64,000 nucleotides of DNA from Micromonospora sp. NBC_00421 (GTDB taxonomy: Bacteria > Actinomycetota > Actinomycetes > Mycobacteriales > Micromonosporaceae): contig NZ_CP107929.1 in NCBI RefSeq assembly GCF_036017915.1, positions 1,550,001 to 1,614,000 on the forward strand, given 5' to 3'. The stretch's first letter is position 1. Every line of letters starts with the position of its first letter. Below, piece by piece: positions 1 to 64,000 of the stretch. Made by a program: the position numbers and the translations under genes. The notes beneath the pieces were generated by a model, which had not been told where the DNA came from, ran no database searches, and saw only the letters and a program-made list of their open reading frames with translations.

Positions 1-1
1 C

Positions 2-40
2 ACGGCATCCGTGCCAGGGCGGCCGGCGGTGCCGGCGTGA
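2..40 (+). CDS. C-terminal tail of an upstream gene, probably an oxygenase (vanA-like)
   Basis: Only the last 12 codons lie in the window; they end in a TGA that overlaps the GTG start of the reductase by four bases (GTGA). The peptide (ASVPGRPAVPA at its end) is too short to assign. By analogy with vanillate demethylase operons, where the Rieske oxygenase vanA precedes vanB, it is probably the oxygenase. That rests on gene order alone. The reductase frame is also open back to base 1, so this tail could be a chance frame. Confidence 0.35.
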   Translation, partial: TASVPGRPAVPA

Positions 41-984
41 CCGACCTGGCCGGGACGGAGCTGGTGGTCGTGGCCCGGGAGCGGGTGGCGGCGGAGGTGG
101 TGGAGATCGGCCTGGGTCGTCCGGACGGCGGCGACCTGCCCGGGTGGACCCCGGGTGCGCACGTCGACCTGGAGTTGGGCCCGGGGCTGGTCCGCCAGTA
201 CTCCCTCTGCGGCGACCCGGGGGAGCGGTCGGTCCTGCGGATCGCGGTGCAACGCGAACCGGACGGGCGCGGCGGCTCCCGGCTGGCGCACGAGCGGCTC
301 ACCGTCGGCGGCGCCGTCCGGGTGCACGGTCCCCGCAACACCTTCCCGCTGGTCGCCGGCCCGTGCTACCTCTTCGTCGCCGGCGGCATCGGCATCACCC
401 CGATCCGGCCGATGGTGGCCGCCGCCGACGCCGCGGGCGCCGACTGGCGACTGGTGTACGGCGGCCGCAGCCGCGCCGCCATGGCCTTCGCCACCGACCT
501 GCGGGAGACCTACGGCGACCGGGTGAGCCTGCACCCGCAGGACGAGACCGGCCTGCTCGACCTGGTCACCGTGCTGGGTGGACCCGACACCGGCCTCGTC
601 TACTGCTGCGGCCCGGAATCCCTGGTCCGGGCGGTGGAGGAGCACTGTCGGGACTGGCCGCCCGGCGGCCTGCACGTCGAGCGGTTCGCTCCACGCGACG
701 ACACCGGCGGGCCGGAGGCGGCGATCGAGGTCGAACTCGCGCTGTCCGGCAGGACGGTGACCGTGCCGGCGGGCACGTCGATCCTGCGGGCGGTGGAGCA
801 GGCCGGCGTGGCGGTCCTCTCGTCCTGTCGGGAGGGCACCTGCGGCACCTGCGAGACCCCGGTGCTCGCCGGGGTGCCCGAGCACCGCGACAGCCTGCTC
901 ACCGCGCAGGAGCGGGCCGCCGGGGACACCATGCTGATCTGTGTCTCCCGGTCCCGTACGCCCCGGCTCGTCCTGGAGCTGTGA
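37..984 (+). CDS. vanB: PDR/VanB-type oxidoreductase, vanillate demethylase reductase
   Basis: 315 residues with the layout of phthalate-dioxygenase-reductase proteins: an N-terminal flavin domain with RQYSLCGDP (about residues 55-63), an NAD domain with GGIGITPI, and a C-terminal plant-type [2Fe-2S] domain. The cluster cysteines are C264, C269, C272 and C302, with the expected x4-x2-x29 spacing. Such proteins pass electrons from NAD(P)H to a Rieske oxygenase. Vanillate is the likely substrate of the pair because ferulate-to-vanillate enzymes, pobA and pca genes follow in the window. The GTG start was chosen because it overlaps the stop of the preceding frame. Family assignment is firm; the vanB label is inference. 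Confidence 0.8.
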   Translation: MTDLAGTELVVVARERVAAEVVEIGLGRPDGGDLPGWTPGAHVDLELGPGLVRQYSLCGDPGERSVLRIAVQREPDGRGGSRLAHERLTVGGAVRVHGPRNTFPLVAGPCYLFVAGGIGITPIRPMVAAADAAGADWRLVYGGRSRAAMAFATDLRETYGDRVSLHPQDETGLLDLVTVLGGPDTGLVYCCGPESLVRAVEEHCRDWPPGGLHVERFAPRDDTGGPEAAIEVELALSGRTVTVPAGTSILRAVEQAGVAVLSSCREGTCGTCETPVLAGVPEHRDSLLTAQERAAGDTMLICVSRSRTPRLVLEL

Positions 985-1014
985 GCGGTCGGCGCGGGCG
1001 GGGAGGATGGTGGG

Positions 1015-1767
1015 GTGCGCGGGCAACCGGGACGGTCGGTGACGAGCCGGGTGTTGGCGCTGCTCGACGCGTTCAGCCCGGCCGACCCGGCGCTGACCCT
1101 GAGCGAGCTGGCCCGGCGGGCCGGGTTGCCGCTGTCCACCGTGCACCGGCGGGTCGCCGAACTGCTCGCGTGGGGGGCGCTGGAACGCGGCGACGACGGG
1201 CGGTACCGGATCGGCCTGCGGCTGTGGGAGGTCGGCTCGCTCGCGCCCCGGGGCCTGGGGCTGCGGGAGGTGGCCCTCCCGGTCATGGAGGACCTTTACG
1301 AGGTGACCCACGAGAACGTCCAGCTCGCCGTCCGGCAGGACCTCGAACTCGTCTTCATCGAACGGATCGCCGGGCGGCACGCCGTGCCGGTGCTCACCCG
1401 GGTGGGTGGCCGCTTCGCGTTGCACGCCACCGGCGTCGGACTGGTCCTGCTCGCCCACGCGCCCGTCGAGATCCAGCAACAGGTGCTGGCCGCGCCGCTG
1501 GAGCGGTACACCGCACTGACCGTCACCGACCCGGGGCGGCTGCGCCGCTGTCTCGCCGAGGTGCGCCGGGCCGGGTACGCGGTAAGCGACCGTCAGGTCA
1601 CCATGGACGCCCTGTCGGTGGCCGCGCCGATCCGTGCACCGCAGGGCGTGGTGGCGGCGATCTCGTTGGTGGTCGCCCACGACCGGGCGGACCCGGTGGC
1701 GCTGGCGCCGCTGGTCCGGGCCGCCGGCCGGGTGCTCTCCCGGGCATTGGGCGGCGCACATCGGTGA
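1015..1767 (+). CDS. IclR-family transcriptional regulator
   Basis: 250 residues. The N-terminal winged helix-turn-helix (about 15-70, with LTLSELARRAGLPLSTVHRR) is followed by an IclR effector domain (about 85-245). IclR proteins commonly control aromatic-acid catabolism and bind small carboxylates. It lies 30 bp downstream of the vanB-like reductase on the same strand, so it probably responds to vanillate or a related acid. It is distinct in sequence from the second IclR gene at the end of the pca operon. The GTG start has only a weak upstream purine run. The family is clear; the target is inferred. Confidence 0.85.
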   Translation: MRGQPGRSVTSRVLALLDAFSPADPALTLSELARRAGLPLSTVHRRVAELLAWGALERGDDGRYRIGLRLWEVGSLAPRGLGLREVALPVMEDLYEVTHENVQLAVRQDLELVFIERIAGRHAVPVLTRVGGRFALHATGVGLVLLAHAPVEIQQQVLAAPLERYTALTVTDPGRLRRCLAEVRRAGYAVSDRQVTMDALSVAAPIRAPQGVVAAISLVVAHDRADPVALAPLVRAAGRVLSRALGGAHR

Positions 1768-1792
1768 CCACCGGTCGGGTGCGGTCGCGGTG

Positions 1793-2260
1793 TCAGTCGG
1801 GGAAGGCCAGCCGGCGCAGCAGTGGGGCCAGCCACTCGTGCTCCCGGGGTGTCACGCCGGCCAGCGAGCCGAGCCCCACGGCGTTGACGGCGTCCTGGGC
1901 GCGGACGAACAGGGCCCGACCGGCCTCGGTGGCGACCAGGACGTTGGCCCTGCGGTCGGCGGGGTCGGCGTGCCGCTCGACCAGGTGGCGCTGCTCCAGC
2001 CCGTCGATGAGGGCGACTACCTGGCTCGGGTCGAGACGCAGGAACTCGGCGAGCTCCCGCTGGGTCGGGCGGACGTCGTCGGCGGCCAGGGCGAGCACCG
2101 AGTAGGAGCGGGCCTTCAACCCGTGCTCGGCGAGGGCGGCGTTCGCCGCTGCCAGGGCGAGCGCGTTGGCCCTGGCCAGCAGGAAGCTGAGGTCCCCGGC
2201 GAGCACGCTGTCCCGCAGCCGGTCGCGGCCGGTCGATCGGCTGCGTTCGGCGGGGGACAT
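1793..2260 (-). CDS. couR: MarR-family repressor, CouR/PhdR-like
   Basis: 155 residues with a MarR winged-helix core (about 55-120, TQRELAEFLRLDPSQVVALI, then the wing DPADRRAN). It diverges from the SDR-amidohydrolase-MaoC-ligase operon with 82 bp between starts. In Rhodococcus jostii the MarR protein CouR represses the couNOML genes and is released by p-coumaroyl-CoA; PhdR plays that part in Corynebacterium. The same gene neighbourhood here supports the same role. The ATG start lacks a clear Shine-Dalgarno sequence. MarR identity is certain; the couR assignment rests on synteny. Confidence 0.8.
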   Translation of the reverse strand: MSPAERSRSTGRDRLRDSVLAGDLSFLLARANALALAAANAALAEHGLKARSYSVLALAADDVRPTQRELAEFLRLDPSQVVALIDGLEQRHLVERHADPADRRANVLVATEAGRALFVRAQDAVNAVGLGSLAGVTPREHEWLAPLLRRLAFPD

Positions 2261-2342
2261 GGCGACGATGGTAGCAAGCTTCCTAAATAATTGACATTTT
2301 CAACGGTCCATGCTCAGATCGCATCGACGAAAGGGAGTGCCC
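2261..2342. promoter_or_regulatory. Divergent couR/couN promoter with a MarR-type dyad
   Basis: An unusually A+T-rich patch for this window. TTGACA at 2291-2296 is a perfect -35 for the rightward operon, with a weak -10 (TCAGAT, 2314-2319) 17 bp downstream. The -35 is embedded in the inverted repeat TTGA-n5-TCAA (2291-2303), a plausible repressor half-site pair. A good ribosome site (AAAGGGAG) lies just before the ATG at 2343. Confidence 0.5.
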
Positions 2343-3269
2343 ATGTCACTGGACGGCAAAGTCGCCATCGTCACCGGATCCGGGCGCGGGCTCGGCCTCG
2401 CGTACGCCCGGGAGTTGGCGCGACGCGGCGTGGCCGTCGTGGTCAACGACGTCGACGCCGAGGCCACCGCGGAGGCCGTGGCGGCGATCGGGGCGTCCGG
2501 CGGGCGGGCCGTCGCAGTGGTCGCACCGGTCGGCCCGACCGAGACCGCGACGCAACTCGTCAGTACGGCGGTCGCGCAGTTCGGCCGGCTGGACATCCTG
2601 GTCACCAACGCCGGCGTGCTGCGCGACACCGTGCTGTGGAAGATGAGCGACGACGACTTCGACACGGTGGTCAACGTGCACCTGCGCGGCACCTTCACCA
2701 CCGTGCGCGAGGCGGTGCGGCACATGCGGCAGGCCGGCGAGGGCGGGCGGATCATCTGCATCGGGTCACCCACCGGTCAGCGGGGCACCTTCGGCCAGAC
2801 CAACTACGCGGCTGCCAAGGCGGGCATCGTCGGCATGGTCCGCACCTGGGCGCTGGAGCTGAAGCGGTCCGGCATCACCGCCAACACGGTCGTCCCGGTC
2901 GCCGCGACCGCGATGACCGCCACCGTCCCCTACTTCGCCGCCGCGGTACGCGCCGAGGCGGACGGCGAGCCGATGCCCGCGTTCTTCCGGCACGATCTCG
3001 GGTTCGGCACGGCCGACGACGTCGCCGGGCTGGTCGCGTTCCTCGGCTCCGACGCGGCGGCCCAGGTGACCGGGCAGGTGCTCGGGGTGGGCGGTGACCG
3101 GCTCCAGGTCTGGACCCACCCGGAGGCGGCGCTGACCGCGTACCGCGAGGGCGGCTGGACCTACGACGCTCTGGTGGAGGCGTGGCCGGCGACGTTCGAC
3201 GGGGCCGCGCAGAGCGTCGGCGAGAGATTCCCGGAGCTGCCCGCCCAGTTCCAGCCGGCGGCCCCCTGA
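2343..3269 (+). CDS. couN: SDR-family 3-hydroxyacyl-CoA dehydrogenase, CouN-like
   Basis: 308 residues, classical short-chain dehydrogenase. The NAD-binding motif is TGSGRGLG (residues 11-18), followed by NAG, and the catalytic Y155-x3-K159 lies in NYAAAK. The closest functional parallel is the dehydrogenase that oxidises beta-hydroxy-(4-hydroxyphenyl)propionyl-CoA to the beta-keto form in p-hydroxycinnamate breakdown. It is first in an operon with amidohydrolase, MaoC hydratase and CoA ligase, in the N-O-M-L order of the rhodococcal cou genes. The ATG at 2343 was chosen over an upstream in-frame ATG because it has a strong ribosome site and begins the conserved fold. Confidence 0.8.
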   Translation: MSLDGKVAIVTGSGRGLGLAYARELARRGVAVVVNDVDAEATAEAVAAIGASGGRAVAVVAPVGPTETATQLVSTAVAQFGRLDILVTNAGVLRDTVLWKMSDDDFDTVVNVHLRGTFTTVREAVRHMRQAGEGGRIICIGSPTGQRGTFGQTNYAAAKAGIVGMVRTWALELKRSGITANTVVPVAATAMTATVPYFAAAVRAEADGEPMPAFFRHDLGFGTADDVAGLVAFLGSDAAAQVTGQVLGVGGDRLQVWTHPEAALTAYREGGWTYDALVEAWPATFDGAAQSVGERFPELPAQFQPAAP

Positions 3270-3340
3270 CCCGTCCGACCGGTGCACCCCACCGACGAGA
3301 CCGCCCGCCGGATCCGACCCCCCCGACGGAGGCCGCCCCC

Positions 3341-4243
3341 GTGTACCAGCCCGCGATCGACCTCGACGCCGTCACGGCGATCGACATGCACGTGCACATC
3401 GAGGTCGACGGCCACGGCCACACCTCGCTGCCCGAGCCGCTGGTGGCGGCGGTGTCGAAGTACTTCCGGACGGACGGGCCCCGGCCCGCCGTCGACGCGG
3501 TGGCCCGGTACTACCGCGAGCGCGACATGGCCGCCGTCGTCTTCACCGTGGACGCGGGCACCCAGCTGAAGCATCCACCGCTGTCCAGCGTCGACATCGC
3601 CCGTGCCGCGGCCGAGCACGCCGACGTGCTCATCCCCTTCGGGTCGGTCGACCCGCGCACCGGCGAGGCGGCCCTCGAACTCGCCACCCGGCTGATCGAG
3701 CAGGAGGGGGTACGCGGCTTCAAGTTCCACCCCACAGTGCAGGGCTTCGACCCCGGCCACGACGAGTACGCCCCGCTGTGGGGCCTGATCGCGCGGGCCG
3801 GGCTCCCGGCGATCTTCCACACCGGGCAGACCGGCATCGGCGCGGGCACCCCGGGCGGCTACGGCCTGCGGCTCGGCCTGTCCAATCCGATGCTGCTCGA
3901 CCCGGTCGCGGCCGACTTCCCCGACCTGCAGATCGTGATGGCCCACCCGTCGGTGCCCTGGCAGGACGAGGCGCTGTCGGTGGCCACCCACAAACCCAAC
4001 ACCTGGATCGACCTGTCCGGCTGGAGTCCGAAGTACTTCCCGGCCGAGCTGGTGCGCCACGCCAACTCGGTGCTCAGGCGCCGGGTGCTCTTCGGCACCG
4101 ACTATCCGCTGCTCACCCCCGACCGGTGGCTGCGCGACGTCGCGACCACCGACCTCAGGCCGGAGGTGCTCCCGGGCATCCTCAAGGACAACGCGGTCCG
4201 GCTGCTGGGCCTCGCCGGGGAACGACGAGAGGAAGCGCCATGA
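3341..4243 (+). CDS. couO: Amidohydrolase-family beta-ketoacyl-CoA hydrolase, CouO-like
   Basis: 300 residues of the Amidohydro_2 TIM-barrel family. Metal and active-site motifs appear in order: DMHVH near the N-terminus, FKFHP, FHTGQTG, AHPS and GTDYP. In the p-hydroxycinnamate pathway a protein of this family cleaves 4-hydroxyphenyl-beta-ketopropionyl-CoA to the aromatic acid and acetyl-CoA, in place of a thiolase. The GTG at 3341 was chosen because GGAGG precedes it by about 8 bases; the frame is open further upstream but overlaps the SDR. Its stop overlaps the next ATG (ATGA), so translation is probably coupled. A decarboxylase of the same superfamily is the main alternative. Confidence 0.75.
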   Translation: MYQPAIDLDAVTAIDMHVHIEVDGHGHTSLPEPLVAAVSKYFRTDGPRPAVDAVARYYRERDMAAVVFTVDAGTQLKHPPLSSVDIARAAAEHADVLIPFGSVDPRTGEAALELATRLIEQEGVRGFKFHPTVQGFDPGHDEYAPLWGLIARAGLPAIFHTGQTGIGAGTPGGYGLRLGLSNPMLLDPVAADFPDLQIVMAHPSVPWQDEALSVATHKPNTWIDLSGWSPKYFPAELVRHANSVLRRRVLFGTDYPLLTPDRWLRDVATTDLRPEVLPGILKDNAVRLLGLAGERREEAP

Positions 4244-4692
4244 CCACGACCATCACCTACGACCAGCTCGCCGACCTCGCCGGCACCGATCTGGGGCACA
4301 CCGGGTACCGGACGGTCACCCAGGACCAGGTGCACCTGTTCGCCGACGCCACCGACGACCACCAGTGGATCCACGTCGACCCTGAGCGGGCGAAGGCCGG
4401 CCCGTTCGGCGCGCCCATCGCGCACGGCTTCCTCACCCTGTCCCTGGCGGTGCCGTTCTGGACCGAGCTGCTCGAGGTCAAGGGCGTGTCGACCAAGGTG
4501 AACTACGGCCTCGACCGGGTGCGCTTCCCCGCCCCGGTGGTGGTCGGGGCGCGGGTGCGGATGCGGGCCACGGTCGCCGAGGTGACCGAGGTCCGGGGCG
4601 GCTACCAGCTCACCGTCGACCAGACCATCGAGATCGAGGGTGCGGCCAAGCCGGCGGTCGTCGCGCGGGGGTTGTACCGCTTCCACGCCTGA
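4240..4692 (+). CDS. couM: MaoC-like hot-dog enoyl-CoA hydratase, CouM-like
   Basis: 150 residues, single hot-dog domain. The MaoC signature is visible as FADATDDHQWIHVD followed by GPFGAPIAHGFLTLSL; the Asp-x4-His pair is the catalytic hydratase dyad. It would add water across the side-chain double bond of p-coumaroyl-, feruloyl- or caffeoyl-CoA. It overlaps the amidohydrolase by four bases. A paralogue lies at 27663-28154 in the second catabolic block and shares the same signature. Confidence 0.8.
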   Translation: MTTTITYDQLADLAGTDLGHTGYRTVTQDQVHLFADATDDHQWIHVDPERAKAGPFGAPIAHGFLTLSLAVPFWTELLEVKGVSTKVNYGLDRVRFPAPVVVGARVRMRATVAEVTEVRGGYQLTVDQTIEIEGAAKPAVVARGLYRFHA

Positions 4693-4752
4693 GCCCGGGT
4701 GTCCGAGCCGGGTGGGCACACCACCTCCACCTCCACCACCAGGAGACTGCTG

Positions 4753-6279
4753 ATGCACCAGCACGGAATCGGCGCGTGGGTGGCCAGGCGCCGGCTCACG
4801 TCCCCGGACCGGGTCGCCCTCATCCACGGCGAGGGCTACACCGTCACGTACGCCCAGTTCGCCGACGCCGTGGACCGGGTCTCGGTGGTGCTGGGCGAGC
4901 ACGGCGTCGGCACCGGTGACGCGGTGGCCTACCTGGGTGAGAACAGCCCGGAGTTCCTCCAGGTGATGTTCGCGGCGGCGCAGCTCGGTGCCGTCTTCGT
5001 GCCGGTCAACACCCGGCTGGCGCCCCCCGAGATCGGTCACGTCCTGACGGACTGCGCCGCCCGGGTGCTGATCCACGACCCGGACTTCGCGGTGCCGGTG
5101 GCCACCGCCCTGCCGGCCGTCCGGCCCCCGCACGTCGTCGTCACCGGTGCGGGCACCCCGGACCGGCCGGGGCTCGCCCCCCTGGTGCGGGAAGCCGATC
5201 CCGGGCACGCCGGCCACGCCGACCCCGACCACCAGGATCCGGCGGCGATCGTCTACACCTCGGGCACGACCGGTCGGGCCAAGGGCGCCGTGCTGACCCA
5301 CGGCAACCTCACCTGGGTCGCGCTCAACTGCGTGGTCGACTACGACGTCGTCTCGACCGACGTGGCGTTGATGATCTCGCCGCTGTTCCACGTCGCCTCG
5401 CTGGGAATGGGCGCCCTGCCCGTCATCCTCAAGGGCGCCACCATGGTCGTCGAGCGGGGCTTCGAGCCGGGGCGGGCGCTGGCGCAGATCGCCCGGCACG
5501 GGGTCACCATGCTCAGCGGCGTGCCGACCACCTACCAGCTGCTGGCCGACCATCCCGCCTGGTCCTCGACCGACCTGTCCACGCTGGCGAAGCTCACCTG
5601 CGGCGGCTCGGCGGTGCCGACCCGCATCCTGGACGCGTACGAGGCGCGGGGCCTGTCCTTCTCCCAGGGGTACGGCATGACCGAGGCGTCGCCGGGCGTG
5701 ACCGCGCTGCCCCCCGCGATGACCCGGGCCAAGCAGGGCAGCGTGGGCCTACCGCACTTCTTCACCGACGTGCGGATCACCGACCCGACCGGAGCCGTGC
5801 TGCCCGCCGGTGCCGTCGGCGAGATCGAGGTGGCCGGGCCGAACGTCTTCCCCGGCTACCACGGGCTGCCGGCGGCGACCGCCGAGGCGTTCACGGCCGA
5901 CGGGTGGTTCCGCTCCGGGGACCTGGGCCACCTGGACGCCGACGGTTACCTGCACATCTCCGGCCGGCTCAAGGACATGATCATCTCGGGTGGGGAGAAC
6001 ATCTACCCGGCCGAGATCGAACTGCTGCTCGGCGAGATCGACGGAGTGGTCTCGGCGGCCGTCATCGGGGTGCCGGACGACCGCTGGGGCGAGGTGCCGT
6101 GGGCGATCGTGACCGTGCGGCAGGGGGCGACCGTGGACACCGACACCGTGCGGGCCCACCTCGACGGCCGGCTCGCCCGCTACAAGCTGCCGAAGAACGT
6201 GGTCGTCGTCGACGAGCTGCCGCGCACCGCGTCGGGAAAGGTGCGCAAGGCCGACCTCAGGGCCCGCTTCGCCGGCTGA
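4753..6279 (+). CDS. couL: AMP-forming CoA ligase, p-hydroxycinnamoyl-CoA synthetase type (CouL-like)
   Basis: 508 residues of the acyl-adenylate superfamily. The phosphate-binding motif is YTSGTTGRAKG, followed by GYGMTEASPG, the hinge motif SGDLGHLDADGYLHISGRLKD, and a C-terminal catalytic lysine in RTASGKVRKAD. It activates a carboxylic acid through an acyl-AMP; operon position implies hydroxycinnamates. The ATG at 4753 has AGGAG 7-8 bases upstream and was preferred over an upstream in-frame GTG at 4699. Its 3' end overlaps the convergent PaaX-like gene by 23 bp. Confidence 0.8.
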   Translation: MHQHGIGAWVARRRLTSPDRVALIHGEGYTVTYAQFADAVDRVSVVLGEHGVGTGDAVAYLGENSPEFLQVMFAAAQLGAVFVPVNTRLAPPEIGHVLTDCAARVLIHDPDFAVPVATALPAVRPPHVVVTGAGTPDRPGLAPLVREADPGHAGHADPDHQDPAAIVYTSGTTGRAKGAVLTHGNLTWVALNCVVDYDVVSTDVALMISPLFHVASLGMGALPVILKGATMVVERGFEPGRALAQIARHGVTMLSGVPTTYQLLADHPAWSSTDLSTLAKLTCGGSAVPTRILDAYEARGLSFSQGYGMTEASPGVTALPPAMTRAKQGSVGLPHFFTDVRITDPTGAVLPAGAVGEIEVAGPNVFPGYHGLPAATAEAFTADGWFRSGDLGHLDADGYLHISGRLKDMIISGGENIYPAEIELLLGEIDGVVSAAVIGVPDDRWGEVPWAIVTVRQGATVDTDTVRAHLDGRLARYKLPKNVVVVDELPRTASGKVRKADLRARFAG

Positions 6280-7090
6280 CCGTGGGGCGGGCCGCGACGA
6301 GGGCGGCGAACTCCGCCGCGGACGCCTCGGCCAGCGTCCGGTGCACCCGACGGTAGGTCTCCACCGACCGGGTGGCCGGCCACTGCGCGTCCATGAACTC
6401 CGCCGGCAGCCGCGGGTCGGCCCGCAGCAGGGCGAGCCAGTCCGCCACCAGCATCGTCCGCAGGGTCAGCGCGCTCGACGCCAGCGCCGTCGCGGCCGGG
6501 TCGTCCCACACCTCGATGAACGCCAGGTGCTCGCGGCGGATCGCCTCGATGTCCCAGGCGGCGCGGACGCTCTCGCCGATCGGGAAGCCGGCGAGTTCGC
6601 GGGCGTGGAAGGCGACCACGGCGTGCGGCGCGAGGTCCTGTCGCAGCGGCTCCAACGACCCGGCGAGGTCGACCTCGCCGGGCGCCAGCCAGAGCCCGTC
6701 GCGGATCGGCGCGAAACCCTCCCAGGTGAGGGTGGAGCGCAGTCGGTGCCGCAGCCGGCGCTGGTCCTCCGGGATCGAGAAGGTGACAAGCGTCCAGCCG
6801 CTGCCCTGGGGGTCGAACGGTCGTGGCCCGCGCACCCGGTAGGTCGCCTCGCGCAGCACCGCCGCCCCGTGCTCGGTCAGCGAGAACAGGGTCTCCCTGC
6901 CGCTGCGGCCCCGGGTGAGGATGCCGCTGCGGACCAGCCGGTCGAGGGTGGCCCGGATCGCCGGCGCGGCGACGCCCGCCCCCTCCAGCACGGTGATCAG
7001 GGCGCTCGCCCGGATCGGCCCGGTGGCGTCGTCGACCACGTGCTCGCCGAAGAGGGCGAGCAGGAGTTGCTTCGGTTGACGCCGGCTCAC
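6257..7090 (-). CDS. PaaX-family transcriptional regulator
   Basis: 277 residues. The N-terminal winged helix is of PaaX type (QPKQLLLALFGEHV, then SALITVLEGAGVAAPAIRATLDRLVRSGIL), followed by the central and C-terminal PaaX domains (about 90-265). PaaX repressors classically answer to phenylacetyl-CoA, and family members control other aromatic-acid genes. It is the last gene of a minus-strand unit with an ABC importer, so it may sense the imported compound. The GTG at 7090 is preceded by AAAGGG; the frame stays open upstream only as a shadow of the ATPase gene. Confidence 0.85.
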   Translation of the reverse strand: MSRRQPKQLLLALFGEHVVDDATGPIRASALITVLEGAGVAAPAIRATLDRLVRSGILTRGRSGRETLFSLTEHGAAVLREATYRVRGPRPFDPQGSGWTLVTFSIPEDQRRLRHRLRSTLTWEGFAPIRDGLWLAPGEVDLAGSLEPLRQDLAPHAVVAFHARELAGFPIGESVRAAWDIEAIRREHLAFIEVWDDPAATALASSALTLRTMLVADWLALLRADPRLPAEFMDAQWPATRSVETYRRVHRTLAEASAAEFAALVAARPTVSRRSGP

Positions 7091-7124
7091 GGTCGTCCCT
7101 TTCGACGGGCGGGTGCCCCGGCGC

Positions 7125-7937
7125 TCACGGCGCGAGGTGCGGGGCCACATTCTGCCCCCGCTTGGCCCGCTGGATCTCGCCGTAGACGTGCGTGCGCAGC
7201 TCGGTGAAGCGGGGCAGGGCGCGGGTGCCGATCTGGTCGCGCTCCGCCGGCAGGTCGATCGCCAGGTCCTCGCGGACCCGGGTCGGGGAGTGCGACAGCA
7301 CCAGCACCCGCTGGCCCAGGTACACCGACTCGTCGATGTCGTGGGTGACGAAGAGGATCGACATCCCACGGCGGGCGTGCAGCTCGCGGACCAGGTCCTC
7401 CAGGTCGGCCCGGGTCTGCGCGTCCACCGCGGCGAACGGTTCGTCCATGATCAGGACCTCGGGTTGGTAGGCGAGGGCCCGGGCGATCGCCACCCGCTGC
7501 TGCATCCCGCCGGAGAGCTGCCACGGGTGGCTGCACGCGGCGTGTGCCAGGCCCACCGCGTCGAGCGCGTCGGCGACCAGCGTGGCCCGGTCCGCGCGGG
7601 AGAGTTTCTTGTGCCGCAGCGGAAGCTCGACGTTGCCGCGCACCGTCAGCCACGGATAGAGGCTGCGGCCGTACTCCTGGAACACCACGGCCATCGCGGG
7701 GCTCGGGCCGGTCACCGGCGCGCCGTGCATCTCGACCACCCCACCGGTGGGGCGCAGCAGCCCGGCGAGGCACTTCAGCAGGGTGGTCTTGCCGCACCCG
7801 GACGGCCCGACGATGCAGACGAGCTCGCCGGCGTCCATGGTGAAGCTGAGGTCCCCGATCGCCTCGACGTCGCCGGTGGGGGACTGGTAGACCTTGCGCA
7901 GGTGCTCCACCCGCAGCAGGGTGCGCCGGTCAGGCAC
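7125..7937 (-). CDS. ABC transporter ATPase, nitrate/sulfonate/taurine type
   Basis: 270 residues with all ABC motifs: Walker A GPSGCGKTT, Q-loop VFQEYGRSL, signature LSGGMQQR, Walker B VLIMDEP and switch His in VTHDIDES. The sequence groups with SsuB/TauB/NrtD-type ATPases. It energises the two permeases encoded just upstream, with the second permease overlapping by 8 bp. The GTG at 7937 was chosen because GGGAGG lies at the right distance upstream. Confidence 0.9.
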   Translation of the reverse strand: MPDRRTLLRVEHLRKVYQSPTGDVEAIGDLSFTMDAGELVCIVGPSGCGKTTLLKCLAGLLRPTGGVVEMHGAPVTGPSPAMAVVFQEYGRSLYPWLTVRGNVELPLRHKKLSRADRATLVADALDAVGLAHAACSHPWQLSGGMQQRVAIARALAYQPEVLIMDEPFAAVDAQTRADLEDLVRELHARRGMSILFVTHDIDESVYLGQRVLVLSHSPTRVREDLAIDLPAERDQIGTRALPRFTELRTHVYGEIQRAKRGQNVAPHLAP

Positions 7938-8754
7938 GGTTGACCTCCCTGATTCCGTGGTACCAGCGCAGCACGCGCCGTTCGACGAGACCGAATGCGA
8001 CGGCGAGCAGGACACCGACCAGCCCGAGCAGCAGGATGCCGCTCCACATCTCGGCGACCAGGTAGTTGCGCTGGAAGTAGGCGATCCGGTAACCCAGCCC
8101 GGCCGACGAGGCGAACATCTCGGAGATGACCATCAGGATGAGGCCGACCGAGAGCGCCTGCCGGACCCCGGCCATGATCCGGGGGCTGGCGGCCGGCAGC
8201 ACCAGGAACCACAGCCGCTGCCACCAGGTGACCCGGAACGACCGGGCGGTCTCGGTCAGCACGCTGTCGGTCGCCCGGACACCCTCGACGGTGTTCAGCA
8301 GGATCGGCCAGACCGCGCCGGAGACGATCACCGCCACCTTCATCGTGTCGGTGATGCCGAGCAGGAGCATGGCCACCGGGATCAGCACCGGTGGCGGGAT
8401 GGCCCGGAGGAACTCCAGCAGTGGTTCGAGCAGTTCGCGCAGCCACCGGGTCAGGCCGATGACGGTGCCGGCGGCGATGCCGAGCACGATCGACGCGGCG
8501 ACGCCGAGGCCGAGGCGGTAGAGGCTCGGCAGCACGTCCTCGACGAACGCCGGGCCGATCCAGGTGTCGACGAAGGCTTCGGCGATCGTCACCGGGCCGG
8601 GGAAGAACAGGCTGGTCGACCTGGTCGCCACCAGGCCCCAGAGCACCAGGAGCAGCAGCGGCAGCCCGAGCGCGTGCAGCACGCCCGCCATCAGGCGGTC
8701 GCCGGCGGCGCGACGGCGCGGCGGGGTGGCGATCCGGCCCGGGTACGCGGTCAC
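7930..8754 (-). CDS. ABC transporter permease, SsuC/TauC type
   Basis: 274 residues, BPD_transp_1 permease with about six hydrophobic segments. The EAA-like loop appears around ETARSFRVTWWQRLWFLVLPAASPRI. It pairs with the neighbouring permease at 8751-9551, and the two are not identical, so the channel would be a heterodimer. The GTG start overlaps the stop of that gene (GTGA), which implies translational coupling. The substrate cannot be read from the sequence; the position between hydroxycinnamate genes and pobA suggests an aromatic acid. Confidence 0.85.
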   Translation of the reverse strand: MTAYPGRIATPPRRRAAGDRLMAGVLHALGLPLLLLVLWGLVATRSTSLFFPGPVTIAEAFVDTWIGPAFVEDVLPSLYRLGLGVAASIVLGIAAGTVIGLTRWLRELLEPLLEFLRAIPPPVLIPVAMLLLGITDTMKVAVIVSGAVWPILLNTVEGVRATDSVLTETARSFRVTWWQRLWFLVLPAASPRIMAGVRQALSVGLILMVISEMFASSAGLGYRIAYFQRNYLVAEMWSGILLLGLVGVLLAVAFGLVERRVLRWYHGIREVNRA

Positions 8755-9551
8755 TGCGCCTGCTCCCCTCGTACCGACTGGTGCCACGACAGGGTCCGCC
8801 GTTCCACGAACCGGAAGACGAGGTTCACCGCCAGCCCGAGCAGGCCGGTGACCACGACCAGGGCGTACAGGCCGACGGCGTCCCCACCCGAGCGGGACAG
8901 CTCGATCATGCGGCCGAGGCCGGGGTTGCCGATCACCATCTCGGCGGTGACGGCCAGGATGAGCGCCACCGCCGCCGCGAGCCGCACGCCGGTCATCAGG
9001 TACGGCAGGGCGGTCGGCAGGACGAGGTGGGTCAGCCGTTCGCGGCGACGTAGACCGAAACTGAGCGCGGTGTCCCGGGCGACCGCGTCGACGTCGGCGA
9101 CCCCGTAGATCACCTGCACGAACACCTGCCAGAACGACGCGTAGACGATGATGACCAGGGCCGCCTGCCGTTGGATGCCGAACATCAGCACGGCGAGCGG
9201 GATGAGGGCGACCGACGGGATGGGGCGCAGGAACTCCACGATCGTGTGCGTCGCGCGCCGCAGGAACGGCACCAGGCCGACGACCGTGCCGAGGACGACG
9301 GCGGCGACCGTCGCCAGTGTCACCCCGATCGCCCAGGACGTCATGGTGCTGCCCAGCCGCCGCCAGAACGCGAGGTCGACGAGCTGTTCGGAGAGCCGTG
9401 CCAGCACGTCGGTCACGTACGGCAGGTACTGCGGGTCGACCAGGCCCAGTGCCGGGACCGCCTGCCAGACGGCGAGGAATCCGGCCAGGCCGACGACGCC
9501 CAGCAGTGCCCTGCGCGACGCGGGCAGGCGGCGGGTGGGGAGCAGGCGCAT
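8751..9551 (-). CDS. ABC transporter permease, SsuC/TauC type
   Basis: 266 residues with a first membrane segment at about 14-34 and further helices through the BPD_transp_1 domain. The cytoplasmic loop reads DTALSFGLRRRERLTHLVLPTALPYL. It is the partner of the permease at 7930-8754; two permease genes instead of one is less common for this transporter class. The ATG at 9551 has a near-perfect GGAGGTGA ribosome site. It follows the substrate-binding lipoprotein gene by 65 bp. Confidence 0.87.
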   Translation of the reverse strand: MRLLPTRRLPASRRALLGVVGLAGFLAVWQAVPALGLVDPQYLPYVTDVLARLSEQLVDLAFWRRLGSTMTSWAIGVTLATVAAVVLGTVVGLVPFLRRATHTIVEFLRPIPSVALIPLAVLMFGIQRQAALVIIVYASFWQVFVQVIYGVADVDAVARDTALSFGLRRRERLTHLVLPTALPYLMTGVRLAAAVALILAVTAEMVIGNPGLGRMIELSRSGGDAVGLYALVVVTGLLGLAVNLVFRFVERRTLSWHQSVRGEQAQ

Positions 9552-9616
9552 GTCACCTCCGTGGTGGCGTGGGCGGTGCGGCCCTCCCCGGACCGGGGAG
9601 GGCGTCGGCCCGCCGG

Positions 9617-10591
9617 CTACTGCTGGTGGACGAGGCGGTCGAGGTCGGGTTGCCGGTCGAGCACCCGGTACTTCTGCGCGAGCTCGGCGAGCTTCTGCAG
9701 GCTCGACCGGTCGACGTCCCAGCCGAACGCCGGGAGCCGGACCGACTCCGCCACCGGCGGCGGCAGCTGGAGGTTGTCCTTGATGGCCTGTCGCACGGCC
9801 GTCTCGTTGGCCGGGTCGCGGGCCCATTCCAGGGTCTTCTTCATCGCCGCCGAGAAGTCCTCGACCAGCTTGGCGTCCTTCTCGGTGCGTTCGGTGGTGG
9901 TGATGGTGGTGAGGGTGGCCAGGCCGGGCACGACCGCCTGGTAGGGCGCGACGACGAAGGTGTCGCCCCGGCTCTTGAGCTGGGTGACGAAGGGCTCCGG
10001 CACCCAGGCCGCATCGATGTTGCCGGCCGCGAGTTGGGCCGGAGCGTCGGGGAAGGCGACCTCGACGAACTTGATCCGGGTGGGGTCGCCGCCGTCCTTC
10101 TCGACCGCCGCCATGATCGTGACGTCGCCGGCGGCGCCCAGGCTGTTGACCGCGACCCGTTTGCCCGCGAGGTCGGCCGGTCGCCTGATGCCGGACCTGG
10201 CCGAGGCCACCACGGCGTTGATGTCGTCGCCGTCGGCGTACGAGGAGGCGTAGTTGCCGATGATGACGACGCCGAGCTTCTGCAGGTCGGCCCGGAACGG
10301 GCCGAAGGGCTGGCCGATGGCGAAGTCGATGTCGCCGTTCATCAGCGCGGGGATGGCCTGCGCGCCGCCCTGGGCGGGCAGCACCTCGACCTGGAGCCCA
10401 CGCTCGGCGAAGAGGCCCGCCTTGATGCCGCCCCACAGCGCGGCGGTCTCGGTGATGGGCAGCGCCGCGACCCGCACCTTGCGCAGGTCGCCCGAGGTCT
10501 GCGCGGACGGGGTGGACGCGTCGGAGTCGGTACATCCGGTGAGGGCGATCGCGGTGACGGCGATCAACCCGAGAGCCATGACCTTCTTCAT
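9617..10591 (-). CDS. ABC transporter substrate-binding lipoprotein, NMT1/SsuA type
   Basis: 324 residues. A lipoprotein signal ends in the lipobox LTGC with Cys20 as the acylated residue. The mature part is an NMT1/SsuA-like periplasmic-binding fold, with KVRVAALPITETAALWGGIKAGLFAERGL at its start split over two lobes. It captures substrate outside the membrane for the two permeases downstream. Members of this group import nitrate, sulfonates, pyrimidine precursors or aromatic acids. Context favours an aromatic acid. The ATG at 10591 follows an AGGAAGGG ribosome site. Confidence 0.87.
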   Translation of the reverse strand: MKKVMALGLIAVTAIALTGCTDSDASTPSAQTSGDLRKVRVAALPITETAALWGGIKAGLFAERGLQVEVLPAQGGAQAIPALMNGDIDFAIGQPFGPFRADLQKLGVVIIGNYASSYADGDDINAVVASARSGIRRPADLAGKRVAVNSLGAAGDVTIMAAVEKDGGDPTRIKFVEVAFPDAPAQLAAGNIDAAWVPEPFVTQLKSRGDTFVVAPYQAVVPGLATLTTITTTERTEKDAKLVEDFSAAMKKTLEWARDPANETAVRQAIKDNLQLPPPVAESVRLPAFGWDVDRSSLQKLAELAQKYRVLDRQPDLDRLVHQQ

Positions 10592-10736
10592 TGACGAGGC
10601 CCTTCCTGGGCGGGGGTGGTGGGGTGCGTCGGAAGCCGGCGGGACATGCCTCGGATCTGCGGGTGCACCGACCGCTGCGTGGGGGCGCACGCCGCTGTGG
10701 TGGCCATGGTCAGCCACCCCGGCATCGAAAGTCAAG

Positions 10737-10760
10737 AATCTCTGACGCCCGTCAGGAATT
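10737..10760. promoter_or_regulatory. 11-2-11 inverted repeat upstream of the importer operon
   Basis: The core CTGACG-CC-CGTCAG (10742-10755) is a perfect dyad, and flanking bases extend it to two 11-bp arms with nine matches. It lies about 150 bp upstream of the lipoprotein start in the 275-bp gap between that gene and pobA, the only non-coding space of the importer unit. It is a candidate operator, perhaps for the PaaX-like protein encoded at the far end of the operon. No convincing -10/-35 pair was found with it. Confidence 0.4.
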
Positions 10761-10866
10761 AGTTGAACGACGCTGTGTCGTGGTGGCGTCGCTCCCACCG
10801 GTGCCCGGGCAGGAGGGGGCCGCCACCCCCGGTGACCGCGCTTCCGCAGTGGCCTGTCCGAGGTGG

Positions 10867-12039
10867 TCAGACCTCGGGCAGGCCCACGTAGTTCTCGGCC
10901 AGGCTGGTGGCATAGGCCCGGGAGGTGGCGACGTACCGCAGCGTCGCGGTCTGCAGCTTCGTCTCGTACGGGTCGTCGTGCGCCAGCCGGTGCAGCATCG
11001 AGGTCATCCACCAGGAGAAGTGCTGCGCCCGCCAGACCCGACGCAGCGCGGTTGCCGAATAGCCCGCCAGCAGGTCGGTGCGCCGGTGGTCGTACCAGGC
11101 GGCGAAGGCGTCCCCGAGCAGCGCGACGTCGGCCAGCGCCAGGTTCATCCCCTTCGCGCCGGTCGGCGGGACGATGTGCACCGCGTCCCCCGCCAGAAAC
11201 AGCCGCTCCCACTGCATCGGCTCCACCACGAAGCTGCGCATGCCGGTGACGGACTTCTCCAGCACCGGCCCCTCGGTCAGCGACCAGCCCGGCACCGTCT
11301 CCAGCCGGGTCCGCAGCTCCGCCCAGATCCGCTCGTCCGGCCAGTCGGCGAGGTCGGCGTCCGGGGCGACCTGGAGGTAGAGCCGGGAGATCTCCGGGGA
11401 ACGCATGCTGTAGAGGGCGAAGCCCCGGTCGTGGTGGGCGTAGACGAGTTCCTCCACCGCCGGCGCGGCGGCGGCGAGCACGCCCAGCCAGGCGACGGGG
11501 TACACCCGTTCGTAGCTGGTCAGCACCCCCTCGGGCACCGCGCCCCGGCTCACCCCGTGGAACCCGTCGCAGCCGGCCACGAAGTCGCAACGCAGCTCCT
11601 CCTCGCGCCCGTCGCGTCGGAAGTGGACGATCGGCGAGTCCGTGTCGAGGCCGGTCAGGCGGACCACGTCGGCGTCGAACAGGATGGTGCCGTCGGCCGC
11701 GAGCCGGGCGGCGATCAGGTCCTTGACCACCTCCTGCTGCCCGTAGACGGTGATCGCCCGTCCGGTCAGCTCGGTCATCGGCACCCGGTGCGACTCGCCG
11801 GCGAAGCGCAGCTCGATGCCCTCGTGCCGCAACCCCTCCCGGCGCAGCCGCTCGCCGAGGCCGGCACGGCGGAGCAGGTCGACCGAGCCCTGTTCGAGGA
11901 CGCCGGCCCGGACCCGGTGCTCGACGTGGTCCCGGCTGCGGCTCTCCAGCACCACCGACTCGATGCCGTGCCGGTGCAGCAGGTGCGACAGCATGAGTCC
12001 GGCCGGTCCGGCGCCGACGATGCCGACCTGGGTACGCAT
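10867..12039 (-). CDS. pobA: 4-hydroxybenzoate 3-monooxygenase
   Basis: 390 residues, close to the usual 394 of PobA. The Rossmann motif GAGPAG is at residues 9-14, the second FAD/NADPH motif is in FVAGCDGFHG, and the C-terminal FAD motif is GDAVHIVPPTGAKGMN. The enzyme hydroxylates 4-hydroxybenzoate to protocatechuate with NAD(P)H and oxygen. It links the couNOML products to the pca genes, from which it diverges. The ATG at 12039 has GGAGG upstream and begins the family's usual MRTQVGIVG start. Confidence 0.95.
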   Translation of the reverse strand: MRTQVGIVGAGPAGLMLSHLLHRHGIESVVLESRSRDHVEHRVRAGVLEQGSVDLLRRAGLGERLRREGLRHEGIELRFAGESHRVPMTELTGRAITVYGQQEVVKDLIAARLAADGTILFDADVVRLTGLDTDSPIVHFRRDGREEELRCDFVAGCDGFHGVSRGAVPEGVLTSYERVYPVAWLGVLAAAAPAVEELVYAHHDRGFALYSMRSPEISRLYLQVAPDADLADWPDERIWAELRTRLETVPGWSLTEGPVLEKSVTGMRSFVVEPMQWERLFLAGDAVHIVPPTGAKGMNLALADVALLGDAFAAWYDHRRTDLLAGYSATALRRVWRAQHFSWWMTSMLHRLAHDDPYETKLQTATLRYVATSRAYATSLAENYVGLPEV

Positions 12040-12137
12040 CCGCGACCTCCTCGTTCCCCGCCCGCTGCCCGTCCGCACGGGAGCGTGACCGGGTCTTCCC
12101 GGGAGGGTGGACCTCGGCCCGGCGGGCACTGCGCCGT

Positions 12138-12171
12138 GTTCGCTCAACGAACGGCTGTTCTCCTTCTGAAC
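12138..12171. promoter_or_regulatory. Two inverted repeats in the pobA leader
   Basis: GTTCG-n5-CGAAC (12138-12152) and GTTC-n7-GAAC (12157-12171) sit side by side about 100 bp upstream of the pobA start, on the pobA side of the divergent region. Paired GTTC/GAAC arms fit a dimeric winged-helix regulator. The IclR protein encoded at 17773 is the natural candidate. Confidence 0.4.
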
Positions 12172-12191
12172 GTTGGCACGCGGCCCGGCCG

Positions 12192-12209
12192 CCGTCAACG
12201 CGTTGACGG
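12192..12209. promoter_or_regulatory. 18-bp perfect palindrome at the pobA/pcaI divergent promoter
   Basis: CCGTCAACGCGTTGACGG is identical on both strands. Each half contains TTGACG, a five-of-six match to the -35 hexamer, so the palindrome may supply a -35 for both directions. On the plus strand a weak -10 (TACGTT, 12227-12232) follows at 18 bp. A regulator bound here would cover both promoters at once. Confidence 0.55.
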
Positions 12210-12302
12210 ATACCGTTGTCCGCCCGTACGTTCGACATGGGTACGACGGTCCGCATGGCGAACAGCCGGGGTGGCCCAGATCCGTGGGAGGTGGGGAAGC
12301 GC

Positions 12303-13121
12303 ATGGCGAAGCTGGTCCCGCTGGCCGACGGCGTGGCGGACCTGGTCCGCGACGGTGACGTGGTGGCCCTCGAAGGGTTCACCCACCTCATCCCGTTCGC
12401 CGCCGGCCACGAGATCATCCGCCAGCGCCGGCGGGAGCTGACCCTGGTCCGGATGACCCCCGACGTCGTCTACGACCAGCTCATCGGGGCGGGTTGTGCC
12501 CGTCGCCTGGTCTTCTCCTGGGGCGGCAACCCGGGGGTGGGGTCGCTGCACCGCTTCCGGGACGCCGTGCAGCACGCCTGGCCGGGTCCGCTGGAGCTGG
12601 AGGAGCACAGCCACGCGGGGATGGCCAACCGCTACGTGGCCGGGGCATCCGGGCTGCCGTTCGCCGTCCTGCGCGGCTACACCGGCACCGACCTGCCCCG
12701 GCACACGGCCAACGTCCGACCGGTCGACTGCCCCTTCACCGGGGAGACCCTCACCGCCGTGGCGGCCCTGCGCCCGGACGTGACGGTGGTGCACGCGCAG
12801 CGCGCCGACCGGGCCGGCAACGTGCAGCTGTGGGGCATCACCGGGGTGCAGAAGGAGGCGGTGCTCGCCGCGCACCGGTCACTGGTCACCGTCGAGGAGA
12901 TCGTGGACGAGTTGACCCCGGTGCCCGGGCAGGTCGTACTGCCGGGTTGGGCGGTCACCGCCGTGGCCGAGGTGCCCGGTGGCGCACACCCCTCCTACGC
13001 CCAGGGCTACTCGGTCCGGGACAACGACTTCTACCGGGCCTGGGACGCCGTCAGCCGGGACCGGGACACCTTCCGCGCCTGGCTCGACCGGCACGTGCAC
13101 CGGGCCGGAGTGGCGACGTGA
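12303..13121 (+). CDS. pcaI: 3-oxoadipate CoA-transferase subunit A
   Basis: 272 residues, CoA-transferase family I alpha subunit, with the glycine-rich start ADGVADLVRDGDVVALEGFTHLIPFAAGHE. With PcaJ it moves CoA from succinyl-CoA to beta-ketoadipate. The ATG at 12303 was chosen because GGAGG lies 11 bases upstream; in-frame ATGs at 12237 and 12255 would add N-terminal residues without family support. It opens the pca operon and its stop overlaps the GTG/ATG region of pcaJ. Confidence 0.9.
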   Translation: MAKLVPLADGVADLVRDGDVVALEGFTHLIPFAAGHEIIRQRRRELTLVRMTPDVVYDQLIGAGCARRLVFSWGGNPGVGSLHRFRDAVQHAWPGPLELEEHSHAGMANRYVAGASGLPFAVLRGYTGTDLPRHTANVRPVDCPFTGETLTAVAALRPDVTVVHAQRADRAGNVQLWGITGVQKEAVLAAHRSLVTVEEIVDELTPVPGQVVLPGWAVTAVAEVPGGAHPSYAQGYSVRDNDFYRAWDAVSRDRDTFRAWLDRHVHRAGVAT

Positions 13122-13135
13122 GCGGGGAGAACACG

Positions 13136-13978
13136 ATGGCGGACTGGACCGCGGACGAGATGATGACCGTCGCCGCCGCACGACAGCTCCGCGACGGCAC
13201 CGCCTGCTTCGTCGGGATCGGTCTGCCCAGCACGGCGGCGAACCTCGCCCGGGCCACCCACGCCCCCCACCTGGTGCTCGTCTACGAGTCCGGCTGCCTC
13301 GGTGCGAAACCGGACCGGCTCCCACTGTCCATCGGCGACGGCATCCTCGCCGACACCGCCGACGCGGTGGTGTCGGTGCCGGAGGTGTTCAACTACTGGC
13401 TCCAGCCCGGCCGGATCGACGTGGGCTTCCTCGGCGCCGCGCAACTCGACCGGTACGGCAACCTCAACACCACTGTCGTCGGCGACGACTACGCCGCCCC
13501 GGGGGTCCGGCTGCCCGGCGCCGGTGGGGCACCGGAGATCGCCGCCTCCTGCGGCGAGGTCGTGGTGATCGTCCGGCAGAGCCGCCGCACCTTCGTCGAC
13601 CGGGTCGACTTCGTCACCTCGGTCGGGTACGGGGCGGGCCCGGGCGACCGGGAACGGCTCGGCCTGCGCGGCGGCGGCCCCCGCCTGGTGATCACCGACC
13701 TCGGTGTCCTCGAACCCGATCCGGTCACCTGCGAGCTCACCCTGACCCGGCTGCATCCCGGCGCGACCCGGGAACAGGCGCGGGCGGCCACCGGCTGGGA
13801 CCTCGCCGTCGCCGACCCACTGACCACGGGCGACCCGCCCACGGCAGACGAGCTGTCGGTGCTGCGCGCGCTGGAGGCGACCACGCACGGCACCCCCGGC
13901 CGGGCGGGTGCCCCCACCGGCCGGCGACCGGCTGATGCCCCCACCGGCCGGCCGGTGGCCGTGGTGCCGGACGCCTGA
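13136..13978 (+). CDS. pcaJ: 3-oxoadipate CoA-transferase subunit B
   Basis: 280 residues, CoA-transferase beta subunit. The expected nucleophilic glutamate is E51 in LVYESGCLG. The last 25 or so residues are a proline/glycine-rich tail with a repeated APTGR-type unit that is not part of the fold. The ATG at 13136 is preceded by GGGGAG; an in-frame GTG at 13118 overlaps the pcaI stop and is the alternative start. Confidence 0.9.
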   Translation: MADWTADEMMTVAAARQLRDGTACFVGIGLPSTAANLARATHAPHLVLVYESGCLGAKPDRLPLSIGDGILADTADAVVSVPEVFNYWLQPGRIDVGFLGAAQLDRYGNLNTTVVGDDYAAPGVRLPGAGGAPEIAASCGEVVVIVRQSRRTFVDRVDFVTSVGYGAGPGDRERLGLRGGGPRLVITDLGVLEPDPVTCELTLTRLHPGATREQARAATGWDLAVADPLTTGDPPTADELSVLRALEATTHGTPGRAGAPTGRRPADAPTGRPVAVVPDA

Positions 13979-13990
13979 GGGGAGACGACG

Positions 13991-14743
13991 ATGACCGGGG
14001 ACACCACCCACCGGGTCGGCGGCGCGCCGGTGCTGCCGGCGTACCGGCGCGACGACGTCGACGTCCACCCGCCGCTGCTCAGCCCCGACTACCTGTCGAC
14101 CGTGGCGCGGGCGCCGCGGCAGCCGCTGGCCCACCTGCCGCAGCGGCTGACCGAGATCACCGGGCCGTTGCTGGGCGAGGGACGGCTCGGCCACCTCGAC
14201 CACGACCTGACCCGCCAACACGACGGGGAACCGCAGGGGCAGCGGATCATCGTGCACGGCCGGGTCCGCGACGGCGACGGCCGCCCGCTGCCGCACACGC
14301 TTGTCGAGATCTGGCAGGCCAACGCCGCAGGGCGCTACCGGCACGCGAACGACACCTGGCCGGCCCCGCTCGACCCGCACTTCGACGGGGTGGGCCGGGC
14401 ACTCACCGACGACCAGGGGCGCTACCGGTTCGTCACCGTGCGGCCCGGCGCCTACCCCTGGCGCAACCACGACAACGCCTGGCGGCCGGCGCACATCCAC
14501 TTCTCGCTCTTCGGCCGGGCGTTCACCCAACGGCTGGTGACGCAGATGTACTTTCCCGGCGACCCGCTCTTCTTCCAGGACCCGGTGCTGCACTCGGTGC
14601 GCGACCCGAGGGCCCGGGAACGGCTGGTCGCCCGCTACGACCACGCCGCCACCGTGCCGCAGTGGGCGCTGGGGTACGAGTTCGACCTCGTGCTGCGCGG
14701 CCGGGAAGGCACCCCCTTCGAGGACGGGGACGACGATGAGTGA
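13991..14743 (+). CDS. pcaH: Protocatechuate 3,4-dioxygenase beta subunit
   Basis: 250 residues, intradiol dioxygenase. The four non-haem iron(III) ligands are all present: Y116, Y155, H168 and H170, with the 39-13-2 spacing of characterised enzymes. With PcaG it cleaves protocatechuate between the two hydroxyls to 3-carboxy-cis,cis-muconate. A ribosome site (GGGGAG) lies before the ATG. Its 3' end overlaps pcaG by 8 bp, so the two subunits are made in step. Confidence 0.95.
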   Translation: MTGDTTHRVGGAPVLPAYRRDDVDVHPPLLSPDYLSTVARAPRQPLAHLPQRLTEITGPLLGEGRLGHLDHDLTRQHDGEPQGQRIIVHGRVRDGDGRPLPHTLVEIWQANAAGRYRHANDTWPAPLDPHFDGVGRALTDDQGRYRFVTVRPGAYPWRNHDNAWRPAHIHFSLFGRAFTQRLVTQMYFPGDPLFFQDPVLHSVRDPRARERLVARYDHAATVPQWALGYEFDLVLRGREGTPFEDGDDDE

Positions 14744-15308
14744 ACGGCTGGGGGTCACCCCGGCGCAGACCGTCGGGCCGTACCTGAGCATCGGCCTGCA
14801 CTGGCCCGACGGCCCGTACGTCGTCCCCGAGGGCACCCCGGGGGCGTTCTGGATCCGGGGCCGGATCGTCGACGGCACCGGAGCACCGGTGGTCGACGCG
14901 CTGGTGGAGAGCTGGCAGGCCGACCCGGACGGCCGGTTCGACCATCCGGACGACCCGCGCGGCGCCTGGCCGCCCGCGCTCGCGGGGTTCCGGGGCTTCG
15001 GCCGCAGCGAGACCGACGACCAGGGGTGCTACCGGCTGCTGACCGTCAGGCCGGGTTCGCTGCCCGACCCGGACGGCGGCACCGAGGCCCCGCACCTGAA
15101 CCTGTCGGTTCTCGGCCGGGGGCTGCTGCACCGCCTGGTCACCCGGCTCTACTTCCCCGACGAGCCGGCGGCCAACGCCGTCGACCCGGTGCTGCGCAGC
15201 CTGGACGCCGACCGCCGCGACACGCTGCTGGCCGCCACCGCGCCGGACGGGTTCCGCTTCGACATCCGCTTGCAGGGTGACCGTGAGACCGTCTTCTTCG
15301 CCGTCTGA
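14736..15308 (+). CDS. pcaG: Protocatechuate 3,4-dioxygenase alpha subunit
   Basis: 190 residues, the shorter intradiol-dioxygenase chain, matching the family start TPAQTVGPYLSIGL. It keeps the beta-sandwich but lacks the tyrosine/histidine iron set of PcaH, as usual for this subunit. It assembles with PcaH. Start and stop are both overlapped by neighbours (8 bp with pcaH, 32 bp with pcaB). Confidence 0.93.
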   Translation: MSERLGVTPAQTVGPYLSIGLHWPDGPYVVPEGTPGAFWIRGRIVDGTGAPVVDALVESWQADPDGRFDHPDDPRGAWPPALAGFRGFGRSETDDQGCYRLLTVRPGSLPDPDGGTEAPHLNLSVLGRGLLHRLVTRLYFPDEPAANAVDPVLRSLDADRRDTLLAATAPDGFRFDIRLQGDRETVFFAV

Positions 15309-16623
15309 CGGCCTGCTCTCCGGCCTCTCCGGCACCCCCGACGTGGACGCGGAACTCGGCGACCCGGCCCTGCTGCGGGCACTGCTCGACGGGGAGGCCG
15401 CACTGGCCATGGCCGGGACGGACGCCGGTGTGCTGCCCGCGTCGGCGGCGGATGCGATCGTCGCCCGGTGCCGCCCCGAGCGGTACGACCCGGTCGCGCT
15501 CGGCCGGGCCGCCGACGCCGCCGGCAACCCCGTCGTCCCGCTCGTGCGGGAGCTGACCGCCGCCGTGCCCGAGCACGCCCGCCCCTGGGTGCACCTCGGG
15601 GCGACCAGCCAGGACATCCTGGACACCGCGCTGAGCCTGGTGGCCGTGCGGGCGCTCGGTCCGCTGCTGGGTCACCTCGACGCCGCCGTCGAACACTGCG
15701 CCCGGCTCGCCGAGACCCACCGGGACACCGTGCTGGTCGCCCGGACCCTAGGGCAGCACGCGGCACCCACCACCTTCGGGCTCACGGCCGCCGGGTGGCT
15801 GACCGGCCTGGCGCAGGCCCGGGACCGGCTGCGGCAGGCGCGGGTCGGGCAACCCGCCCAACTCGGCGGTGCGGTCGGCACCCTCGCCGCGCTCGGCCCG
15901 GCCGGGCCCGAGGTCGCCGCGCGGTTCGCCGTACACCTGGGATTGCCCACGAGTGCGCTGCCCTGGCACACCCGCCGGCAGCCCCGCCTGGACCTGGCTG
16001 CCGCGCTCGGCGGGGTGCTCGCGGCCACCGGCAAGGTCGCCCTCGACGTGGGCCTGCTCGCCCGGACCGAGATCGGCGAGGTCGCCGAGGGTGGCGCCGG
16101 TCGGGGTGGCTCCTCGGCCATGCCGCACAAGCGCAACCCGGTGGACTCGATCCTGATCGGTGCCGCCGTACGACGTGGTCCTGGTCTGGTCGCCACCCTG
16201 TTCGCCACGGCGGTGCAGGAACACGAGCGGGCCACCGGCGGCTGGCACGCCGAGTGGGAGCCGCTGTGTGACCTGCTGCGCCTGGCCGGTGGTGCCGCCG
16301 GCCGGTGTGCCCGGCTGCTGGCCGGGCTGCAGGTCCGTCCGGAGCGGATGCGGGCGAACCTCGACGCGACAGGTGGGCTGGTGCTCGCCGAGGCCGTCGC
16401 CGCGCGGTTGGCCCCCGCTGTCGGGCGTACCGTCGCGCACGACCTGGTCACCCGGGTCGCGGCCGCACCCTCGTTCCGGGCCGCGCTGCTCGCCGACCCC
16501 GAGATCCGCGCGCACCTGTCCGAGGTGGAGGTCGACGAGGCGCTCGACCCGTACCGCTGGCTCGGGTCGGCCGGCCTGTTCGTCGACCGGGCGCTGGCCG
16601 CCGTCCGGGCGGCGGGGGAGTGA
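15277..16623 (+). CDS. pcaB: 3-carboxy-cis,cis-muconate cycloisomerase
   Basis: 448 residues of the fumarase/aspartase superfamily. The signature loop GGSSAMPHKRNP (about residues 282-293) and the upstream HLGATSQDILDTA are both visible. It closes 3-carboxymuconate to 4-carboxymuconolactone. The GTG at 15277 gives a 32-bp overlap with pcaG; a second GTG six bases downstream is equally possible. Confidence 0.93.
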   Translation: MTVRPSSSPSDGLLSGLSGTPDVDAELGDPALLRALLDGEAALAMAGTDAGVLPASAADAIVARCRPERYDPVALGRAADAAGNPVVPLVRELTAAVPEHARPWVHLGATSQDILDTALSLVAVRALGPLLGHLDAAVEHCARLAETHRDTVLVARTLGQHAAPTTFGLTAAGWLTGLAQARDRLRQARVGQPAQLGGAVGTLAALGPAGPEVAARFAVHLGLPTSALPWHTRRQPRLDLAAALGGVLAATGKVALDVGLLARTEIGEVAEGGAGRGGSSAMPHKRNPVDSILIGAAVRRGPGLVATLFATAVQEHERATGGWHAEWEPLCDLLRLAGGAAGRCARLLAGLQVRPERMRANLDATGGLVLAEAVAARLAPAVGRTVAHDLVTRVAAAPSFRAALLADPEIRAHLSEVEVDEALDPYRWLGSAGLFVDRALAAVRAAGE

Positions 16624-17396
16624 CCTCCCGGCTGCACCTCACCGTCGACGGTCCGGCCGCCGCGCCGGTGCTGGTGCTCGGCAGTTCCCTCGGCACCACC
16701 GGCGCGATGTGGGAACCGCAGGTCCCGGCGCTCGCCGAACGGTTCCGGGTGATCCGGTACGACCACCTGGGTCACGGCCGCTCGGCGGTGCCGGCCGGGC
16801 CGTACACCCTGGATCTGCTGGGTCGGGAGCTGCTGCGGACGCTTGACGACCTCGGCGTGCCGTGGGTCCACTACGCGGGGCTGTCCCTCGGCGGCATGGT
16901 GGGGATGTGGCTCGCCGCGCACGCCCCCGACCGGGTGCGGCGGCTGGCGCTGCTCTGCACGTCGGCGTCGCTCGGCCCGGCCGAGCGGTGGCGGGCGCGG
17001 GCGGCGACGGTACGCGCCGGTGGTCTCCCGGCGATCGCCGACGCGGTGGTGGACCGCTGGTTCACCCCGGCGTTCGCCGCCGCCCGCCCGGACGTGGTCG
17101 CCGCACACCGGGCCATGCTGACCGCGACCTCCCCGGCCGGTTACGCGGCCTGCTGCGAGGCGATCGCTGCCATGGATCTGCGCCCCGCGCTGGGCCGGAT
17201 CGACACGCCGACACTCGTCGTCGCGGGCGCGGACGACCCGGCGACCCCGGTGGCGCACGCCCGGGAGATCGCCGCCCGTATCCCCGGTGCGCGGCTGGTC
17301 GTCCTCGACGCGGCGGCGCACCTGGCCAACGTCGAGCAGCCCGCGCGGGTGGGCCGACTCCTGCGGGAACACGTCGACGAGGAACCGGGTGGATGA
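16620..17396 (+). CDS. pcaD: 3-oxoadipate enol-lactonase
   Basis: 258 residues, alpha/beta hydrolase. The nucleophile S89 lies in GLSLGG, the acid is in GADDPATP and the base in AAHLANVEQP. It hydrolyses beta-ketoadipate enol-lactone to beta-ketoadipate. In many actinomycetes this domain is fused to the decarboxylase as PcaL; here it ends in its own stop, overlapping the start of pcaC in ATGATGA-like fashion. The GTG start overlaps the pcaB stop. Confidence 0.92.
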   Translation: MTSRLHLTVDGPAAAPVLVLGSSLGTTGAMWEPQVPALAERFRVIRYDHLGHGRSAVPAGPYTLDLLGRELLRTLDDLGVPWVHYAGLSLGGMVGMWLAAHAPDRVRRLALLCTSASLGPAERWRARAATVRAGGLPAIADAVVDRWFTPAFAAARPDVVAAHRAMLTATSPAGYAACCEAIAAMDLRPALGRIDTPTLVVAGADDPATPVAHAREIAARIPGARLVVLDAAAHLANVEQPARVGRLLREHVDEEPGG

Positions 17397-17776
17397 TGGA
17401 CGACCGCGAGCGGCACGAGACCGGCATGACGGTACGCCGACAGGTGCTCGGTGACGCGCACGTCGACCGCGCGGTCGCCGACACCGACGAGTTCACCGCC
17501 GACTTCCAGGACTTCATCACCCGCTACGCCTGGGGCGAGGTGTGGAGCCGACCGGGGCTCGACCGGCGTAGCCGCAGTGTGGTCACCCTCGCCGTGCTCG
17601 CCACCCTGCACCACGACGAGGAATTGGCGATGCACGTGCGCGCCGCGCTGGGCAACGGCCTGAGCCGTCAGGAGGTGGCGGAGGTGCTGCTCCAGGTGGG
17701 CGTCTACGCTGGCGTACCGGCGGCGAACCGGGCGTTCAGGGTGGCCCGGGAGGTCCTGCGGCAGGAGGCTGGGTGA
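17393..17776 (+). CDS. pcaC: 4-carboxymuconolactone decarboxylase
   Basis: 127 residues, the usual length for free-standing PcaC. The AhpD-like helical fold is recognisable from RRSRSVVTLAVLATLHHDEEL and GVYAGVPAANRAF. It converts 4-carboxymuconolactone to the enol-lactone used by PcaD. Two adjacent ATGs (17393, 17396) are possible starts. Confidence 0.92.
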   Translation: MMDDRERHETGMTVRRQVLGDAHVDRAVADTDEFTADFQDFITRYAWGEVWSRPGLDRRSRSVVTLAVLATLHHDEELAMHVRAALGNGLSRQEVAEVLLQVGVYAGVPAANRAFRVAREVLRQEAG

Positions 17777-18585
17777 GGGTGGGCGGGGAGGCGGCGCGGT
17801 CGCCGGAGTTCGTGCAGTCGCTGGAGCGCGGACTCGCGGTGATCCGGGCGTTCGACGCCGAACATCCGCAGCTCACCCTGAGCGAGGTGGCCCGGCGGAC
17901 CGGGCTGACCCGGGCCGCCGCCCGCCGGTTCCTGCTCACCCTCGTCGAGTTGGGGTACGTGCACACCGACGGCCGGCTCTTCTCGCTGCGACCGCGGATC
18001 CTCGCCCTCGGCTACGCCTACCTGTCGGGCCTGGGCCTGCCCGAGATCGCGCAGCGGCACATGGAGGCACTTGTCGCGCAGGTGCACGAGTCCTGCTCGG
18101 TGTCGGTGCTCGACGGCGACGAGGTGGTCTACGTCGCCCGGGTGCCCACCAAGCGGATCATGACGGTCGGCATCAGCGTGGGCACCCGGTTCCCCGCGTA
18201 CGCCACCTCGATGGGCCGGGTGCTGCTCGCCGCGCAACCGGCGGACTGGTTGGACGACTACCTCACCACCGCGCCACTGCGGCCGTTGACCCGGCGCACC
18301 GTCACCGACCCGGTGAAACTGCGCGCACTCCTGACGAAGATCGCCGCCCAGGGGTACGCGATCGTCGACCAGGAGTTGGAGGAGGGACTGCGGTCCCTGG
18401 CCGCGCCGATCCACGGCGAGAACGGTTCGGTGATCGCGGCGGTGAACCTCTCCGCCCACGCCACCCGGGGGTCCTTCGAGCTGATCCGGCGGGAACTGCT
18501 CCCACCGCTGCTGGCCGCCGCGCGGCGGATCGAGGAGGACCTGCGGGGAGCCGGCTCTTCTCCCGCCGCGAGCACCGTCACCTGA
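17773..18585 (+). CDS. pcaR: IclR-family regulator of the pca/pob genes
   Basis: 270 residues. The N-terminal motif SPEFVQSLERGLAVIRAF and the helix-turn-helix LTLSEVARRTGLTRAAARRFL are typical of PcaR/PobR/CatR IclR proteins; the effector domain spans about 95-260. Members activate or repress beta-ketoadipate genes in response to beta-ketoadipate or protocatechuate. It is the last gene of the pca operon, joined by a GTGA overlap, so it is probably made with the enzymes it controls. Its end overlaps a convergent gene by 8 bp. Confidence 0.9.
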   Translation: MRVGGEAARSPEFVQSLERGLAVIRAFDAEHPQLTLSEVARRTGLTRAAARRFLLTLVELGYVHTDGRLFSLRPRILALGYAYLSGLGLPEIAQRHMEALVAQVHESCSVSVLDGDEVVYVARVPTKRIMTVGISVGTRFPAYATSMGRVLLAAQPADWLDDYLTTAPLRPLTRRTVTDPVKLRALLTKIAAQGYAIVDQELEEGLRSLAAPIHGENGSVIAAVNLSAHATRGSFELIRRELLPPLLAAARRIEEDLRGAGSSPAASTVT

Positions 18586-19048
18586 CCCGGTAGAGGCGGG
18601 TCGTCGGCTCCACGACGGCGGTCAGCAGCGCGCCGGGCACGAGTCCCGGGTCGTCGGGCCGGATCGTGTCCGCTTCGAAGGTGGCGAAGCCGGGTCCACG
18701 GATCCGCAGGTGGAGGACGAGCCCCGGGTCCTCACCACCCAGGTGGGGTGCCACGGTGAGGATCTCGGCAGTGGCGGCGACACCGGCGGCGTCGAGTTGC
18801 CGCGCGTCCCGGCGGGACCGGCTGACCACCCGCCAGCCGAAGGCGCCGAAACCGACCCCGACGATCGTGGTGAACACCTCACCGGCGAGCAGGCCCCAGC
18901 GCTCCCCGGGCGGCACCGGCAGGCCCCCCGTCAGGTCGGCGGCGAGCAGGACCGGGCCGGGTAGACAGATAGCCAGGAACAGCAGCCGGCAGAGCAGTGC
19001 GCCGACCGGCCCGATGGGCGTTTCCGCCTCCCGGGGTGCACTCGTCAT
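18578..19048 (-). CDS. Small membrane protein of unknown function (DUF3592-like)
   Basis: 156 residues. Two hydrophobic segments are visible (about 16-37 and 52-72), followed by a soluble C-terminal part rich in beta strands (AEILTVAPHLGG, GLVLHLRIRGPG, LLTAVVEPTTRLYRVR). This two-helix plus beta-domain layout resembles DUF3592 proteins, whose role is unknown. It is transcribed towards pcaR and has no functional link to it. Confidence 0.65.
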   Translation of the reverse strand: MTSAPREAETPIGPVGALLCRLLFLAICLPGPVLLAADLTGGLPVPPGERWGLLAGEVFTTIVGVGFGAFGWRVVSRSRRDARQLDAAGVAATAEILTVAPHLGGEDPGLVLHLRIRGPGFATFEADTIRPDDPGLVPGALLTAVVEPTTRLYRVR

Positions 19049-19146
19049 GCCGGCACCCTAGAACACCGGTGCGTCGTTGCGGCGCCCCGCTCGTCGTTCC
19101 GGCGCCCTGGCGCTTCTCCGCCGCCGTCCCGTCCGCCCCCATGTGC

Positions 19147-19176
19147 GGCGGGCCGGTGCCCAGGCACCGGCCCGCC
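19147..19176 (-). terminator. Strong GC hairpin after the secreted hydrolase gene
   Basis: A perfect 14-bp stem (GGCGGGCCGGTGCC and its complement) with a two-base centre lies 35 bp beyond the hydrolase stop in the direction of transcription. No U-tract follows, which is common for actinomycete terminators. Confidence 0.7.
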
Positions 19177-19210
19177 AAACGGTCTGCTCCACCGGCTGTG
19201 CGGTGGGTGG

Positions 19211-20470
19211 TCAGCCTCCGGCGCAGGTGACGGTGGCGCCGGTGCCGCTTCCGGTGCCCTGGAACCCGAAGCTGGTGCTCTGCCCCGCGCCCAGTCGGCC
19301 GTTGTAGCTCTGGTTGGTGACGGTGATGGTGCCGCTCGTCCCGCTGGCGACGCCGTTCCACACCGAGCTGACCGACGTGCCGCCTGGCAGGGTGAGGGTG
19401 ACCCGCCAACCGGTGAGCGCGCTGGTCCCCGCAGTGACGCTGACGTTGGCGACGAATCCGCCGTTCCACTGGTCCTGCACTGCGTAGCCGGCGGTGCAGC
19501 CGGTGTTCCCGCCGGGCGGCGTGGTGGGCGGTGGGGTGGTCGGCGGCGGCGTGGTCGGCGGGGGAGTCGTGGGTGGCGGCGTGGTGGGTGGCGGCGTGGT
19601 CGGCGGTGGGGTGGTGGGCGGCGGGCCGTCGAGCGTCAGGTTCTTCTGCTGGACGGCCCACTGGGTGCGGCACAGCCCGCAGTCGGGGCCGACGAAGTTG
19701 CTGCCGGCGGTGGTGTCGCCCTTGAGTCGCCACTTGAGGTAGAGCACCGCCACCCGGCCGAACTCGCCGCCGTTGGGCTGGTCGTACGTGCCGCCGTGGC
19801 CGACGTTCAGGTTGCCCATGAAGGCGGGCAGCCCGGCCGGCAGCTTGCCCCAGTCGTCGACGGCGTTCGGGTAGGCGATGTCGCTGGGCCCGCCGACGAA
19901 GTAGGCGATCGGCTTGGTGAGCCGTCTGAGCTGGTAGTCGTCGGCGTCGTTGAGCAGGCCGCTGCTGAAGATGCCGGTCGTGGTGACGCGCGGGTCGTTG
20001 GAGACGGCGTACGCCTCCAGACCGCCGCAGGAGAAGCCCGCCACGGCGACCTTGCCGGTGTCGATCCGGTTGTAGTACTTGCTGCCCTGGCGGGAGTTCT
20101 CCGCGACCGCCCAGTCGATGGACTGGGTGAGCATCTGCGAGTTGGTGGAGCCGGAGGCGTTCGGCCCGCCGTTGGCGATGGCCAGGAAGCCGTGGGAGGC
20201 GATCTCGCGGAGGAAGTTGCCCTGCGACAGGCCGTTGGCCGAGCAGCCACCGTTGCCCCACACCAGGATGGGCAGGCGTTCCGACGGCAGGGTCTGGGGC
20301 CGGAAGATGGTGTGGTTGGGCAGGCTGGTCGAGGTCTCGTAGTCGGCCGGATATGGGCCCGAGCCGCCGACCGCGGCGTCGGCCGGTGTCGCGCCGAGCA
20401 CCATGAGCACGGAGGCCGCCGGCACGATGGCGGCCACCAGGCCCGCGTAGATCTTCGATCTCCTTGTCAT
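19211..20470 (-). CDS. Secreted alpha/beta-hydrolase with PPPTT linker and CBM2 domain
   Basis: 419 residues. A Sec signal peptide (basic MTRRSK, hydrophobic core, ADA cleavage near residue 32) leads to an alpha/beta-hydrolase of the dienelactone/cutinase-like esterase type (about 35-290), with the nucleophile elbow GFSCGG. Seven PPPTT units form a rigid linker, followed by a C-terminal carbohydrate-binding module of family 2 bounded by two cysteines (about 325-419). It should act outside the cell on polysaccharide-bound esters, for example acetyl or feruloyl groups in plant cell walls; the exact bond is not readable. The ATG has GGAGG six bases upstream. Confidence 0.85.
   Translation of the reverse strand: MTRRSKIYAGLVAAIVPAASVLMVLGATPADAAVGGSGPYPADYETSTSLPNHTIFRPQTLPSERLPILVWGNGGCSANGLSQGNFLREIASHGFLAIANGGPNASGSTNSQMLTQSIDWAVAENSRQGSKYYNRIDTGKVAVAGFSCGGLEAYAVSNDPRVTTTGIFSSGLLNDADDYQLRRLTKPIAYFVGGPSDIAYPNAVDDWGKLPAGLPAFMGNLNVGHGGTYDQPNGGEFGRVAVLYLKWRLKGDTTAGSNFVGPDCGLCRTQWAVQQKNLTLDGPPPTTPPPTTPPPTTPPPTTPPPTTPPPTTPPPTTPPGGNTGCTAGYAVQDQWNGGFVANVSVTAGTSALTGWRVTLTLPGGTSVSSVWNGVASGTSGTITVTNQSYNGRLGAGQSTSFGFQGTGSGTGATVTCAGG
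19520..19624 (-). repeat. Seven tandem 15-bp units encoding PPPTT
   Basis: Seven in-frame copies of a 15-bp unit encode (PPPTT)7 in the hydrolase linker. Third positions vary between copies, so the array is under protein-level selection and is not a recent slippage product. Confidence 0.9.
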
Positions 20471-20928
20471 GCATCCTCCAGCGGACGTCGGCGATGGCAC
20501 CCCCTGCGGCGGCGGTGGCGACTGTGCGGCCGGGCCCCGACCGGGGAGGTCGGCGCCGGCCATGGGTCGGGTCGGCGGGGACGCGTCGACCACCCGGCCG
20601 CAGTCCCGCAGGCGGTCGGCGGTGTGCGGTCACTATCACCGAGGCAACGATAAGTGTCAATGTGTTGCCCGGCTGGTGGGCCGTGGACGTGGTCAGCCCG
20701 GCCAGGAAGGTCTCCCTGGCCTGCGGGCGGGGCCAGGGGTTCGGCAGCAGGTGCGGGGGCGGATCCGGGTCGGTGTCGGCGAACCGTCGCCAGCAGTCCA
20801 TCTCGACAGGACCTGGGCCCGGGGTGAACGGAGGTCGTCGGCAGGCTGTTCGGCGATCACCTCACCAGATCGTTCCACCGCCCCGCGCAGCGCCGGTCGG
20901 GCCCGCAGCGTCCCACCCGGCCCGTGAC
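20471..20928. other. Non-coding gap between the secreted hydrolase and the LRV-repeat gene
   Basis: About 460 bp with no convincing gene on either strand. It holds the hydrolase promoter (20632-20660) inside a locally A+T-richer stretch; GGCAAC-n15-GTTGCC (20643-20669) brackets part of that promoter and could be an operator. The rest is G+C-rich without recognisable structure. Confidence 0.6.
20632..20660 (-). promoter_or_regulatory. Consensus housekeeping promoter for the secreted hydrolase
   Basis: On the minus strand a perfect -35 TTGACA (20655-20660) is followed after 17 bp by GATAGT (20632-20637), a four-of-six -10. It implies a start near 20625 and an untranslated leader of about 155 bases. 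Confidence 0.65.
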
Positions 20929-20940
20929 ATGATGACGCCC

Positions 20941-21852
20941 ATGGGCAAGCAGCAGGACGTCGGTGGGACCGACCGTCACAGTGGGTCGGGTGCCGCGGCG
21001 CAGGGTGCGACGGATGGCGGGGTCGACGCCCGACTCGCCATCGCGCAGGATCCCGGCACCACCCACCTGGCGCTCATCGACCTGGCCGCCGACCCGTCGG
21101 CGGTGGTCCGCAAGGCGGTCGCCAGCCGTCCAGACGCGCCGGCACAGGCGCTGCGACCGCTGGCCCGTGACGGTGACCGGCACGTCCGGGAGGCGGTGGC
21201 GAAGAACCCCTCGACCTCGATCGCCAACCTGCTGCGCCTGGTCAAGGACGCCGACCGTTGGGTCCGCTGGGCGGTCGCCGGCAACCCGGCCTGCGACGAA
21301 TCGGTACGGCGGGTGATGGCGCAGACTGCGGACAAGGAGCTTCGTGGTCTGCTCGCCGAGTCGCGGGACCTGGAGCCCGAGTTGGCCGCCCGGCTGGTCG
21401 CCGACGTCTCACCCGAGGTGCGGGAACGGCTCGCCATCCACACCCACGACCCCGAGGTGATCACCGCGTTGCTGGCCGACCGGACGGCACGGGTGCGCAA
21501 GGGGCTGGCCCGCAATCCGCGCACCACCGCCGCCCACCGCAGCGCGCTCGCCCAGGACCCGGTGCCGGACGTCCGCGCCGCGCTGGTGCTCGCCGTCGCG
21601 CTGGATGAGGCGGATCTGCGCCTTCTGGTCGACGACCGGTCGGTGCAGGTGCGGATGGCCGTGGCGACGTCGGAGGTCGTTCCGCCGCACCTGCGGCAGG
21701 TGCTCGCCGACGACCCCGACGAGATGGTGGCCGGTGCGGCCCGGGAGTTTCGCCCCGGATCGGGAGCCTCCCCGGTGGTACGCGCGCCGCGCGTCGGCCA
21801 CCGGGCTGCGGGGGCCGGTCGCGGCCGGCCGGGCAACAACACCGGGCGCTGA
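20941..21852 (+). CDS. LRV/HEAT-like repeat protein
   Basis: About 303 residues made of consecutive 23-25-residue helical repeats of the leucine-rich-variant type. Each has the pattern DP-x2-x-VR-x-AVA-x-NP (for example VVRKAVASRPDAPAQAL, HVREAVAKNPSTSIANL, WVRWAVAGNPACDESV). Such solenoids bind proteins; no catalytic residues are apparent. The N-terminus is a short charged lead and the C-terminal 30 residues are basic and Gly/Arg-rich. Three in-frame ATGs (20929, 20932, 20941) compete and none has a good ribosome site. Confidence 0.75.
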   Translation: MGKQQDVGGTDRHSGSGAAAQGATDGGVDARLAIAQDPGTTHLALIDLAADPSAVVRKAVASRPDAPAQALRPLARDGDRHVREAVAKNPSTSIANLLRLVKDADRWVRWAVAGNPACDESVRRVMAQTADKELRGLLAESRDLEPELAARLVADVSPEVRERLAIHTHDPEVITALLADRTARVRKGLARNPRTTAAHRSALAQDPVPDVRAALVLAVALDEADLRLLVDDRSVQVRMAVATSEVVPPHLRQVLADDPDEMVAGAAREFRPGSGASPVVRAPRVGHRAAGAGRGRPGNNTGR

Positions 21853-21983
21853 GTCCGGCCCGTACCACCGGTCCTCCCCTGGCGGCCCGTGGGACCCATT
21901 GGCATCTGCGGGGGGTCTTCCCGGCGGGTGGATCGTGCGCGAAACTTCTCGGGCGGATTGACCGGGGTGGCTCTCTTCGGTTC

Positions 21984-22001
21984 CTTCCGACCGGACGGTA
22001 G
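21984..22001 (-). promoter_or_regulatory. Degenerate TetR-regulon operator upstream of the tetR gene
   Basis: Read on the minus strand, CTACCGTCCGGTCGGAAG matches the best operator copy (47425-47442) at 14 of 18 positions and keeps the ACCG-n-CCGGTCGG core. It lies 35 bp before the tetR ATG, where self-repression sites normally sit. Confidence 0.55.
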
Positions 22002-22036
22002 CATTGTGTGGCTGTACACGGGACAGGAGGCCACCA

Positions 22037-22672
22037 ATGGCGCGTGCGACGTCTCGCCCGGAGTCGACCCGACGCCGGCAACGCTGGCCGGACGGGTACG
22101 ACCCGGAGAACACCCGCAACTCGTTGATCACGAGTGCGCTGGGGCTGATCGAGCAGCGTGGCTTCGACCGTACCTCGGTGCAGGAGATCGCCGACCAGGC
22201 ACAGCTCACCAAGGGTGCCTTCTACCACCACTTCGCCAGCAAGGACGACCTGCTGCGGCACATCCAGGAGGAGTACCTGGAGGCGCAGCTCGCCGCGATC
22301 CAGAAGATCGAGGCGGACAGTGACGACCCGACCGTCCGGGTGCGGGAGCTGATCCGGTTCAGCCTCACCAGCGTGGCCGAGTACCGGGCCCACGTGACGA
22401 TCTTCTACCAGGAGCGGCGCTATCTCACCGGTGACCTGTTCGCCGAGGTGACCCGCAAGCGTGGGCTGGTGGAGGCGGCCTTCGCCGGGATGATCGCCGA
22501 CGGCGTCACCCGGGGTGTGTTCCGCGCGGACGTCGACCCGCGGATCGCCACCTTCGGGCTGGTCGGCATGTGCGCCTGGGCCTACCAGTGGCTCAACGTG
22601 GGTGGTCCGCTCAGCGTCGACGAGGTGGCCCGCCAGTTCAGCGCGATGGTGCTGGAGGGCCTGTCCGCCTGA
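22037..22672 (+). CDS. TetR-family regulator, probable master repressor of the 22-55 kb regulon
   Basis: 211 residues. The N-terminal TetR helix-turn-helix (about 25-70, TSVQEIADQAQLTKGAFYHHFASKDDLL) is followed by a helical ligand domain like those of fatty-acid or acyl-CoA responsive TetR proteins. AGGAGG lies at the right spacing before the ATG. It is the only TetR gene in the window, stands next to the first regulated promoter, and is itself preceded by a weak copy of the operator. Assignment as the regulon repressor is inference from this layout. Confidence 0.85.
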   Translation: MARATSRPESTRRRQRWPDGYDPENTRNSLITSALGLIEQRGFDRTSVQEIADQAQLTKGAFYHHFASKDDLLRHIQEEYLEAQLAAIQKIEADSDDPTVRVRELIRFSLTSVAEYRAHVTIFYQERRYLTGDLFAEVTRKRGLVEAAFAGMIADGVTRGVFRADVDPRIATFGLVGMCAWAYQWLNVGGPLSVDEVARQFSAMVLEGLSA

Positions 22673-22782
22673 CCGCCCGGCCCGGTGGCTGATCCGGTGG
22701 CGTCGGCATGCCCGTGGGCGGCCGGGGACGGGCGCTCGGTGACCTGGCCCGGACGGGGCGCCGGCCCGCAACGCCGCCGTCA

Positions 22783-22801
22783 GGCGGATGGATCGTCCGC
22801 C
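22783..22801. terminator. Short hairpin between convergent tetR and acyl-CoA dehydrogenase genes
   Basis: GGCGGA-n7-TCCGCC forms a 6-bp stem in the 149-bp space between the two convergent 3' ends, just before the dehydrogenase stop. It could serve as a bidirectional terminator. No U-tract is present. Confidence 0.35.
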
Positions 22802-22821
22802 GGGTGACCGTCAGCCGATCG

Positions 22822-23970
22822 TCAGTCGGCGAGCAACTGGCGGGCCATGACGATGCGTTGGACCTGGTTGGTTCCTTCGTAGATCTGGGTGATCTTGGCG
22901 TCGCGCATCATGCGTTCGACGGGGTAGTCGCGGGTGTAGCCGTACCCGCCCAGCAACTGCACCGCGTCGGTGGTGATCTCCATCGCCGCGTCCGACGCGA
23001 AACACTTGGCCGCCGCACCGAAGTAGGTCAGGTCGGCGTCGCCGCGCTCGGACTTCCCCGCCGCCGCATACGTCAACTGCCGGGCCGCCTCCAGCTTCAT
23101 GCCCATGTCGGCGAGCGTGAACTGCACGCCCTGGAACTCCGCGACCGCCTTGCCGAACTGCTTACGCTCCCGCACGTAACCCTTGGCGTAGTCGAGTGCG
23201 CCCTGGGCGATCCCGACGGCCTGGGCGGCGATCGTCACCCGGGTGTGGTCCAGGGTCCGCATCGCGGTGCCGAACCCGGTCCCCGGCTCACCGATGATCC
23301 GGTCGGCCGGAATCCGCACGTTGTCGAGGTAGACCTCCCGGGTCGGGGAGCCCTTGATACCGAGCTTCTTCTCCGGCGCGCCGAAGCTGACCCCCGGGTC
23401 GGACTTCTCCACCACGAACGCCGAGATCCCCCGGGACCGGGCGGCCGGGTCGGTCACCGCGAACACCGTGTAGAACTCCGAGACACCGGCGTTGGTGATC
23501 CACCGCTTCACCCCGTTGAGCACCCAGTGATCACCGTCACGCACCGCCCGGGTGCTCATCGACGCCGCGTCACTGCCCGCCTCCGGCTCCGACAGGCAGT
23601 ACGAGAACATCCCCTCACCCGAGGCGACCGGCGGCAGGTAGCGACGCCGGAGTTCTTCCGACCCCGCCAGCAGCAGCGGCATCGTGCCGAGCTTGTTGCC
23701 GGCCGGGATGAGGGCGGACGAGGCGCAGGCGCGGGCCACCTCCTCGATCACGATCGCGGTGGCCAGGGCGTCCGCCCCCGCGCCGCCGTACTCGACGGGG
23801 ATGTGCGGGGCGTGGAAATCGGCGGCCCGCAGGGCGTCGTAGCCGGCCCGGGGGAACTCGCCGGTCTCGTCGGCGGTGGCGGCGTGCGGCGCGACCTTGT
23901 CGTCGCACAGCGCCCGGACGGCCTCCCGGACCGCCGCGTGCTCCTCGGGCAACTGGTACGCCTCGAACAC
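22822..23970 (-). CDS. Acyl-CoA dehydrogenase
   Basis: 382 residues, full-length acyl-CoA dehydrogenase. The FAD/substrate motifs are [15 protein letters not shown] and [11 protein letters not shown], and the C-terminal catalytic base is the glutamate of [19 protein letters not shown]. It desaturates an acyl-CoA at C2-C3, passing electrons to ETF. It is the only gene left of its promoter region and diverges from the SnoaL-nitroreductase operon. The GTG at 23970 follows a GAGGGGG ribosome site; a TATTAT -10 for this gene overlaps the 24006 operator. Confidence 0.92.
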
Positions 23971-24005
23971 CGCAAACCCCCTCGTCGAAATGCCTGCCGG
24001 AGATA

Positions 24006-24023
24006 ATACCAGCCGGTCGGTAT
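24006..24023. promoter_or_regulatory. TetR-regulon operator 1
   Basis: ATACCAGCCGGTCGGTAT, a near-palindrome, lies 36 bp upstream of the acyl-CoA dehydrogenase start. It overlaps TATTAT on the minus strand (a five-of-six -10 for the dehydrogenase) and GATAAT on the plus strand, so binding would block transcription in both directions. Confidence 0.75.
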
Positions 24024-24062
24024 GAAAGGCATCCCTTGAGTTGTCCGATCCGGAGGTGTTAG

Positions 24063-24080
24063 ATACCCACCAGTCGGAAT
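24063..24080. promoter_or_regulatory. TetR-regulon operator 2
   Basis: ATACCCACCAGTCGGAAT lies 12 bp before the SnoaL-gene ATG, downstream of a possible promoter (TTGAGT at 24036, TTAGAT at 24059) whose -10 it touches. It is the second site in this divergent region. Confidence 0.65.
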
Positions 24081-24092
24081 GTAGGAGGCCGG

Positions 24093-24724
24093 ATGACCCG
24101 CGCGGTCCGGGCAGGCATGGACTTCATCTCCGCGCTCGACCGGGGCAGCCTCGGGGCCTGGCCCGGCTGTGCGCCGGGGACGCGACCTGGTGGGTGGACA
24201 CCGGCCCGGACCGACGCGGTGGCGACCCGGTCCTCGCTCCGCACGGCAGCGGGCGCTTCCCGTTGCCCGCGGCGTTGGCGACGGCGCTGGCCCCGTGGCC
24301 GGCCCTGGCCCGGGGCGACCTCGACGCGTTCGGCGCGCTGTTCACCGCCGACGCCACCTGGTGGACCGACTCCGGCCGCCGCCGCGACCTCGGCCGGCAG
24401 CACCGGTGGGGCGACCTCGACGCCGGCCCGTTGCACGGCCGGGTCGCGATGACCGGCAAACTCGCCGCGTTGCGGGCGCGGCTGGCCGGCGGGGCGTACC
24501 GGTCGGCCGCCGTCGAGGTGACCGCCGAGCGGTGGGTCGTCGACGACACCCTGGTCGCCGTCGAGGCCCGGGGCGAAGCCACCCTCGGGGACGGCTCCCG
24601 CTACCAGAACCGCTATCTCTGGGTCGTCGACGTCCAGCCCGGGGGCATCGCCGGGGTCCGCGAGTACTGCGACACCCTGCACGTCGCCGACCTGATGGGC
24701 CACGACGCGGAGGTCGGTCGATGA
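24093..24724 (+). CDS. SnoaL/NTF2-like protein, apparently frameshifted
   Basis: A strong ribosome site (AGGAGG, 24083-24088) precedes the ATG at 24093, which encodes [18 protein letters not shown] and then leaves the conserved frame. From about 24160 the conserved sequence continues one frame back as [16 protein letters not shown] and runs to the stop at 24724. One extra base near 24163 (GGGGCCTGG read as GGGGCCCTGG) would restore a single protein of about 210 residues. The protein carries two related segments, [10 protein letters not shown] and [10 protein letters not shown], about 55 residues apart, followed by one NTF2-like domain. Such proteins are isomerases, cyclases or have no catalysis. 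Its stop overlaps the next ATG. Confidence 0.6.
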
Positions 24725-25470
24725 CCCTGCCCTTCACCGACCTCAACCACGTGCTGACCACCACCCGGTCGGTCCGGCTGCGCCTCGACTACGACCGCCC
24801 GGTGCCGATCGGCCTGATCGGCGAGTGCCTGCAACTCGCGGTGCAGGCCCCCACCGGCGGCGGCGCGGAGGACTGGCGCTGGCTCGTCGTCGGCGACCCG
24901 ACCCTCAAGGCCGAGTTGGCGAAGCTCTACCACGCCGCCTACCAGGAGTACGTGCACCAGCCGCTGCACAGCGCGGCGGGCGCGGACAGCGACCTCGTCC
25001 GGGGCCGCCTCGGCGGTGTCGACGCCGACGGCACGGTCAGTGCCCGGACCGCACGCATCCTCGCCGGTGCCGAACACCTCGCGCGGAACATCGGCCGGGC
25101 CCCGTACCTCGTCATCCCCTGCGCGACCCGGCCCGACCCGGCCACCGGTGGCCCCGGCACCAACTCCGCCCTCTACGGGTCGCTCTATCCGGCGATCTGG
25201 CAGTTCAACCTGGCGTTGCGGGCCCGGGGGCTCGGCACGGTGATCACCACCCTGCACCTGCACCACGCGGCGTCCGTCGCCGTGCTGCTCGGCATCCCCG
25301 ACGACGCGGTGCAGATCACCATGCTGCCGGTCGCGTACACAGTCGGCACCGACTTCAGGGTCGCGGCCCGCCGGCCCGTCGACAGCGTCAGCTATCTCGA
25401 CCGGTGGGGGACGCCGTTGCCCTACCGGGACAAGCCCGTCGACCGCCTCACCGGAGAGGACCACGGATGA
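24721..25470 (+). CDS. Nitroreductase-family FMN oxidoreductase
   Basis: 249 residues, complete nitroreductase fold. The N-terminal FMN contact region is TTRSVRLRLDYDRPVP, the substrate-lid segment is QAPTGGGAEDWRW, and the C-terminal part has GSLYPAIWQFNLALRARGLGT. Members reduce nitro groups, quinones or enones, or use flavin in other reactions. It is second in the operon downstream of operator 2 and overlaps its neighbours at both ends (ATGA junctions). The substrate is unknown. Confidence 0.85.
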   Translation: MTLPFTDLNHVLTTTRSVRLRLDYDRPVPIGLIGECLQLAVQAPTGGGAEDWRWLVVGDPTLKAELAKLYHAAYQEYVHQPLHSAAGADSDLVRGRLGGVDADGTVSARTARILAGAEHLARNIGRAPYLVIPCATRPDPATGGPGTNSALYGSLYPAIWQFNLALRARGLGTVITTLHLHHAASVAVLLGIPDDAVQITMLPVAYTVGTDFRVAARRPVDSVSYLDRWGTPLPYRDKPVDRLTGEDHG

Positions 25471-25964
25471 GCAGCAAGGTGATCACCGACATCGACGAGG
25501 TGCTGACCACCACCCGTGCGGTGCGCCGCCGGATGGACCTCGACCGACCCGTCGGCCGGGCCGTCATCGAGGAGTGCCTGCGCCTCGCGCAGCAGGCGCC
25601 GATGGGCTCCAACCTGGAGGACTGGCGGATCGTCGCGGTCGACGACCCGACGCTCAAACGGCAACTGTCCCAGCTGTACACCGAGATCTGGGACGCCACC
25701 GTCGCGCAGCCTCTGGCCGGCGGCGAGGCGGCGACCACCGCCCGGTTGTCGCCGAGTGTCCGCGCCGACCCGCAGGCCCAGGCGCGACAGCACCGGGCCA
25801 CCCGGGTACGCGAGGTGCTCGGCCTGCCCGACGACTGGCGACCCGTCACCCTCGCCCCGGTCGCCTACACCCGGGGGCTCGACTTCCGCCCCGCCGTCCG
25901 GGCCGACCTCGCCGACGTGGCGAGTTGGAACGGGCCCACCGAGCGGGCCGGATCGGCGGCGTGA
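25467..25964 (+). CDS. Nitroreductase-like protein with deleted core
   Basis: 165 residues. The first 75 residues match the preceding gene (TTRAVRRRMDLDRPVG, then QQAPMGSNLEDWRIVAVDDPTLKRQL) and so does the C-terminal 45 (LGLPDDWRPVTLAPVAYTRGLDFRP). About 80 residues of the centre are missing, including the segment equivalent to PYLVIP and YPAIWQFNLALRARGLG that forms the dimer and FMN site. Frame is preserved and it stays coupled to both neighbours. It may be a remnant, or a non-catalytic partner of its full-length paralogue. Confidence 0.7.
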   Translation: MSSKVITDIDEVLTTTRAVRRRMDLDRPVGRAVIEECLRLAQQAPMGSNLEDWRIVAVDDPTLKRQLSQLYTEIWDATVAQPLAGGEAATTARLSPSVRADPQAQARQHRATRVREVLGLPDDWRPVTLAPVAYTRGLDFRPAVRADLADVASWNGPTERAGSAA

Positions 25965-26920
25965 TGAGAGCCGCCCACGTCCTGACGCCCTGCGCCGACG
26001 ACCCGGTCGACGCGCTGCGGGTCGGCGACCTCGCCGCCCCGGTGGCGCCTGCGGGCTGGGTGGAGGTCGAGGTCCGGGCCGGCGCGCTCAACATGCACGA
26101 CATCTGGACGCTGCGTGGCATCGGCACCACGCCGCCCGCCGGGCACCGGGTCATCGGCAGCGACGCGGCCGGCGTCGCCGGGGACCGGGAGGTGATCGTC
26201 TACCCCGTGCTGCCCACCGCGCCGAACGGCCGGACCGTCCGCCACGCGCGGCTGCTCCCCGATGCCGGGCACGGGGTCCTCGCCGAACGGATCGTGGTGC
26301 CGGCGGCGCACCTCGTCCCCAAACCGGCCGGGCTGAGCTGGGCCGAGGCGGCCAGCCTCCCGACGGCCTGGCTCACCGCGTACCGCATGCTGTTCACCAG
26401 GGCGGCGGTCGCCCCCGGGCGGGTGGTACTGGTGCAGGGCGCGGGCGGCGGGGTCGCGACCGCCGCGATCGGCCTCGCGGTGGCCGCCGGTGCCACCGTG
26501 ATCGTCACCTCCCGATCCCCGGCCAAGCGGGAGCGGGCGCTGGCCCTCGGCGCGGCCGTCGCCCTGGACAGCGGCGCGCGGACGCCGGAACTCGCCGACA
26601 TCGTCGTCGAGACCGTCGGCCCGGCCACCTTCGCCCACTCGACCCGCTCGACCCGGGCCGGCGGGACCATCGTGGTGTGCGGTGGCACGAGTGGTTTCAC
26701 CGCCGAGTTGGACCTGCCGCGCCTGTTCGCCCGGGAGATCAGCGTGCACGGCGCGACCATGGGCACCCTGGACGAGTTCGTGGCGCTTGTCGGGTTCGTC
26801 GACACCCACCGGGTCCGGCCCACCGTCGACAGCGTCGTCGACCTCGCCGACATCCGCGTCCAGGCCGGCCGGATGCTCGCCGGCACCGGGTTCGGCAAGC
26901 TCTGCGTGAGCCTCACGTGA
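25964..26920 (+). CDS. Zinc-type alcohol dehydrogenase/quinone oxidoreductase family protein
   Basis: 318 residues of the medium-chain dehydrogenase family. The GroES-like N-terminal half has ALNMHDIWTLRG and the NADPH-binding motif is QGAGGGVATAAIGLA. The catalytic-zinc and structural-zinc cysteines are absent, which places it with zeta-crystallin-like quinone or enoyl reductases. It probably reduces a conjugated carbonyl. The ATG at 25964 overlaps the previous stop; a GTG three bases earlier is the alternative. Confidence 0.82.
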   Translation: MRAAHVLTPCADDPVDALRVGDLAAPVAPAGWVEVEVRAGALNMHDIWTLRGIGTTPPAGHRVIGSDAAGVAGDREVIVYPVLPTAPNGRTVRHARLLPDAGHGVLAERIVVPAAHLVPKPAGLSWAEAASLPTAWLTAYRMLFTRAAVAPGRVVLVQGAGGGVATAAIGLAVAAGATVIVTSRSPAKRERALALGAAVALDSGARTPELADIVVETVGPATFAHSTRSTRAGGTIVVCGGTSGFTAELDLPRLFAREISVHGATMGTLDEFVALVGFVDTHRVRPTVDSVVDLADIRVQAGRMLAGTGFGKLCVSLT

Positions 26921-27675
26921 CCTCCGTGGTGCTGACCCGGCGGGGGGCCGCCCTCTGGGCGCGGATCGACCGTCCCGGTGCCGGCAACGCCTGCGACAGC
27001 ACGGTGCTGGCCGGGCTCGAACGGTGGCTCGCCGGCGCGGCCGACCCGGACGTCCGGGTGCTCGTGCTCACCGGGACCGGCCGGAGCTTCTGCGCCGGGG
27101 CCGACCTCGCCGAGGCCACCGCCCTGCTCGGGGACCTGCCCGCGCTGCTGACCTTCCTCGACCGGGGCCGCCGCCTGGTACGCGGCATCCGGGCGGCCCC
27201 GGTGCCCACCGTCGCCGCGGTCAACGGGGCGGCCTTCGGTGGCGGCCTCGAACTGCTGCTCGGCTGTGACCTCGCCGTCGCCGCCGACAGCGCCCGGATC
27301 GGCGACCGGCACCTCGCCGTCGGCCAGGTACCCGGCTGGGGGTCCAGTGCCCTGCTGCCGCTCGCCGTCGGCCCGGCGCTCGCCCGCCGCCTGCTGATCA
27401 CCGGCGAGACCTGGTCGGCCGAGGAGTCCGCAGGTCGGGGACTGGTCAGCGCGGCGGTGCCCGACCATCACCTCGTCCCGCACGTCGACGCGCTGACCGA
27501 GGCGATCGCGGCCCTCGACCAGTCGGCGGTCCGGCGGATGCTGGACCTCGCCCGTCCGGTGGTCACCGACGCCGCCTGGGACCGGGAGTGGGCGACCCTC
27601 ACCACGCACCTCGCCGGCCAGGCGGCCGCCGTGGACCTACCACCGGAAACGGAGTCCCACCGATGCGCGCCATGA
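26917..27675 (+). CDS. Enoyl-CoA hydratase/isomerase family protein
   Basis: 252 residues, crotonase fold. The oxyanion-hole motif CAGADL and the segment AAVNGAAFGGGLELLLGCDLAVA are present. The first catalytic glutamate (GGLEL) is kept but the second, usually in PEILLGTIPG, is replaced: the matching segment reads GDRHLAVGQVPGWG. A change of this kind points to isomerase, hydrolase or C-C lyase activity and away from simple hydration. The GTG start overlaps the upstream stop. Confidence 0.85.
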   Translation: MTSVVLTRRGAALWARIDRPGAGNACDSTVLAGLERWLAGAADPDVRVLVLTGTGRSFCAGADLAEATALLGDLPALLTFLDRGRRLVRGIRAAPVPTVAAVNGAAFGGGLELLLGCDLAVAADSARIGDRHLAVGQVPGWGSSALLPLAVGPALARRLLITGETWSAEESAGRGLVSAAVPDHHLVPHVDALTEAIAALDQSAVRRMLDLARPVVTDAAWDREWATLTTHLAGQAAAVDLPPETESHRCAP

Positions 27676-28154
27676 GACGAACCACCGTCGACACCCCGAG
27701 CGACCTGCTGGAACTGGTCGGCGCGGAACTGGGCGTCAGCGCGCCGCAGGTGGTGACCCAGCAGCAGGTCGACCAGTTCGCCGACGTCACCGGGGACCAC
27801 CAGTGGATCCACGTCGACGTCGAGCGGGCCCGGTCCGGGCCGTTCGGCAGCACCGTCGTGCACGGGTTCCTGACCCTGGCGCTCGTCCCCCGGCTGCTCG
27901 CCGACATCCTCGAGGTGCGGACCTTCTCGATGGGGGTCAACTACGGCCTCGACCGGGTCCGGTTCATCAGACCGTTGCCGCCGGGCACCGCGATCCAGGC
28001 CACCGCGACCCTCGTCTCGGCGACACCGATCGCCCCGGCGGGGGAGGGCTCGGCCGGCGGGGTGCAGGCCAAGGCGTCGGTGGTGGTGGAGTTCGCCGAG
28101 GCGTCGCAGCCCTGCTACGTGGCGGAGATCCTGTTCCGCTACTACGACGCCTGA
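27663..28154 (+). CDS. MaoC-like enoyl-CoA hydratase
   Basis: 163 residues, hot-dog fold. The motif FADVTGDHQWIHVD and the following GPFGSTVVHGFLTLAL are nearly the same as in the couM-like gene at 4240, and VNYGLDRVRF is shared exactly. It has the full Asp/His pair and so is the most likely true hydratase of this block, given the altered crotonases. It is the last gene of the operon from operator 2. A second ATG at 27672 overlaps the preceding stop. Confidence 0.87.
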   Translation: MRAMRRTTVDTPSDLLELVGAELGVSAPQVVTQQQVDQFADVTGDHQWIHVDVERARSGPFGSTVVHGFLTLALVPRLLADILEVRTFSMGVNYGLDRVRFIRPLPPGTAIQATATLVSATPIAPAGEGSAGGVQAKASVVVEFAEASQPCYVAEILFRYYDA

Positions 28155-28170
28155 GACCGGTTGCCGGCGC

Positions 28171-28686
28171 TCACTCGGTCGCCGTCCGGGACGGCGTGAC
28201 GAACCGCCCGCGGTAGAACGACAGCGCCGGCACGTCCGTCGGCTTCAGGTGCACCTGGTCGACGTCGAGCAGGATGATCACGTGGTCCCCGCTGGTGACC
28301 ACCTCGTCGCGCCGCCCGGTGAGGATAGCCGGGGTGTCCGGCAGCAGCGGTACGCCGTCCGTGCCGGGTACCCAGGACACCCCGGCGAGCCGTTCGGCCC
28401 CGGACAGGCCGGAGGTGGCGAACCTGCGGGCCACGTCCTGCTGGTCCTGACTGAGGATGTGGATCGCGATCCGGTCGGACGCCAGCAGGACCGGGAAGCT
28501 CGACGAGAAGCTGGTGACGCAGAAGAGCACCTTCGCCGGTTCCAGCGAGACCGAGGTGAACGAGTTCACGGTCAACGCGGCGACGACGCCGTCGGCGGTC
28601 ACCGCGGTCACCGCCGTCACGCCGGTGGGGAAGTGTCCGCACACCTGGCGGAACTCGGCGGAGTCGAACAGGGGCTCGGCCATCAT
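28171..28686 (-). CDS. Flavin reductase domain protein
   Basis: 171 residues, FMN-binding split-barrel flavin reductase, with FRQVCGHFPTGVTAVTAV, TVNSFTSVSLEPAKVLFCV and the C-terminal HVIILLDVDQVHL. It supplies reduced FMN or FAD to a partner monooxygenase. The likely partners are one or more of the LLM-family proteins encoded at 47-54 kb. It is the last gene of a minus-strand unit driven from the 30.25-kb promoter; its ATG overlaps the upstream stop. Confidence 0.87.
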   Translation of the reverse strand: MMAEPLFDSAEFRQVCGHFPTGVTAVTAVTADGVVAALTVNSFTSVSLEPAKVLFCVTSFSSSFPVLLASDRIAIHILSQDQQDVARRFATSGLSGAERLAGVSWVPGTDGVPLLPDTPAILTGRRDEVVTSGDHVIILLDVDQVHLKPTDVPALSFYRGRFVTPSRTATE

Positions 28687-29501
28687 CGGTTCACCGCCGG
28701 GTCGCAGGAGTCGTGGTCGGGACGGAGCCCGTCTTCGAGCTGGATGAGGCAGAGGGTGTGACCGTCCGGGTCCTTCACCAGGTGCAGGCGTCCGTGCGGG
28801 CTGTCGACCGGCCCGACGGTCGGCAGCCCGCCGAGGGCGGTCACCCGGGCCAGCGCCTCGTCGAGGGACGCGACGGCGAAGTAGGTGATCCACTTCGACG
28901 GGATGAGGTTCGGCCAGGCGTTGTCGAGGGCGAGGACCCCGGCGACGGGGACGTCCCCGAGCATCAGGACGGTGTAGGGCCGGGTGGTCGGTGAGTCGTC
29001 GCGCTGGGCGGTGGTGTAGCCGAACAGGGCGCGGTAGTAGGCCACCGACTCGGCGGGCTCGCCGGTGTCCAGCTCGTTCCAGCACAGCGCGCCCACCGAG
29101 TTGACCGCCTGGACGCCGACGCGCGACTCACCCTGGTAGAGGCCGAAGGCGGCGCCGAAGGGGTCGACGACCGCCGCACCGGTGCCGGCCGCCGGCAGGT
29201 AGCGCGGTGGCGTGACCAGTTCGCCGCCGAGCGCCACCGCCTGCCGCGCGGAGGCGGCGACGTCGTCGACGGCGAAGTAGGCGAGCCAACCGCGGGGCCG
29301 GCCGCCGTGCAGGGTCGTGGCGTCGGAGATCCCGGCGACGTCCCGCCCGTCGATGCTGCACATCCGGTAGGTGGTGGCACCCAGCCGTTCGGCGCGGACC
29401 GTCCACCCGAGCAGCGCGCCGTAGAAGGCCTCGGCCCGCTGCGGGTCGGGGGTGCACAGCTCCACCCAGACCGCCTCGCCGGGCTTGAAGCGGGGGCTCA
29501 T
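28683..29501 (-). CDS. Two-domain VOC (glyoxalase/dioxygenase superfamily) protein
   Basis: 272 residues made of two VOC modules (about 8-130 and 140-262), each starting with the beta-alpha-beta pattern AVWVELCTPDPQRAEAFYG or LCWNELDTGEPAESVAYYR. Proteins with this tandem layout include CFP32-like and polyketide-tailoring proteins. Metal ligands are not obvious in both halves. It overlaps both neighbours by four bases within a three-gene unit with a crotonase and a flavin reductase. Confidence 0.8.
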   Translation of the reverse strand: MSPRFKPGEAVWVELCTPDPQRAEAFYGALLGWTVRAERLGATTYRMCSIDGRDVAGISDATTLHGGRPRGWLAYFAVDDVAASARQAVALGGELVTPPRYLPAAGTGAAVVDPFGAAFGLYQGESRVGVQAVNSVGALCWNELDTGEPAESVAYYRALFGYTTAQRDDSPTTRPYTVLMLGDVPVAGVLALDNAWPNLIPSKWITYFAVASLDEALARVTALGGLPTVGPVDSPHGRLHLVKDPDGHTLCLIQLEDGLRPDHDSCDPAVNR

Positions 29502-30235
29502 CCGCCTGCTCCCCGGGTGGTGCGGCCCGCGACGACCGTGCGCGCCGAGATGTCGTACGCCTGGTCGGCGGTGCCGGTGGCCAGGCTCGATTCGACCACC
29601 TCGACCACCGCCCGCAGGGTGGCACCCGGCACGGCCAGCAGGGTGTCGACGAGGTCGTCCACCGCCCGGTCCAGGTCGTCGTCGGCGACCACCCGGACGA
29701 CCAGGCCCCAGCCGAGGAGTTGTTCGGCGGTCGCGGTCGCCGCGCCGGTCAGCAGGTGGTAGGCCTGCTGCCGGGGCACCGACCGGGCGATCGTGTGGCC
29801 GACACCGGCGGGGGCGAAGCCGTACCGCGCCTCCGGGAGGGACAGCCGGGCGTCTGTGGCGGCGACCGGCAGGTGCACGGCGCTGAGCAGACCGACGCCG
29901 AACCCGATGATCCGCCCCCGGACGCCGGCGACGACGGGCACGGGCAGCCGTCTGATCCGGTGCAGCGCCGCGTCGCTGGCCCGCAGGTCGGCCGCGACCG
30001 CCTCCCGGGTGGCGTCGGCCAGCGCGGCGAAGGAGGAGGTGTCCCAGCCGGCACAGAAGTGCTTCCCTGCCAGGTCGAGGCGGACGACCGCACACCTGTC
30101 GTCGGCTGCGGCGGTCTCCAGGGTGTCGACGAGGTGGTGCAGCGCGGCGCTGTCGAAGCAGTTGCCGCGTGCCGCGTTGTCGTAGCGGACCCGGGCGAGG
30201 CGGCCGTCGTGCCCATGAGTGAGGGTGATGGTCAC
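29498..30235 (-). CDS. Enoyl-CoA hydratase/isomerase family protein
   Basis: 245 residues from the GTG at 30235 (an upstream ATG at 30250 would add five). Crotonase fold with the oxyanion motif FCAGWDTSSF. The first catalytic glutamate is lost (GFGVGLLSAVH replaces GGxEL), while the second is kept (LPEARYGFAP). The GTG was preferred because a TATGAT -10 (30242-30247, minus strand) would start transcription almost exactly there, giving a leaderless mRNA, and because the ATG lies inside operator 3. Confidence 0.8.
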   Translation of the reverse strand: MTITLTHGHDGRLARVRYDNAARGNCFDSAALHHLVDTLETAAADDRCAVVRLDLAGKHFCAGWDTSSFAALADATREAVAADLRASDAALHRIRRLPVPVVAGVRGRIIGFGVGLLSAVHLPVAATDARLSLPEARYGFAPAGVGHTIARSVPRQQAYHLLTGAATATAEQLLGWGLVVRVVADDDLDRAVDDLVDTLLAVPGATLRAVVEVVESSLATGTADQAYDISARTVVAGRTTRGAGG

Positions 30236-30244
30236 GGCAGCATC

Positions 30245-30262
30245 ATACATACCGGTCGGTAT
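30245..30262. promoter_or_regulatory. TetR-regulon operator 3
   Basis: ATACATACCGGTCGGTAT overlaps the minus-strand -10 (TATGAT) of the crotonase-VOC-flavin reductase unit and lies 10 bp from its GTG. It forms a pair with operator 4 in a 187-bp divergent region. Confidence 0.7.
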
Positions 30263-30331
30263 GAATACAACGTCGCTGGTCGGCCGGCCTTTGTCACGCG
30301 AATGTCACGAGCGGGATACCCGGTCGACCCG

Positions 30332-30360
30332 TTGACTTGATACCGGCTGGTCGGTACTTT
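30332..30360 (+). promoter_or_regulatory. Promoter of the peptide-type ABC operon with operator 4 in its spacer
   Basis: TTGACT (30332-30337, five of six) is followed after 17 bp by TACTTT (30355-30360). The operator ATACCGGCTGGTCGGTAC (30340-30357) fills the spacer and touches the -10. This is the clearest repression geometry in the window. The predicted start leaves a leader of about 55 bases to the ATG at 30423. Confidence 0.7.
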
Positions 30361-30422
30361 GTGGCGAACGTCACCGCTGCCTCACGCGGAGACATGACGG
30401 GTCCATCGCCGTGAAGGACACC

Positions 30423-31949
30423 ATGATGATCATGAAATCCCTGCGCTCCCGGCGCTCCTTGGCACTGGTCGCCGCCCTGACCGTCGCGAGCGCCGGCCTC
30501 ACCGCCTGCGGCGGCTCCGACTCCGACAGCACCGGCTCGTCCGACACCGCCCCCATCCGGGCGCTGCTCGCCGCTCAGCCGGCCACCCTCGACCCGATCG
30601 TCGGGGCGCGTTCCGCCCAGATCGTCTGGGCGACGATGCTCGAACCCCTGATCAACACCGGTAGCGACCTCGCCCCGGCCGACACCGGCCTGGTCACCGG
30701 CTGGACCCGCACCGACGCGACGACCTGGACGTTCAAGGTCCGTCCCGACATCAGCTTCAGCAACGGCGAGAAGGCGGACGCGGCGGCGGTGGCCAACACC
30801 ATCACCCTCACCCGCGACAGCGCGGCCTCGCAGCTCAAGTCGTACTTCGGCAACGTCACCGCCATCGAGGCGCCCGACGCCACCACCGTCGTGGTGAAGA
30901 CCAAGACCCCGCAGTACGACATCCCCGACCTGCTCACCACCGTCTACCTGGTGCCGCCGAAGTACTACCAGGAGAAGGGCTCGGAAGGCTTCGCCGCCGC
31001 ACCCGTCGGCACCGGCCCGTACGTCTGGGCGGGCGGGAACGCCGGCCGGGACATCTCGGTCAAGCGCAACCCCGACTACTGGGGGACCAAGGCGACCAAC
31101 ACCGGTGTCACCTTCACCTGGGCCAACGAGGCCGCCCAGCGGCTCGCGCTGATCCAGAGCAAGAGCGTGGACGTCTCCTTCGACCTGCCGCCGGCACAGG
31201 CGAGCGCGGCCAAGTCCGCAGGCGTCAACGTGGTGAGCACCGAGACGGCTATCAAGATCATCGCCTTCCTCGACTCCACCAAGGCGCCGTTCGACGACCC
31301 CAAGCTGCGCGAGGCGGCGGCCCTGGCCATCGACCGCGACGCCATCGTCAAGGGAATCTTCGACGGCCAGGCGGTGGCCGACGCCGGCCTGCTCAACGTC
31401 AAGCCCGGCCAGCAGCCGACGCAGAGCGTGACCGCCGACGTCGCCAAGGCCAAGGAACTGGTCGGCGGGGCGAGCCCGACCGTGCAGATCACCTACCCGG
31501 CGGCCCAGTACACCAACATCGAAGAGGTCTCCCAGGCCGTCGGTGGCAGCCTGGAGAAGGCCGGCTTCAAGGTCAGCTACGTGCCGCTGGACTACGGCAC
31601 GCTGGTCAAGCGGATCATCGGCCGCCAGGTGCCCGGCATCTCGATCTTCGCCGGGGTGCCGAACGTCGCCGTGCCGGACTACTTCGTCAGCGGCTTCATG
31701 AAGACGAAGTCGATCACCGGCAACTGCCCCGACCCGCAGATCGACACCCTCGCCCAGCAGGCCCTGGAGCAGGACGACGTCCAGCAGGCCACCCCGATCT
31801 ACGAGCAGCTCAACACGATCGGCGTGGTCCAGAAGCACTGCTACGTGCCGCTGTACCGGCAGGTGTTCAACTACGCGAACGGACCCGGCGTCTCCGGCGT
31901 GGTGTTCGGCCCGCTGAACACCGTGGACTTCACGAAGACGACCCGCTGA
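30423..31949 (+). CDS. ABC transporter substrate-binding lipoprotein, SBP_bac_5 family
   Basis: 508 residues. Lipoprotein signal with lipobox LTAC (Cys29) followed by a Ser/Asp-rich spacer, then the family-5 binding fold (AQPATLDPIVGARSAQIVWATMLEPL; YVWAGGNAGRDISVKRNPDYWG). This family binds peptides, nickel chelates, opines and various small molecules. It heads a five-gene importer operon whose products sit among acyl-CoA genes, so it probably carries the substrate of the regulon. The ATG at 30423 has GAAGGA upstream; ATGs at 30426 and 30432 are also possible. Confidence 0.9.
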   Translation: MMIMKSLRSRRSLALVAALTVASAGLTACGGSDSDSTGSSDTAPIRALLAAQPATLDPIVGARSAQIVWATMLEPLINTGSDLAPADTGLVTGWTRTDATTWTFKVRPDISFSNGEKADAAAVANTITLTRDSAASQLKSYFGNVTAIEAPDATTVVVKTKTPQYDIPDLLTTVYLVPPKYYQEKGSEGFAAAPVGTGPYVWAGGNAGRDISVKRNPDYWGTKATNTGVTFTWANEAAQRLALIQSKSVDVSFDLPPAQASAAKSAGVNVVSTETAIKIIAFLDSTKAPFDDPKLREAAALAIDRDAIVKGIFDGQAVADAGLLNVKPGQQPTQSVTADVAKAKELVGGASPTVQITYPAAQYTNIEEVSQAVGGSLEKAGFKVSYVPLDYGTLVKRIIGRQVPGISIFAGVPNVAVPDYFVSGFMKTKSITGNCPDPQIDTLAQQALEQDDVQQATPIYEQLNTIGVVQKHCYVPLYRQVFNYANGPGVSGVVFGPLNTVDFTKTTR

Positions 31950-31951
31950 CG

Positions 31952-32797
31952 ATGTCCGAGGTAGTGGAGACGGGGGTGCCGGGCGACCTCGCCCGGCACC
32001 CCCGCACCCCGGCGTCGGACCTCCCCGTGCTGGAGGTCGACGACCTCGTCGTCGAGCACCGCGACGGCGGCACCGGCTCGCTCTTCCGGGCGGTCGACCA
32101 GGTGTCGCTGCGCATCGCGGCAGGCGAGAGCGTCGCCGTCGTCGGCGAGTCCGGTTCCGGCAAGACCACGCTCGCGATGGCGGCGACCGGGCTGGGCCCG
32201 CGCGGCCGGGGCGACGTCCGGCTGCTCGGCCACTCGCTCTCGGCGATCAGCCGCACCCGGCTGCGGCGGCTGCGCCCCGAGGTGCAGGTGGTCTTCCAGG
32301 ACCCGCACGGCTCGCTCGACCCCCGCCAGTCGGTCCGGTCCGGGCTGCGGGAACTACGCGCCCTGCAACCCGAGCGGACCTCCTGGATCGACGACGCCGA
32401 CCTGCTCGGCCGGGTCCGGCTCGCCCCGGACCTGCTCGACCGCTACCCCCACCAGCTCTCCGGGGGCCAGGCACAGCGGGTCTGCATCGCCCGCGCGCTG
32501 CTCATGCGACCGCGTCTCATCGTCGCCGACGAACCGACCTCCGGCCTCGACGTCTCCGTCCAGGCCGACGTGCTGGCCCTGCTGCGGGAGATCCGGACCA
32601 CCACCGGCGCGGCGCTGCTGATGATCAGCCACGACCTGGCCGTGGTCCGTTCGCTCTGCGACGTCGTGCACGTGATGCACCGGGGCCGGGTCGTCGAGGC
32701 AGGGCCCTGCGACCGGGTCTTCGGCGCCCCCGAGAACGACTACACCCGCGAACTGCTCGCCGCGATGCCCGGCGCGCGCTGGAGGTCCCGCCGATGA
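31952..32797 (+). CDS. Peptide-type ABC transporter ATPase (DppF/OppF-like)
   Basis: 281 residues. Walker A GESGSGKTT, signature LSGGQAQR, Walker B LIVADEPTSGLD and switch His in ISHDLAV. The Opp/Dpp-type C-terminal segment ENDYTRELLAAMP is present. Two different ATPases serve this importer, the other at 34607. It begins two bases after the lipoprotein stop, and its own stop overlaps the first permease. Confidence 0.9.
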   Translation: MSEVVETGVPGDLARHPRTPASDLPVLEVDDLVVEHRDGGTGSLFRAVDQVSLRIAAGESVAVVGESGSGKTTLAMAATGLGPRGRGDVRLLGHSLSAISRTRLRRLRPEVQVVFQDPHGSLDPRQSVRSGLRELRALQPERTSWIDDADLLGRVRLAPDLLDRYPHQLSGGQAQRVCIARALLMRPRLIVADEPTSGLDVSVQADVLALLREIRTTTGAALLMISHDLAVVRSLCDVVHVMHRGRVVEAGPCDRVFGAPENDYTRELLAAMPGARWRSRR

Positions 32798-33717
32798 AGG
32801 CCAGCACCGTACGCCGCGTCGGCGGCCGGCTCGCGTCGCTGTTCGCCTCGCTGCTCATCGCGCTCAGCCTGGCGTTCCTGCTCGGCCGCCTCTCCGGTGA
32901 CCCGACCGCCACCATCCTCGGCCCGATGGCCCCGCCCGAGCAACGCGAGGCGCTGCGCCACCAGCTCGGCCTGGACCTGCCCGTCGCCGTGCAGTACCTC
33001 GACTACCTCAAGGGCGTGCTCACCGGCGACCTCGGCCAGTCGTTGCAGTTCTACCAGTCGAACACCGCGATGATCGCCGACCGGCTGCCGTTCACCCTGC
33101 AACTGGTCGGCGCCGGGATGGCCCTCGCCCTACTGGTCGGCATCCCGCTCGGGGTGCTCGCGGCGACCCGGGAGGGCACCTGGTGGGACCGGGGCGCCTC
33201 CACCGTCGCCCTGCTCGGCCAGTCGGTACCGGTCTTCTGGTTCGGGATGATGCTCGTGGTGCTGTTCGCCGTACAACTCGGCTGGCTGCCCGCCGGGCAG
33301 TCCGGCAGCCCGAAGCACCTGGTCCTGCCCGCGCTCACCATGTCGGTCTACCCGATGGCGCACATCGCCCGGCTCACCCGGGCGTCGATGAGCGACGCGC
33401 TGGCCGAGCCGTACATCGACTCCGCCCGCGCCCGGGGGATCAGCACCCACCGGGTGGTGTGGCGGCACGCCTTCACCAACGCGATGATGCCGATCCTGAC
33501 GATCGTCGTGCTCCAGACCGGCATCCTGCTCTCCGGGGCGGTCGCCGTCGAGTACGTCTACTCCTGGCCGGGGCTCGGGCAGCTCGCGTTGCAGGCCATC
33601 CAGTTCCGGGACTTCCCGTTGGTGCAGGCGATCGTCGTGTTCGGGGCGCTGGTCTTCGTCGTGCTGAACCTGCTCGTCGACGTCCTGCACTCGATCGTCG
33701 ACCCGAGGGTGAGGTGA
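32794..33717 (+). CDS. Peptide-type ABC transporter permease (DppB-like)
   Basis: 307 residues with six hydrophobic segments. The family-typical start is followed by LGLDLPVAVQYLDYLKGVLTGDLGQSLQ, and the EAA loop reads YIDSARARGISTHRVVWRHAFTNAMMPI. It forms the channel with the DppC-like partner encoded next. Confidence 0.9.
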   Translation: MKASTVRRVGGRLASLFASLLIALSLAFLLGRLSGDPTATILGPMAPPEQREALRHQLGLDLPVAVQYLDYLKGVLTGDLGQSLQFYQSNTAMIADRLPFTLQLVGAGMALALLVGIPLGVLAATREGTWWDRGASTVALLGQSVPVFWFGMMLVVLFAVQLGWLPAGQSGSPKHLVLPALTMSVYPMAHIARLTRASMSDALAEPYIDSARARGISTHRVVWRHAFTNAMMPILTIVVLQTGILLSGAVAVEYVYSWPGLGQLALQAIQFRDFPLVQAIVVFGALVFVVLNLLVDVLHSIVDPRVR

Positions 33718-33719
33718 CC

Positions 33720-34610
33720 ATGAGCCAACTCGAACTGGACCCCGTCGCGGGCACCGTGCCGCCGCCCCGCCGGGCCGGCCGGCGCGGGCGTACCTCGGTC
33801 TTCTGGCTGGCCCTGCCGCTGGCGGTGGCCGCCGTCGGGGTGTTCGTGCTGCCGCTGACGGGGCTGCTGCCGGAGGGCGGTCAGGACCTCGCCGCGACCC
33901 GCCGGCCACCCGCGTTCCTCGCCGGCGGCAGCTGGGCGCACCCCCTCGGCACCGACAAGCTCGGCCAGGACCTGCTCACCCAGTTCGTCTCGGCCGGTCG
34001 GCTGACCATCGTGATCGGCCTGGTCGGCGCGCTCGTCGCGATCGGGCCCGGCACACTGCTCGGCCTGCTGGCCGGCTACTTCCGGGGTGGTGTCGACCGG
34101 GTCATCTCGATCCTCATCGACGCCCAGCTCGCCCTGCCGTTCATCCTGGTCGCCCTCGCCATCATCGCCAACCGGGGCAGCTCGCTGCCGGTGCTGTTCC
34201 TGGTGCTGGCGCTCACCGGCTGGGCGGTGTGCGCCCGGGTCACCCGGGCGGCGACCCTGGCGATCCGGGAACGCCAGTTCGTCATCGGCCTGCGCGCGGC
34301 CGGCGCGTCCGAACCCCGGATCGTCTTCCGACACGTCCTGCCCAACCTCGCCGGCACCATCGTGGCGCTCGGCACCCTCCAGGTCGGCACGGCGATCCTG
34401 GTCGAGAGCGCGTTGAGCTTCCTCGGCCTGGGCGTGGTGCCGCCGATGAACAGCTGGGGCTCGATGCTGGCGTCGGGCCAGGACGAGCTCAGTCAGGCCT
34501 GGTGGATCGCCTTCTTTCCCGGGCTCGCCATCACCGGGCTGGTGCTGCTGGTGAACCTGCTCGGCGACGCGCTGCTCACCCACCACGACCCGCGGAAGAG
34601 GCGGCGATGA
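33720..34610 (+). CDS. Peptide-type ABC transporter permease (DppC-like)
   Basis: 296 residues. A first membrane helix (about 25-46) is followed by HPLGTDKLGQDLLTQFVSAGR, typical of DppC proteins, and the EAA loop FVIGLRAAGASEPRIVFRHVLPN. The ATG at 33720 follows GAGGTGACC two bases after the previous stop. It overlaps the second ATPase gene by four bases. Confidence 0.9.
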   Translation: MSQLELDPVAGTVPPPRRAGRRGRTSVFWLALPLAVAAVGVFVLPLTGLLPEGGQDLAATRRPPAFLAGGSWAHPLGTDKLGQDLLTQFVSAGRLTIVIGLVGALVAIGPGTLLGLLAGYFRGGVDRVISILIDAQLALPFILVALAIIANRGSSLPVLFLVLALTGWAVCARVTRAATLAIRERQFVIGLRAAGASEPRIVFRHVLPNLAGTIVALGTLQVGTAILVESALSFLGLGVVPPMNSWGSMLASGQDELSQAWWIAFFPGLAITGLVLLVNLLGDALLTHHDPRKRRR

Positions 34611-35398
34611 CCGCACTGCTGAAGCTCACCGGGCTGTCGATCACCGCCCGGCTCGCCGTCGACGAGCTGCGCCTGCTCGACGACGTCGACCTGGAGATCC
34701 GCCGGGGCCAGATCGTCGGGGTCGTCGGCGAGTCCGGCAGCGGCAAGACCACCCTGGCCCGCGCCGTCGTCGGCCTGCTCGACCGCAACGTACGGGTCGA
34801 CCGGGGCAGCATCGCGGTCGCCGGTGAGCAGGTGGTGGCCCCCGGCGTCGACCGGACCGACCGGGTCCGGGGCAGCGCCGTCGGCATGGTCTTCCAGGAC
34901 GCGTCGCGGTCGTTGAACCCGCTGATGAAGGTCCGCACCCAGCTCGCCGAGGTGCTGCGCCGGCACGTCCGGGGCATCACCCGGGCCGAGGTCGAACGGC
35001 GCTCGGTGGAGGTCCTGGCGCAGATGCGGATCTCCGATCCCGCCCGGGTGCTGGCCAGCTACCCCCACCAGCTCTCCGGTGGCCTGCGGCAACGGGTCGC
35101 CATCGGACTCGCCGTCGTCACCCGCCCCGCGCTGGTGATCGCCGACGAGTGCACCACCGCCCTGGACGTCACCACCCAGACCAAGGTCGTCGACCTGTTC
35201 CGCACCCTGGTCGACGAACTCGGCATCGGCCTGCTCTTCGTCACCCACGACCTGATGCTCGCCAGCGACCTGTGCGACCGGATCGCGGTGATGAGCGGCG
35301 GGCGGGTCGTCGAACAGGGCGACGCCCTGACCGTGCTGGACCAACCGCAGCAGGAGTACACCCGACGCCTGCTCGCCGCCATTCCCTCGTGGAGCTGA
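34607..35398 (+). CDS. Peptide-type ABC transporter ATPase (DppD/OppD-like)
   Basis: 263 residues. Walker A GESGSGKTT, signature LSGGLRQR, Walker B LVIADECTTALD with cysteine in the position of the usual proline, and switch His in VTHDLML. It completes the importer. The Walker B Glu is kept, so it should hydrolyse ATP. The stop leaves a short gap to the thiolase-like gene, which may belong to the same transcript. Confidence 0.88.
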   Translation: MTALLKLTGLSITARLAVDELRLLDDVDLEIRRGQIVGVVGESGSGKTTLARAVVGLLDRNVRVDRGSIAVAGEQVVAPGVDRTDRVRGSAVGMVFQDASRSLNPLMKVRTQLAEVLRRHVRGITRAEVERRSVEVLAQMRISDPARVLASYPHQLSGGLRQRVAIGLAVVTRPALVIADECTTALDVTTQTKVVDLFRTLVDELGIGLLFVTHDLMLASDLCDRIAVMSGGRVVEQGDALTVLDQPQQEYTRRLLAAIPSWS

Positions 35399-35415
35399 AG
35401 GAGAACCCGCGCCCC

Positions 35416-36834
35416 ATGCCCGACCAGCCCGGCATCGACGCCTACGCGGCCTACCTCCCGGCGTACGTGCTCGACGACAACAGACTCGACCCGACCACGC
35501 CGCCGCGCACCGGTGGCCCCGCCCGCAGCGTCGCCGGCTACGACGAGGACGCCGTGACGATGGCCGTCGAGGTGTTGCGCCACGTCGCCGCCGACACCCC
35601 GGCCGGACGGCACCTGCTGCTGGCCACCACCAGCGCGCCGTACGAGGCGAAGACCTCGGCCGGGGTGGCGCACGAGGCGCTGGGGCTCGACCCCGGCGTC
35701 ACCGCGCTCGACCTGCGCGGCCACCGGGCCGGCGCGTCCGCCCTCGACCTGGTGGTCCGGGCCGGCGCCACGGCGGCCCTGGCCGACGTGCGGACCACCC
35801 GCCCCGGCGCCCCCGACGAACTCGCCCAGGGCGACGCCGCCGCGGCGTTCGTCGGCGGTGCGCGGGCCGCCGTGCTCCTGGCCCGCGCCGGCCACACCAC
35901 CGAGGTGCTGGACCGCTGGCGGCTGCCCGGAGAACGGCACGACCGGGTCTGGGACGAACGGTTCACCGCCGAGATCCTCGTCGCCGCAGGCCTCGACACC
36001 GCCCGCCGCGCCCTGGCCGAGGCGTCCCTCGACGCCGTCGACCAGGTCGTCGTGTCGTCGTCGAACCCGCGCGCCGCGACCGCGCTGCGCAAGGCGCTCG
36101 GCGGCACGGGGCAGGACGCGACCATCGAACGGGCCACCGGCTTCACCGGCGCCGCCCACCCTGGGTTGCTGCTCGCGGCGGCGCTCGACGAGGCGCAACC
36201 CGGCCAGACCATCCTGCTGCTGTCGGCCACCGAGGGCGCCGACGCGTTCGTCCTGCGGGTCGGCGACGGGGTACGCGTGGCCCGGGGCGGCCCCTCCGTC
36301 CGCGCGCAACTCGCCGCCCGCCAGCGCCTCGGCTACGGCCGCTACCTGCGCTGGCGTGGGCTGCTCGACGTGCAGGGCCCGGCCCGGCCGGCGGCCCCGG
36401 CCCCGGCGGCCCCGCCCATGCACCGCCGGGCCGGCTGGAAGTACCGGCTGGAGGGCAGCCGGTGCGACGCCTGCGGCCGGGTCACCACGCCGCCCGGTCG
36501 GGTCTGCGCGTCCTGCGGCATCGCCGGGTCGGACGCCGCGACCGGGAAGGTCTCGCTGCGCGACCGCACCGCCCGGGTGGTCTCGGTGACCCGGGACCAC
36601 CTGACGACCATGCCGGAACCGGACGTCGCGATCGTCGTCGCCGACGTGGACGGCGGCGGCCGGCTCAGCGCGTACGCCACCGACGTGGCACCGGGCGACG
36701 TGGTGGTGGGCATGCCGATGACCCCCACCTTCCGCCGGCTCTGGACCACCGACTCGATCCACAACTACTTCTGGAAGCTCCGCCCGGCACCCGCCGACGC
36801 CGCGCCAGGGAAGGACACCGCCGATGGCCAGTAG
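35416..36834 (+). CDS. HMG-CoA-synthase-like thiolase fold fused to a DUF35 zinc-ribbon/OB domain
   Basis: 472 residues. Residues 1-330 resemble the thiolase/HMG-CoA synthase fold (YAAYLPAYVLDDNRL; GYDEDAVTMAVEVLRHV). The segment where the nucleophilic cysteine should lie reads DLRGHRAGASALDL, with no cysteine. Residues 345-470 form a DUF35 module with a zinc ribbon (CDACGRVTTPPGRVCASC) and an OB fold. DUF35 proteins partner thiolases and aldolases such as BbsAB or Ltp2-ChsH2. With the adjoining thiolase it may form a heteromeric C-C bond-cleaving complex. The ATG at 35416 lies 12 bases after AAGGAG; a GTG at 35389 is the alternative. Confidence 0.75.
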   Translation: MPDQPGIDAYAAYLPAYVLDDNRLDPTTPPRTGGPARSVAGYDEDAVTMAVEVLRHVAADTPAGRHLLLATTSAPYEAKTSAGVAHEALGLDPGVTALDLRGHRAGASALDLVVRAGATAALADVRTTRPGAPDELAQGDAAAAFVGGARAAVLLARAGHTTEVLDRWRLPGERHDRVWDERFTAEILVAAGLDTARRALAEASLDAVDQVVVSSSNPRAATALRKALGGTGQDATIERATGFTGAAHPGLLLAAALDEAQPGQTILLLSATEGADAFVLRVGDGVRVARGGPSVRAQLAARQRLGYGRYLRWRGLLDVQGPARPAAPAPAAPPMHRRAGWKYRLEGSRCDACGRVTTPPGRVCASCGIAGSDAATGKVSLRDRTARVVSVTRDHLTTMPEPDVAIVVADVDGGGRLSAYATDVAPGDVVVGMPMTPTFRRLWTTDSIHNYFWKLRPAPADAAPGKDTADGQ

Positions 36835-38008
36835 GCGCACCACCCACGACGTCGCGATCGTCGCGATGGGCTGCACCCCGTTCCGGGACCACTGGAACTC
36901 CTCCGCCGACGACCTGCTCGTCGACGCCGTGCAGGAGTGCGTCGGGTCGCTGCCCGACGTCACCCTCGACGACGTCGACGCGTTCTGGGTCGGCACCCAG
37001 GGGTCCGGCCTGTCCGGGCAGACCCTGGCCCGACCGCTGCGGCTGACCGGCAAGCCGGTGACCCGGGTGGAGAACTACTGCGCCACCGGCTCGGAGGCGT
37101 TGCGCAACGCGGCCTTCGCGGTCGCCTCCGGGGCGTACGACATGGTGATGGCGACCGGGGTGGAGAAGCTCAAGGACTCCTCGTACTCCGGGCTGTCGGC
37201 GGTCTTCCCACCCGCCGACGGCACCGACGTCGACTGGACCGCGCCGGCCGGGTTCTCCCTGCTCGCCCCCGCCTACCAGGCGGCCTACGGGATCGACGAG
37301 CGGGAGATGCGCGCCGCGATGACCCGGGTCGCGGTGAAGAACCACGCAAACGGCGCCCGCAACGAACGCGCCCAGTTCCGCAGGGCCGTCTCCGCCGAGA
37401 CGGTGGAACGGTCCCCCCGGATCGCCGGTCAGCTCGGCGTCATGGACTGTTCGGGCGTCTCCGACGGCGCGGCGGCGGCGATCCTGGTCCGGGCCGAGGA
37501 CGCCCACAGGTACACCGACAATCCGGTCTACCTGCGCGGGATGAGCTTCGTCGCCGGCTCCGGGTCCGGGCTGGCCGCCGACGGCTACGACTTCACCACC
37601 TTCCCCGAGGTGGTCACCGCCGCCCGCGAGGCGTACGCGCAGGCCGGGGTGACCGACCCGGCGACCCAGATCTCGCTGGCCGAGGTGCACGACTGTTTCA
37701 CCCCGACGGAGGTGGTGCTGATGGAGGATCTCGGTTTCTCCGCCCGCGGCAAGGCCTGGCGGGACATCCTCGACGGCCGCTACGACCCCGACGGGGCGCT
37801 GCCTGTCAACACCGACGGCGGGCTCAAGTCGTTCGGCCACCCGATCGGCGCGACCGGGCTGCGGATGATGTTCGAGTGCTTCACCCAACTGCGCGGGGAG
37901 GCCGGTGAGCGGCAGGTGCCCGACGCCCGGTTGGCGGTGGCCCAGAACCTCGGTGGGCAACCGGGCTCCTGCGTCGCGTTCGTGGCGGTCCTGGGGAACG
38001 AGCGATGA
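36824..38008 (+). CDS. SCP-x-type thiolase
   Basis: 394 residues. The nucleophilic cysteine is in ENYCATGSEAL, the catalytic histidines in EVHDCFTPTE and GHPIGATG, and a C-terminal GGQPGSC segment is present. It should split a beta-ketoacyl-CoA to acetyl- or propionyl-CoA. It overlaps the DUF35-fusion gene by 11 bp, which suggests a fixed stoichiometry. It is not close to PcaF-type beta-ketoadipyl-CoA thiolases, so it probably does not fill that gap in the pca cluster. Confidence 0.88.
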   Translation: MASRRTTHDVAIVAMGCTPFRDHWNSSADDLLVDAVQECVGSLPDVTLDDVDAFWVGTQGSGLSGQTLARPLRLTGKPVTRVENYCATGSEALRNAAFAVASGAYDMVMATGVEKLKDSSYSGLSAVFPPADGTDVDWTAPAGFSLLAPAYQAAYGIDEREMRAAMTRVAVKNHANGARNERAQFRRAVSAETVERSPRIAGQLGVMDCSGVSDGAAAAILVRAEDAHRYTDNPVYLRGMSFVAGSGSGLAADGYDFTTFPEVVTAAREAYAQAGVTDPATQISLAEVHDCFTPTEVVLMEDLGFSARGKAWRDILDGRYDPDGALPVNTDGGLKSFGHPIGATGLRMMFECFTQLRGEAGERQVPDARLAVAQNLGGQPGSCVAFVAVLGNER

Positions 38009-38925
38009 GCGCCCGGGTCACCCTCGACGGCCGGGTCGTCGTCGTCACCGGGGCGGGCAACGGCATCGGTCGGGCGCACGCCCTGACCCTCGCCGCGCAC
38101 GGCGCGTCGGTGGTCGTCAACGACCTCGGCGGGACGGTCGACGGCTCGGGCTCCTCCGGCGCGGCCGATCAGGTGGTGGCGGAGATCCGCGCGGCCGGCG
38201 GCACCGCCGTCGCCTCGACCGACTCGGTGGCCACCGCCGCCGGGGGCGCCGACCTGGTCGGCCGGGCGATCGACGCCTACGGCCGGCTCGACGCCGTGAT
38301 CCACAACGCCGGCATCCTGCGGGACCGGACGCTGGCCAAGATGACCGACGAGGACGTCCGCGCGGTGCTCGACGTGCACCTGGCCGGCGCGTTCCACGTC
38401 CTGCGCCCTGCCTGGCCGCACCTGGTCGCCCAGGGGTACGGCCGGATCGTGCTGACCAGTTCGTCGTCCGGCCTGTTCGGCAACTTCGGCCAGGCCAACT
38501 ACGGTGCCGCCAAGACCGGCCTGATCGGGTTGATGAACGTGCTCGCGCTGGAGGGCGCCCGACGGGGCATCCTGGTCAACGCGATCGCGCCCACGGCGGC
38601 GACCCGGATGACCGAGAACCTCCTGGGCGAGTTGACCGACCGGTTCGACCCGCAGCACGTGGCCGCGGTGGCGACCTTCCTCGCCTCGGAGCAGTGCCAG
38701 CTCAACCGGCACATCCTCACCGTCGGCGGCGGCCGGGTCGGGCGGATCTTCCTGGGCGTCACCCCCGGCTGGTACGGCGGGACCGCGCCGGCCTCGCCCG
38801 ACGACATCCTCGACGCGGTCGACGAGATCTGCCGACTCGACGACTTCATCGTGCCGGACAGCGGCGCCGACGAGGTCACCCTGATCCAACGGGTCCTCGG
38901 CGGGCCGTCCGGACCGTCCGCCTGA
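38005..38925 (+). CDS. SDR-family 3-hydroxyacyl-CoA dehydrogenase (MFE-2/HSD17B4-like)
   Basis: 306 residues. The NAD motif is TGAGNGIGRAHA and the substrate-loop sequence VNDLGGTVDGSGSS is typical of peroxisomal multifunctional-enzyme type dehydrogenases. The catalytic set SSSSGLFGNFGQANYGAAK contains Ser, Tyr and Lys. It would oxidise the product of the MaoC hydratase for the adjoining thiolase. It overlaps the thiolase stop. Confidence 0.88.
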   Translation: MSARVTLDGRVVVVTGAGNGIGRAHALTLAAHGASVVVNDLGGTVDGSGSSGAADQVVAEIRAAGGTAVASTDSVATAAGGADLVGRAIDAYGRLDAVIHNAGILRDRTLAKMTDEDVRAVLDVHLAGAFHVLRPAWPHLVAQGYGRIVLTSSSSGLFGNFGQANYGAAKTGLIGLMNVLALEGARRGILVNAIAPTAATRMTENLLGELTDRFDPQHVAAVATFLASEQCQLNRHILTVGGGRVGRIFLGVTPGWYGGTAPASPDDILDAVDEICRLDDFIVPDSGADEVTLIQRVLGGPSGPSA

Positions 38926-38956
38926 ACCGCGCGAACCCCATCGGAAGGCAGGCATC

Positions 38957-39451
38957 ATGCCGGTCAGCGAAGTGCACCACGTGGCCATGACCGTCTCGGA
39001 CGTCGACCGCGCCGCGGACTTCTACGAGCGGGCCCTGGGTTACCGCCGGACGCTGCGTACCGACGTCGGCGGGCCGGGGATCGAGGTGTCGCTGGGGTTG
39101 CCCGCCGGCACCACCGGCCGGGTCCAGTACCTCCAGGGCCCCAGCCGGGTCGGCCAGCTCGAACTCATCGAGTGGAACGGCGTCAAGACCCGCACCGCCA
39201 CCGCCGGTCACCTGGAACTGGGCACCTTCCTGCTCAGCTTCGAGGTGCCCCTGGACGAGTTGGACGCGCTGCACCGGCGGCTGACCGACCTGGGCGCGGA
39301 GTGCCTGTCCGCGCCGAACCGGGTGCTGCTGGACAACTACGGGTACATCACCGCCTTCGCCGCCCGGGACCTCGACGGCAACCTGCTGGAGTTCGTGTCG
39401 TTGCCGTCCCGGGAGGAGATCCTGGCCCGGCGGCGGGGGAGCGTCGACTGA
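38957..39451 (+). CDS. VOC-family protein (methylmalonyl-CoA epimerase-like)
   Basis: 164 residues, VOC fold with two beta-alpha-beta3 repeats (HHVAMTVSDVDRAADFYERALGY; LSFEVPLDELDALHRRL). The His near the start and the Glu in NLLEFVSL are likely metal ligands. Members include epimerases, lyases and extradiol dioxygenases. Placement between dehydrogenase and ligase genes suggests a role on an acyl-CoA. The ribosome site (GAAGG) is some 12 bases before the ATG. Confidence 0.8.
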   Translation: MPVSEVHHVAMTVSDVDRAADFYERALGYRRTLRTDVGGPGIEVSLGLPAGTTGRVQYLQGPSRVGQLELIEWNGVKTRTATAGHLELGTFLLSFEVPLDELDALHRRLTDLGAECLSAPNRVLLDNYGYITAFAARDLDGNLLEFVSLPSREEILARRRGSVD

Positions 39452-40974
39452 TGGCCGGCAGCAACTTCACCGAGACGCTGCGCCGCCAGGCGTTGCGCCG
39501 CGCCGACGCCGAGGCCCTGGTCGACGGGTCCGCCCGCTGGACGTACGCGGAACTCGACGCCGACGTCGACCGGCACGCCGCGGCCCTGCGCGACGCCGGC
39601 ATCGCCGACGGCGACCTGGTCGGGGTGCTGGGGCGCAACACGGCCACCTACGTCATCGAGTTGTTGGCGCTGAGCCGGCTCGGCGCGATCTCGGTGCCGC
39701 TGAACTGGCGGCTGCACGTCAACGAGCAGGCGTACGTCCTCGACCAGGCCGGCGTCACCGGCCTGCTCTACGACGACGACTTCGCCGCCGACGTGGACCG
39801 GCTGGCGGCCGGCACCGGGCTGCGGACCCTGGTCGCCAACGGGAAACTCGTCGTCGGTGACGCCCGGCGGCTGGCCGACCTGCTGGCCGGTCAGCCACCC
39901 GGTGTCCGGGTCGCCGACGCCGACAAGAGCCCCGCCGACGTGCACCGGCTGCTCTACACCTCGGGCACCACCGCCCGCCCCAAGGGGGTGGTGCACACCT
40001 GCGGGAACCTCACCGCCAACCACTTCGCGCAGGTCCTCGAACTGGAGTTGACCGCCGCCGACCGGATCCTCGTCTCCGCCCCGCTGTTCCACGTCAGCGG
40101 GCTGGAGGCGCCGGGGCTGGCCACCTTCGTGGCCGGCGCGACGATGGTGCTCACCCCGACGTTCAAGCCGACCGACATCGCCCGGATCGCCGCCGAGGAA
40201 CGGATCACCGGCCTGGTGCTGGCCGCCCAGATCCTGTTCGGGCTGCTCGACCTGGACGACCCGCCGGACCTGGGGTCGCTGCGCTACCTGCTCTTCGCCG
40301 GTGTCGCGCCGAGCGTGCGGCAGGAGGTGAAGCGCCGGCTGCCGCACGTCCGCCTGATCGACACCTTCGGCATGACCGAGCTGTGCAACGGGGTCTGCTA
40401 TCTCGACGCCGCGCACGAGCAGAGCAAGCTGGGCGCGCTCGGTGCGCCGTTCCCCGGGGTGCAGATCCGGATCGTCGACGAGCACTTCCGGCCGGTCGGC
40501 CCGGACGTCGAGGGGGAGATCATCGTCCGGGGGGAGAAGGTCTCGCCCGGTTACTGGAACGACGACGAGGCCAACCGGCGTACCCGGCGTGACGGCTGGT
40601 TCCGCACCGGCGACGTGGGGCGGATCGACGCCGACGGCTACCTGTGGTTCGTCGACCGCCGGGCCGACCTGATCAAGTCCGGTGGGGAGAACATCGCCAG
40701 CGCCGAGATCGAGCGGGTCCTCGCCCGGCACCCCGACGTCGCCGAGGTCGCGGTGATCGGGGTGCCCGACCCGCGGTGGGACGAGGTGCCCAAGGCGTTC
40801 GTCATCCTGCGCCCCGGCGCGACCGGCACCGCCGAGGAACTGCGCGCGCACTGCCGGGCCGAACTGGCCCGCTACAAGGTCCCCCGGTACGTGCAGCTCG
40901 TGACGACGCTGCCGCGCAACGACTCCGGCAAGGTGCTGAAGAAGGCCCTGCGCGAGGCGGAGACGGCCCGGTGA
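39451..40974 (+). CDS. AMP-forming acyl-CoA synthetase
   Basis: 507 residues. Motifs: LLYTSGTTARPKG, DTFGMTELCNG, RTGDVGRIDADGYLWFVDRRADLIKSGGENI, and the catalytic lysine in NDSGKVLKKAL. It is followed directly by a second synthetase of the same family. The two share the rare motif YLDAAHEQSK/YLDAAHQESK, so they are probably recent paralogues. Substrate unknown. Its ATG overlaps the previous stop (TGATG). Confidence 0.9.
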   Translation: MAGSNFTETLRRQALRRADAEALVDGSARWTYAELDADVDRHAAALRDAGIADGDLVGVLGRNTATYVIELLALSRLGAISVPLNWRLHVNEQAYVLDQAGVTGLLYDDDFAADVDRLAAGTGLRTLVANGKLVVGDARRLADLLAGQPPGVRVADADKSPADVHRLLYTSGTTARPKGVVHTCGNLTANHFAQVLELELTAADRILVSAPLFHVSGLEAPGLATFVAGATMVLTPTFKPTDIARIAAEERITGLVLAAQILFGLLDLDDPPDLGSLRYLLFAGVAPSVRQEVKRRLPHVRLIDTFGMTELCNGVCYLDAAHEQSKLGALGAPFPGVQIRIVDEHFRPVGPDVEGEIIVRGEKVSPGYWNDDEANRRTRRDGWFRTGDVGRIDADGYLWFVDRRADLIKSGGENIASAEIERVLARHPDVAEVAVIGVPDPRWDEVPKAFVILRPGATGTAEELRAHCRAELARYKVPRYVQLVTTLPRNDSGKVLKKALREAETAR

Positions 40975-42524
40975 GCACCGCGAACCTCGCCGCGATGCTG
41001 GCCGGCAACGCCCGCCGGTTCGCCGACGCCGACGCGCTGGTCTTCGAGGGTCGCCGGTGGACCCACCGGCAACTCGACGACGACGTCAACGCGCTGGCCG
41101 CCGGCCTGACCGCCGAGGGGGTACGCCGGGACAGCCGGGTGGCGATCGTGGCGGACAACGTCCCCGAGTTCCTGATCCTCTCGCTGGCGCTGGCGAAACT
41201 CGGCGCGGTCTTCGTCCCGCTGAACTACCGCCTCACGGCGGGGGAGTTGGCCCGGCTGCTGGCGCACGCGCGGGTCGGGGCGGTCGCCACGGTGCCGGAG
41301 TTCGCCGCGCTCACCACCGCCGCGCTCACCGACCTGCCGGGCGTACGCCGCTTCGCACTGGAACCGATCGACGACGGCTGGACCGACCTGCGGGCGCTCG
41401 TCGCGGCGCACCGGGGCGCGCGGGTCGCCGACGCCGCCCTCGACGACACGGCCCTGCAACGGATCGTCTACACCTCCGGCACCACCAGCCTGCCCAAGGG
41501 GGTGCTGCTCACCCACGGCAACGTGAACAGGAACATGCACGCCCAGATCGTCGAGCTGGGGCTCCGGCCGACCGACCGGATCCTCAACGTCGCGCCGCTC
41601 TACCACGTCGGCGGCACCGACCTGCCCGGCTACGGCATCTGGCACGTCGGCGGCTGCATGGTGCTGCACCGCCGCTTCGTGCCGGCGGCCGTGCTGCGGG
41701 CGATGGAGGGCGAGCGGGTCACCGGCATGGTGCTGGCGGCGACGATGCTGGACATGGTCCGCCGCGAGGCGACCATCGTCGGCGCGGACCTGTCCTCGGT
41801 GCGCTGGCTGATCTTCTCCCAGGTCACCCCGGCGCTGTTCGCCGTGGCCCGGGGGCTGTTCCCGAACGCCCGGCTGATCGAGGGGTACGGCCTCACCGAG
41901 ACCTGTAGCGGGCTGACCTACCTCGATGCGGCGCACCAGGAGTCCAAGCAGGGCTCGGTGGGTCTTCCGGTGCCGTGGGTCCAGGTCCGGGTGGTCGACC
42001 CGGACGGCAACGACGTGCCGGTCGGCGAGAACGGCGAGGTGGTCGCCCGCGGGCCGAAGGTGAGCCCCGGCTACCTCGACGATCCGGTGGCGACCCGGGC
42101 CGCATTCCGGGACGGCTGGTTCCACACCGGTGACATCGGCTGTTTCGACGCCGACGGCTACCTGTACATCCGCGACCGGCTCAAGGACATGATCCGCAGC
42201 GGCGGGGAGAACATGTCAAGTGCCGAGATCGAGAACGTGCTGGCCGACCATCCGCTGGTGCTGGCCGTGTCGGTGGTGGCCGCGCCGCACCCGGTGTGGC
42301 AGGAGGTGCCGGCCGCGTTCGTGGTCGCCCGCCCGGGGCTGACCCCCGAGGCGCTGATCGCGCACGCCCGCCAGCGGCTCGGTCGGTTCAAGGTGCCGAA
42401 GGAGGTCTACCTGGTGCCGGAGTTCCCCACCAACCCGTCCGGCAAGGTGCTCAAGCGGACCCTGCGGGAGCTGCGGTCGACGCTGCGCCCGGACTGGACG
42501 TACGACGAGGCCCGCCGCGACTGA
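40971..42524 (+). CDS. AMP-forming acyl-CoA synthetase
   Basis: 517 residues. Motifs: IVYTSGTTSLPKG, EGYGLTETCSG, HTGDIGCFDADGYLYIRDRLKDMIRSGGENM, and lysine in NPSGKVLKRTL. It is paralogous to the gene just upstream, with a GTGA overlap between them. It is the last gene of the long run that starts at the 30.3-kb promoter. Confidence 0.9.
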   Translation: MSTANLAAMLAGNARRFADADALVFEGRRWTHRQLDDDVNALAAGLTAEGVRRDSRVAIVADNVPEFLILSLALAKLGAVFVPLNYRLTAGELARLLAHARVGAVATVPEFAALTTAALTDLPGVRRFALEPIDDGWTDLRALVAAHRGARVADAALDDTALQRIVYTSGTTSLPKGVLLTHGNVNRNMHAQIVELGLRPTDRILNVAPLYHVGGTDLPGYGIWHVGGCMVLHRRFVPAAVLRAMEGERVTGMVLAATMLDMVRREATIVGADLSSVRWLIFSQVTPALFAVARGLFPNARLIEGYGLTETCSGLTYLDAAHQESKQGSVGLPVPWVQVRVVDPDGNDVPVGENGEVVARGPKVSPGYLDDPVATRAAFRDGWFHTGDIGCFDADGYLYIRDRLKDMIRSGGENMSSAEIENVLADHPLVLAVSVVAAPHPVWQEVPAAFVVARPGLTPEALIAHARQRLGRFKVPKEVYLVPEFPTNPSGKVLKRTLRELRSTLRPDWTYDEARRD

Positions 42525-42555
42525 GGCCGGGTGCGGCCGGGTGCCGCGTGCGGCG

Positions 42556-43539
42556 TCATTGGTCGGCGCGGGTGGCGTGGCGCAGCAGGGCGAGGGTGTG
42601 CACGAGGGCGAACCGCCGGGTGCCCCGGCCCAGTTCGTCCCACGGCTTCTTCCAGGTCATCCGCCGGGCGAGGTCCCACGCGGTGCCGCTGTCGCGGGTC
42701 AGGGCGCGGACCGTGTCGACCTCGTCGCGGTGGAAGGCCGCGAGGGCCTCGGCGCGGGCGGCGACGTCCCGGTAGGGGAACTGGTGGGCGGGGCAGGCGA
42801 TGGCGGCTCCGAGGTCGCGGATGCGGGCCAGCGTCCGGAACAGGTCGGCCGCCGGGTCGTCGCCGGGGCGGCTGACGATGGCCAGTTGGGTGGGCCCCTC
42901 GGCCATCATGGTGTCGCCGGTGAAGACCAGCCCCCGGCTGTCGACGTAGACGGTGTGCCCGTAGGTGTGCCCGGGGGCGGGCAGGGCGCGGATGGTCACG
43001 TCGCCGAAGCGGAGTTCGGTCTCGCCGGTCAGGGCCAGGTCGAGCCGCAGGCTCTCCGGGTGTTCGGCGACGGCGACCGCGTCGGCGTACATGGCGGCGA
43101 CGACGTCGGGCGGGGCCCCGGTCAGGTCGAGCGCGGTGCGTACCTGCTGGAGGAAGGTGCCGCGCCGCTGGTGCATGGTGGCGAAGTCGTCGGCCCCACC
43201 CATGATCACCCGCGCGCCGGAGACGGCCCGTACCCGGTCGGCGAACCCGACGTGGTCCGGGTGGTTGTGGGTGAGCAGGACCGCCGTGATGGCGTCGACC
43301 CGCTGACCGACGGCCGCCACCGACTGCTGGAACGACGCCCAGCAACTCGGGTGGTCGTAGCCGGCGTCGACGAGGACCGGTCCGTCGCCGGTGGCGATCA
43401 GGAAGACGGTGATGGACCGCAGGGCGCTGCCGTGCAGGGGGACGGGGATGGCCCAGACACCGTCGACGACCTGGGCGGGGACCGGCACCTGGCGGGCCCG
43501 CCAGGTGGCGGCGTGGGCGTCGCTCACGGGTCTGGACAT
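42556..43539 (-). CDS. Metallo-beta-lactamase-fold hydrolase
   Basis: 327 residues. The metal-binding motif is THNHPDHVG, with further ligands in APGHTYGH and the Asp of FTGDTMM. Proteins like this hydrolyse thioesters, lactones or similar bonds; an acyl-CoA or lactone in the pathway is a reasonable guess. It is a single minus-strand gene that diverges from the next synthetase across operator 5. Confidence 0.87.
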   Translation of the reverse strand: MSRPVSDAHAATWRARQVPVPAQVVDGVWAIPVPLHGSALRSITVFLIATGDGPVLVDAGYDHPSCWASFQQSVAAVGQRVDAITAVLLTHNHPDHVGFADRVRAVSGARVIMGGADDFATMHQRRGTFLQQVRTALDLTGAPPDVVAAMYADAVAVAEHPESLRLDLALTGETELRFGDVTIRALPAPGHTYGHTVYVDSRGLVFTGDTMMAEGPTQLAIVSRPGDDPAADLFRTLARIRDLGAAIACPAHQFPYRDVAARAEALAAFHRDEVDTVRALTRDSGTAWDLARRMTWKKPWDELGRGTRRFALVHTLALLRHATRADQ

Positions 43540-43572
43540 CGTCGGGAGGCTCCCTTACTGTGGGACACCAAC

Positions 43573-43590
43573 ATACCGGATGGTCGGAAT
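43573..43590. promoter_or_regulatory. TetR-regulon operator 5
   Basis: ATACCGGATGGTCGGAAT lies in the 68-bp space between the metallo-hydrolase and the next synthetase, 17 bp before the synthetase ATG. On the minus strand TTGAGC-n18-TATGTT could be the hydrolase promoter, and the operator covers its spacer and -10. Confidence 0.75.
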
Positions 43591-43607
43591 CTAGCTCAAG
43601 GAGTCCG

Positions 43608-45155
43608 ATGAGCGAGGAGCGGACCGGGTTCCGGCTCTGGGCAGCCGCGGAACCGGACCTGTGCGCGATCGTCACCGCCGACGACCGGCGGATCTCGTAC
43701 GGTGACCTGTTCGCCGAGGTGAACCGGATCTCGCACGGGCTGCGTACCCACGCGGGCCTGCGGCCCGGCGACACCGTCGCGGCGGTGATGACGAACAGCC
43801 CTGGCCTGGTCGCGCTCTATCTCGCGGCGATGCAGTCGGGCCTCTACCTGGTGACCCTCAACTACCACCTCACCGCGCCCGAGGTCGGCTACATCCTCGC
43901 CGACAGCGCCGCCCGGGTGGTGGTGGGCTCCGAGCGGGTCGAGGACGTCGTGGTCGCCGCCGCCGAGGCCGCCCCCGGCATCCAGGTCTTCGTCGACGGC
44001 ACGCCCCGCACCGACCGGGCCCGGCCGCTGTCGACGCTCACCGCCGACATGCCCACGACCAGCCCGGCGGACACCCCGGCCGGTTCGCTGATGATGTACA
44101 CCTCGGGCACCACCGGCCGACCCAAGGGGGTCAAGCGCCCGCTGAGCGGCGTCGACGCGGACACCGGCGCGCTGACCTACGTCTGGCTGTTCCGGGAGTT
44201 CGGCATGGAGCGCGACGCGTTCGCGTCCTGGCTGGTGTCGGCCCCGATGTACCACTCGGCCAACATCACCCCGGCGATGGGCGCGCTGCACGCCGGCGGC
44301 ACGATGGTCCTGATGGACGGCTGGACGCCTGAGGGCTTCCTGCACCGGGTCCAGGCACGCCGGGTCACCGGGACCAGCATGGTGCCGACCCACTTCTACC
44401 GGCTGCTGCAACTGCCCGAGTCGGTCCGCGCCGGCTACGACATCTCCTCGCTGCGCTACGTGCTGCACGGCGCCGCGCCCTGCCCCCGCGAGGTCAAGCA
44501 GCGCATCCTCGACTGGTTCGGCCCGGTGGTCTACGAGTACTACGGCTCGACCGAGGTCGGCACCACCGTCGCGCGACCGCACGAGTGGCTGGCCCATCCG
44601 GGCACTGTCGGTCGGCCGGCCTCCATCTCCACCCTGCGCATCCTCGACGAGCTGGGCAACGAGTTGCCCGTCGGGCAGACCGGCATCGTCTACATGCGCC
44701 AGGGCGACGACCGGATCGAATACCACAACGACCCCGGCAAGACCGACGGCGCACGCCGCGACGGCCTGATGACCGTCTGGGACGTCGGGCACGTCGACGC
44801 CGACGGGTTCCTCTACATCACCGGTCGTGCGGCCGAACTGATCCTGGTCGGCGGGGTCAACGTCTATCCGGCCGAGATCGAGGCGGAGCTGATCGGCCAC
44901 GACTGGGTCGCCGACGTCGGCGTCGTCGGCACCCCCGATCCGGAGTTCGGCGAGGTGCCCCAGGCACACGTCGTGCTGGCCGACACCGCGCCCGACCCGG
45001 ACACGGCCGTCGCGGAGTTGCGCCGGCACCTCACCGACCGGTTGGCCAAGCCGAAGCGCCCGGCGTCCTACGTGCTGCGCGACGCCCTGCCCCGGGACCC
45101 GAACGGCAAGCTCTACAAGGCCCGGCTCACCCGCGCCGAAGAGGCCAGCGCGTGA
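43608..45155 (+). CDS. AMP-forming acyl-CoA synthetase (FadD4-like)
   Basis: 515 residues. Motifs: MMYTSGTTGRPKGVKRPL, YEYYGSTEVG, WDVGHVDADGFLYITGRAAELILVGGVNVYPAEIE, and the catalytic lysine in DPNGKLYKARL. The KRPL extension of the first motif is seen in mycobacterial FadD4-type ligases. It has AAGGAG before the ATG and follows operator 5 directly. Its stop is followed by an acyl-CoA dehydrogenase pair. Confidence 0.9.
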   Translation: MSEERTGFRLWAAAEPDLCAIVTADDRRISYGDLFAEVNRISHGLRTHAGLRPGDTVAAVMTNSPGLVALYLAAMQSGLYLVTLNYHLTAPEVGYILADSAARVVVGSERVEDVVVAAAEAAPGIQVFVDGTPRTDRARPLSTLTADMPTTSPADTPAGSLMMYTSGTTGRPKGVKRPLSGVDADTGALTYVWLFREFGMERDAFASWLVSAPMYHSANITPAMGALHAGGTMVLMDGWTPEGFLHRVQARRVTGTSMVPTHFYRLLQLPESVRAGYDISSLRYVLHGAAPCPREVKQRILDWFGPVVYEYYGSTEVGTTVARPHEWLAHPGTVGRPASISTLRILDELGNELPVGQTGIVYMRQGDDRIEYHNDPGKTDGARRDGLMTVWDVGHVDADGFLYITGRAAELILVGGVNVYPAEIEAELIGHDWVADVGVVGTPDPEFGEVPQAHVVLADTAPDPDTAVAELRRHLTDRLAKPKRPASYVLRDALPRDPNGKLYKARLTRAEEASA

Positions 45156-45188
45156 CCGGCGACATCGACGACCCGGTGGGAGGTGGGC

Positions 45189-46340
45189 ATGGACTTCGCT
45201 GACAGCGACACCGATCTGGCGTTCCGGCGCGAGGTCGGCGGGTGGCTCGACGGGGCGCTGGCGGACGTGCCCGACCAGGAGGAGCTGTCCCAGGACGCGC
45301 GCGAGCACTGGTCGCGGGTGTGGCAGGACCGGCTCTGCGCCGGCAACTGGGCCGGCCTGTCCTGGCCGGTCGCGCACGGCGGCCGGGGGATGGACGCGCT
45401 GGCACAGGCCGTCTTCAACGAGGAGGCCGCGGTACGCGGTGCGCCGTACCCGCTCAACGGGGTCGGCATGATGCTGGCCGGGCCGACGATCATCGCGCAC
45501 GGCACCGACGCCCAGCAGGCCCGGCACCTGCCCGGCATCCTGCGCGGCGACGAGTACTGGTGTCAGGGCTTCAGCGAGCCCGGCTCCGGGTCGGACCTGG
45601 CGAGCCTGACCACGGCGGCGACCCGGGTCGACGGTGGCTGGCGGATCAACGGGGCCAAGATCTGGACGTCCAACGCGCACAACGCGTCGCACTGCCTGCT
45701 GCTGGCCCGCACCGACGCCGCCGCGCCGAAGCACCAGGGCATCACCTACTTCCTCGCGCCGATGGACGGGTTCACCGTCCGGCCGCTGGAGATGATCAAC
45801 GGGGACACCGAGTTCAACGAGATGTTCCTCGACGACGTGTTCGTCGCCGACGCCGACGTGCTCGGCGGGGTCGGCGACGGCTGGACCGTCGCGCTCACCA
45901 CGCTCGCGTTCGAACGCGGCAGCATGGCGCTCAACCTCTGGGTCTGGGCCCGCCAGGCGGTCGACCGGCTGATCGACGTCGCGGTCGAGCGGGGCGTGGC
46001 CGACGACAGCGCGTTCGCCGACGCGGTGGGCGCGTTGCAGTGCGACGCCGAGGCGGTCCGGATCGGGTCGATGCGGATGCTCGGCGAGAGCCGGGCCGGT
46101 GGTGTCCCCGGCCCGGAGACCTCGGCGCTCAAGAGCCTGTGGGCCCGGGTGGTGCAGCACGCCAACCGGCTCGCCGTGCAGCTCGACGAGGCCGGCGGGG
46201 TGCTTGTCGACGGCGACGGCGCCGCCGCCCGGATGCGTCGTTACCTGCGCGCCCGCGCCCACACGATCGAGGGCGGCACGGAGGAAGTCCAGAAGTCGAT
46301 TCTCGCGGAGCGGGTGCTGCGCCTGCCCCGCTCACGCTGA
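45189..46340 (+). CDS. Acyl-CoA dehydrogenase, larger subunit of a FadE pair
   Basis: 383 residues. The start DFADSDTDLAFRREVGGWL and the motifs FSEPGSGSDLASL and IWTSNAHNASHCLLLARTD match heteromeric FadE dehydrogenases. The C-terminal HTIEGGTEEVQKSILAERVL carries the likely catalytic glutamate. The next gene encodes the smaller partner. Paired enzymes of this kind act on steroid side chains and other bulky acyl-CoAs in mycobacteria. The ATG at 45189 follows GGAGG. Confidence 0.88.
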   Translation: MDFADSDTDLAFRREVGGWLDGALADVPDQEELSQDAREHWSRVWQDRLCAGNWAGLSWPVAHGGRGMDALAQAVFNEEAAVRGAPYPLNGVGMMLAGPTIIAHGTDAQQARHLPGILRGDEYWCQGFSEPGSGSDLASLTTAATRVDGGWRINGAKIWTSNAHNASHCLLLARTDAAAPKHQGITYFLAPMDGFTVRPLEMINGDTEFNEMFLDDVFVADADVLGGVGDGWTVALTTLAFERGSMALNLWVWARQAVDRLIDVAVERGVADDSAFADAVGALQCDAEAVRIGSMRMLGESRAGGVPGPETSALKSLWARVVQHANRLAVQLDEAGGVLVDGDGAAARMRRYLRARAHTIEGGTEEVQKSILAERVLRLPRSR

Positions 46341-46353
46341 GCGGAGTGGTCTG

Positions 46354-47385
46354 GTGCGCGCAACATTCACCCAGGAACAGCGGGAGATCGGTGCGACAGT
46401 GGGCTCGCTCGCGGACGCCGACCGTGGCACCGCCCGCGAGCTGCTGGCCGGTCCGTGGCGGGCCCCGGCGGCTGACGGGCCGTTGCTGCGGGACTTCGGG
46501 CTGCTCGGGGTGCCCGAGTCGGCCGGTGGCATCGGGTCGGGCCTGATCGACCTGCTGGTCGCCGTCGAGGCGCTCGGCGAGCGGCTGGTGCCGAGCCGGT
46601 TCCCGGCGCACGCGGCGGCGGTCCAACTGCTCTGCGGCGACGAGCGGCGCACCGGTCCGCTCCCCGACGAGGTGCTCGACGGCCGCCGGGTGCTCACCCC
46701 GGCGGTCGACGTGCCGGGCAGCTCCGGGTGGGTCGACCGGGCGTCGCCGGACCCGCTGGTACGGACCCTGGTGCCGTACGCGGCGCAGGCGGACGGCGTC
46801 GTCGCCCTCGGCCCGGACGGGGTCTGGTTCGCCGACCCGCTCCGGACCACCGCCCGGCAGTCGGTGGACCCGGCGGTGCCGCTGTCGGACCTGACGGTGG
46901 CCGCCCCGGAGCGGACGCAGCCCGCCGGGTCCGGCCCGCTGCGGGCCGCGCTGGTGGTGGCGGCCGAGCTGTGCGGGGTGGCGCAGGGGGCGGTCGACCT
47001 GGCCGCCGAGCAGGCCCGGACGCGTCGGCAGTTCGGTCGGGTGATCGGTTCGTTCCAGGGGGTCGCGTTCCCGCTCGCCGAGGCGGCCACCGCCCGCAAG
47101 GCGGCCTGGGACCTGACCCTGTACGCGGCGTGGGCGGTGGACAACGGCCGGCCGGACGCCGCGATCCAGGTGCACGCCGCCAAGGCGGCGGCCGGGCAGG
47201 CGGCGGTCTTCGCCGCCGAGCGGTGCATCCAGGTGCACGGCGGGATGGGCATCACCATGGAGGCGGACCCGCACCTGTTCCTGCGCCGGGCGTTCGTGCT
47301 CGACGCCCGGTGCGGGCGGGGCGCGTGGCACCGGCGGCGGACCGGGGAGCTGCGGGTCGGGTCGCGTCGAACACCGCAGGCCTGA
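46354..47385 (+). CDS. Acyl-CoA dehydrogenase, smaller subunit of a FadE pair
   Basis: 343 residues. The C-terminal domain is clear (CGVAQGAVDLAAEQARTRRQFGRVIGSFQGVAFPLAEAATARKAAWDLTLYAAW; then HGGMGITMEADPHLFLRRA). The central FAD-contact motif is degenerate, and the glutamate position is not conserved. This division of labour is usual in alpha2beta2 FadE enzymes, where each subunit supplies part of the FAD site. It lies 13 bp after its partner. Confidence 0.85.
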   Translation: MRATFTQEQREIGATVGSLADADRGTARELLAGPWRAPAADGPLLRDFGLLGVPESAGGIGSGLIDLLVAVEALGERLVPSRFPAHAAAVQLLCGDERRTGPLPDEVLDGRRVLTPAVDVPGSSGWVDRASPDPLVRTLVPYAAQADGVVALGPDGVWFADPLRTTARQSVDPAVPLSDLTVAAPERTQPAGSGPLRAALVVAAELCGVAQGAVDLAAEQARTRRQFGRVIGSFQGVAFPLAEAATARKAAWDLTLYAAWAVDNGRPDAAIQVHAAKAAAGQAAVFAAERCIQVHGGMGITMEADPHLFLRRAFVLDARCGRGAWHRRRTGELRVGSRRTPQA

Positions 47386-47424
47386 CCTGCGGAAGTCTTG
47401 CCGGGCATCGGCCGGGGCAGTAAC

Positions 47425-47442
47425 ATACCGGCTGGTCGGAAT
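47425..47442. promoter_or_regulatory. TetR-regulon operator 6
   Basis: ATACCGGCTGGTCGGAAT lies 16 bp before the GTG of the first LLM-family gene, in a 73-bp gap. It gives this eight-gene run its own regulated promoter within otherwise co-directional genes. A possible -10 (TAACAT, 47421-47426) abuts it. Confidence 0.75.
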
Positions 47443-47458
47443 AAATGAGGAGAAGGCC

Positions 47459-48550
47459 GTGAAGTTCGGAATCATGAACCTGTTCCCGGTGGCCGACGGG
47501 GTCTCGGACCACCAGGTGCTCCGGGAGACCCTCGACGAGATCCAGCTGGCCGACGAGCTGGGCTTCGACTCGATCTGGCTCGCCGAACACCACTTCTCGA
47601 CGTACGGCATCCTCGGCAGCCCGGTGAACTTCGGCATGGCCGTCGCCGAGCGGACCCGGCAGATCACCATCGGCACCGCCGTCCTGGTGCTGCCGCTGCA
47701 CCACCCGCTGCGGCTGGCCGAGGACATCGCCGCCCTCGACGTGCTCAGCGGCGGCCGGGTCTCGATCGGCGTCGGCCGGGGTTACCAGCCCGCCGAGTTC
47801 GCCGGCTTCGGCATCCCGCTGGAGGAGTCGAAGCAGCGTTACCAGGAGACCCTGGAGATCCTGCGGCTCGCGCTGTCGCAGGAGAACTTCTCCTACCACG
47901 GCGAGATCTTCCACTACGACGACGTCACCACCTACCCGAGGCCGTTCACCCCGGGCGGGCCGCCGATCCTGCAGGGCACGGTCTCCCCGGAGAGCTTCCG
48001 GGAGCGCGGCGCGGTCGGCGAGTCGATCATCACCTCACCGAACTTCACGCCGTTGGGCATCATGCAGAAGAACTTCGACCTCTACCGGCAGAGCATGCGG
48101 GAGAACGGCTTCGACATCTCCACCTACGACCTGCCGTTCATGCAGCAGGTCTGGTGCGGTGACAGCGAGGAGGGCCTGCGCGCGGCCGCCCAGGCGGCGA
48201 TGAACTACTACAAGTCCGTCGGCAAGGTCATCCCCGGCTCGGAGGACGCCATCGCCAAGGAACGGTCCTACTACGCGGCCGTGGCCAAGAACATCGAGCT
48301 GCTGACCCTGGAGCAGACGCTTACCCACGGTGGCAACTTCGGCTCGGCCCAGCGCGTCATCGAGACCATCGAGATGCTGCGCGAACAGCTCGGCATCAAC
48401 CACTACATCGGCTGGCTGCGGATTCCGTCCCTGGACCGCAAGGCCGCACTGCGCTCGATGGAGGAGTTCGCCGACAAGGTCATCCCGCACTTCCGGGCCC
48501 AGGAGCGCGCCGCCGACAGCGTGCCCACTCCCGAGGCGGTCGCCGGGTGA
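47459..48550 (+). CDS. LLM-class F420/flavin-dependent oxidoreductase
   Basis: 363 residues, luciferase-like TIM barrel. Typical elements are FDSIWLAEHHFSTYGI, GTAVLVLPLHHPLRLAEDIAALDVLSGGRVSIGVGRGYQPAEFAGFG and a C-terminal GWLRIPSLD. Family members use F420H2 for hydride transfer or FMNH2 for oxygenation, and the sequence alone does not settle which. It is the first of four LLM genes in 7 kb and is directly behind operator 6. GGAGAAGG precedes the GTG. Confidence 0.88.
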   Translation: MKFGIMNLFPVADGVSDHQVLRETLDEIQLADELGFDSIWLAEHHFSTYGILGSPVNFGMAVAERTRQITIGTAVLVLPLHHPLRLAEDIAALDVLSGGRVSIGVGRGYQPAEFAGFGIPLEESKQRYQETLEILRLALSQENFSYHGEIFHYDDVTTYPRPFTPGGPPILQGTVSPESFRERGAVGESIITSPNFTPLGIMQKNFDLYRQSMRENGFDISTYDLPFMQQVWCGDSEEGLRAAAQAAMNYYKSVGKVIPGSEDAIAKERSYYAAVAKNIELLTLEQTLTHGGNFGSAQRVIETIEMLREQLGINHYIGWLRIPSLDRKAALRSMEEFADKVIPHFRAQERAADSVPTPEAVAG

Positions 48551-49548
48551 AGATCAGCTGCTTCCTGAGCGCCCAGTTCGACCCGTCGGCGTCGGCCACC
48601 GAGGGCATCGACGGCGTACTGGCCCAGGCCGCCGCCGCCGAGGCGGCCGGCTTCCACGCCGTCTACCTCGGCCACCACTACCTGGCCCGATCGGCGTTCG
48701 TCCAGCCGGTCCCGCTGGCCGGCTACCTCGCCCACGCCACCTCCCGGGTCCGGATCGGGTTCGGGGTCCTGCTGGCCCCCCTGCTGAACCCGGTCGCGCT
48801 CGCGGAGGAGCTGGCCTCGCTCGACGTGCTCGCCGGCGGCCGGCTGACCGTCGGCATCGGCGCCGGCTACCGCCGCCGCGAGACCACCGCGTTCGGCGTC
48901 GCCTGGGAGGACCGGCTGCGGCGACTGCGGGAGTACGTGCCGATCCTGCGTTCCCTGTGGAACGGCGAGACGATCGACATCGCCGGGAGCTGGGGCGAGG
49001 TCCCCGGCGCGTCCCTGGCGCTGCGCCCGGCCCAGCCCGGCGGCCCACCACTGTGGATCGGCGCGTTCGCCGAACCCGCGATCCGCCGCGCCGCCCGACT
49101 GGACGCCCCGTGGCTGATCGGCCCCAAGGGCAACGACGGGGAACTGGCCCGACTGCTCGGCATCTACCGGGGTGACCTGGCCGAGCGGGGCTTCCCACTG
49201 GACCGGGAGTACCCGATGAGCCGTGAGGCGTACCTCGGCGACAGCTACCCGGCGGCCGTCGCGGCCGTCCGCCCGCACCTGCAACGCCAGTACGCCGGCT
49301 ACAAGTCCTGGGACGACGCGCAGTCTCTCGACCTGGACCGCTACCTGGCCGAGGACTGTCTGGTCGGCTCGGCCGACGAGATCGTCGCCAAGCTGCGCCG
49401 CTGGGAGAGCGAGTTGGGCATCACCGAGGTCTCGCTGCGCCACCAGTTCGTCGGCGCCGGCCAGGACGAGGCGATGGAACAGCTCGCCCGCTTCGGCGCG
49501 GAGGTCATCCCGAGGGTCACCACGACCGTGCCAGGGGGGACCCGGTGA
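48547..49548 (+). CDS. LLM-class F420/flavin-dependent oxidoreductase
   Basis: 333 residues. It has the LLM landmarks FHAVYLGHHYLARSAF, IGFGVLLAPLLNPVALAEELASLDVLAGGRLTVGIGAGYRRRE and GPPLWIGAFAEPAIRRAARLD. It diverges more from the others than they do from each other. The start overlaps the upstream stop (GTGA). Confidence 0.87.
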   Translation: MKISCFLSAQFDPSASATEGIDGVLAQAAAAEAAGFHAVYLGHHYLARSAFVQPVPLAGYLAHATSRVRIGFGVLLAPLLNPVALAEELASLDVLAGGRLTVGIGAGYRRRETTAFGVAWEDRLRRLREYVPILRSLWNGETIDIAGSWGEVPGASLALRPAQPGGPPLWIGAFAEPAIRRAARLDAPWLIGPKGNDGELARLLGIYRGDLAERGFPLDREYPMSREAYLGDSYPAAVAAVRPHLQRQYAGYKSWDDAQSLDLDRYLAEDCLVGSADEIVAKLRRWESELGITEVSLRHQFVGAGQDEAMEQLARFGAEVIPRVTTTVPGGTR

Positions 49549-51236
49549 ACGCCGGCAACCTGGCCGGCATCCTGGAGGGCCGGTGCGCCGACCGGGCCGA
49601 CCTGCCGGGCCTGTACGGCGAGGACGGCCGGTCCTGGACGTTCGACCAGATCGACCTGCTCGCCGGGGGTGTCGCCGCCGCGCTGCGGGCCGAGGGCGTC
49701 GGCCCCGGCGACCGGGTCGCCTGCTACCTGACCAACGGACCGGAGATCGTGTTCCTGCTCTTCGGCGCCTGGAAGATCGGCGCGGTGCCGGTCACCGTCA
49801 GCAGCCTCTACAACGCCGCCGAGCTGGCCGAGTCGGTGGCGAAGACCGCGCCCCGGCTGCTGCTGGTCGACGACCGCCGCCCGGACGTGGTAGCCGAGTT
49901 CCTGGCCGCGCAGGACGCCGTAAGGGTCACCGCCTCCGCCGCTTCCGTCCCCGCCGTCGCTTCCGCCGGCTCCGGCTCCGCTGCTGACGACGCCGGCCAC
50001 GGCCGGCTGCCGGTGCGGTCCACCACACAGCCGTTGACCGGTGTGCCGGCGTTGCCGTGGCGGCGGGAGGTCCGGGTCACCGGGGTCGACGTCGGGCCGG
50101 AGGCCGAGGCGTGCATCCTGTTCACCGGGGGCACGACCGGGCGACCGAAGGCGGTCAGCGTCACCCACGGCGGGACCCGCGAGTCGCTGATGCGGCTGGC
50201 CCGGGTCACCACCGGCACCGAGGCCGAGGGCACCGCCGCGCCGCAGGCCAGGCCGAACCTCGTCGCCCTGCCGCTGTTCCACAGCGGCGGCCAGCACGCG
50301 CTGCTGTTCGCGTACTTCGTCGGCCGGCCGGCGGTGGTCTGGGAACGCTTCGGCGTCGACCGGCTCGCCGACCTGATGGCGCGGTTCGGTTTCGACAACC
50401 TCTTCCTACTGCCCACCATGGTCTTCGACATCGTGCACGCCGAGCGGGACCTGCCGTTCGACGGGGTCAAGTCCGTCCTGGTCGCCGGGCAGGCCATCTC
50501 CTGGCCGGTGCGGCGCGCGTTCGAAGAGCGCTACCGGGTGCCCATCCTGGTCAACTACGGCTCGACCGAGGCCGGGCACATCGCCGGCTGGACCGGCCGG
50601 GACATGAAGGCCGGTCGGTGGAAGCCGGGCTCCGCCGGCCGGGTCTACCCGGGTGTCGAGTTGGAGATCCGCGACGACGCCGGCACCGCGCTGTCGACCG
50701 GCGCGGCGGGTGAGGTGGTGGTCCGCTCCGCGCTGACCAGGGGGTACGTCGACGACGTCGCCGCGTCGGCCGAGCTGGTCCGGGACGGCTGGGTGCACAC
50801 CGGCGACATGGGCTACGTCGACGCCGACGGGGTGCTCTTCCTGGTCGGCCGCAAGCGGGACATGATCAAGTGCGGGGGTTTCCAGGTCTGGCCCGAGGAG
50901 ATCGAGGACGAACTGCGGGCGCATCCGCTGGTGCGGGACGTCCGGGTGCTCGGCCGGCCGGACGACCGGCTGGGCGAGATCCCCGTGGCGCTGGTGGTCC
51001 GGGTGGCCGACGACGCGGTCGCCGACACCGATCTCGCCGCGCGGCTCGTCGCGTACGCCCGGGAGCGGCTGGCCCACTTCAAGACCCCCCGGCGGATCGA
51101 GTTCGTGCCAGCCCTGGAACGCAGCGCCACCGGCAAGATCAGCCGCGCGGCGGCCCCCCTGCCGGAGGCGGACGGGGTCGCCCCCGTGGCGGTGTCCCGT
51201 ACGGACAGCCGATCGACAGCTTGGGGGAGCCGATGA
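49545..51236 (+). CDS. AMP-forming acyl-CoA synthetase with an Ala/Ser-rich insert
   Basis: 563 residues. Motifs: ILFTGGTTGRPKAVSVTHGG, NYGSTEAGH, HTGDMGYVDADGVLFLVGRKRDMIKCGGFQVWPEEIE, and lysine in SATGKISRAAA. An Ala/Ser/Gly-rich stretch (about residues 125-165) separates the first subdomain from the ATP motif and is not seen in the other synthetases here. It is the fourth synthetase of the 22-55 kb block, embedded between LLM genes with four-base overlaps. Confidence 0.88.
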   Translation: MNAGNLAGILEGRCADRADLPGLYGEDGRSWTFDQIDLLAGGVAAALRAEGVGPGDRVACYLTNGPEIVFLLFGAWKIGAVPVTVSSLYNAAELAESVAKTAPRLLLVDDRRPDVVAEFLAAQDAVRVTASAASVPAVASAGSGSAADDAGHGRLPVRSTTQPLTGVPALPWRREVRVTGVDVGPEAEACILFTGGTTGRPKAVSVTHGGTRESLMRLARVTTGTEAEGTAAPQARPNLVALPLFHSGGQHALLFAYFVGRPAVVWERFGVDRLADLMARFGFDNLFLLPTMVFDIVHAERDLPFDGVKSVLVAGQAISWPVRRAFEERYRVPILVNYGSTEAGHIAGWTGRDMKAGRWKPGSAGRVYPGVELEIRDDAGTALSTGAAGEVVVRSALTRGYVDDVAASAELVRDGWVHTGDMGYVDADGVLFLVGRKRDMIKCGGFQVWPEEIEDELRAHPLVRDVRVLGRPDDRLGEIPVALVVRVADDAVADTDLAARLVAYARERLAHFKTPRRIEFVPALERSATGKISRAAAPLPEADGVAPVAVSRTDSRSTAWGSR

Positions 51237-52225
51237 GGTTCGGCATCATGGCGTCGCACCAGTACCCGCCCGGCGACGACCTCGGCAGGCACCTCGACGA
51301 CCTGTTCGGCACCGTCGAACTCGCCGCGGAGCTGGGCTACGACTCGGTGTGGACGATCAACCACTTCCAGTCCAACCTGGCCACCCCGCAGCCGATCTCG
51401 ATGCTGGCGAGCCTGATCCCGCGCTCGGGGGACATGCTGCTCGGCACCGGCATCCTGCTGCTGCCGATGTTCCACCCGGTGCACGTCGCCGAGGAGTTCG
51501 CCACCCTGGACCACCTCTCCGGCGGACGGGTGATCCTCGGCGTCGGGGCGGGTTACCGGGAGAACGAGTTCGCGGCGTTCGGGGTCGACCCGGAGACCCG
51601 GTTCCGCCGGTTCGACGAGAGCCTGCGGCTCATCCGGGCGCTGTGGACCGGGAACCCGGTCACCCATGACGGGGAGTTCTATCCGCAGGTCGACGCCACC
51701 ATCGGCATCCCGCCGCTGACCCCGGGCGGCCCACCGATCTGGATCGGCGCCGGTGGGAAGAAAGCGGTCCGTCGGGCGGCCCGGCTCGGCGACGCCTGGT
51801 ACGCGCCGGGCAACTCACCGAGCCGCCGGTTCCTGCCGGAGCACCTGGCCGTCTACAACGAGGCGCTCGCCGAGTACGGCCGGGACCCGGCGACGGTGCA
51901 GCGGCCCGTCGGTGTGGAGCTGTACTGCGCGCCGAGCACCGAACAGGCCGTCGCGGAGGCGTTGCCGCACGCCCGGGTCGAGTACTCGACGTACGCCGAG
52001 TATCCGGCGCTGCGCTGGCAGCGGGACCGCTTCGACGAACTGGTCCGCAACACGCTGCTGCTGGGCTCGCCCGAACTCCTCGTCGAGCGGATCAGCGCCC
52101 TGCGCGACCTGGGCTTCGACCACCTCATCTTCCGTCCCGGGTGGCTCGGTATGCCGACCGAGAAGCTCCGCGCCTCGCTGCGACTGTTCGCCACCGAAGT
52201 GATCCCCGCCTTCCGTACCACCTGA
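51233..52225 (+). CDS. LLM-class F420/flavin-dependent oxidoreductase
   Basis: 330 residues, starting MRFGIMASHQYPPGDDLG. It shows YDSVWTINHFQSNLATPQP, GTGILLLPMFHPVHVAEEFATLDHLSGGRVILGVGAGYRENEF and the substrate-pocket segment GPPIWIGAGGKKAVRRAARLGDAWY. It is clearly paralogous to the gene at 53221, sharing the HQYxPGDDLG start, STPQP and the FRPGWLG/FRAQWLG end. GGGGGAG precedes the ATG, which overlaps the previous stop. Confidence 0.88.
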   Translation: MRFGIMASHQYPPGDDLGRHLDDLFGTVELAAELGYDSVWTINHFQSNLATPQPISMLASLIPRSGDMLLGTGILLLPMFHPVHVAEEFATLDHLSGGRVILGVGAGYRENEFAAFGVDPETRFRRFDESLRLIRALWTGNPVTHDGEFYPQVDATIGIPPLTPGGPPIWIGAGGKKAVRRAARLGDAWYAPGNSPSRRFLPEHLAVYNEALAEYGRDPATVQRPVGVELYCAPSTEQAVAEALPHARVEYSTYAEYPALRWQRDRFDELVRNTLLLGSPELLVERISALRDLGFDHLIFRPGWLGMPTEKLRASLRLFATEVIPAFRTT

Positions 52226-52239
52226 CCTAAGGAACCGCC

Positions 52240-53211
52240 GTGAAGAAGACCGAAGCCGAGCTGCTGGAAAGCCAGTGGGACGTCGAGAACATGGAGGTCG
52301 ATCCCGAGGTCCTCGCCAAGTACGTCCGCTACGACGTGGACGAGGAACGGGCCGTGGCCACCATCACCTTCGACCGCCCCGAGCGGCTCAACGCCATTCC
52401 GGTGGCTGCCTTCGAACGCGTCGGCGACCTGGTGAAGGAGGCGGAGACCGACGACCGGGTCAAGGTCATCGTGTTCAAGGGGGAGGGTGAGCACTTCGGC
52501 ACCGGCGCGGACGCCGCCGAACTCGGCCACTACATCGGCTACAAGACCGGCACCGACAAGGCGTCCCGGCGTCGACCGGCCCAGCGCCAGCGCATCCTGC
52601 CGGACCGCAACGTGCTCAGCTCCGGCTTCACCCGCCCGATCATCGAGTCGCTTAAGGCGACCATCTGTCAGGTGCAGGGCTACTGCTACGGCGGGCACTT
52701 CCAGATCGCGCTCTCGGCCGACATCGTCATCGCCTCCCCGGACGCCCGGTTCACCCACCCGGCGTTCCGCTACCTCGGTCCCGCCCCGCAGGACATGTAC
52801 CACTGGATCGAGAAGGTCGGCCTGACCACGATGAAGGACGTCATGCTCACCATGCGGGCGATCGGCGCGGAGGAGGGCGAACGCAAGGGTCTGGTCACCA
52901 AGGTCGTCGCACGCGAAGAACTGCAACGCTGGGTCGACGACTACGCCGACGCGATCGCCGTGATGCCGCTGGACTCGCTGATGATGGGCAAGTCGATGAT
53001 GCAGGTGGTGATGGAGGCCCGGGGCAAGGGCCTCGGAGCGATGACCGGCTGGGTCGGGCACGGCTGGGCCACCAACGTCAGCTTCGCCGACGGGGACTGG
53101 AACTTCCTCAAGGAGCGTCGGGAGAAGGGCATCGCGCAGGCGCTGGCCGACCGGGACCGGCTGGTGGCGCCCTACTTCCGGCTCAGCGACAGCCGGTCGC
53201 GGGAAGAGTAG
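52240..53211 (+). CDS. Crotonase-fold protein lacking both catalytic glutamates
   Basis: 323 residues, longer than most crotonases because of an N-terminal extension of about 35 residues. The fold is clear from FDRPERLNAIPVAAFERV and the oxyanion segment FGTGADAAELG. The two usual catalytic glutamates are replaced (YGGHFQIALSAD and THPAFRYLGPAPQDM), so hydration is unlikely; ring cleavage, hydrolysis or decarboxylation are possible. It separates two paralogous LLM genes. The GTG has AAGGA upstream. Confidence 0.82.
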   Translation: MKKTEAELLESQWDVENMEVDPEVLAKYVRYDVDEERAVATITFDRPERLNAIPVAAFERVGDLVKEAETDDRVKVIVFKGEGEHFGTGADAAELGHYIGYKTGTDKASRRRPAQRQRILPDRNVLSSGFTRPIIESLKATICQVQGYCYGGHFQIALSADIVIASPDARFTHPAFRYLGPAPQDMYHWIEKVGLTTMKDVMLTMRAIGAEEGERKGLVTKVVAREELQRWVDDYADAIAVMPLDSLMMGKSMMQVVMEARGKGLGAMTGWVGHGWATNVSFADGDWNFLKERREKGIAQALADRDRLVAPYFRLSDSRSREE

Positions 53212-53220
53212 GCGACCGGC

Positions 53221-54204
53221 GTGAGGTTCGGCATCCTGCTCGACCACCAGTACGCCCCCGGCGACGACCTGGGTCGCCGGGTCGGTGAGACAGTCGAGTA
53301 CGTCCAGCACATCCGCGACCTGGGCTACGACTCGGTCTTCGGTATCCACCACTACCTGTCGTCGCTGAGCACCCCGCAGCCGCTGCCGCTGCTGAGCCGG
53401 CTCATCGACCACTCCGGGACGATGCAACTCGGCACCGGCATCCTCATCCTGCCGCTGGGCCACCCGGTGCACTGGGCCGAGGAGATCGCCACCATCGACC
53501 AGATGTCCGGTGGCCGGTTCGTCCTCGGTATCGGCTCGGGCTACCGGGACGCCGAGTTCGCCTCGTTCGGCATCGAACGGCGAACCCGGGTGTCCCGGAT
53601 GAACGAGGCGCTGGCGGTGATGCAGCAGCTGTGGACCGGGGAGCCGGTGCACCACGAGGGTAGGCACTTCACCCTGGACGGGGTGCGGTGCAGCGTACCG
53701 CCGGTGCAGCGTCCGCATCCGCCGGTCTGGGTGGGCGCCAACGGCCCGACCGGCATCGCCCGGATCGCCCGGCAGGGGCTGCCCTGGCTCGCCCCGTCGA
53801 ACGTGCGCCGCAACTGGGCCGTCGGCAACCTGGCCGACTACCGCGAACAGCGGCGGGCCGCCGGCTTCGACGAGCGGGACGCGGTCTTCCCGATCCACCG
53901 GGACCTGTGCGTGGCCGACTCCGCCGACGCCGCGTTCGCCGTCGCCGGTGACGCGGTGAAACGCTCCTACGGAGAGTACGTCCAGTACGGTATGGACTTC
54001 TTCGAGTCGCAGTGGGACGCGATCAAGGAAAAGGCGCTCTTCTTCGGCTCGCCCGACGACATCGCCGCCAAGATCCAGGACTTCGCCGACGCCGGCTACA
54101 ACCACTTCGTGTTCCGTGCCCAGTGGCTCGGCCTGCCGATCGAACGGTCGATCGAGATCGTCGAGCGGTTCGCCCGCGAGGTCATGCCGAGGTTCCGCCC
54201 ATGA
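53221..54204 (+). CDS. LLM-class F420/flavin-dependent oxidoreductase
   Basis: 327 residues, starting MRFGILLDHQYAPGDDLG. It has YDSVFGIHHYLSSLSTPQP, GTGILILPLGHPVHWAEEIATIDQMSGGRFVLGIGSGYRDAEF and GANGPTGIARIARQGLPWL. It is the closest relative of the gene at 51233 within the window and probably arose from it by duplication around the crotonase gene. Its stop overlaps the VOC gene. Confidence 0.88.
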   Translation: MRFGILLDHQYAPGDDLGRRVGETVEYVQHIRDLGYDSVFGIHHYLSSLSTPQPLPLLSRLIDHSGTMQLGTGILILPLGHPVHWAEEIATIDQMSGGRFVLGIGSGYRDAEFASFGIERRTRVSRMNEALAVMQQLWTGEPVHHEGRHFTLDGVRCSVPPVQRPHPPVWVGANGPTGIARIARQGLPWLAPSNVRRNWAVGNLADYREQRRAAGFDERDAVFPIHRDLCVADSADAAFAVAGDAVKRSYGEYVQYGMDFFESQWDAIKEKALFFGSPDDIAAKIQDFADAGYNHFVFRAQWLGLPIERSIEIVERFAREVMPRFRP

Positions 54205-54536
54205 GGATCGGCCACGTGATCGTCCCCGCCGACGACCTGGACGCCCAACTCGCCTTCTACACCGCGCTCGGGCTGACGGTGCGCTTCCGCGACGGCGACC
54301 GCTACGCCGCCGTCACCGACGGCACGGTGACCATCGGCCTGGCCGACGCCACCCAGCAACCCGTCGCCGGCCGCACCGTGCTCAGCGTCCAGGTCGACGA
54401 CCTGGACGCCTGCGTCGCCCGCCTGGTCGCCGCCGGCGCCACCGCCACCGCCCCGGTGACCGGCCCCCACGAACGCCGAGCCCTGGTCACCGACCCCGCC
54501 GGCAACCCCCTCACCCTCTACCAACCCCACCCCTAA
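54201..54536 (+). CDS. Small VOC-family protein
   Basis: 111 residues, one VOC module pair (HVIVPADDLDAQLAFYTALGL; VLSVQVDDLDACVARLVAAGA; then TDPAGNPLTLYQP). It is typical in length for single-domain glyoxalase/bleomycin-resistance-type proteins. It is the last gene before the hairpin at 54594, so probably ends the operon that begins at operator 6. Confidence 0.82.
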   Translation: MRIGHVIVPADDLDAQLAFYTALGLTVRFRDGDRYAAVTDGTVTIGLADATQQPVAGRTVLSVQVDDLDACVARLVAAGATATAPVTGPHERRALVTDPAGNPLTLYQPHP

Positions 54537-54593
54537 CCCCGCCCGCCCCTCCCGCCCGCCCCTCCCCTGGCCCCCGCCCCACCCCCGCCCCGC

Positions 54594-54657
54594 CCGGTGA
54601 TCAAGAGAAAAACGTCAGGATCGATCTCCACGATGACGCAAACCTCTTGATCACCGG
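54594..54657. repeat. Long palindromic hairpin, REP-like intergenic element
   Basis: CCGGTGATCAAGAG (54594-54607) is mirrored exactly by CTCTTGATCACCGG (54644-54657). Inside the 36-base loop a second dyad, CGTCA/TGACG, can nest. G+C-rich flanks continue the pairing less perfectly. Dyads with ATCAAGAG arms of this sort recur between genes in Micromonosporaceae genomes (from memory, not checked). It follows the VOC gene by about 60 bp and can act as a terminator. Confidence 0.7.
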
Positions 54658-54745
54658 GGCGGGCGGGGCGGGCGGGGCGGGGGAGGGGCGGGGAGGGGCG
54701 GGGGTCAGGGGAGGGGAGGGCGGGAGGGGTGGGAGTTGGGGGATG
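54655..54745 (+). other. G-run tract upstream of the F420 reductase gene
   Basis: About 90 bases on the plus strand consist of closely spaced runs of three to five G (GGGGCGGGCGGGGCGGG and onward), mirrored by a C-rich tract before the hairpin (54537-54590). Four or more G-runs within short loops meet the usual pattern for a G-quadruplex. It ends 5-15 bases before the ribosome site of the next gene. Confidence 0.55.
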
Positions 54746-54759
54746 AGAAGGAGACTGAT

Positions 54760-55422
54760 GTGAGCGTGAGTGATGGGCTGGTTGGTCGGACGGTCGGAGT
54801 GCTCGGTGGGACGGGGCCGCAGGGGCGGGGGTTGGCCCGGCGCTTCGGGGCGGCCGGGTTGGACGTCGTACTGGGGTCGCGGGACGCGGAGCGGGCGGGG
54901 CAGACGGCCGTCGCCCTGCCCGGTCGGGTGCGGGGCGGGTCGAACGCCGAGGCCGCTGCCGAGGCAGACATCGTGGTGGTCGCCGTGCCGTGGGCCGGGC
55001 ACGCCGATCTGCTCACCGCCCTCGCGCGGGTGTTGGCCGGGAAGATCGTGGTCGACTGCGTGAACCCGCTGGGGTTCGACAAGCAGGGCGCCTACGCCCT
55101 CGCCGTCGCGGAGGGATCCGCCGCCCAGCAGGCCGCCGCGATCCTGACCGGGTCGCGGGTGGTCGCCGCGTTCCACCACGTCTCCGCCGTGCTCCTGGAG
55201 GACCCGGGCCTCGACCCGGTCGACACCGACGTCCTCGTGCTCGGTGACGACCGCGAGGCCACCGACCTGGTCCAGGATCTCGCTGCCACCATCCCCGGGG
55301 TCCGGGGTGTCTACGGCGGGCGGCTGCGCAACGCTCACCAGGTCGAGGCGTTCACCGCCAACCTCATCGCGGTCAACCGGCGCTACCGGGCCCACGCGGG
55401 CCTGCGGATCACCGACGTGTGA
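54760..55422 (+). CDS. fno: NADPH:coenzyme F420 oxidoreductase
   Basis: 220 residues, matching F420-dependent NADP reductases (Fno/NpdG). The NADPH-binding motif is VLGGTGPQGRGLARRFGAAGLDVVLGSRD, followed by VVAVPWAGH, DCVNPLGFDKQG and AFHHVSAVLLEDP. It regenerates F420H2 from NADPH. Its position behind four LLM-family genes suggests that at least some of those use F420. GAAGGAG lies eight bases before the GTG at 54760, which was preferred over an upstream in-frame start at 54736. Confidence 0.92.
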   Translation: MSVSDGLVGRTVGVLGGTGPQGRGLARRFGAAGLDVVLGSRDAERAGQTAVALPGRVRGGSNAEAAAEADIVVVAVPWAGHADLLTALARVLAGKIVVDCVNPLGFDKQGAYALAVAEGSAAQQAAAILTGSRVVAAFHHVSAVLLEDPGLDPVDTDVLVLGDDREATDLVQDLAATIPGVRGVYGGRLRNAHQVEAFTANLIAVNRRYRAHAGLRITDV

Positions 55423-55531
55423 CCCAGGCGGCCGGCTGGCCGCAACCGGATCGACGTGTGGCGTGACGGCAACGGCTCGCTGAGTGGGCGTCGGCACCGT
55501 GATGTCAGTCCGGGACGGGGAATACCGGGAT

Positions 55532-55559
55532 TTCCGGTAGGGAGGATGCCCTACCGGAA
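55532..55559. terminator. Perfect 11-bp hairpin, terminator or operator
   Basis: TTCCGGTAGGG and its exact complement are separated by six bases. An outer pair, ACGGGG (55515-55520) and CCCCGT (55563-55568), extends the dyad. It lies about 110 bp after the fno stop, a good place for a terminator, though no U-tract follows. An operator for a cluster regulator is the alternative. Confidence 0.55.
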
Positions 55560-56263
55560 CTGCCCCGTGGAATGTCTGGCGACGGCTCTGTGAGTTCTCC
55601 GGTACGACCGGTGAACCGAGAGCCGATTCACGCATGTGCGCTCCCGCCCGCTGGCTCCTGCGGACGGATTCGGCCCCGGTACCTGATTTCCGGTCAGTCC
55701 ACAGATCGGAACGTGGCATTCAAAGAACACTTATCGCGCCGCCGGCGGTATGCGGAATCTCTCGGTTCGCCTCGTCGGGGTGTCGCGGATCCGGGTCGAC
55801 CGGATGTGGGCGGTCGCGCGTTGTCGGCCCTGCGGCGGGGTCGTCCCGCCGCAGGGTCCCAGGAAAGCGCCCGGGGCAACGGTCATGTCGGGCAACCGCA
55901 TGCCGACCTAGAAATTGCCGAAGGCAACCACAAAGTATCTTTGCTGTCGCGGCTCCGGTGGAATGTTAATTGGTAAAGCTCGATTGATCTAGAGGTAGCC
56001 CCAGCTCAGGGCGGCTGTGACCGAAATATTACGGTAGGTGTTAACGGTGGCCGTTGCCCTTCTTGGGGGGTTGCCCGTGTTTTGGGGCGCGTCATCGCCG
56101 ATCGGTGCAGGTGGGCGCTTCGCCGGAAGATCCCGCCTCTGGGGTGACTGGGGGCGTATTGGCACCGGTTTGTTTCTGTGATTTATCGGGGCGATTTTGT
56201 AAACCGAAAGTGATCATCCCAGTTCAGCGCCATTCTCAGCATTCATCCAGCTTGTTTTATGGA

Positions 56264-56279
56264 TGTGATCCACGTCACA
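56264..56279. promoter_or_regulatory. CRP/FNR-type binding site
   Basis: TGTGATCCACGTCACA fits the TGTGA-n6-TCACA consensus at all ten fixed positions. It lies about 190 bp upstream of the FAD-oxidoreductase ATG and 110 bp upstream of the weak promoter. A CRP-like activator could link cluster expression to global physiology. Confidence 0.6.
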
Positions 56280-56469
56280 CTAGCCGCCCTGAATTCCGCT
56301 TCGGCAAGGGTCCGTACGCAGGCACTCCGTCTTGTTAGCGTTCTCATTCCCCGGACGTCGTTGAATCTGTGCATTGACCGTGAGGAACGTGGAAAAGTAC
56401 TCTCGTGGCAATCCCACATCCGTATTGGACGGTTGCTTTCCAGGGCTGACGACTGATCGGAGCAGGCCC

Positions 56470-57705
56470 ATGTTCGATGTAATCGTTGTCGGTGCACGCT
56501 GCGCGGGTTCGCCCGTGGCAATGCTGTTGGCCCGACGTGGCCACCGGGTCCTGATGGTCGACCGCTCCTCATTTCCGAGCGACGCGGTGTCGACCCACTA
56601 CATCCACCAGGCCGGGCTGTCCCGCCTCCAGGCGTGGGGACTGCTCGACGAGGTGATCGACGCGAAGACGCCGGCCATCCGGAAGATGAACTACGCCAAC
56701 CACGGCATCCCGTTGACCGGGTTCGCCGATCCGATCGACGGGATCGACGCGGTCTACTGCCCGCGTCGGGTCGTGCTCGACGAGATCCTGGTCAACGCCG
56801 CCCGCCGGGCCGGCGTCGAGGTCCTCGAGCAGTTCACCGTCTCCGACCTGGTCTTCTCCGACGGTCGGGTGGTGGGCATCCGGGGCCGCGAGGGCGACGG
56901 GCCGGAGCAGGAGTACCGGTCCACGGTGGTGGTCGGCGCCGACGGCTTCCACTCCACGGTCGCTCGGAAGGTCGGCGCGGAGCTGTACAACGTGCGGCCC
57001 GCCGCCGGCTTCACCTACTACTCCTACTACAGCGGGCTGGACTGGGGCCTGCACCACAAGACCGGCTTCCACGAGCAGTGGTTCGGCACCTGGCCGACCA
57101 ACGGCGACGTCAACATGGTCGCCGTCATCTGCACCCGCCGGCAGCTCAAGGAGTTCCGCCAGGACCCCGAGGCGCGTTTCCTGGCCGTCTTCGACGACGT
57201 CGAACCGGAGATGGGCGCGCAGCTGCGCGAGCAGGGCCGGCGCGAGGAGCCGTTGCGGCCGATGCGCTACCCGGACAACTACTACCGCCGCTCGCACGGC
57301 CCCGGCTGGGCGCTGGTGGGCGACGCCGGCTACCACAAGGACCCCATCACCGGGTGGGGCATGACCGACGCCTTCCTGCACGGCGAACTGCTCGCCGACC
57401 GCATCCACGAGGCGCTCTCCGGCGAGCGGACCATGGACGACGCCCTCGCCGACTACGTCAAGGTGCGCGACGAGGAGAGCGCGCCGGTCTACGACTACAC
57501 CACGGCGATGGCCGAGCTGACCCTCGACCCGTACCTGGAGGCGGTGCTCGGCGCGATCAGCACCAGCCAGGAGTGGACCACCAAGATGCTCGGCATGATC
57601 GCCGGCGGGGTCGAGGGGCACGAGCTGTTCGCCCCCGACAACCTGGACCGGATCTACGACGACGCCGGCGTACCCCCGCACAAGCGGATCTACGAACCGT
57701 CCTGA
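56470..57705 (+). CDS. FAD-dependent oxidoreductase (geranylgeranyl reductase/monooxygenase family)
   Basis: 411 residues. The Rossmann motif is VIVVGARCAGSPVAMLLARRGHRVLMVDR, the middle motif is VVVGADGFHST, and the C-terminal FAD segment is WALVGDAGYHKDPITGWGMTDAF. The layout is that of single-component flavoprotein monooxygenases and reductases; no halogenase tryptophan motif (WxWxIP) is present. It is the first gene of the biosynthetic operon. The ATG at 56470 begins the fold and has a GGAG ribosome site; an upstream in-frame GTG adds unrelated sequence. Confidence 0.87.
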   Translation: MFDVIVVGARCAGSPVAMLLARRGHRVLMVDRSSFPSDAVSTHYIHQAGLSRLQAWGLLDEVIDAKTPAIRKMNYANHGIPLTGFADPIDGIDAVYCPRRVVLDEILVNAARRAGVEVLEQFTVSDLVFSDGRVVGIRGREGDGPEQEYRSTVVVGADGFHSTVARKVGAELYNVRPAAGFTYYSYYSGLDWGLHHKTGFHEQWFGTWPTNGDVNMVAVICTRRQLKEFRQDPEARFLAVFDDVEPEMGAQLREQGRREEPLRPMRYPDNYYRRSHGPGWALVGDAGYHKDPITGWGMTDAFLHGELLADRIHEALSGERTMDDALADYVKVRDEESAPVYDYTTAMAELTLDPYLEAVLGAISTSQEWTTKMLGMIAGGVEGHELFAPDNLDRIYDDAGVPPHKRIYEPS

Positions 57706-57806
57706 TCGGCGTGAGGCCGCGCGGGACAGGCGCGGCACGACGGTGGAGGGCGCCCCGGTCCTCCGCCGTTCGTACGTGGCACTTGATCCCCCGAGGAGGC
57801 AGGCAG

Positions 57807-58967
57807 ATGACGCGCGCGTCCAGCATGTTCGATCTCATCGGCCAACAGGACGACCAACGGTCCTACTACGACACCGGCGGCCGTGGCCGGTCCCACGCGT
57901 TCTACACCGGTGAGGAACAGCACCAGCGGGAGCTGGAACGGATCTACCGCCGCCGCTGGCTGCCGGTGGACCACGTCTCCCGGTTCACCGAGAAGGGCTC
58001 CTACGCGACCCTGACCATCGGCACCGGCTCGATCCTGATCATCAACGGCGACAACGGCATCCAGGCGTACCACAACTACTGCCGCCACCGGGGGTACCGG
58101 CTGGTGGAGGAGGCCACCGGCAAGCGGCAGAGCATCGTCTGCATCTACCACTGCTGGGTCTACGACCGCAACGGCAAGCTCAAGAGCTTCAACGGCACGT
58201 ACTTCGACCACTTCTTCGACAAGGAGAAGAACGGCCTGCTGCCGATCCGTACCGAGATCCGGTTCGGGGTCGTCTTCGTCACCTTCTCCGACGACGCCCC
58301 CGACCTCGACGCCTCCCTCGGCGAGTTCGGCGAGTTCGCCCGGGTCTACGAGCTGGCCGACCTGAAGTGCGTGCAGGCGAAGGACTACCCGGTCGCCTCC
58401 AACTGGAAGCTGGTGGCGCACAACGTCAACGAGAGCCTGCACTTCCCGACGGCACACAAGGACCTGCACCGGATCACCGACTTCGACGACGCGGGCACCT
58501 ACGAGCTCAAGGGCGACATCGTCGGCGCGTGGCAGGTCATCCGGGACAAGTACAACTCGGTGTCGATGACCGGACGCAGCGACCGGACACCCATGCCGCT
58601 GGTCCCGGACGCCGACCTCAAGAAGATCAACTGGATCACCATCCTGCCGAACCTGCTCTTCGGCTTCACCGCCGACTACGTGATGATGCAGTGGGTCTGG
58701 CCGGAGAGCCCGAGCACCTGCTACGTGCGGCACTTCTGGCTGTTCCACCCCTCCGAGACGGCCCGCAGCGACTTCTCGCACGAGGCCGTCTTCGCGCTCT
58801 GGGACAAGGCCAACTACGAGGACTGGGAGATGTGCGAGCGGACCCACCGCGGCCTGTCCAACCCGCTCTGGTCGCCCGGGCAGCTCTCCCTGGACGAGGA
58901 GGTCGTCTCCCAGATCGACGCCTGGGTGGCGCGCGAGACGGCCGACCCCGTCGACACCGAGGGATGA
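57807..58967 (+). CDS. Rieske non-haem iron oxygenase, alpha subunit type
   Basis: 386 residues. Rieske [2Fe-2S] ligands are C92 and H94 (CRHRG) and C112 and H115 (CIYHCW). The mononuclear iron site has H212 and H217 in ESLHFPTAH, with a carboxylate expected later. The C-terminal part resembles ring-hydroxylating oxygenases. No ferredoxin or reductase gene adjoins it, so electrons must come from elsewhere. In a biosynthetic operon it probably hydroxylates, desaturates or cyclises an intermediate. AGGAGG precedes the ATG; the stop overlaps the megasynthase ATG. Confidence 0.9.
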   Translation: MTRASSMFDLIGQQDDQRSYYDTGGRGRSHAFYTGEEQHQRELERIYRRRWLPVDHVSRFTEKGSYATLTIGTGSILIINGDNGIQAYHNYCRHRGYRLVEEATGKRQSIVCIYHCWVYDRNGKLKSFNGTYFDHFFDKEKNGLLPIRTEIRFGVVFVTFSDDAPDLDASLGEFGEFARVYELADLKCVQAKDYPVASNWKLVAHNVNESLHFPTAHKDLHRITDFDDAGTYELKGDIVGAWQVIRDKYNSVSMTGRSDRTPMPLVPDADLKKINWITILPNLLFGFTADYVMMQWVWPESPSTCYVRHFWLFHPSETARSDFSHEAVFALWDKANYEDWEMCERTHRGLSNPLWSPGQLSLDEEVVSQIDAWVARETADPVDTEG

Positions 58968-61900
58968 CGGCCGTGGTCAACTGCTTCCTCATCGGCGGCA
59001 CCCGGGTCCTGGCCCGCTGCGCCGACCAGCTCGTCGAGGCCGGGATCCGCGTCGAGGGCGTCTTCACCGACGACCCGGTCGCCGCCGCCTGGGCGGACGC
59101 GCACGACGTCCCGGTGCTGGACCCGCACGCCGACCTCGCCGCCGCGCTCACCGCCACCGAGGTCGACTACCTGTTCAGTATCGTCAACTTCCGGATCCTG
59201 CCCGGCCCGGTGCTGGCGCTGCCGAAGGTGGCCGCGGTCAACTTCCACGACGGTCCGCTGCCCCGCTACTCCGGCAGCAACGTCGCCGCCTGGGCGCTCT
59301 ACGAGGGGGCGACCCGGCACGCCGCGACCTGGCACCTGATGACCGAGGCGGTGGACGCCGGCCCCGTGTTGCTGGAACGGTGGTTCCCGGTCCGGACGCA
59401 TTCCACCGCGCTCTCCCTGACCTACGAGACCGCCGAGGTGGGCATCGCGCTCTTCGCCGACCTCGTCGGGCACCTGCTGCGGCGCGGACTGCCCGAACCG
59501 GTCGACACCGGCGACCGGGAGCGTCGCTTCTACCACCAGCGCGACCGGATCGCCGGCGGTGGCCTCATCCACGCCGGCACCTCCGCCACCGAGGCCGAAC
59601 GCATCGCCAAGGCCCTCGACTACGGCACGTTCCCCAACCCGCTCGGGGTGCCGGCGCTGATCACCGCCCAGGGTGCGGTGTTCACCAGCCAGGTCCGGCG
59701 CATCCCCCGCGAGGACCCGCCGTCGGTGACCGTCGCGACGGCCGTGACCGACTCCGCGCTGACCCTGTCCACCCCCGACGGCGACCTGCTGCTGAGCGAC
59801 TTCACGGCGACCGACGGCAGTGCGCTCAGCGGCCGGGCAGTGGCCCAGCGGCTGGGCATCACCCCGGGCCGGCCGCTGCCGGCCGCGCCACCCGGGCGGT
59901 TGGCGGCGATCACCGACGCGCAGGGTCCGCTGCGCCGGCACGAGTCCTGGTGGAGGGCCCGCCTGACCGACCTGCGGCCGGCGCCGCTGCCCGCCGAGGA
60001 CTTCACCGCCGCGTCCGCCCACTACGGCCGGTACGAGCTGGCCTACCTGCCCCGGTCCCGGGCCGAGACGGTCACCGTCATCCGCGCCTTCCTCGCCGTG
60101 CTCGCCGAACGGATGGAGGCGCCGAGCTTCGACTTCGCCTGGTCGACCTCCTCCGCGCCGGCCCTGGCCGAGGCGACCTGCGGGCTCGCCGTCGCCCGCG
60201 TCCCGGTGCGCTTCGACGCCGGCGCCGCCGACGAACTGTCCGCCCGGCTCGACGAGGCCACCGCCCGGCACGGTTACGCCACCGACCTGGAGGTACGCCT
60301 CGGTCTGGCACACCGCCCGGTCGGTGCCGACGGGCCGACCTTCACCCGGATCGCCGTCCTCCAGCGGCACCCCGACGACGAGGCGGCCACCGAGCCGGAC
60401 ACCGAGATCGCCCTGATCTGCCTGCACGACGGCCCGCCCACGGTGTTCGTCCGGGAAACCGCGATGTCCGCCGACGAGGCGCTGGAGTTCGCCGAGCGGG
60501 TCGAGGACATCGCCCTCGGGGCCATGCTCCTCGGCACCGCCGCGCCCATGCCCACGCCGGCTGCCGCGTCGACGCCCGCCGCTGCCGACGAGGCTGCGAT
60601 CGCCTCGGCCGAGCCCGCCCCCGCGGACAGGGTCGATTCGGCACCGGCCGGTGCGACGCCGCCCGACGGGTCCGGGGCCACCCGACACGACGGGTCCGAC
60701 GCCGTGGGCCCGACCGACGTCGCGTCGTACCCGGACCGTGCGGCCGAGCCGGCAGCCTCCGTACCCACAGTGCTGGATCTGGTCGCGGCCACCATGGCCG
60801 CCCGTCCGGACGCCGTCGCGGTCCGCAGCGGTGCCCGCCGGATCGACTACGCCACCCTGGACTCCTGGGCCGACGCCATCGCCGCCCACCTGTACGACCA
60901 GGGGATCGGTGCCGGGTCCGTCGTCGGCCTGCTCACCGAGCGCGGCCCCGACCTGGTCCCGGCGATGCTCGGCATCCTGCGGGTCGGGGCGGCGTTCCTG
61001 CCGCTCGACCCGAACTATCCGGTGGAACGACTGCGCCGCTACGTGCAGGTCGCCGAGTGCGATCTGATCCTCGCCGACGAACACAGCCTCGCGTTCGGCG
61101 CGTCGGTCGGTCCGGTGCTGCCGATCCCCGGCCCGGACGGGTCAGCGCTGGCCGCGCCGCCGACGGTCACCGGCGCCGACCTCGCGTACGTGCTGTTCAC
61201 CAGCGGGTCGACCGGCGAACCGAAGGGGGTGGAGATCGGGCACGCCGCCCTGGCGAACTTCCTGACCGGCATCGGCGAACGGCTCGGCTCGTCCGAGACC
61301 GACATCGTCCTCGCGCACACCACCGTCGCGTTCGACATCTCCCTGCTGGAACTGCTGCTGCCGCTGACCGTCGGCGCGACCGTGACCCTGGCGTCCCGGG
61401 CGGTGGCCCGCGACCCGCACCGGCTGGCCGACCTCATCGGCGAGGTCACCGTCGCCCAGGCCACCCCGAGCATGTGGCGGCTGCTGCTGGAGACCGGCTG
61501 GACGCCGAGGCCGCAGCTCACCGTCCTGTCCGGCGGCGAGGCCCTGGTGCCGGCGACCGCCCAGCAACTGCACGGCACCGCCCGTGCCCTGTGGAACCTC
61601 TACGGCCCCACCGAGGCGACGATCTGGGCGTCCGCCCACCGGGTCGAGTCGGTCGGCGCGTTCCTGCCCCTGGGCGAACCGCTGCCCAACCTCACCCTGC
61701 ACGTGCTCGACGCCGACCTGAACCCCGCCGACACCGGCGAGCTGTACCTGTCCGGCGTCGGCCTGGCCCGGGGCTACGTCAACCGCCCGGACCGCACCGC
61801 CGAGGTGTTCCTCACCCATCCGGCCAGCGGCCAGCGGCTCTACCGCACCGGGGACACCGTACGGCGGCACGCCGACGGCGCGATCGAGTGGTTGGGTCGG

Positions 61901-64000
61901 GCCGACTCGCAGGTCAAGGTCCGGGGCAACCGGATCGAACCAGCCGAGATCGAACGCGTCCTGGCGGAGTGCCCCGGCGTCACCGCCGCCGCCGTCGTCG
62001 CCGTCGCCTTCGAGGGCCGGGGCGAACCGCGGCTGACCGCGTACCTCGTCGGCGAGCGCACCCTGGTCAAGGCGGAGCTGGACACCTTCGTCGGCCGGCG
62101 GCTGCCCGAGTACATGGTGCCGGACGCCTATGTACGGCTCGACGCGATGCCGTTGACCGACAACGGCAAGATCGCCCGTGGCCGGCTGCCGCTGCCGGAC
62201 CGGCACACCATCATCCGCACCGGCGTCCCCTCCGTCGCACCCACCGCGACCCCGACGGCCACCGGCTCCACCCCGGAACCGACCGTCCCGCCGGAGCCCG
62301 CCGTCGTCCCGCAGTCGACCGTCGCGCCGGAGCACCGCATCGCGCGGGTCTTCGCCGCCGTGCTCGGTCACGACGAGTTCCTGGTCACCGACAACTTCTT
62401 CGACCTCGGTGGGGACTCGGCAAACGTCACCCGCGCGGCGCTGGCGCTCACCGAGGAGTTCGGCGTCCCGGTGAGCCCACCGGCGATCTTCGCCACCGGC
62501 ACCCCCGAACGGCTCGCCGGACTGCTCGAACCCGCGCCCAGCGCGTCCGGGCGCTCCCGGACCGGCACCACCGGGGCGACCCCCGAGCAGGCCGTCGTCG
62601 CTGCCGCCGAGGCGGTCGTCGCGGCCACCACCGACGCGGCTGCCGACCGTACCGTCGACGCCGCGTCGGACCCGGCGCACCCCGTCCCGGCCGGTGCGAC
62701 CGGCGGACCGCAGGCCGCGACCGGCGACCCGGCCGAACCCGACACCGTACGGCCGGAGCCGCCCCGCCACCGCGCACCGGCGACCCGGTCCGGGACCCCG
62801 GCACCCGACACCGTCGGGGAGCCGCTCGCCGTCATCGGCCTGGCCTGCCGGTTCCCCGGTGCCGCCACCCCCGACGAGTTCTGGGCCAACCTCGCCGACG
62901 GGGTTTCCAGCGTCGGAGACGCGCCGACCGGACACCGTGGCTGGGGTCACCTCTGGTCCACCGCCGACGAGGTCCCGACCGGCTGGGTCGACCGGGTCGA
63001 GCACTTCGACGCCGCCCGGTTCCAGCTCACCGACCGGGAGGCCCGACGGCTGGACCCGTTGCAGCGGCTGCTGCTGAGCGTCACCGACGAGGCCCTGGAG
63101 AGCTGCGGCCACACCGCCGCCTCCCTCGGCACCGCCACCGGCGTCTTCATCGGCACCATCGCCAGCGACTTCCCCGAACTGGTGGCGGGCAGCATCGGGG
63201 CCGGCGACCCGCACGTGGCCACCGGCACGGCGGTGTCGATGGTGGCCAACCGGCTCTCCCACGCCTTCAACTGGTCGGGGCCGAGCTTCGCCGTCGACAC
63301 GGCCTGCTCGTCCTCACTGGTCGCCCTGCACCAGGCGGCCATGCACCTGCGCGCCGGGGAGGTGGACGCGGCCGTCGTCGGCGCGGCCAACCTGGTGCTG
63401 ACCCCCACCAAGACCCGCTCCTTCCTGCGCAACGGCATGCTCTCCCCGACCGGGGTGTGCCGCACCTTCGACGACGACGCCGACGGGTACGTCCGGGGCG
63501 AGGGCTGTGGGGTCATCGTCCTGAAGCGGCTCGCCGACGCCGAACGCGACGGCGACCCGATCCTCGCGGTGGTCCGCGGGTCCGCGGTGAACCACACCGG
63601 TGCCGCCGGCTTCCTGACCGCGCCGAGCAGCACCGCCCAGCAGGCGGTGATCCGCAGCGCCCTGCGGCGGGCCGGCGTCGAGGCGGACGGGATCGGCTAC
63701 ATCGAGGCGCACGGCACCGGCACCCAGCTCGGGGACCTGATCGAGCTGGAGGCGTTGCAGGCCGCCCTGGGCCCGGCGCGGCGGGGCACGGTGGCGGTCG
63801 GCTCGGTGAAGACGAACATCGGCCACCTCGAACCGGCGGCCGGGATCGCCGGCCTGATCAAGACGATCCTCGCGCTCCAGGCGGACCGGATTCCGCCCTC
63901 GGCCCACCTCACCTTCCCGAACCGGGCGTTCCGCTTCGAGAACTCGCCGCTGTTCGTCCCGGACCGGCTCGTCCCGTGGGTCGGGCCCCGGGTCGCCGGG
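58964..64000 (+). CDS. Hybrid NRPS/PKS: formyltransferase, adenylation (Gly-like code), PCP, ketosynthase (3' end outside window)
   Basis: An open frame of 1,679 codons runs off the window end. Domains in order: formyltransferase (1-270) with N93, H95 and D131 at the exact spacing of Met-tRNA formyltransferase; a region like the C-terminal half of a condensation domain (about 330-500) without an HHxxxDG motif; an acidic/Ala-rich linker; adenylation domain (about 600-1080) with FTSGSTGEPKG at 745; PCP with the phosphopantetheine serine S1152 (GGDSA); a second linker; and a ketosynthase from 1285 with C1448, H1583 and H1621. The adenylation pocket reads D-I-L-M-L-G-L-I-W, one residue from the glycine code. 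Predicted starter is N-formylglycine. Confidence 0.92.
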   Translation, partial: MTAVVNCFLIGGTRVLARCADQLVEAGIRVEGVFTDDPVAAAWADAHDVPVLDPHADLAAALTATEVDYLFSIVNFRILPGPVLALPKVAAVNFHDGPLPRYSGSNVAAWALYEGATRHAATWHLMTEAVDAGPVLLERWFPVRTHSTALSLTYETAEVGIALFADLVGHLLRRGLPEPVDTGDRERRFYHQRDRIAGGGLIHAGTSATEAERIAKALDYGTFPNPLGVPALITAQGAVFTSQVRRIPREDPPSVTVATAVTDSALTLSTPDGDLLLSDFTATDGSALSGRAVAQRLGITPGRPLPAAPPGRLAAITDAQGPLRRHESWWRARLTDLRPAPLPAEDFTAASAHYGRYELAYLPRSRAETVTVIRAFLAVLAERMEAPSFDFAWSTSSAPALAEATCGLAVARVPVRFDAGAADELSARLDEATARHGYATDLEVRLGLAHRPVGADGPTFTRIAVLQRHPDDEAATEPDTEIALICLHDGPPTVFVRETAMSADEALEFAERVEDIALGAMLLGTAAPMPTPAAASTPAAADEAAIASAEPAPADRVDSAPAGATPPDGSGATRHDGSDAVGPTDVASYPDRAAEPAASVPTVLDLVAATMAARPDAVAVRSGARRIDYATLDSWADAIAAHLYDQGIGAGSVVGLLTERGPDLVPAMLGILRVGAAFLPLDPNYPVERLRRYVQVAECDLILADEHSLAFGASVGPVLPIPGPDGSALAAPPTVTGADLAYVLFTSGSTGEPKGVEIGHAALANFLTGIGERLGSSETDIVLAHTTVAFDISLLELLLPLTVGATVTLASRAVARDPHRLADLIGEVTVAQATPSMWRLLLETGWTPRPQLTVLSGGEALVPATAQQLHGTARALWNLYGPTEATIWASAHRVESVGAFLPLGEPLPNLTLHVLDADLNPADTGELYLSGVGLARGYVNRPDRTAEVFLTHPASGQRLYRTGDTVRRHADGAIEWLGRADSQVKVRGNRIEPAEIERVLAECPGVTAAAVVAVAFEGRGEPRLTAYLVGERTLVKAELDTFVGRRLPEYMVPDAYVRLDAMPLTDNGKIARGRLPLPDRHTIIRTGVPSVAPTATPTATGSTPEPTVPPEPAVVPQSTVAPEHRIARVFAAVLGHDEFLVTDNFFDLGGDSANVTRAALALTEEFGVPVSPPAIFATGTPERLAGLLEPAPSASGRSRTGTTGATPEQAVVAAAEAVVAATTDAAADRTVDAASDPAHPVPAGATGGPQAATGDPAEPDTVRPEPPRHRAPATRSGTPAPDTVGEPLAVIGLACRFPGAATPDEFWANLADGVSSVGDAPTGHRGWGHLWSTADEVPTGWVDRVEHFDAARFQLTDREARRLDPLQRLLLSVTDEALESCGHTAASLGTATGVFIGTIASDFPELVAGSIGAGDPHVATGTAVSMVANRLSHAFNWSGPSFAVDTACSSSLVALHQAAMHLRAGEVDAAVVGAANLVLTPTKTRSFLRNGMLSPTGVCRTFDDDADGYVRGEGCGVIVLKRLADAERDGDPILAVVRGSAVNHTGAAGFLTAPSSTAQQAVIRSALRRAGVEADGIGYIEAHGTGTQLGDLIELEALQAALGPARRGTVAVGSVKTNIGHLEPAAGIAGLIKTILALQADRIPPSAHLTFPNRAFRFENSPLFVPDRLVPWVGPRVAG

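What the first reader, a model, noticed from the sequence alone, without database searches (positions are those of the whole stretch)
58964..64000. N-formylglycine-primed hybrid NRPS/PKS assembly line
Seen: formyltransferase with an intact N93/H95/D131 set, an adenylation domain, a PCP with its serine, and a ketosynthase with an intact Cys/His/His set, all in one frame. The nine specificity positions read DILMLGLIW against DILQLGLIW for glycine. Known: formyltransferase-adenylation-PCP starter modules prime linear gramicidin, and N-formylglycine starters lead to the 5-substituted oxazole of oxazolomycin- and conglobatin-type polyketides. Inference: this cluster begins a formyl-glycyl, possibly oxazole-capped, polyketide.
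Basis: partly seen in the sequence, partly recalled or inferred. Interest (0 to 1): 0.85.

Follow-up and report, generated by a model that had tools for sequence, protein, structure and literature searches.

The report
Formylglycine polyketide cluster with DNA-repair gene
The start of a bacterial assembly line that begins a molecule with formylated glycine belongs to a conserved, apparently undescribed gene cluster, and a DNA-repair gene locked inside it suggests that the molecule attacks DNA.

Summary
One ORF from ATG 58964 encodes formyltransferase (FT), adenylation (A), PCP and KS with intact catalytic residues. One correction: code position 278 is Q, not M, so DILQLGLIW matches the (recalled) glycine code exactly.

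Beyond the window lies an 11-gene cluster: four PKS proteins with six KS but only two AT domains, a terminal PLP alpha-oxoamine synthase (aminoketone release likely), Rieske and FAD oxygenases, an HDAC-like deacylase, and a full-length AlkC DNA glycosylase overlapping PKS genes on both sides. Of 17 named family genomes tested, AlkC is in 17, the oxoamine synthase in 16 and the HDAC-like gene in 16.

The formylglycine start is supported. The oxazole cap is not: the OzmP/CongE-type PP-loop word is in no frame of 37 of 37 family loci, while 3 of 3 Streptomyces FT loci outside the family have such a gene right after the FT gene.

Best reading: formylglycine primes a polyketide released as an aminoketone; the formyl group may be temporary; the product is DNA-reactive and AlkC protects the producer. 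Product chemistry and AlkC's role are inferred. Ten searches of an open-access library found no paper on this cluster.

The parts
56470..57705 (+). FAD-dependent oxidoreductase (g059), probable start ATG 56470
   Evidence: Pfam FAD_binding_3 1.7e-20; VVGARCAGSP motif upstream of the first called start; present in 19 of 20 close family loci, the miss being a contig end
57807..58967 (+). Rieske oxygenase (g060)
   Evidence: Pfam Ring_hydroxyl_A 1.9e-40 and Rieske 2.1e-14; CxH-CxxH motif; in 20 of 20 close family loci
58964..64000 (+). PKS1 gene, part inside the window (continues to 68557 in extended coordinates)
58964..59893 (+). Formyltransferase domain, residues 1-310, N93/H95/D131
   Evidence: Pfam, invariant triad, structural match to Fmt/ArnA over about 310 residues
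59894..60733 (+). Linker between FT and A, residues 311-590, unidentified
   Evidence: no Pfam match, no convincing PDB profile match for residues 311-533
60791..62170 (+). Adenylation domain, code DILQLGLIW (glycine)
   Evidence: Pfam, code
62336..62527 (+). PCP with serine (GGDSA)
   Evidence: Pfam PP-binding, motif
62819..63910 (+). Ketosynthase KS1, Cys/His/His intact
   Evidence: Pfam, motifs

Best explanation
This is the loading module of a conserved 11-gene actinobacterial cluster: FAD oxidoreductase, Rieske oxygenase, PKS1, PKS2, PKS3, AlkC, PKS4, a 101-aa protein, HDAC-like deacylase, thioesterase, MFS exporter. Shown by sequence: an FT-A(Gly)-PCP starter; six KS domains in three pairs, where modules 1, 3 and 5 are KS-DH-ACP and modules 2, 4 and 6 carry the KR; only two AT domains (modules 2 and 6); an alpha-oxoamine synthase at the end of PKS4. 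Inferred: glycine is loaded and formylated on the PCP and extended by up to six malonyl units, the two ATs or another AT also serving the AT-less modules. The PLP domain condenses the ACP-bound chain with an amino acid, with loss of CO2, and releases an alpha-aminoketone. The Rieske and FAD enzymes oxidise the product. The HDAC-like enzyme may remove the formyl group and unmask the starter amine. The product or its activated form alkylates DNA, and the overlapping AlkC gene protects the producer by excising the adducts.
For: Domains; glycine code in the family; oxoamine synthase best matches solved AONS/KBL and serine palmitoyltransferase, 4.5e-85, PLP lysine motif TLSK. AlkC matches solved AlkC at 4.2e-66 over residues 6-372 of 373, with polar residues E127, R157, R158, W170 and D209 invariant in 23 of 23 aligned AlkC proteins. 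AlkC is in 17 of 17 genomes, on the same contig as the oxoamine synthase in 14; HDAC-like in 16 of 17, next to the oxoamine synthase in 16 of 16. AlkC overlaps both flanking PKS genes in 9 of 10 clusters, the tenth being held on one side only. The 10 cluster AlkC copies form one group (93/98). The HDAC-like active-site motifs are intact and its relatives include amide hydrolases such as propanil hydrolase.
Against: No compound is known. The substrates of the HDAC-like, Rieske and FAD enzymes are unknown and deformylation is a guess. Stand-alone AlkC genes up to 69% identical exist without PKS genes, so AlkC need not mean a genotoxin. Bacillus cereus AlkC did not excise hedamycin or trioxacarcin adducts (PMC9040887, PMC8934636, passages). 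The KR-less modules with DH motifs are not explained. The linker between FT and A is unidentified and the FT model has a low-confidence loop at residues 98-105 next to the catalytic motif.
Confidence: 0.55

Rival explanations
1. Oxazole route: the N-formylglycyl unit is cyclodehydrated to a 5-substituted oxazole as in oxazolomycin or conglobatin, perhaps by the KR-less DH of module 1 in place of OzmP/CongE.
For: Same FT-A(Gly)-PCP start; module 1 has a DH with intact motifs but no KR, so a dehydration role other than alkene formation is open.
Against: OzmP/CongE-type PP-loop word in 0 of 37 family loci and 0 in 158 kb around the cluster, against 3 of 3 Streptomyces FT loci outside the family. 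The conserved HDAC-like deacylase is easier to explain if the formyl carbon is not locked in a ring.
Confidence: 0.15
2. The formyl group is permanent, as in linear gramicidin, and the HDAC-like enzyme acts on another acyl group or on the aminoketone end.
For: Nothing shows that the HDAC-like enzyme deformylates; its solved relatives hydrolyse several amides.
Against: Only the FT is an evident N-acylating step in the 11 genes, so another acyl substrate has no visible origin.
Confidence: 0.3
3. AlkC is not self-resistance: it is a hitch-hiking repair gene or a HEAT-repeat scaffold for the PKS.
For: 12 stand-alone AlkC loci of the class sample have no PKS-sized neighbour; HEAT repeats often serve as scaffolds (recalled).
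Against: Full-length AlkC with invariant polar residues; overlap with both PKS genes in 9 of 10 clusters from Streptomyces, Micromonospora and Nocardiopsis; a separate cluster lineage; one genome (G286) has both a cluster and a stand-alone copy.
Confidence: 0.25

Closest known systems
Conglobatin/oxazolomycin starter module (CongA/OzmO)
   Same: FT-A(Gly)-PCP start followed by a PKS
   Different: Here FT-A-PCP is fused to the first PKS modules, no OzmP/CongE gene, release by an oxoamine synthase, AlkC and HDAC-like genes present
Linear gramicidin synthetase LgrA initiation module
   Same: Formyltransferase-adenylation-PCP initiation; LgrA is the best solved match of the A domain
   Different: F-domain similarity is weak; here a PKS follows, not an NRPS
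Alpha-oxoamine synthase terminated assembly lines (prodigiosin PigH, saxitoxin SxtA, fumonisin; recalled)
   Same: C-terminal PLP oxoamine synthase after an ACP
   Different: Formylglycine start and a six-KS line with two ATs; membership of any named pathway not seen
Genotoxin clusters with a DNA glycosylase (yatakemycin YtkR2, azinomycin AlkZ, trioxacarcin TxnU4)
   Same: DNA glycosylase gene inside a biosynthetic cluster
   Different: Those are AlkD-like or HTH_42 proteins (PMC8934636, PMC8626424, PMC9040887, passages); this one is AlkC, and the product is unknown

Membership tests
Formylating NRPS starter module (F-A-PCP) | Formyltransferase with N/H/D triad, A domain and PCP in one chain | tested here: met
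Formylating NRPS starter module (F-A-PCP) | A domain selects glycine | tested here: met
   code DILQLGLIW; glycine code recalled; by sequence only
Formylating NRPS starter module (F-A-PCP) | Formyl transfer to the PCP-bound amino acid | not testable with these tools
   needs an assay
Oxazolomycin/conglobatin-type 5-oxazole polyketides | OzmP/CongE-type PP-loop gene next to the starter gene | tested here: not met
   0 of 37 family loci, 0 in 158 kb; 3 of 3 Streptomyces FT loci outside the family have it
Oxazolomycin/conglobatin-type 5-oxazole polyketides | Oxazole in the product | not testable with these tools
   product unknown
Alpha-oxoamine synthase | AONS-fold PLP domain with lysine, after an ACP | tested here: met
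AlkC alkylpurine DNA glycosylase | Full-length homology including the Ig-like C-terminal part and conserved polar residues | tested here: met
   which residues are catalytic is recalled
DNA-glycosylase self-resistance gene of a genotoxin cluster | Glycosylase gene fixed inside the biosynthetic operon | tested here: met
   17 of 17 genomes have it, 14 on the same contig as the oxoamine synthase; overlaps in 9 of 10 clusters
DNA-glycosylase self-resistance gene of a genotoxin cluster | Excises the adducts of the cluster's own product | not testable with these tools
   needs product and enzyme

The most novel reading that the evidence does not exclude
A widespread family of DNA-alkylating polyketides built with a temporary N-formyl cap: formylglycine primes the line, an alpha-oxoamine synthase releases an aminoketone, an HDAC-like deformylase frees the starter amine, which cyclises onto a ketone to a reactive imine or enamine that alkylates DNA, and an AlkC-type glycosylase, a kind not named as a self-resistance gene in the passages I read, excises the adducts.
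Probability: 0.25. Interest if true: 0.85.

Novelty: new variant of a known kind. Interest (0 to 1): 0.62.

Why it matters
A cluster carried by many actinobacteria (single protein clusters labelled Streptomyces albidoflavus hold 292 and 280 member sequences) seems to have no assigned product. A DNA glycosylase gene that overlaps its PKS genes makes a concrete prediction of mode of action, testable in laboratory Streptomyces. If the formyl group is a removable cap, it adds a protecting-group logic to assembly-line chemistry; if AlkC is self-resistance, it adds a glycosylase family to resistance-guided genome mining.

Tried and rejected
Oxazole route: looked for the OzmP/CongE gene in called genes and then in every frame; rejected as the leading reading. 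The three control loci (L033, L057, L086) were chosen as the Streptomyces loci outside the close family, before the scan; that they make oxazoles was not verified otherwise. Their PP-loop genes have no Pfam match and a weak match to a sugar amidotransferase (0.0004, one of the three tested).

Condensation-domain remnant between FT and A: suspected by eye; no Pfam match and only two chance-level PDB profile matches (0.47 and 0.6); left unidentified.

101-aa protein g066: four-helix model (pLDDT 88), no structural match with E below 0.001.

Upstream genes (AMP-binding, acyl-CoA dehydrogenase, luciferase-like, enoyl-CoA hydratase): rejected as cluster members because among L010-L029 only M. matsumotoense L014 shares them.

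Discrete trans-AT: none among the 11 genes; the genome-wide search (81 matches) shows only the two module ATs inside the cluster. An AT from elsewhere in the genome cannot be excluded.

Known product: searches gave no paper describing this cluster; others listed only part of their hits (20 of 23, 30 of 2185, 20 of 112, 14 of 15). Streptophenazine Q carries an N-formylglycine (PMC10221052, one passage) but is a phenazine. The AlkC structure paper is not held.

S. niveus lacks oxoamine-synthase and HDAC-like matches; probably an assembly gap, since a S. niveus protein of this kind is listed (P0160).
Full report
The observation. The window is bases 1550001-1614000 of a 7.23-Mb single-contig genome. 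It is a Micromonospora by its nearest matches: M. matsumotoense 97% for the FT region and M. humida 89%. From ATG 58964 one frame carries FT, A, PCP and KS. FT residues N93, H95 and D131 are invariant in 20 of 20 aligned family members. A stricter text pattern fitted 73 of 75 homologues; the other two have the same three residues with DGG in place of DAG. PCP serine and KS Cys/His/His are intact. An AlphaFold2 model of residues 1-590 (20 sequences, mean pLDDT 66.1, pTM 0.55, residues 98-105 below 50) matches two-domain formyltransferases over about 310 residues, best E 5.1e-19 (Fmt, target TM 0.69); ArnA with N5-formyl-THF is at 1.1e-15. The code has one error in the finding: position 278 is Q (VAQATPS), so it reads DILQLGLIW. 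By script it was read in 73 of 75 homologues: DILQLGLIW 62, DILQLGLVW 3, DILQLGMIW 3, DIMQCGLIW 2 and three single variants.

Extension to the right. I took 94 kb past the window and called genes by codon-position GC with a simple script. In window coordinates carried past 64000: PKS1 58964-68557 is FT-linker-A-PCP-KS1-DH-ACP-KS2-AT; PKS2 68568-77912 is DH-KR-ACP-KS3-DH-ACP-KS4-KR-ACP; PKS3 77950-84204 is KS5-DH-ACP-KS6-AT; AlkC 84201-85322; PKS4 85319-89392 is DH-KR-ACP-oxoamine synthase; then a 101-aa protein 89486-89791, HDAC-like 89894-91009, thioesterase 91006-91839 and MFS exporter 91870-93417 (domains). Upstream lie the Rieske gene (57807-58967) and the FAD gene (56470-57705). The genome-wide AT search shows only two ATs in the cluster. 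They carry GHSVGE and HAFH, a malonyl-type motif from recall. DH motifs are intact in modules 1, 2, 3 and 6 and altered in module 5 (HSVYRRIMLP, LDSVTI). PKS3 of one Streptomyces and one Nocardiopsis copy has the same content: two KS, one DH, one ACP, one AT, no KR.

Conservation. The Rieske gene is in 20 of 20 and the FAD gene in 19 of 20, the miss being a contig end. I tested the genomes of 17 of these 20 loci: oxoamine synthase (74-99%) in 16, AlkC (67-97%) in 17, HDAC-like (72-96%) in 16. AlkC and oxoamine synthase lie on one contig in 14 of 17; in G008 and G011 they lie on different contigs and in G003 (S. niveus) the oxoamine synthase was not found. Fetched stretches of the right half show the same gene order in Streptomyces, Nonomuraea, Microtetraspora, Nocardiopsis and Micromonospora. 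Beyond the 11 genes the neighbours differ between genera. In a class-wide draw, 6 of 394 genomes have an oxoamine-synthase match at 1e-90 or better, 3 of them at 76-100%, and these 3 each have the cluster AlkC; in the genus 5 of 101. So the cluster is widely spread but sporadic.

AlkC. Pfam calls this protein only DNA_alkylation. It matches solved AlkC at 4.2e-66 over residues 6-372 of 373, the Ig-like part included, and it is the only AlkC match in its genome at 1e-5. In the class draw 26 of 394 genomes have an AlkC at 1e-20 or better. I fetched 15 places from 14 of these 26 genomes: 2 are cluster copies, 12 stand alone with no called gene above 1,100 aa nearby, and 1 (L122) gave no called gene. 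A tree of the 10 cluster copies, the 12 stand-alone copies and the solved AlkC puts the cluster copies together (93/98, 94% of bootstrap trees, 0 of 500 label shuffles as good); its output warns of long branches for the solved AlkC and two stand-alone rows. AlkC overlaps both flanking PKS genes in 9 of 10 clusters (own, L094, L098, L099, L100, L101, L106, L108, L110); for L093 only the PKS3 side was looked at, and it overlaps. Starts come from my simple gene caller. One genome (G286) has both a cluster and a stand-alone copy. A TetR gene follows the exporter in 7 of the fetched copies (Streptomyces, Nonomuraea, Microtetraspora) and two families of small genes recur in 5 copies each; Pfam, run on the L100 members, calls the small ones glyoxalase/bleomycin-resistance type. 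They are not seen in the Micromonospora and Nocardiopsis copies.

Oxazole test. PMC4504003 (passages) says that congA-congE-congB match ozmO-ozmP-ozmQ and proposes CongE/OzmP, with SGGKDS, as cyclodehydratase. The word SGG[KVLI]DS occurs in no called gene and in no reading frame of the 158 kb here and of 37 family loci from 22 genomes. It occurs in 6 of 60 FT loci outside the family. In the 3 Streptomyces ones (L033, L057, L086) a 376-383-aa gene with it stands directly after the FT gene. Many family loci hold only part of the cluster, but in L013, L021, L024, L025 and L026 PKS2 follows PKS1 directly, where OzmP would be expected.

How it probably works. Shown: gene and domain content, motifs, order, co-occurrence. 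Inferred: glycine loading and formylation, six extensions with AT sharing, PLP-catalysed decarboxylative release, oxidation, deformylation, DNA attack, AlkC repair. The weakest links are deformylation (the HDAC-like motifs GHHAE, DWDVHHG, DASGHDP and GGYS are intact, but the substrate is unknown) and the DNA-reactive product. B. cereus AlkC did not act on hedamycin or trioxacarcin adducts (PMC9040887, PMC8934636, passages), so a cluster AlkC would have to be specialised or the adducts small.

Against print. Ten full-text searches of the open PMC library showed no description of this cluster or of AlkC as a cluster-borne resistance gene. The abstract of PMC8934636 names YtkR2/AlkD and AlkZ/YcaQ as the families found to remove adducts of bacterial natural products. 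PMC9040887 and PMC8626424 were seen in passages, PMC9570651 in abstract and outline. Most subscription papers are not held, so a published product cannot be excluded.

Noticed in passing
extended coordinates 66686-68424 and 82315-84053 (past the window): The KS-AT stretches of modules 2 and 6 are 99.3% identical over 1,739 bases, with a shorter 94% copy in module 4: recent gene conversion, and a trap for short-read assembly.
   Followed up: partly
L101:8997-16298: M. matsumotoense has an extra PKS ORF between PKS3 and AlkC whose second KS runs into a partial AT; an extra module pair or a repeat-collapse artefact.
   Followed up: partly
window 59894-60733: A linker between FT and A, conserved over residues 311-533 (76% mean column identity in 12 sequences), has no Pfam or PDB profile match.
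   Followed up: partly
L009:14486-14788: The 101-aa protein g066 is kept in the cluster (14 sequences aligned), models as four helices and has no significant fold match.
   Followed up: yes
L100:11564-13797 and similar places in L092, L095, L096, L103, L104, L105: TetR and glyoxalase/bleomycin-resistance-type genes recur after the exporter in Streptomyces, Nonomuraea and Microtetraspora copies only.
   Followed up: partly
window 43608-54204: A run of four luciferase-like proteins, two AMP-binding ligases, acyl-CoA dehydrogenases and an enoyl-CoA hydratase, with an F420 reductase (NpdG-type) gene at 54799-55422: looks like an F420-dependent catabolic operon.
   Followed up: no
L031 and protein P0204 (Acanthopleuribacter pedis): The same far-off bacterium appears among the FT loci and among the KR-ACP-oxoamine-synthase proteins; a possible distant cousin of the cluster.
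   Followed up: no
L116:9193-13093: A stand-alone AlkC lies two genes from an exporter 54% identical to the cluster's MFS protein.
   Followed up: no
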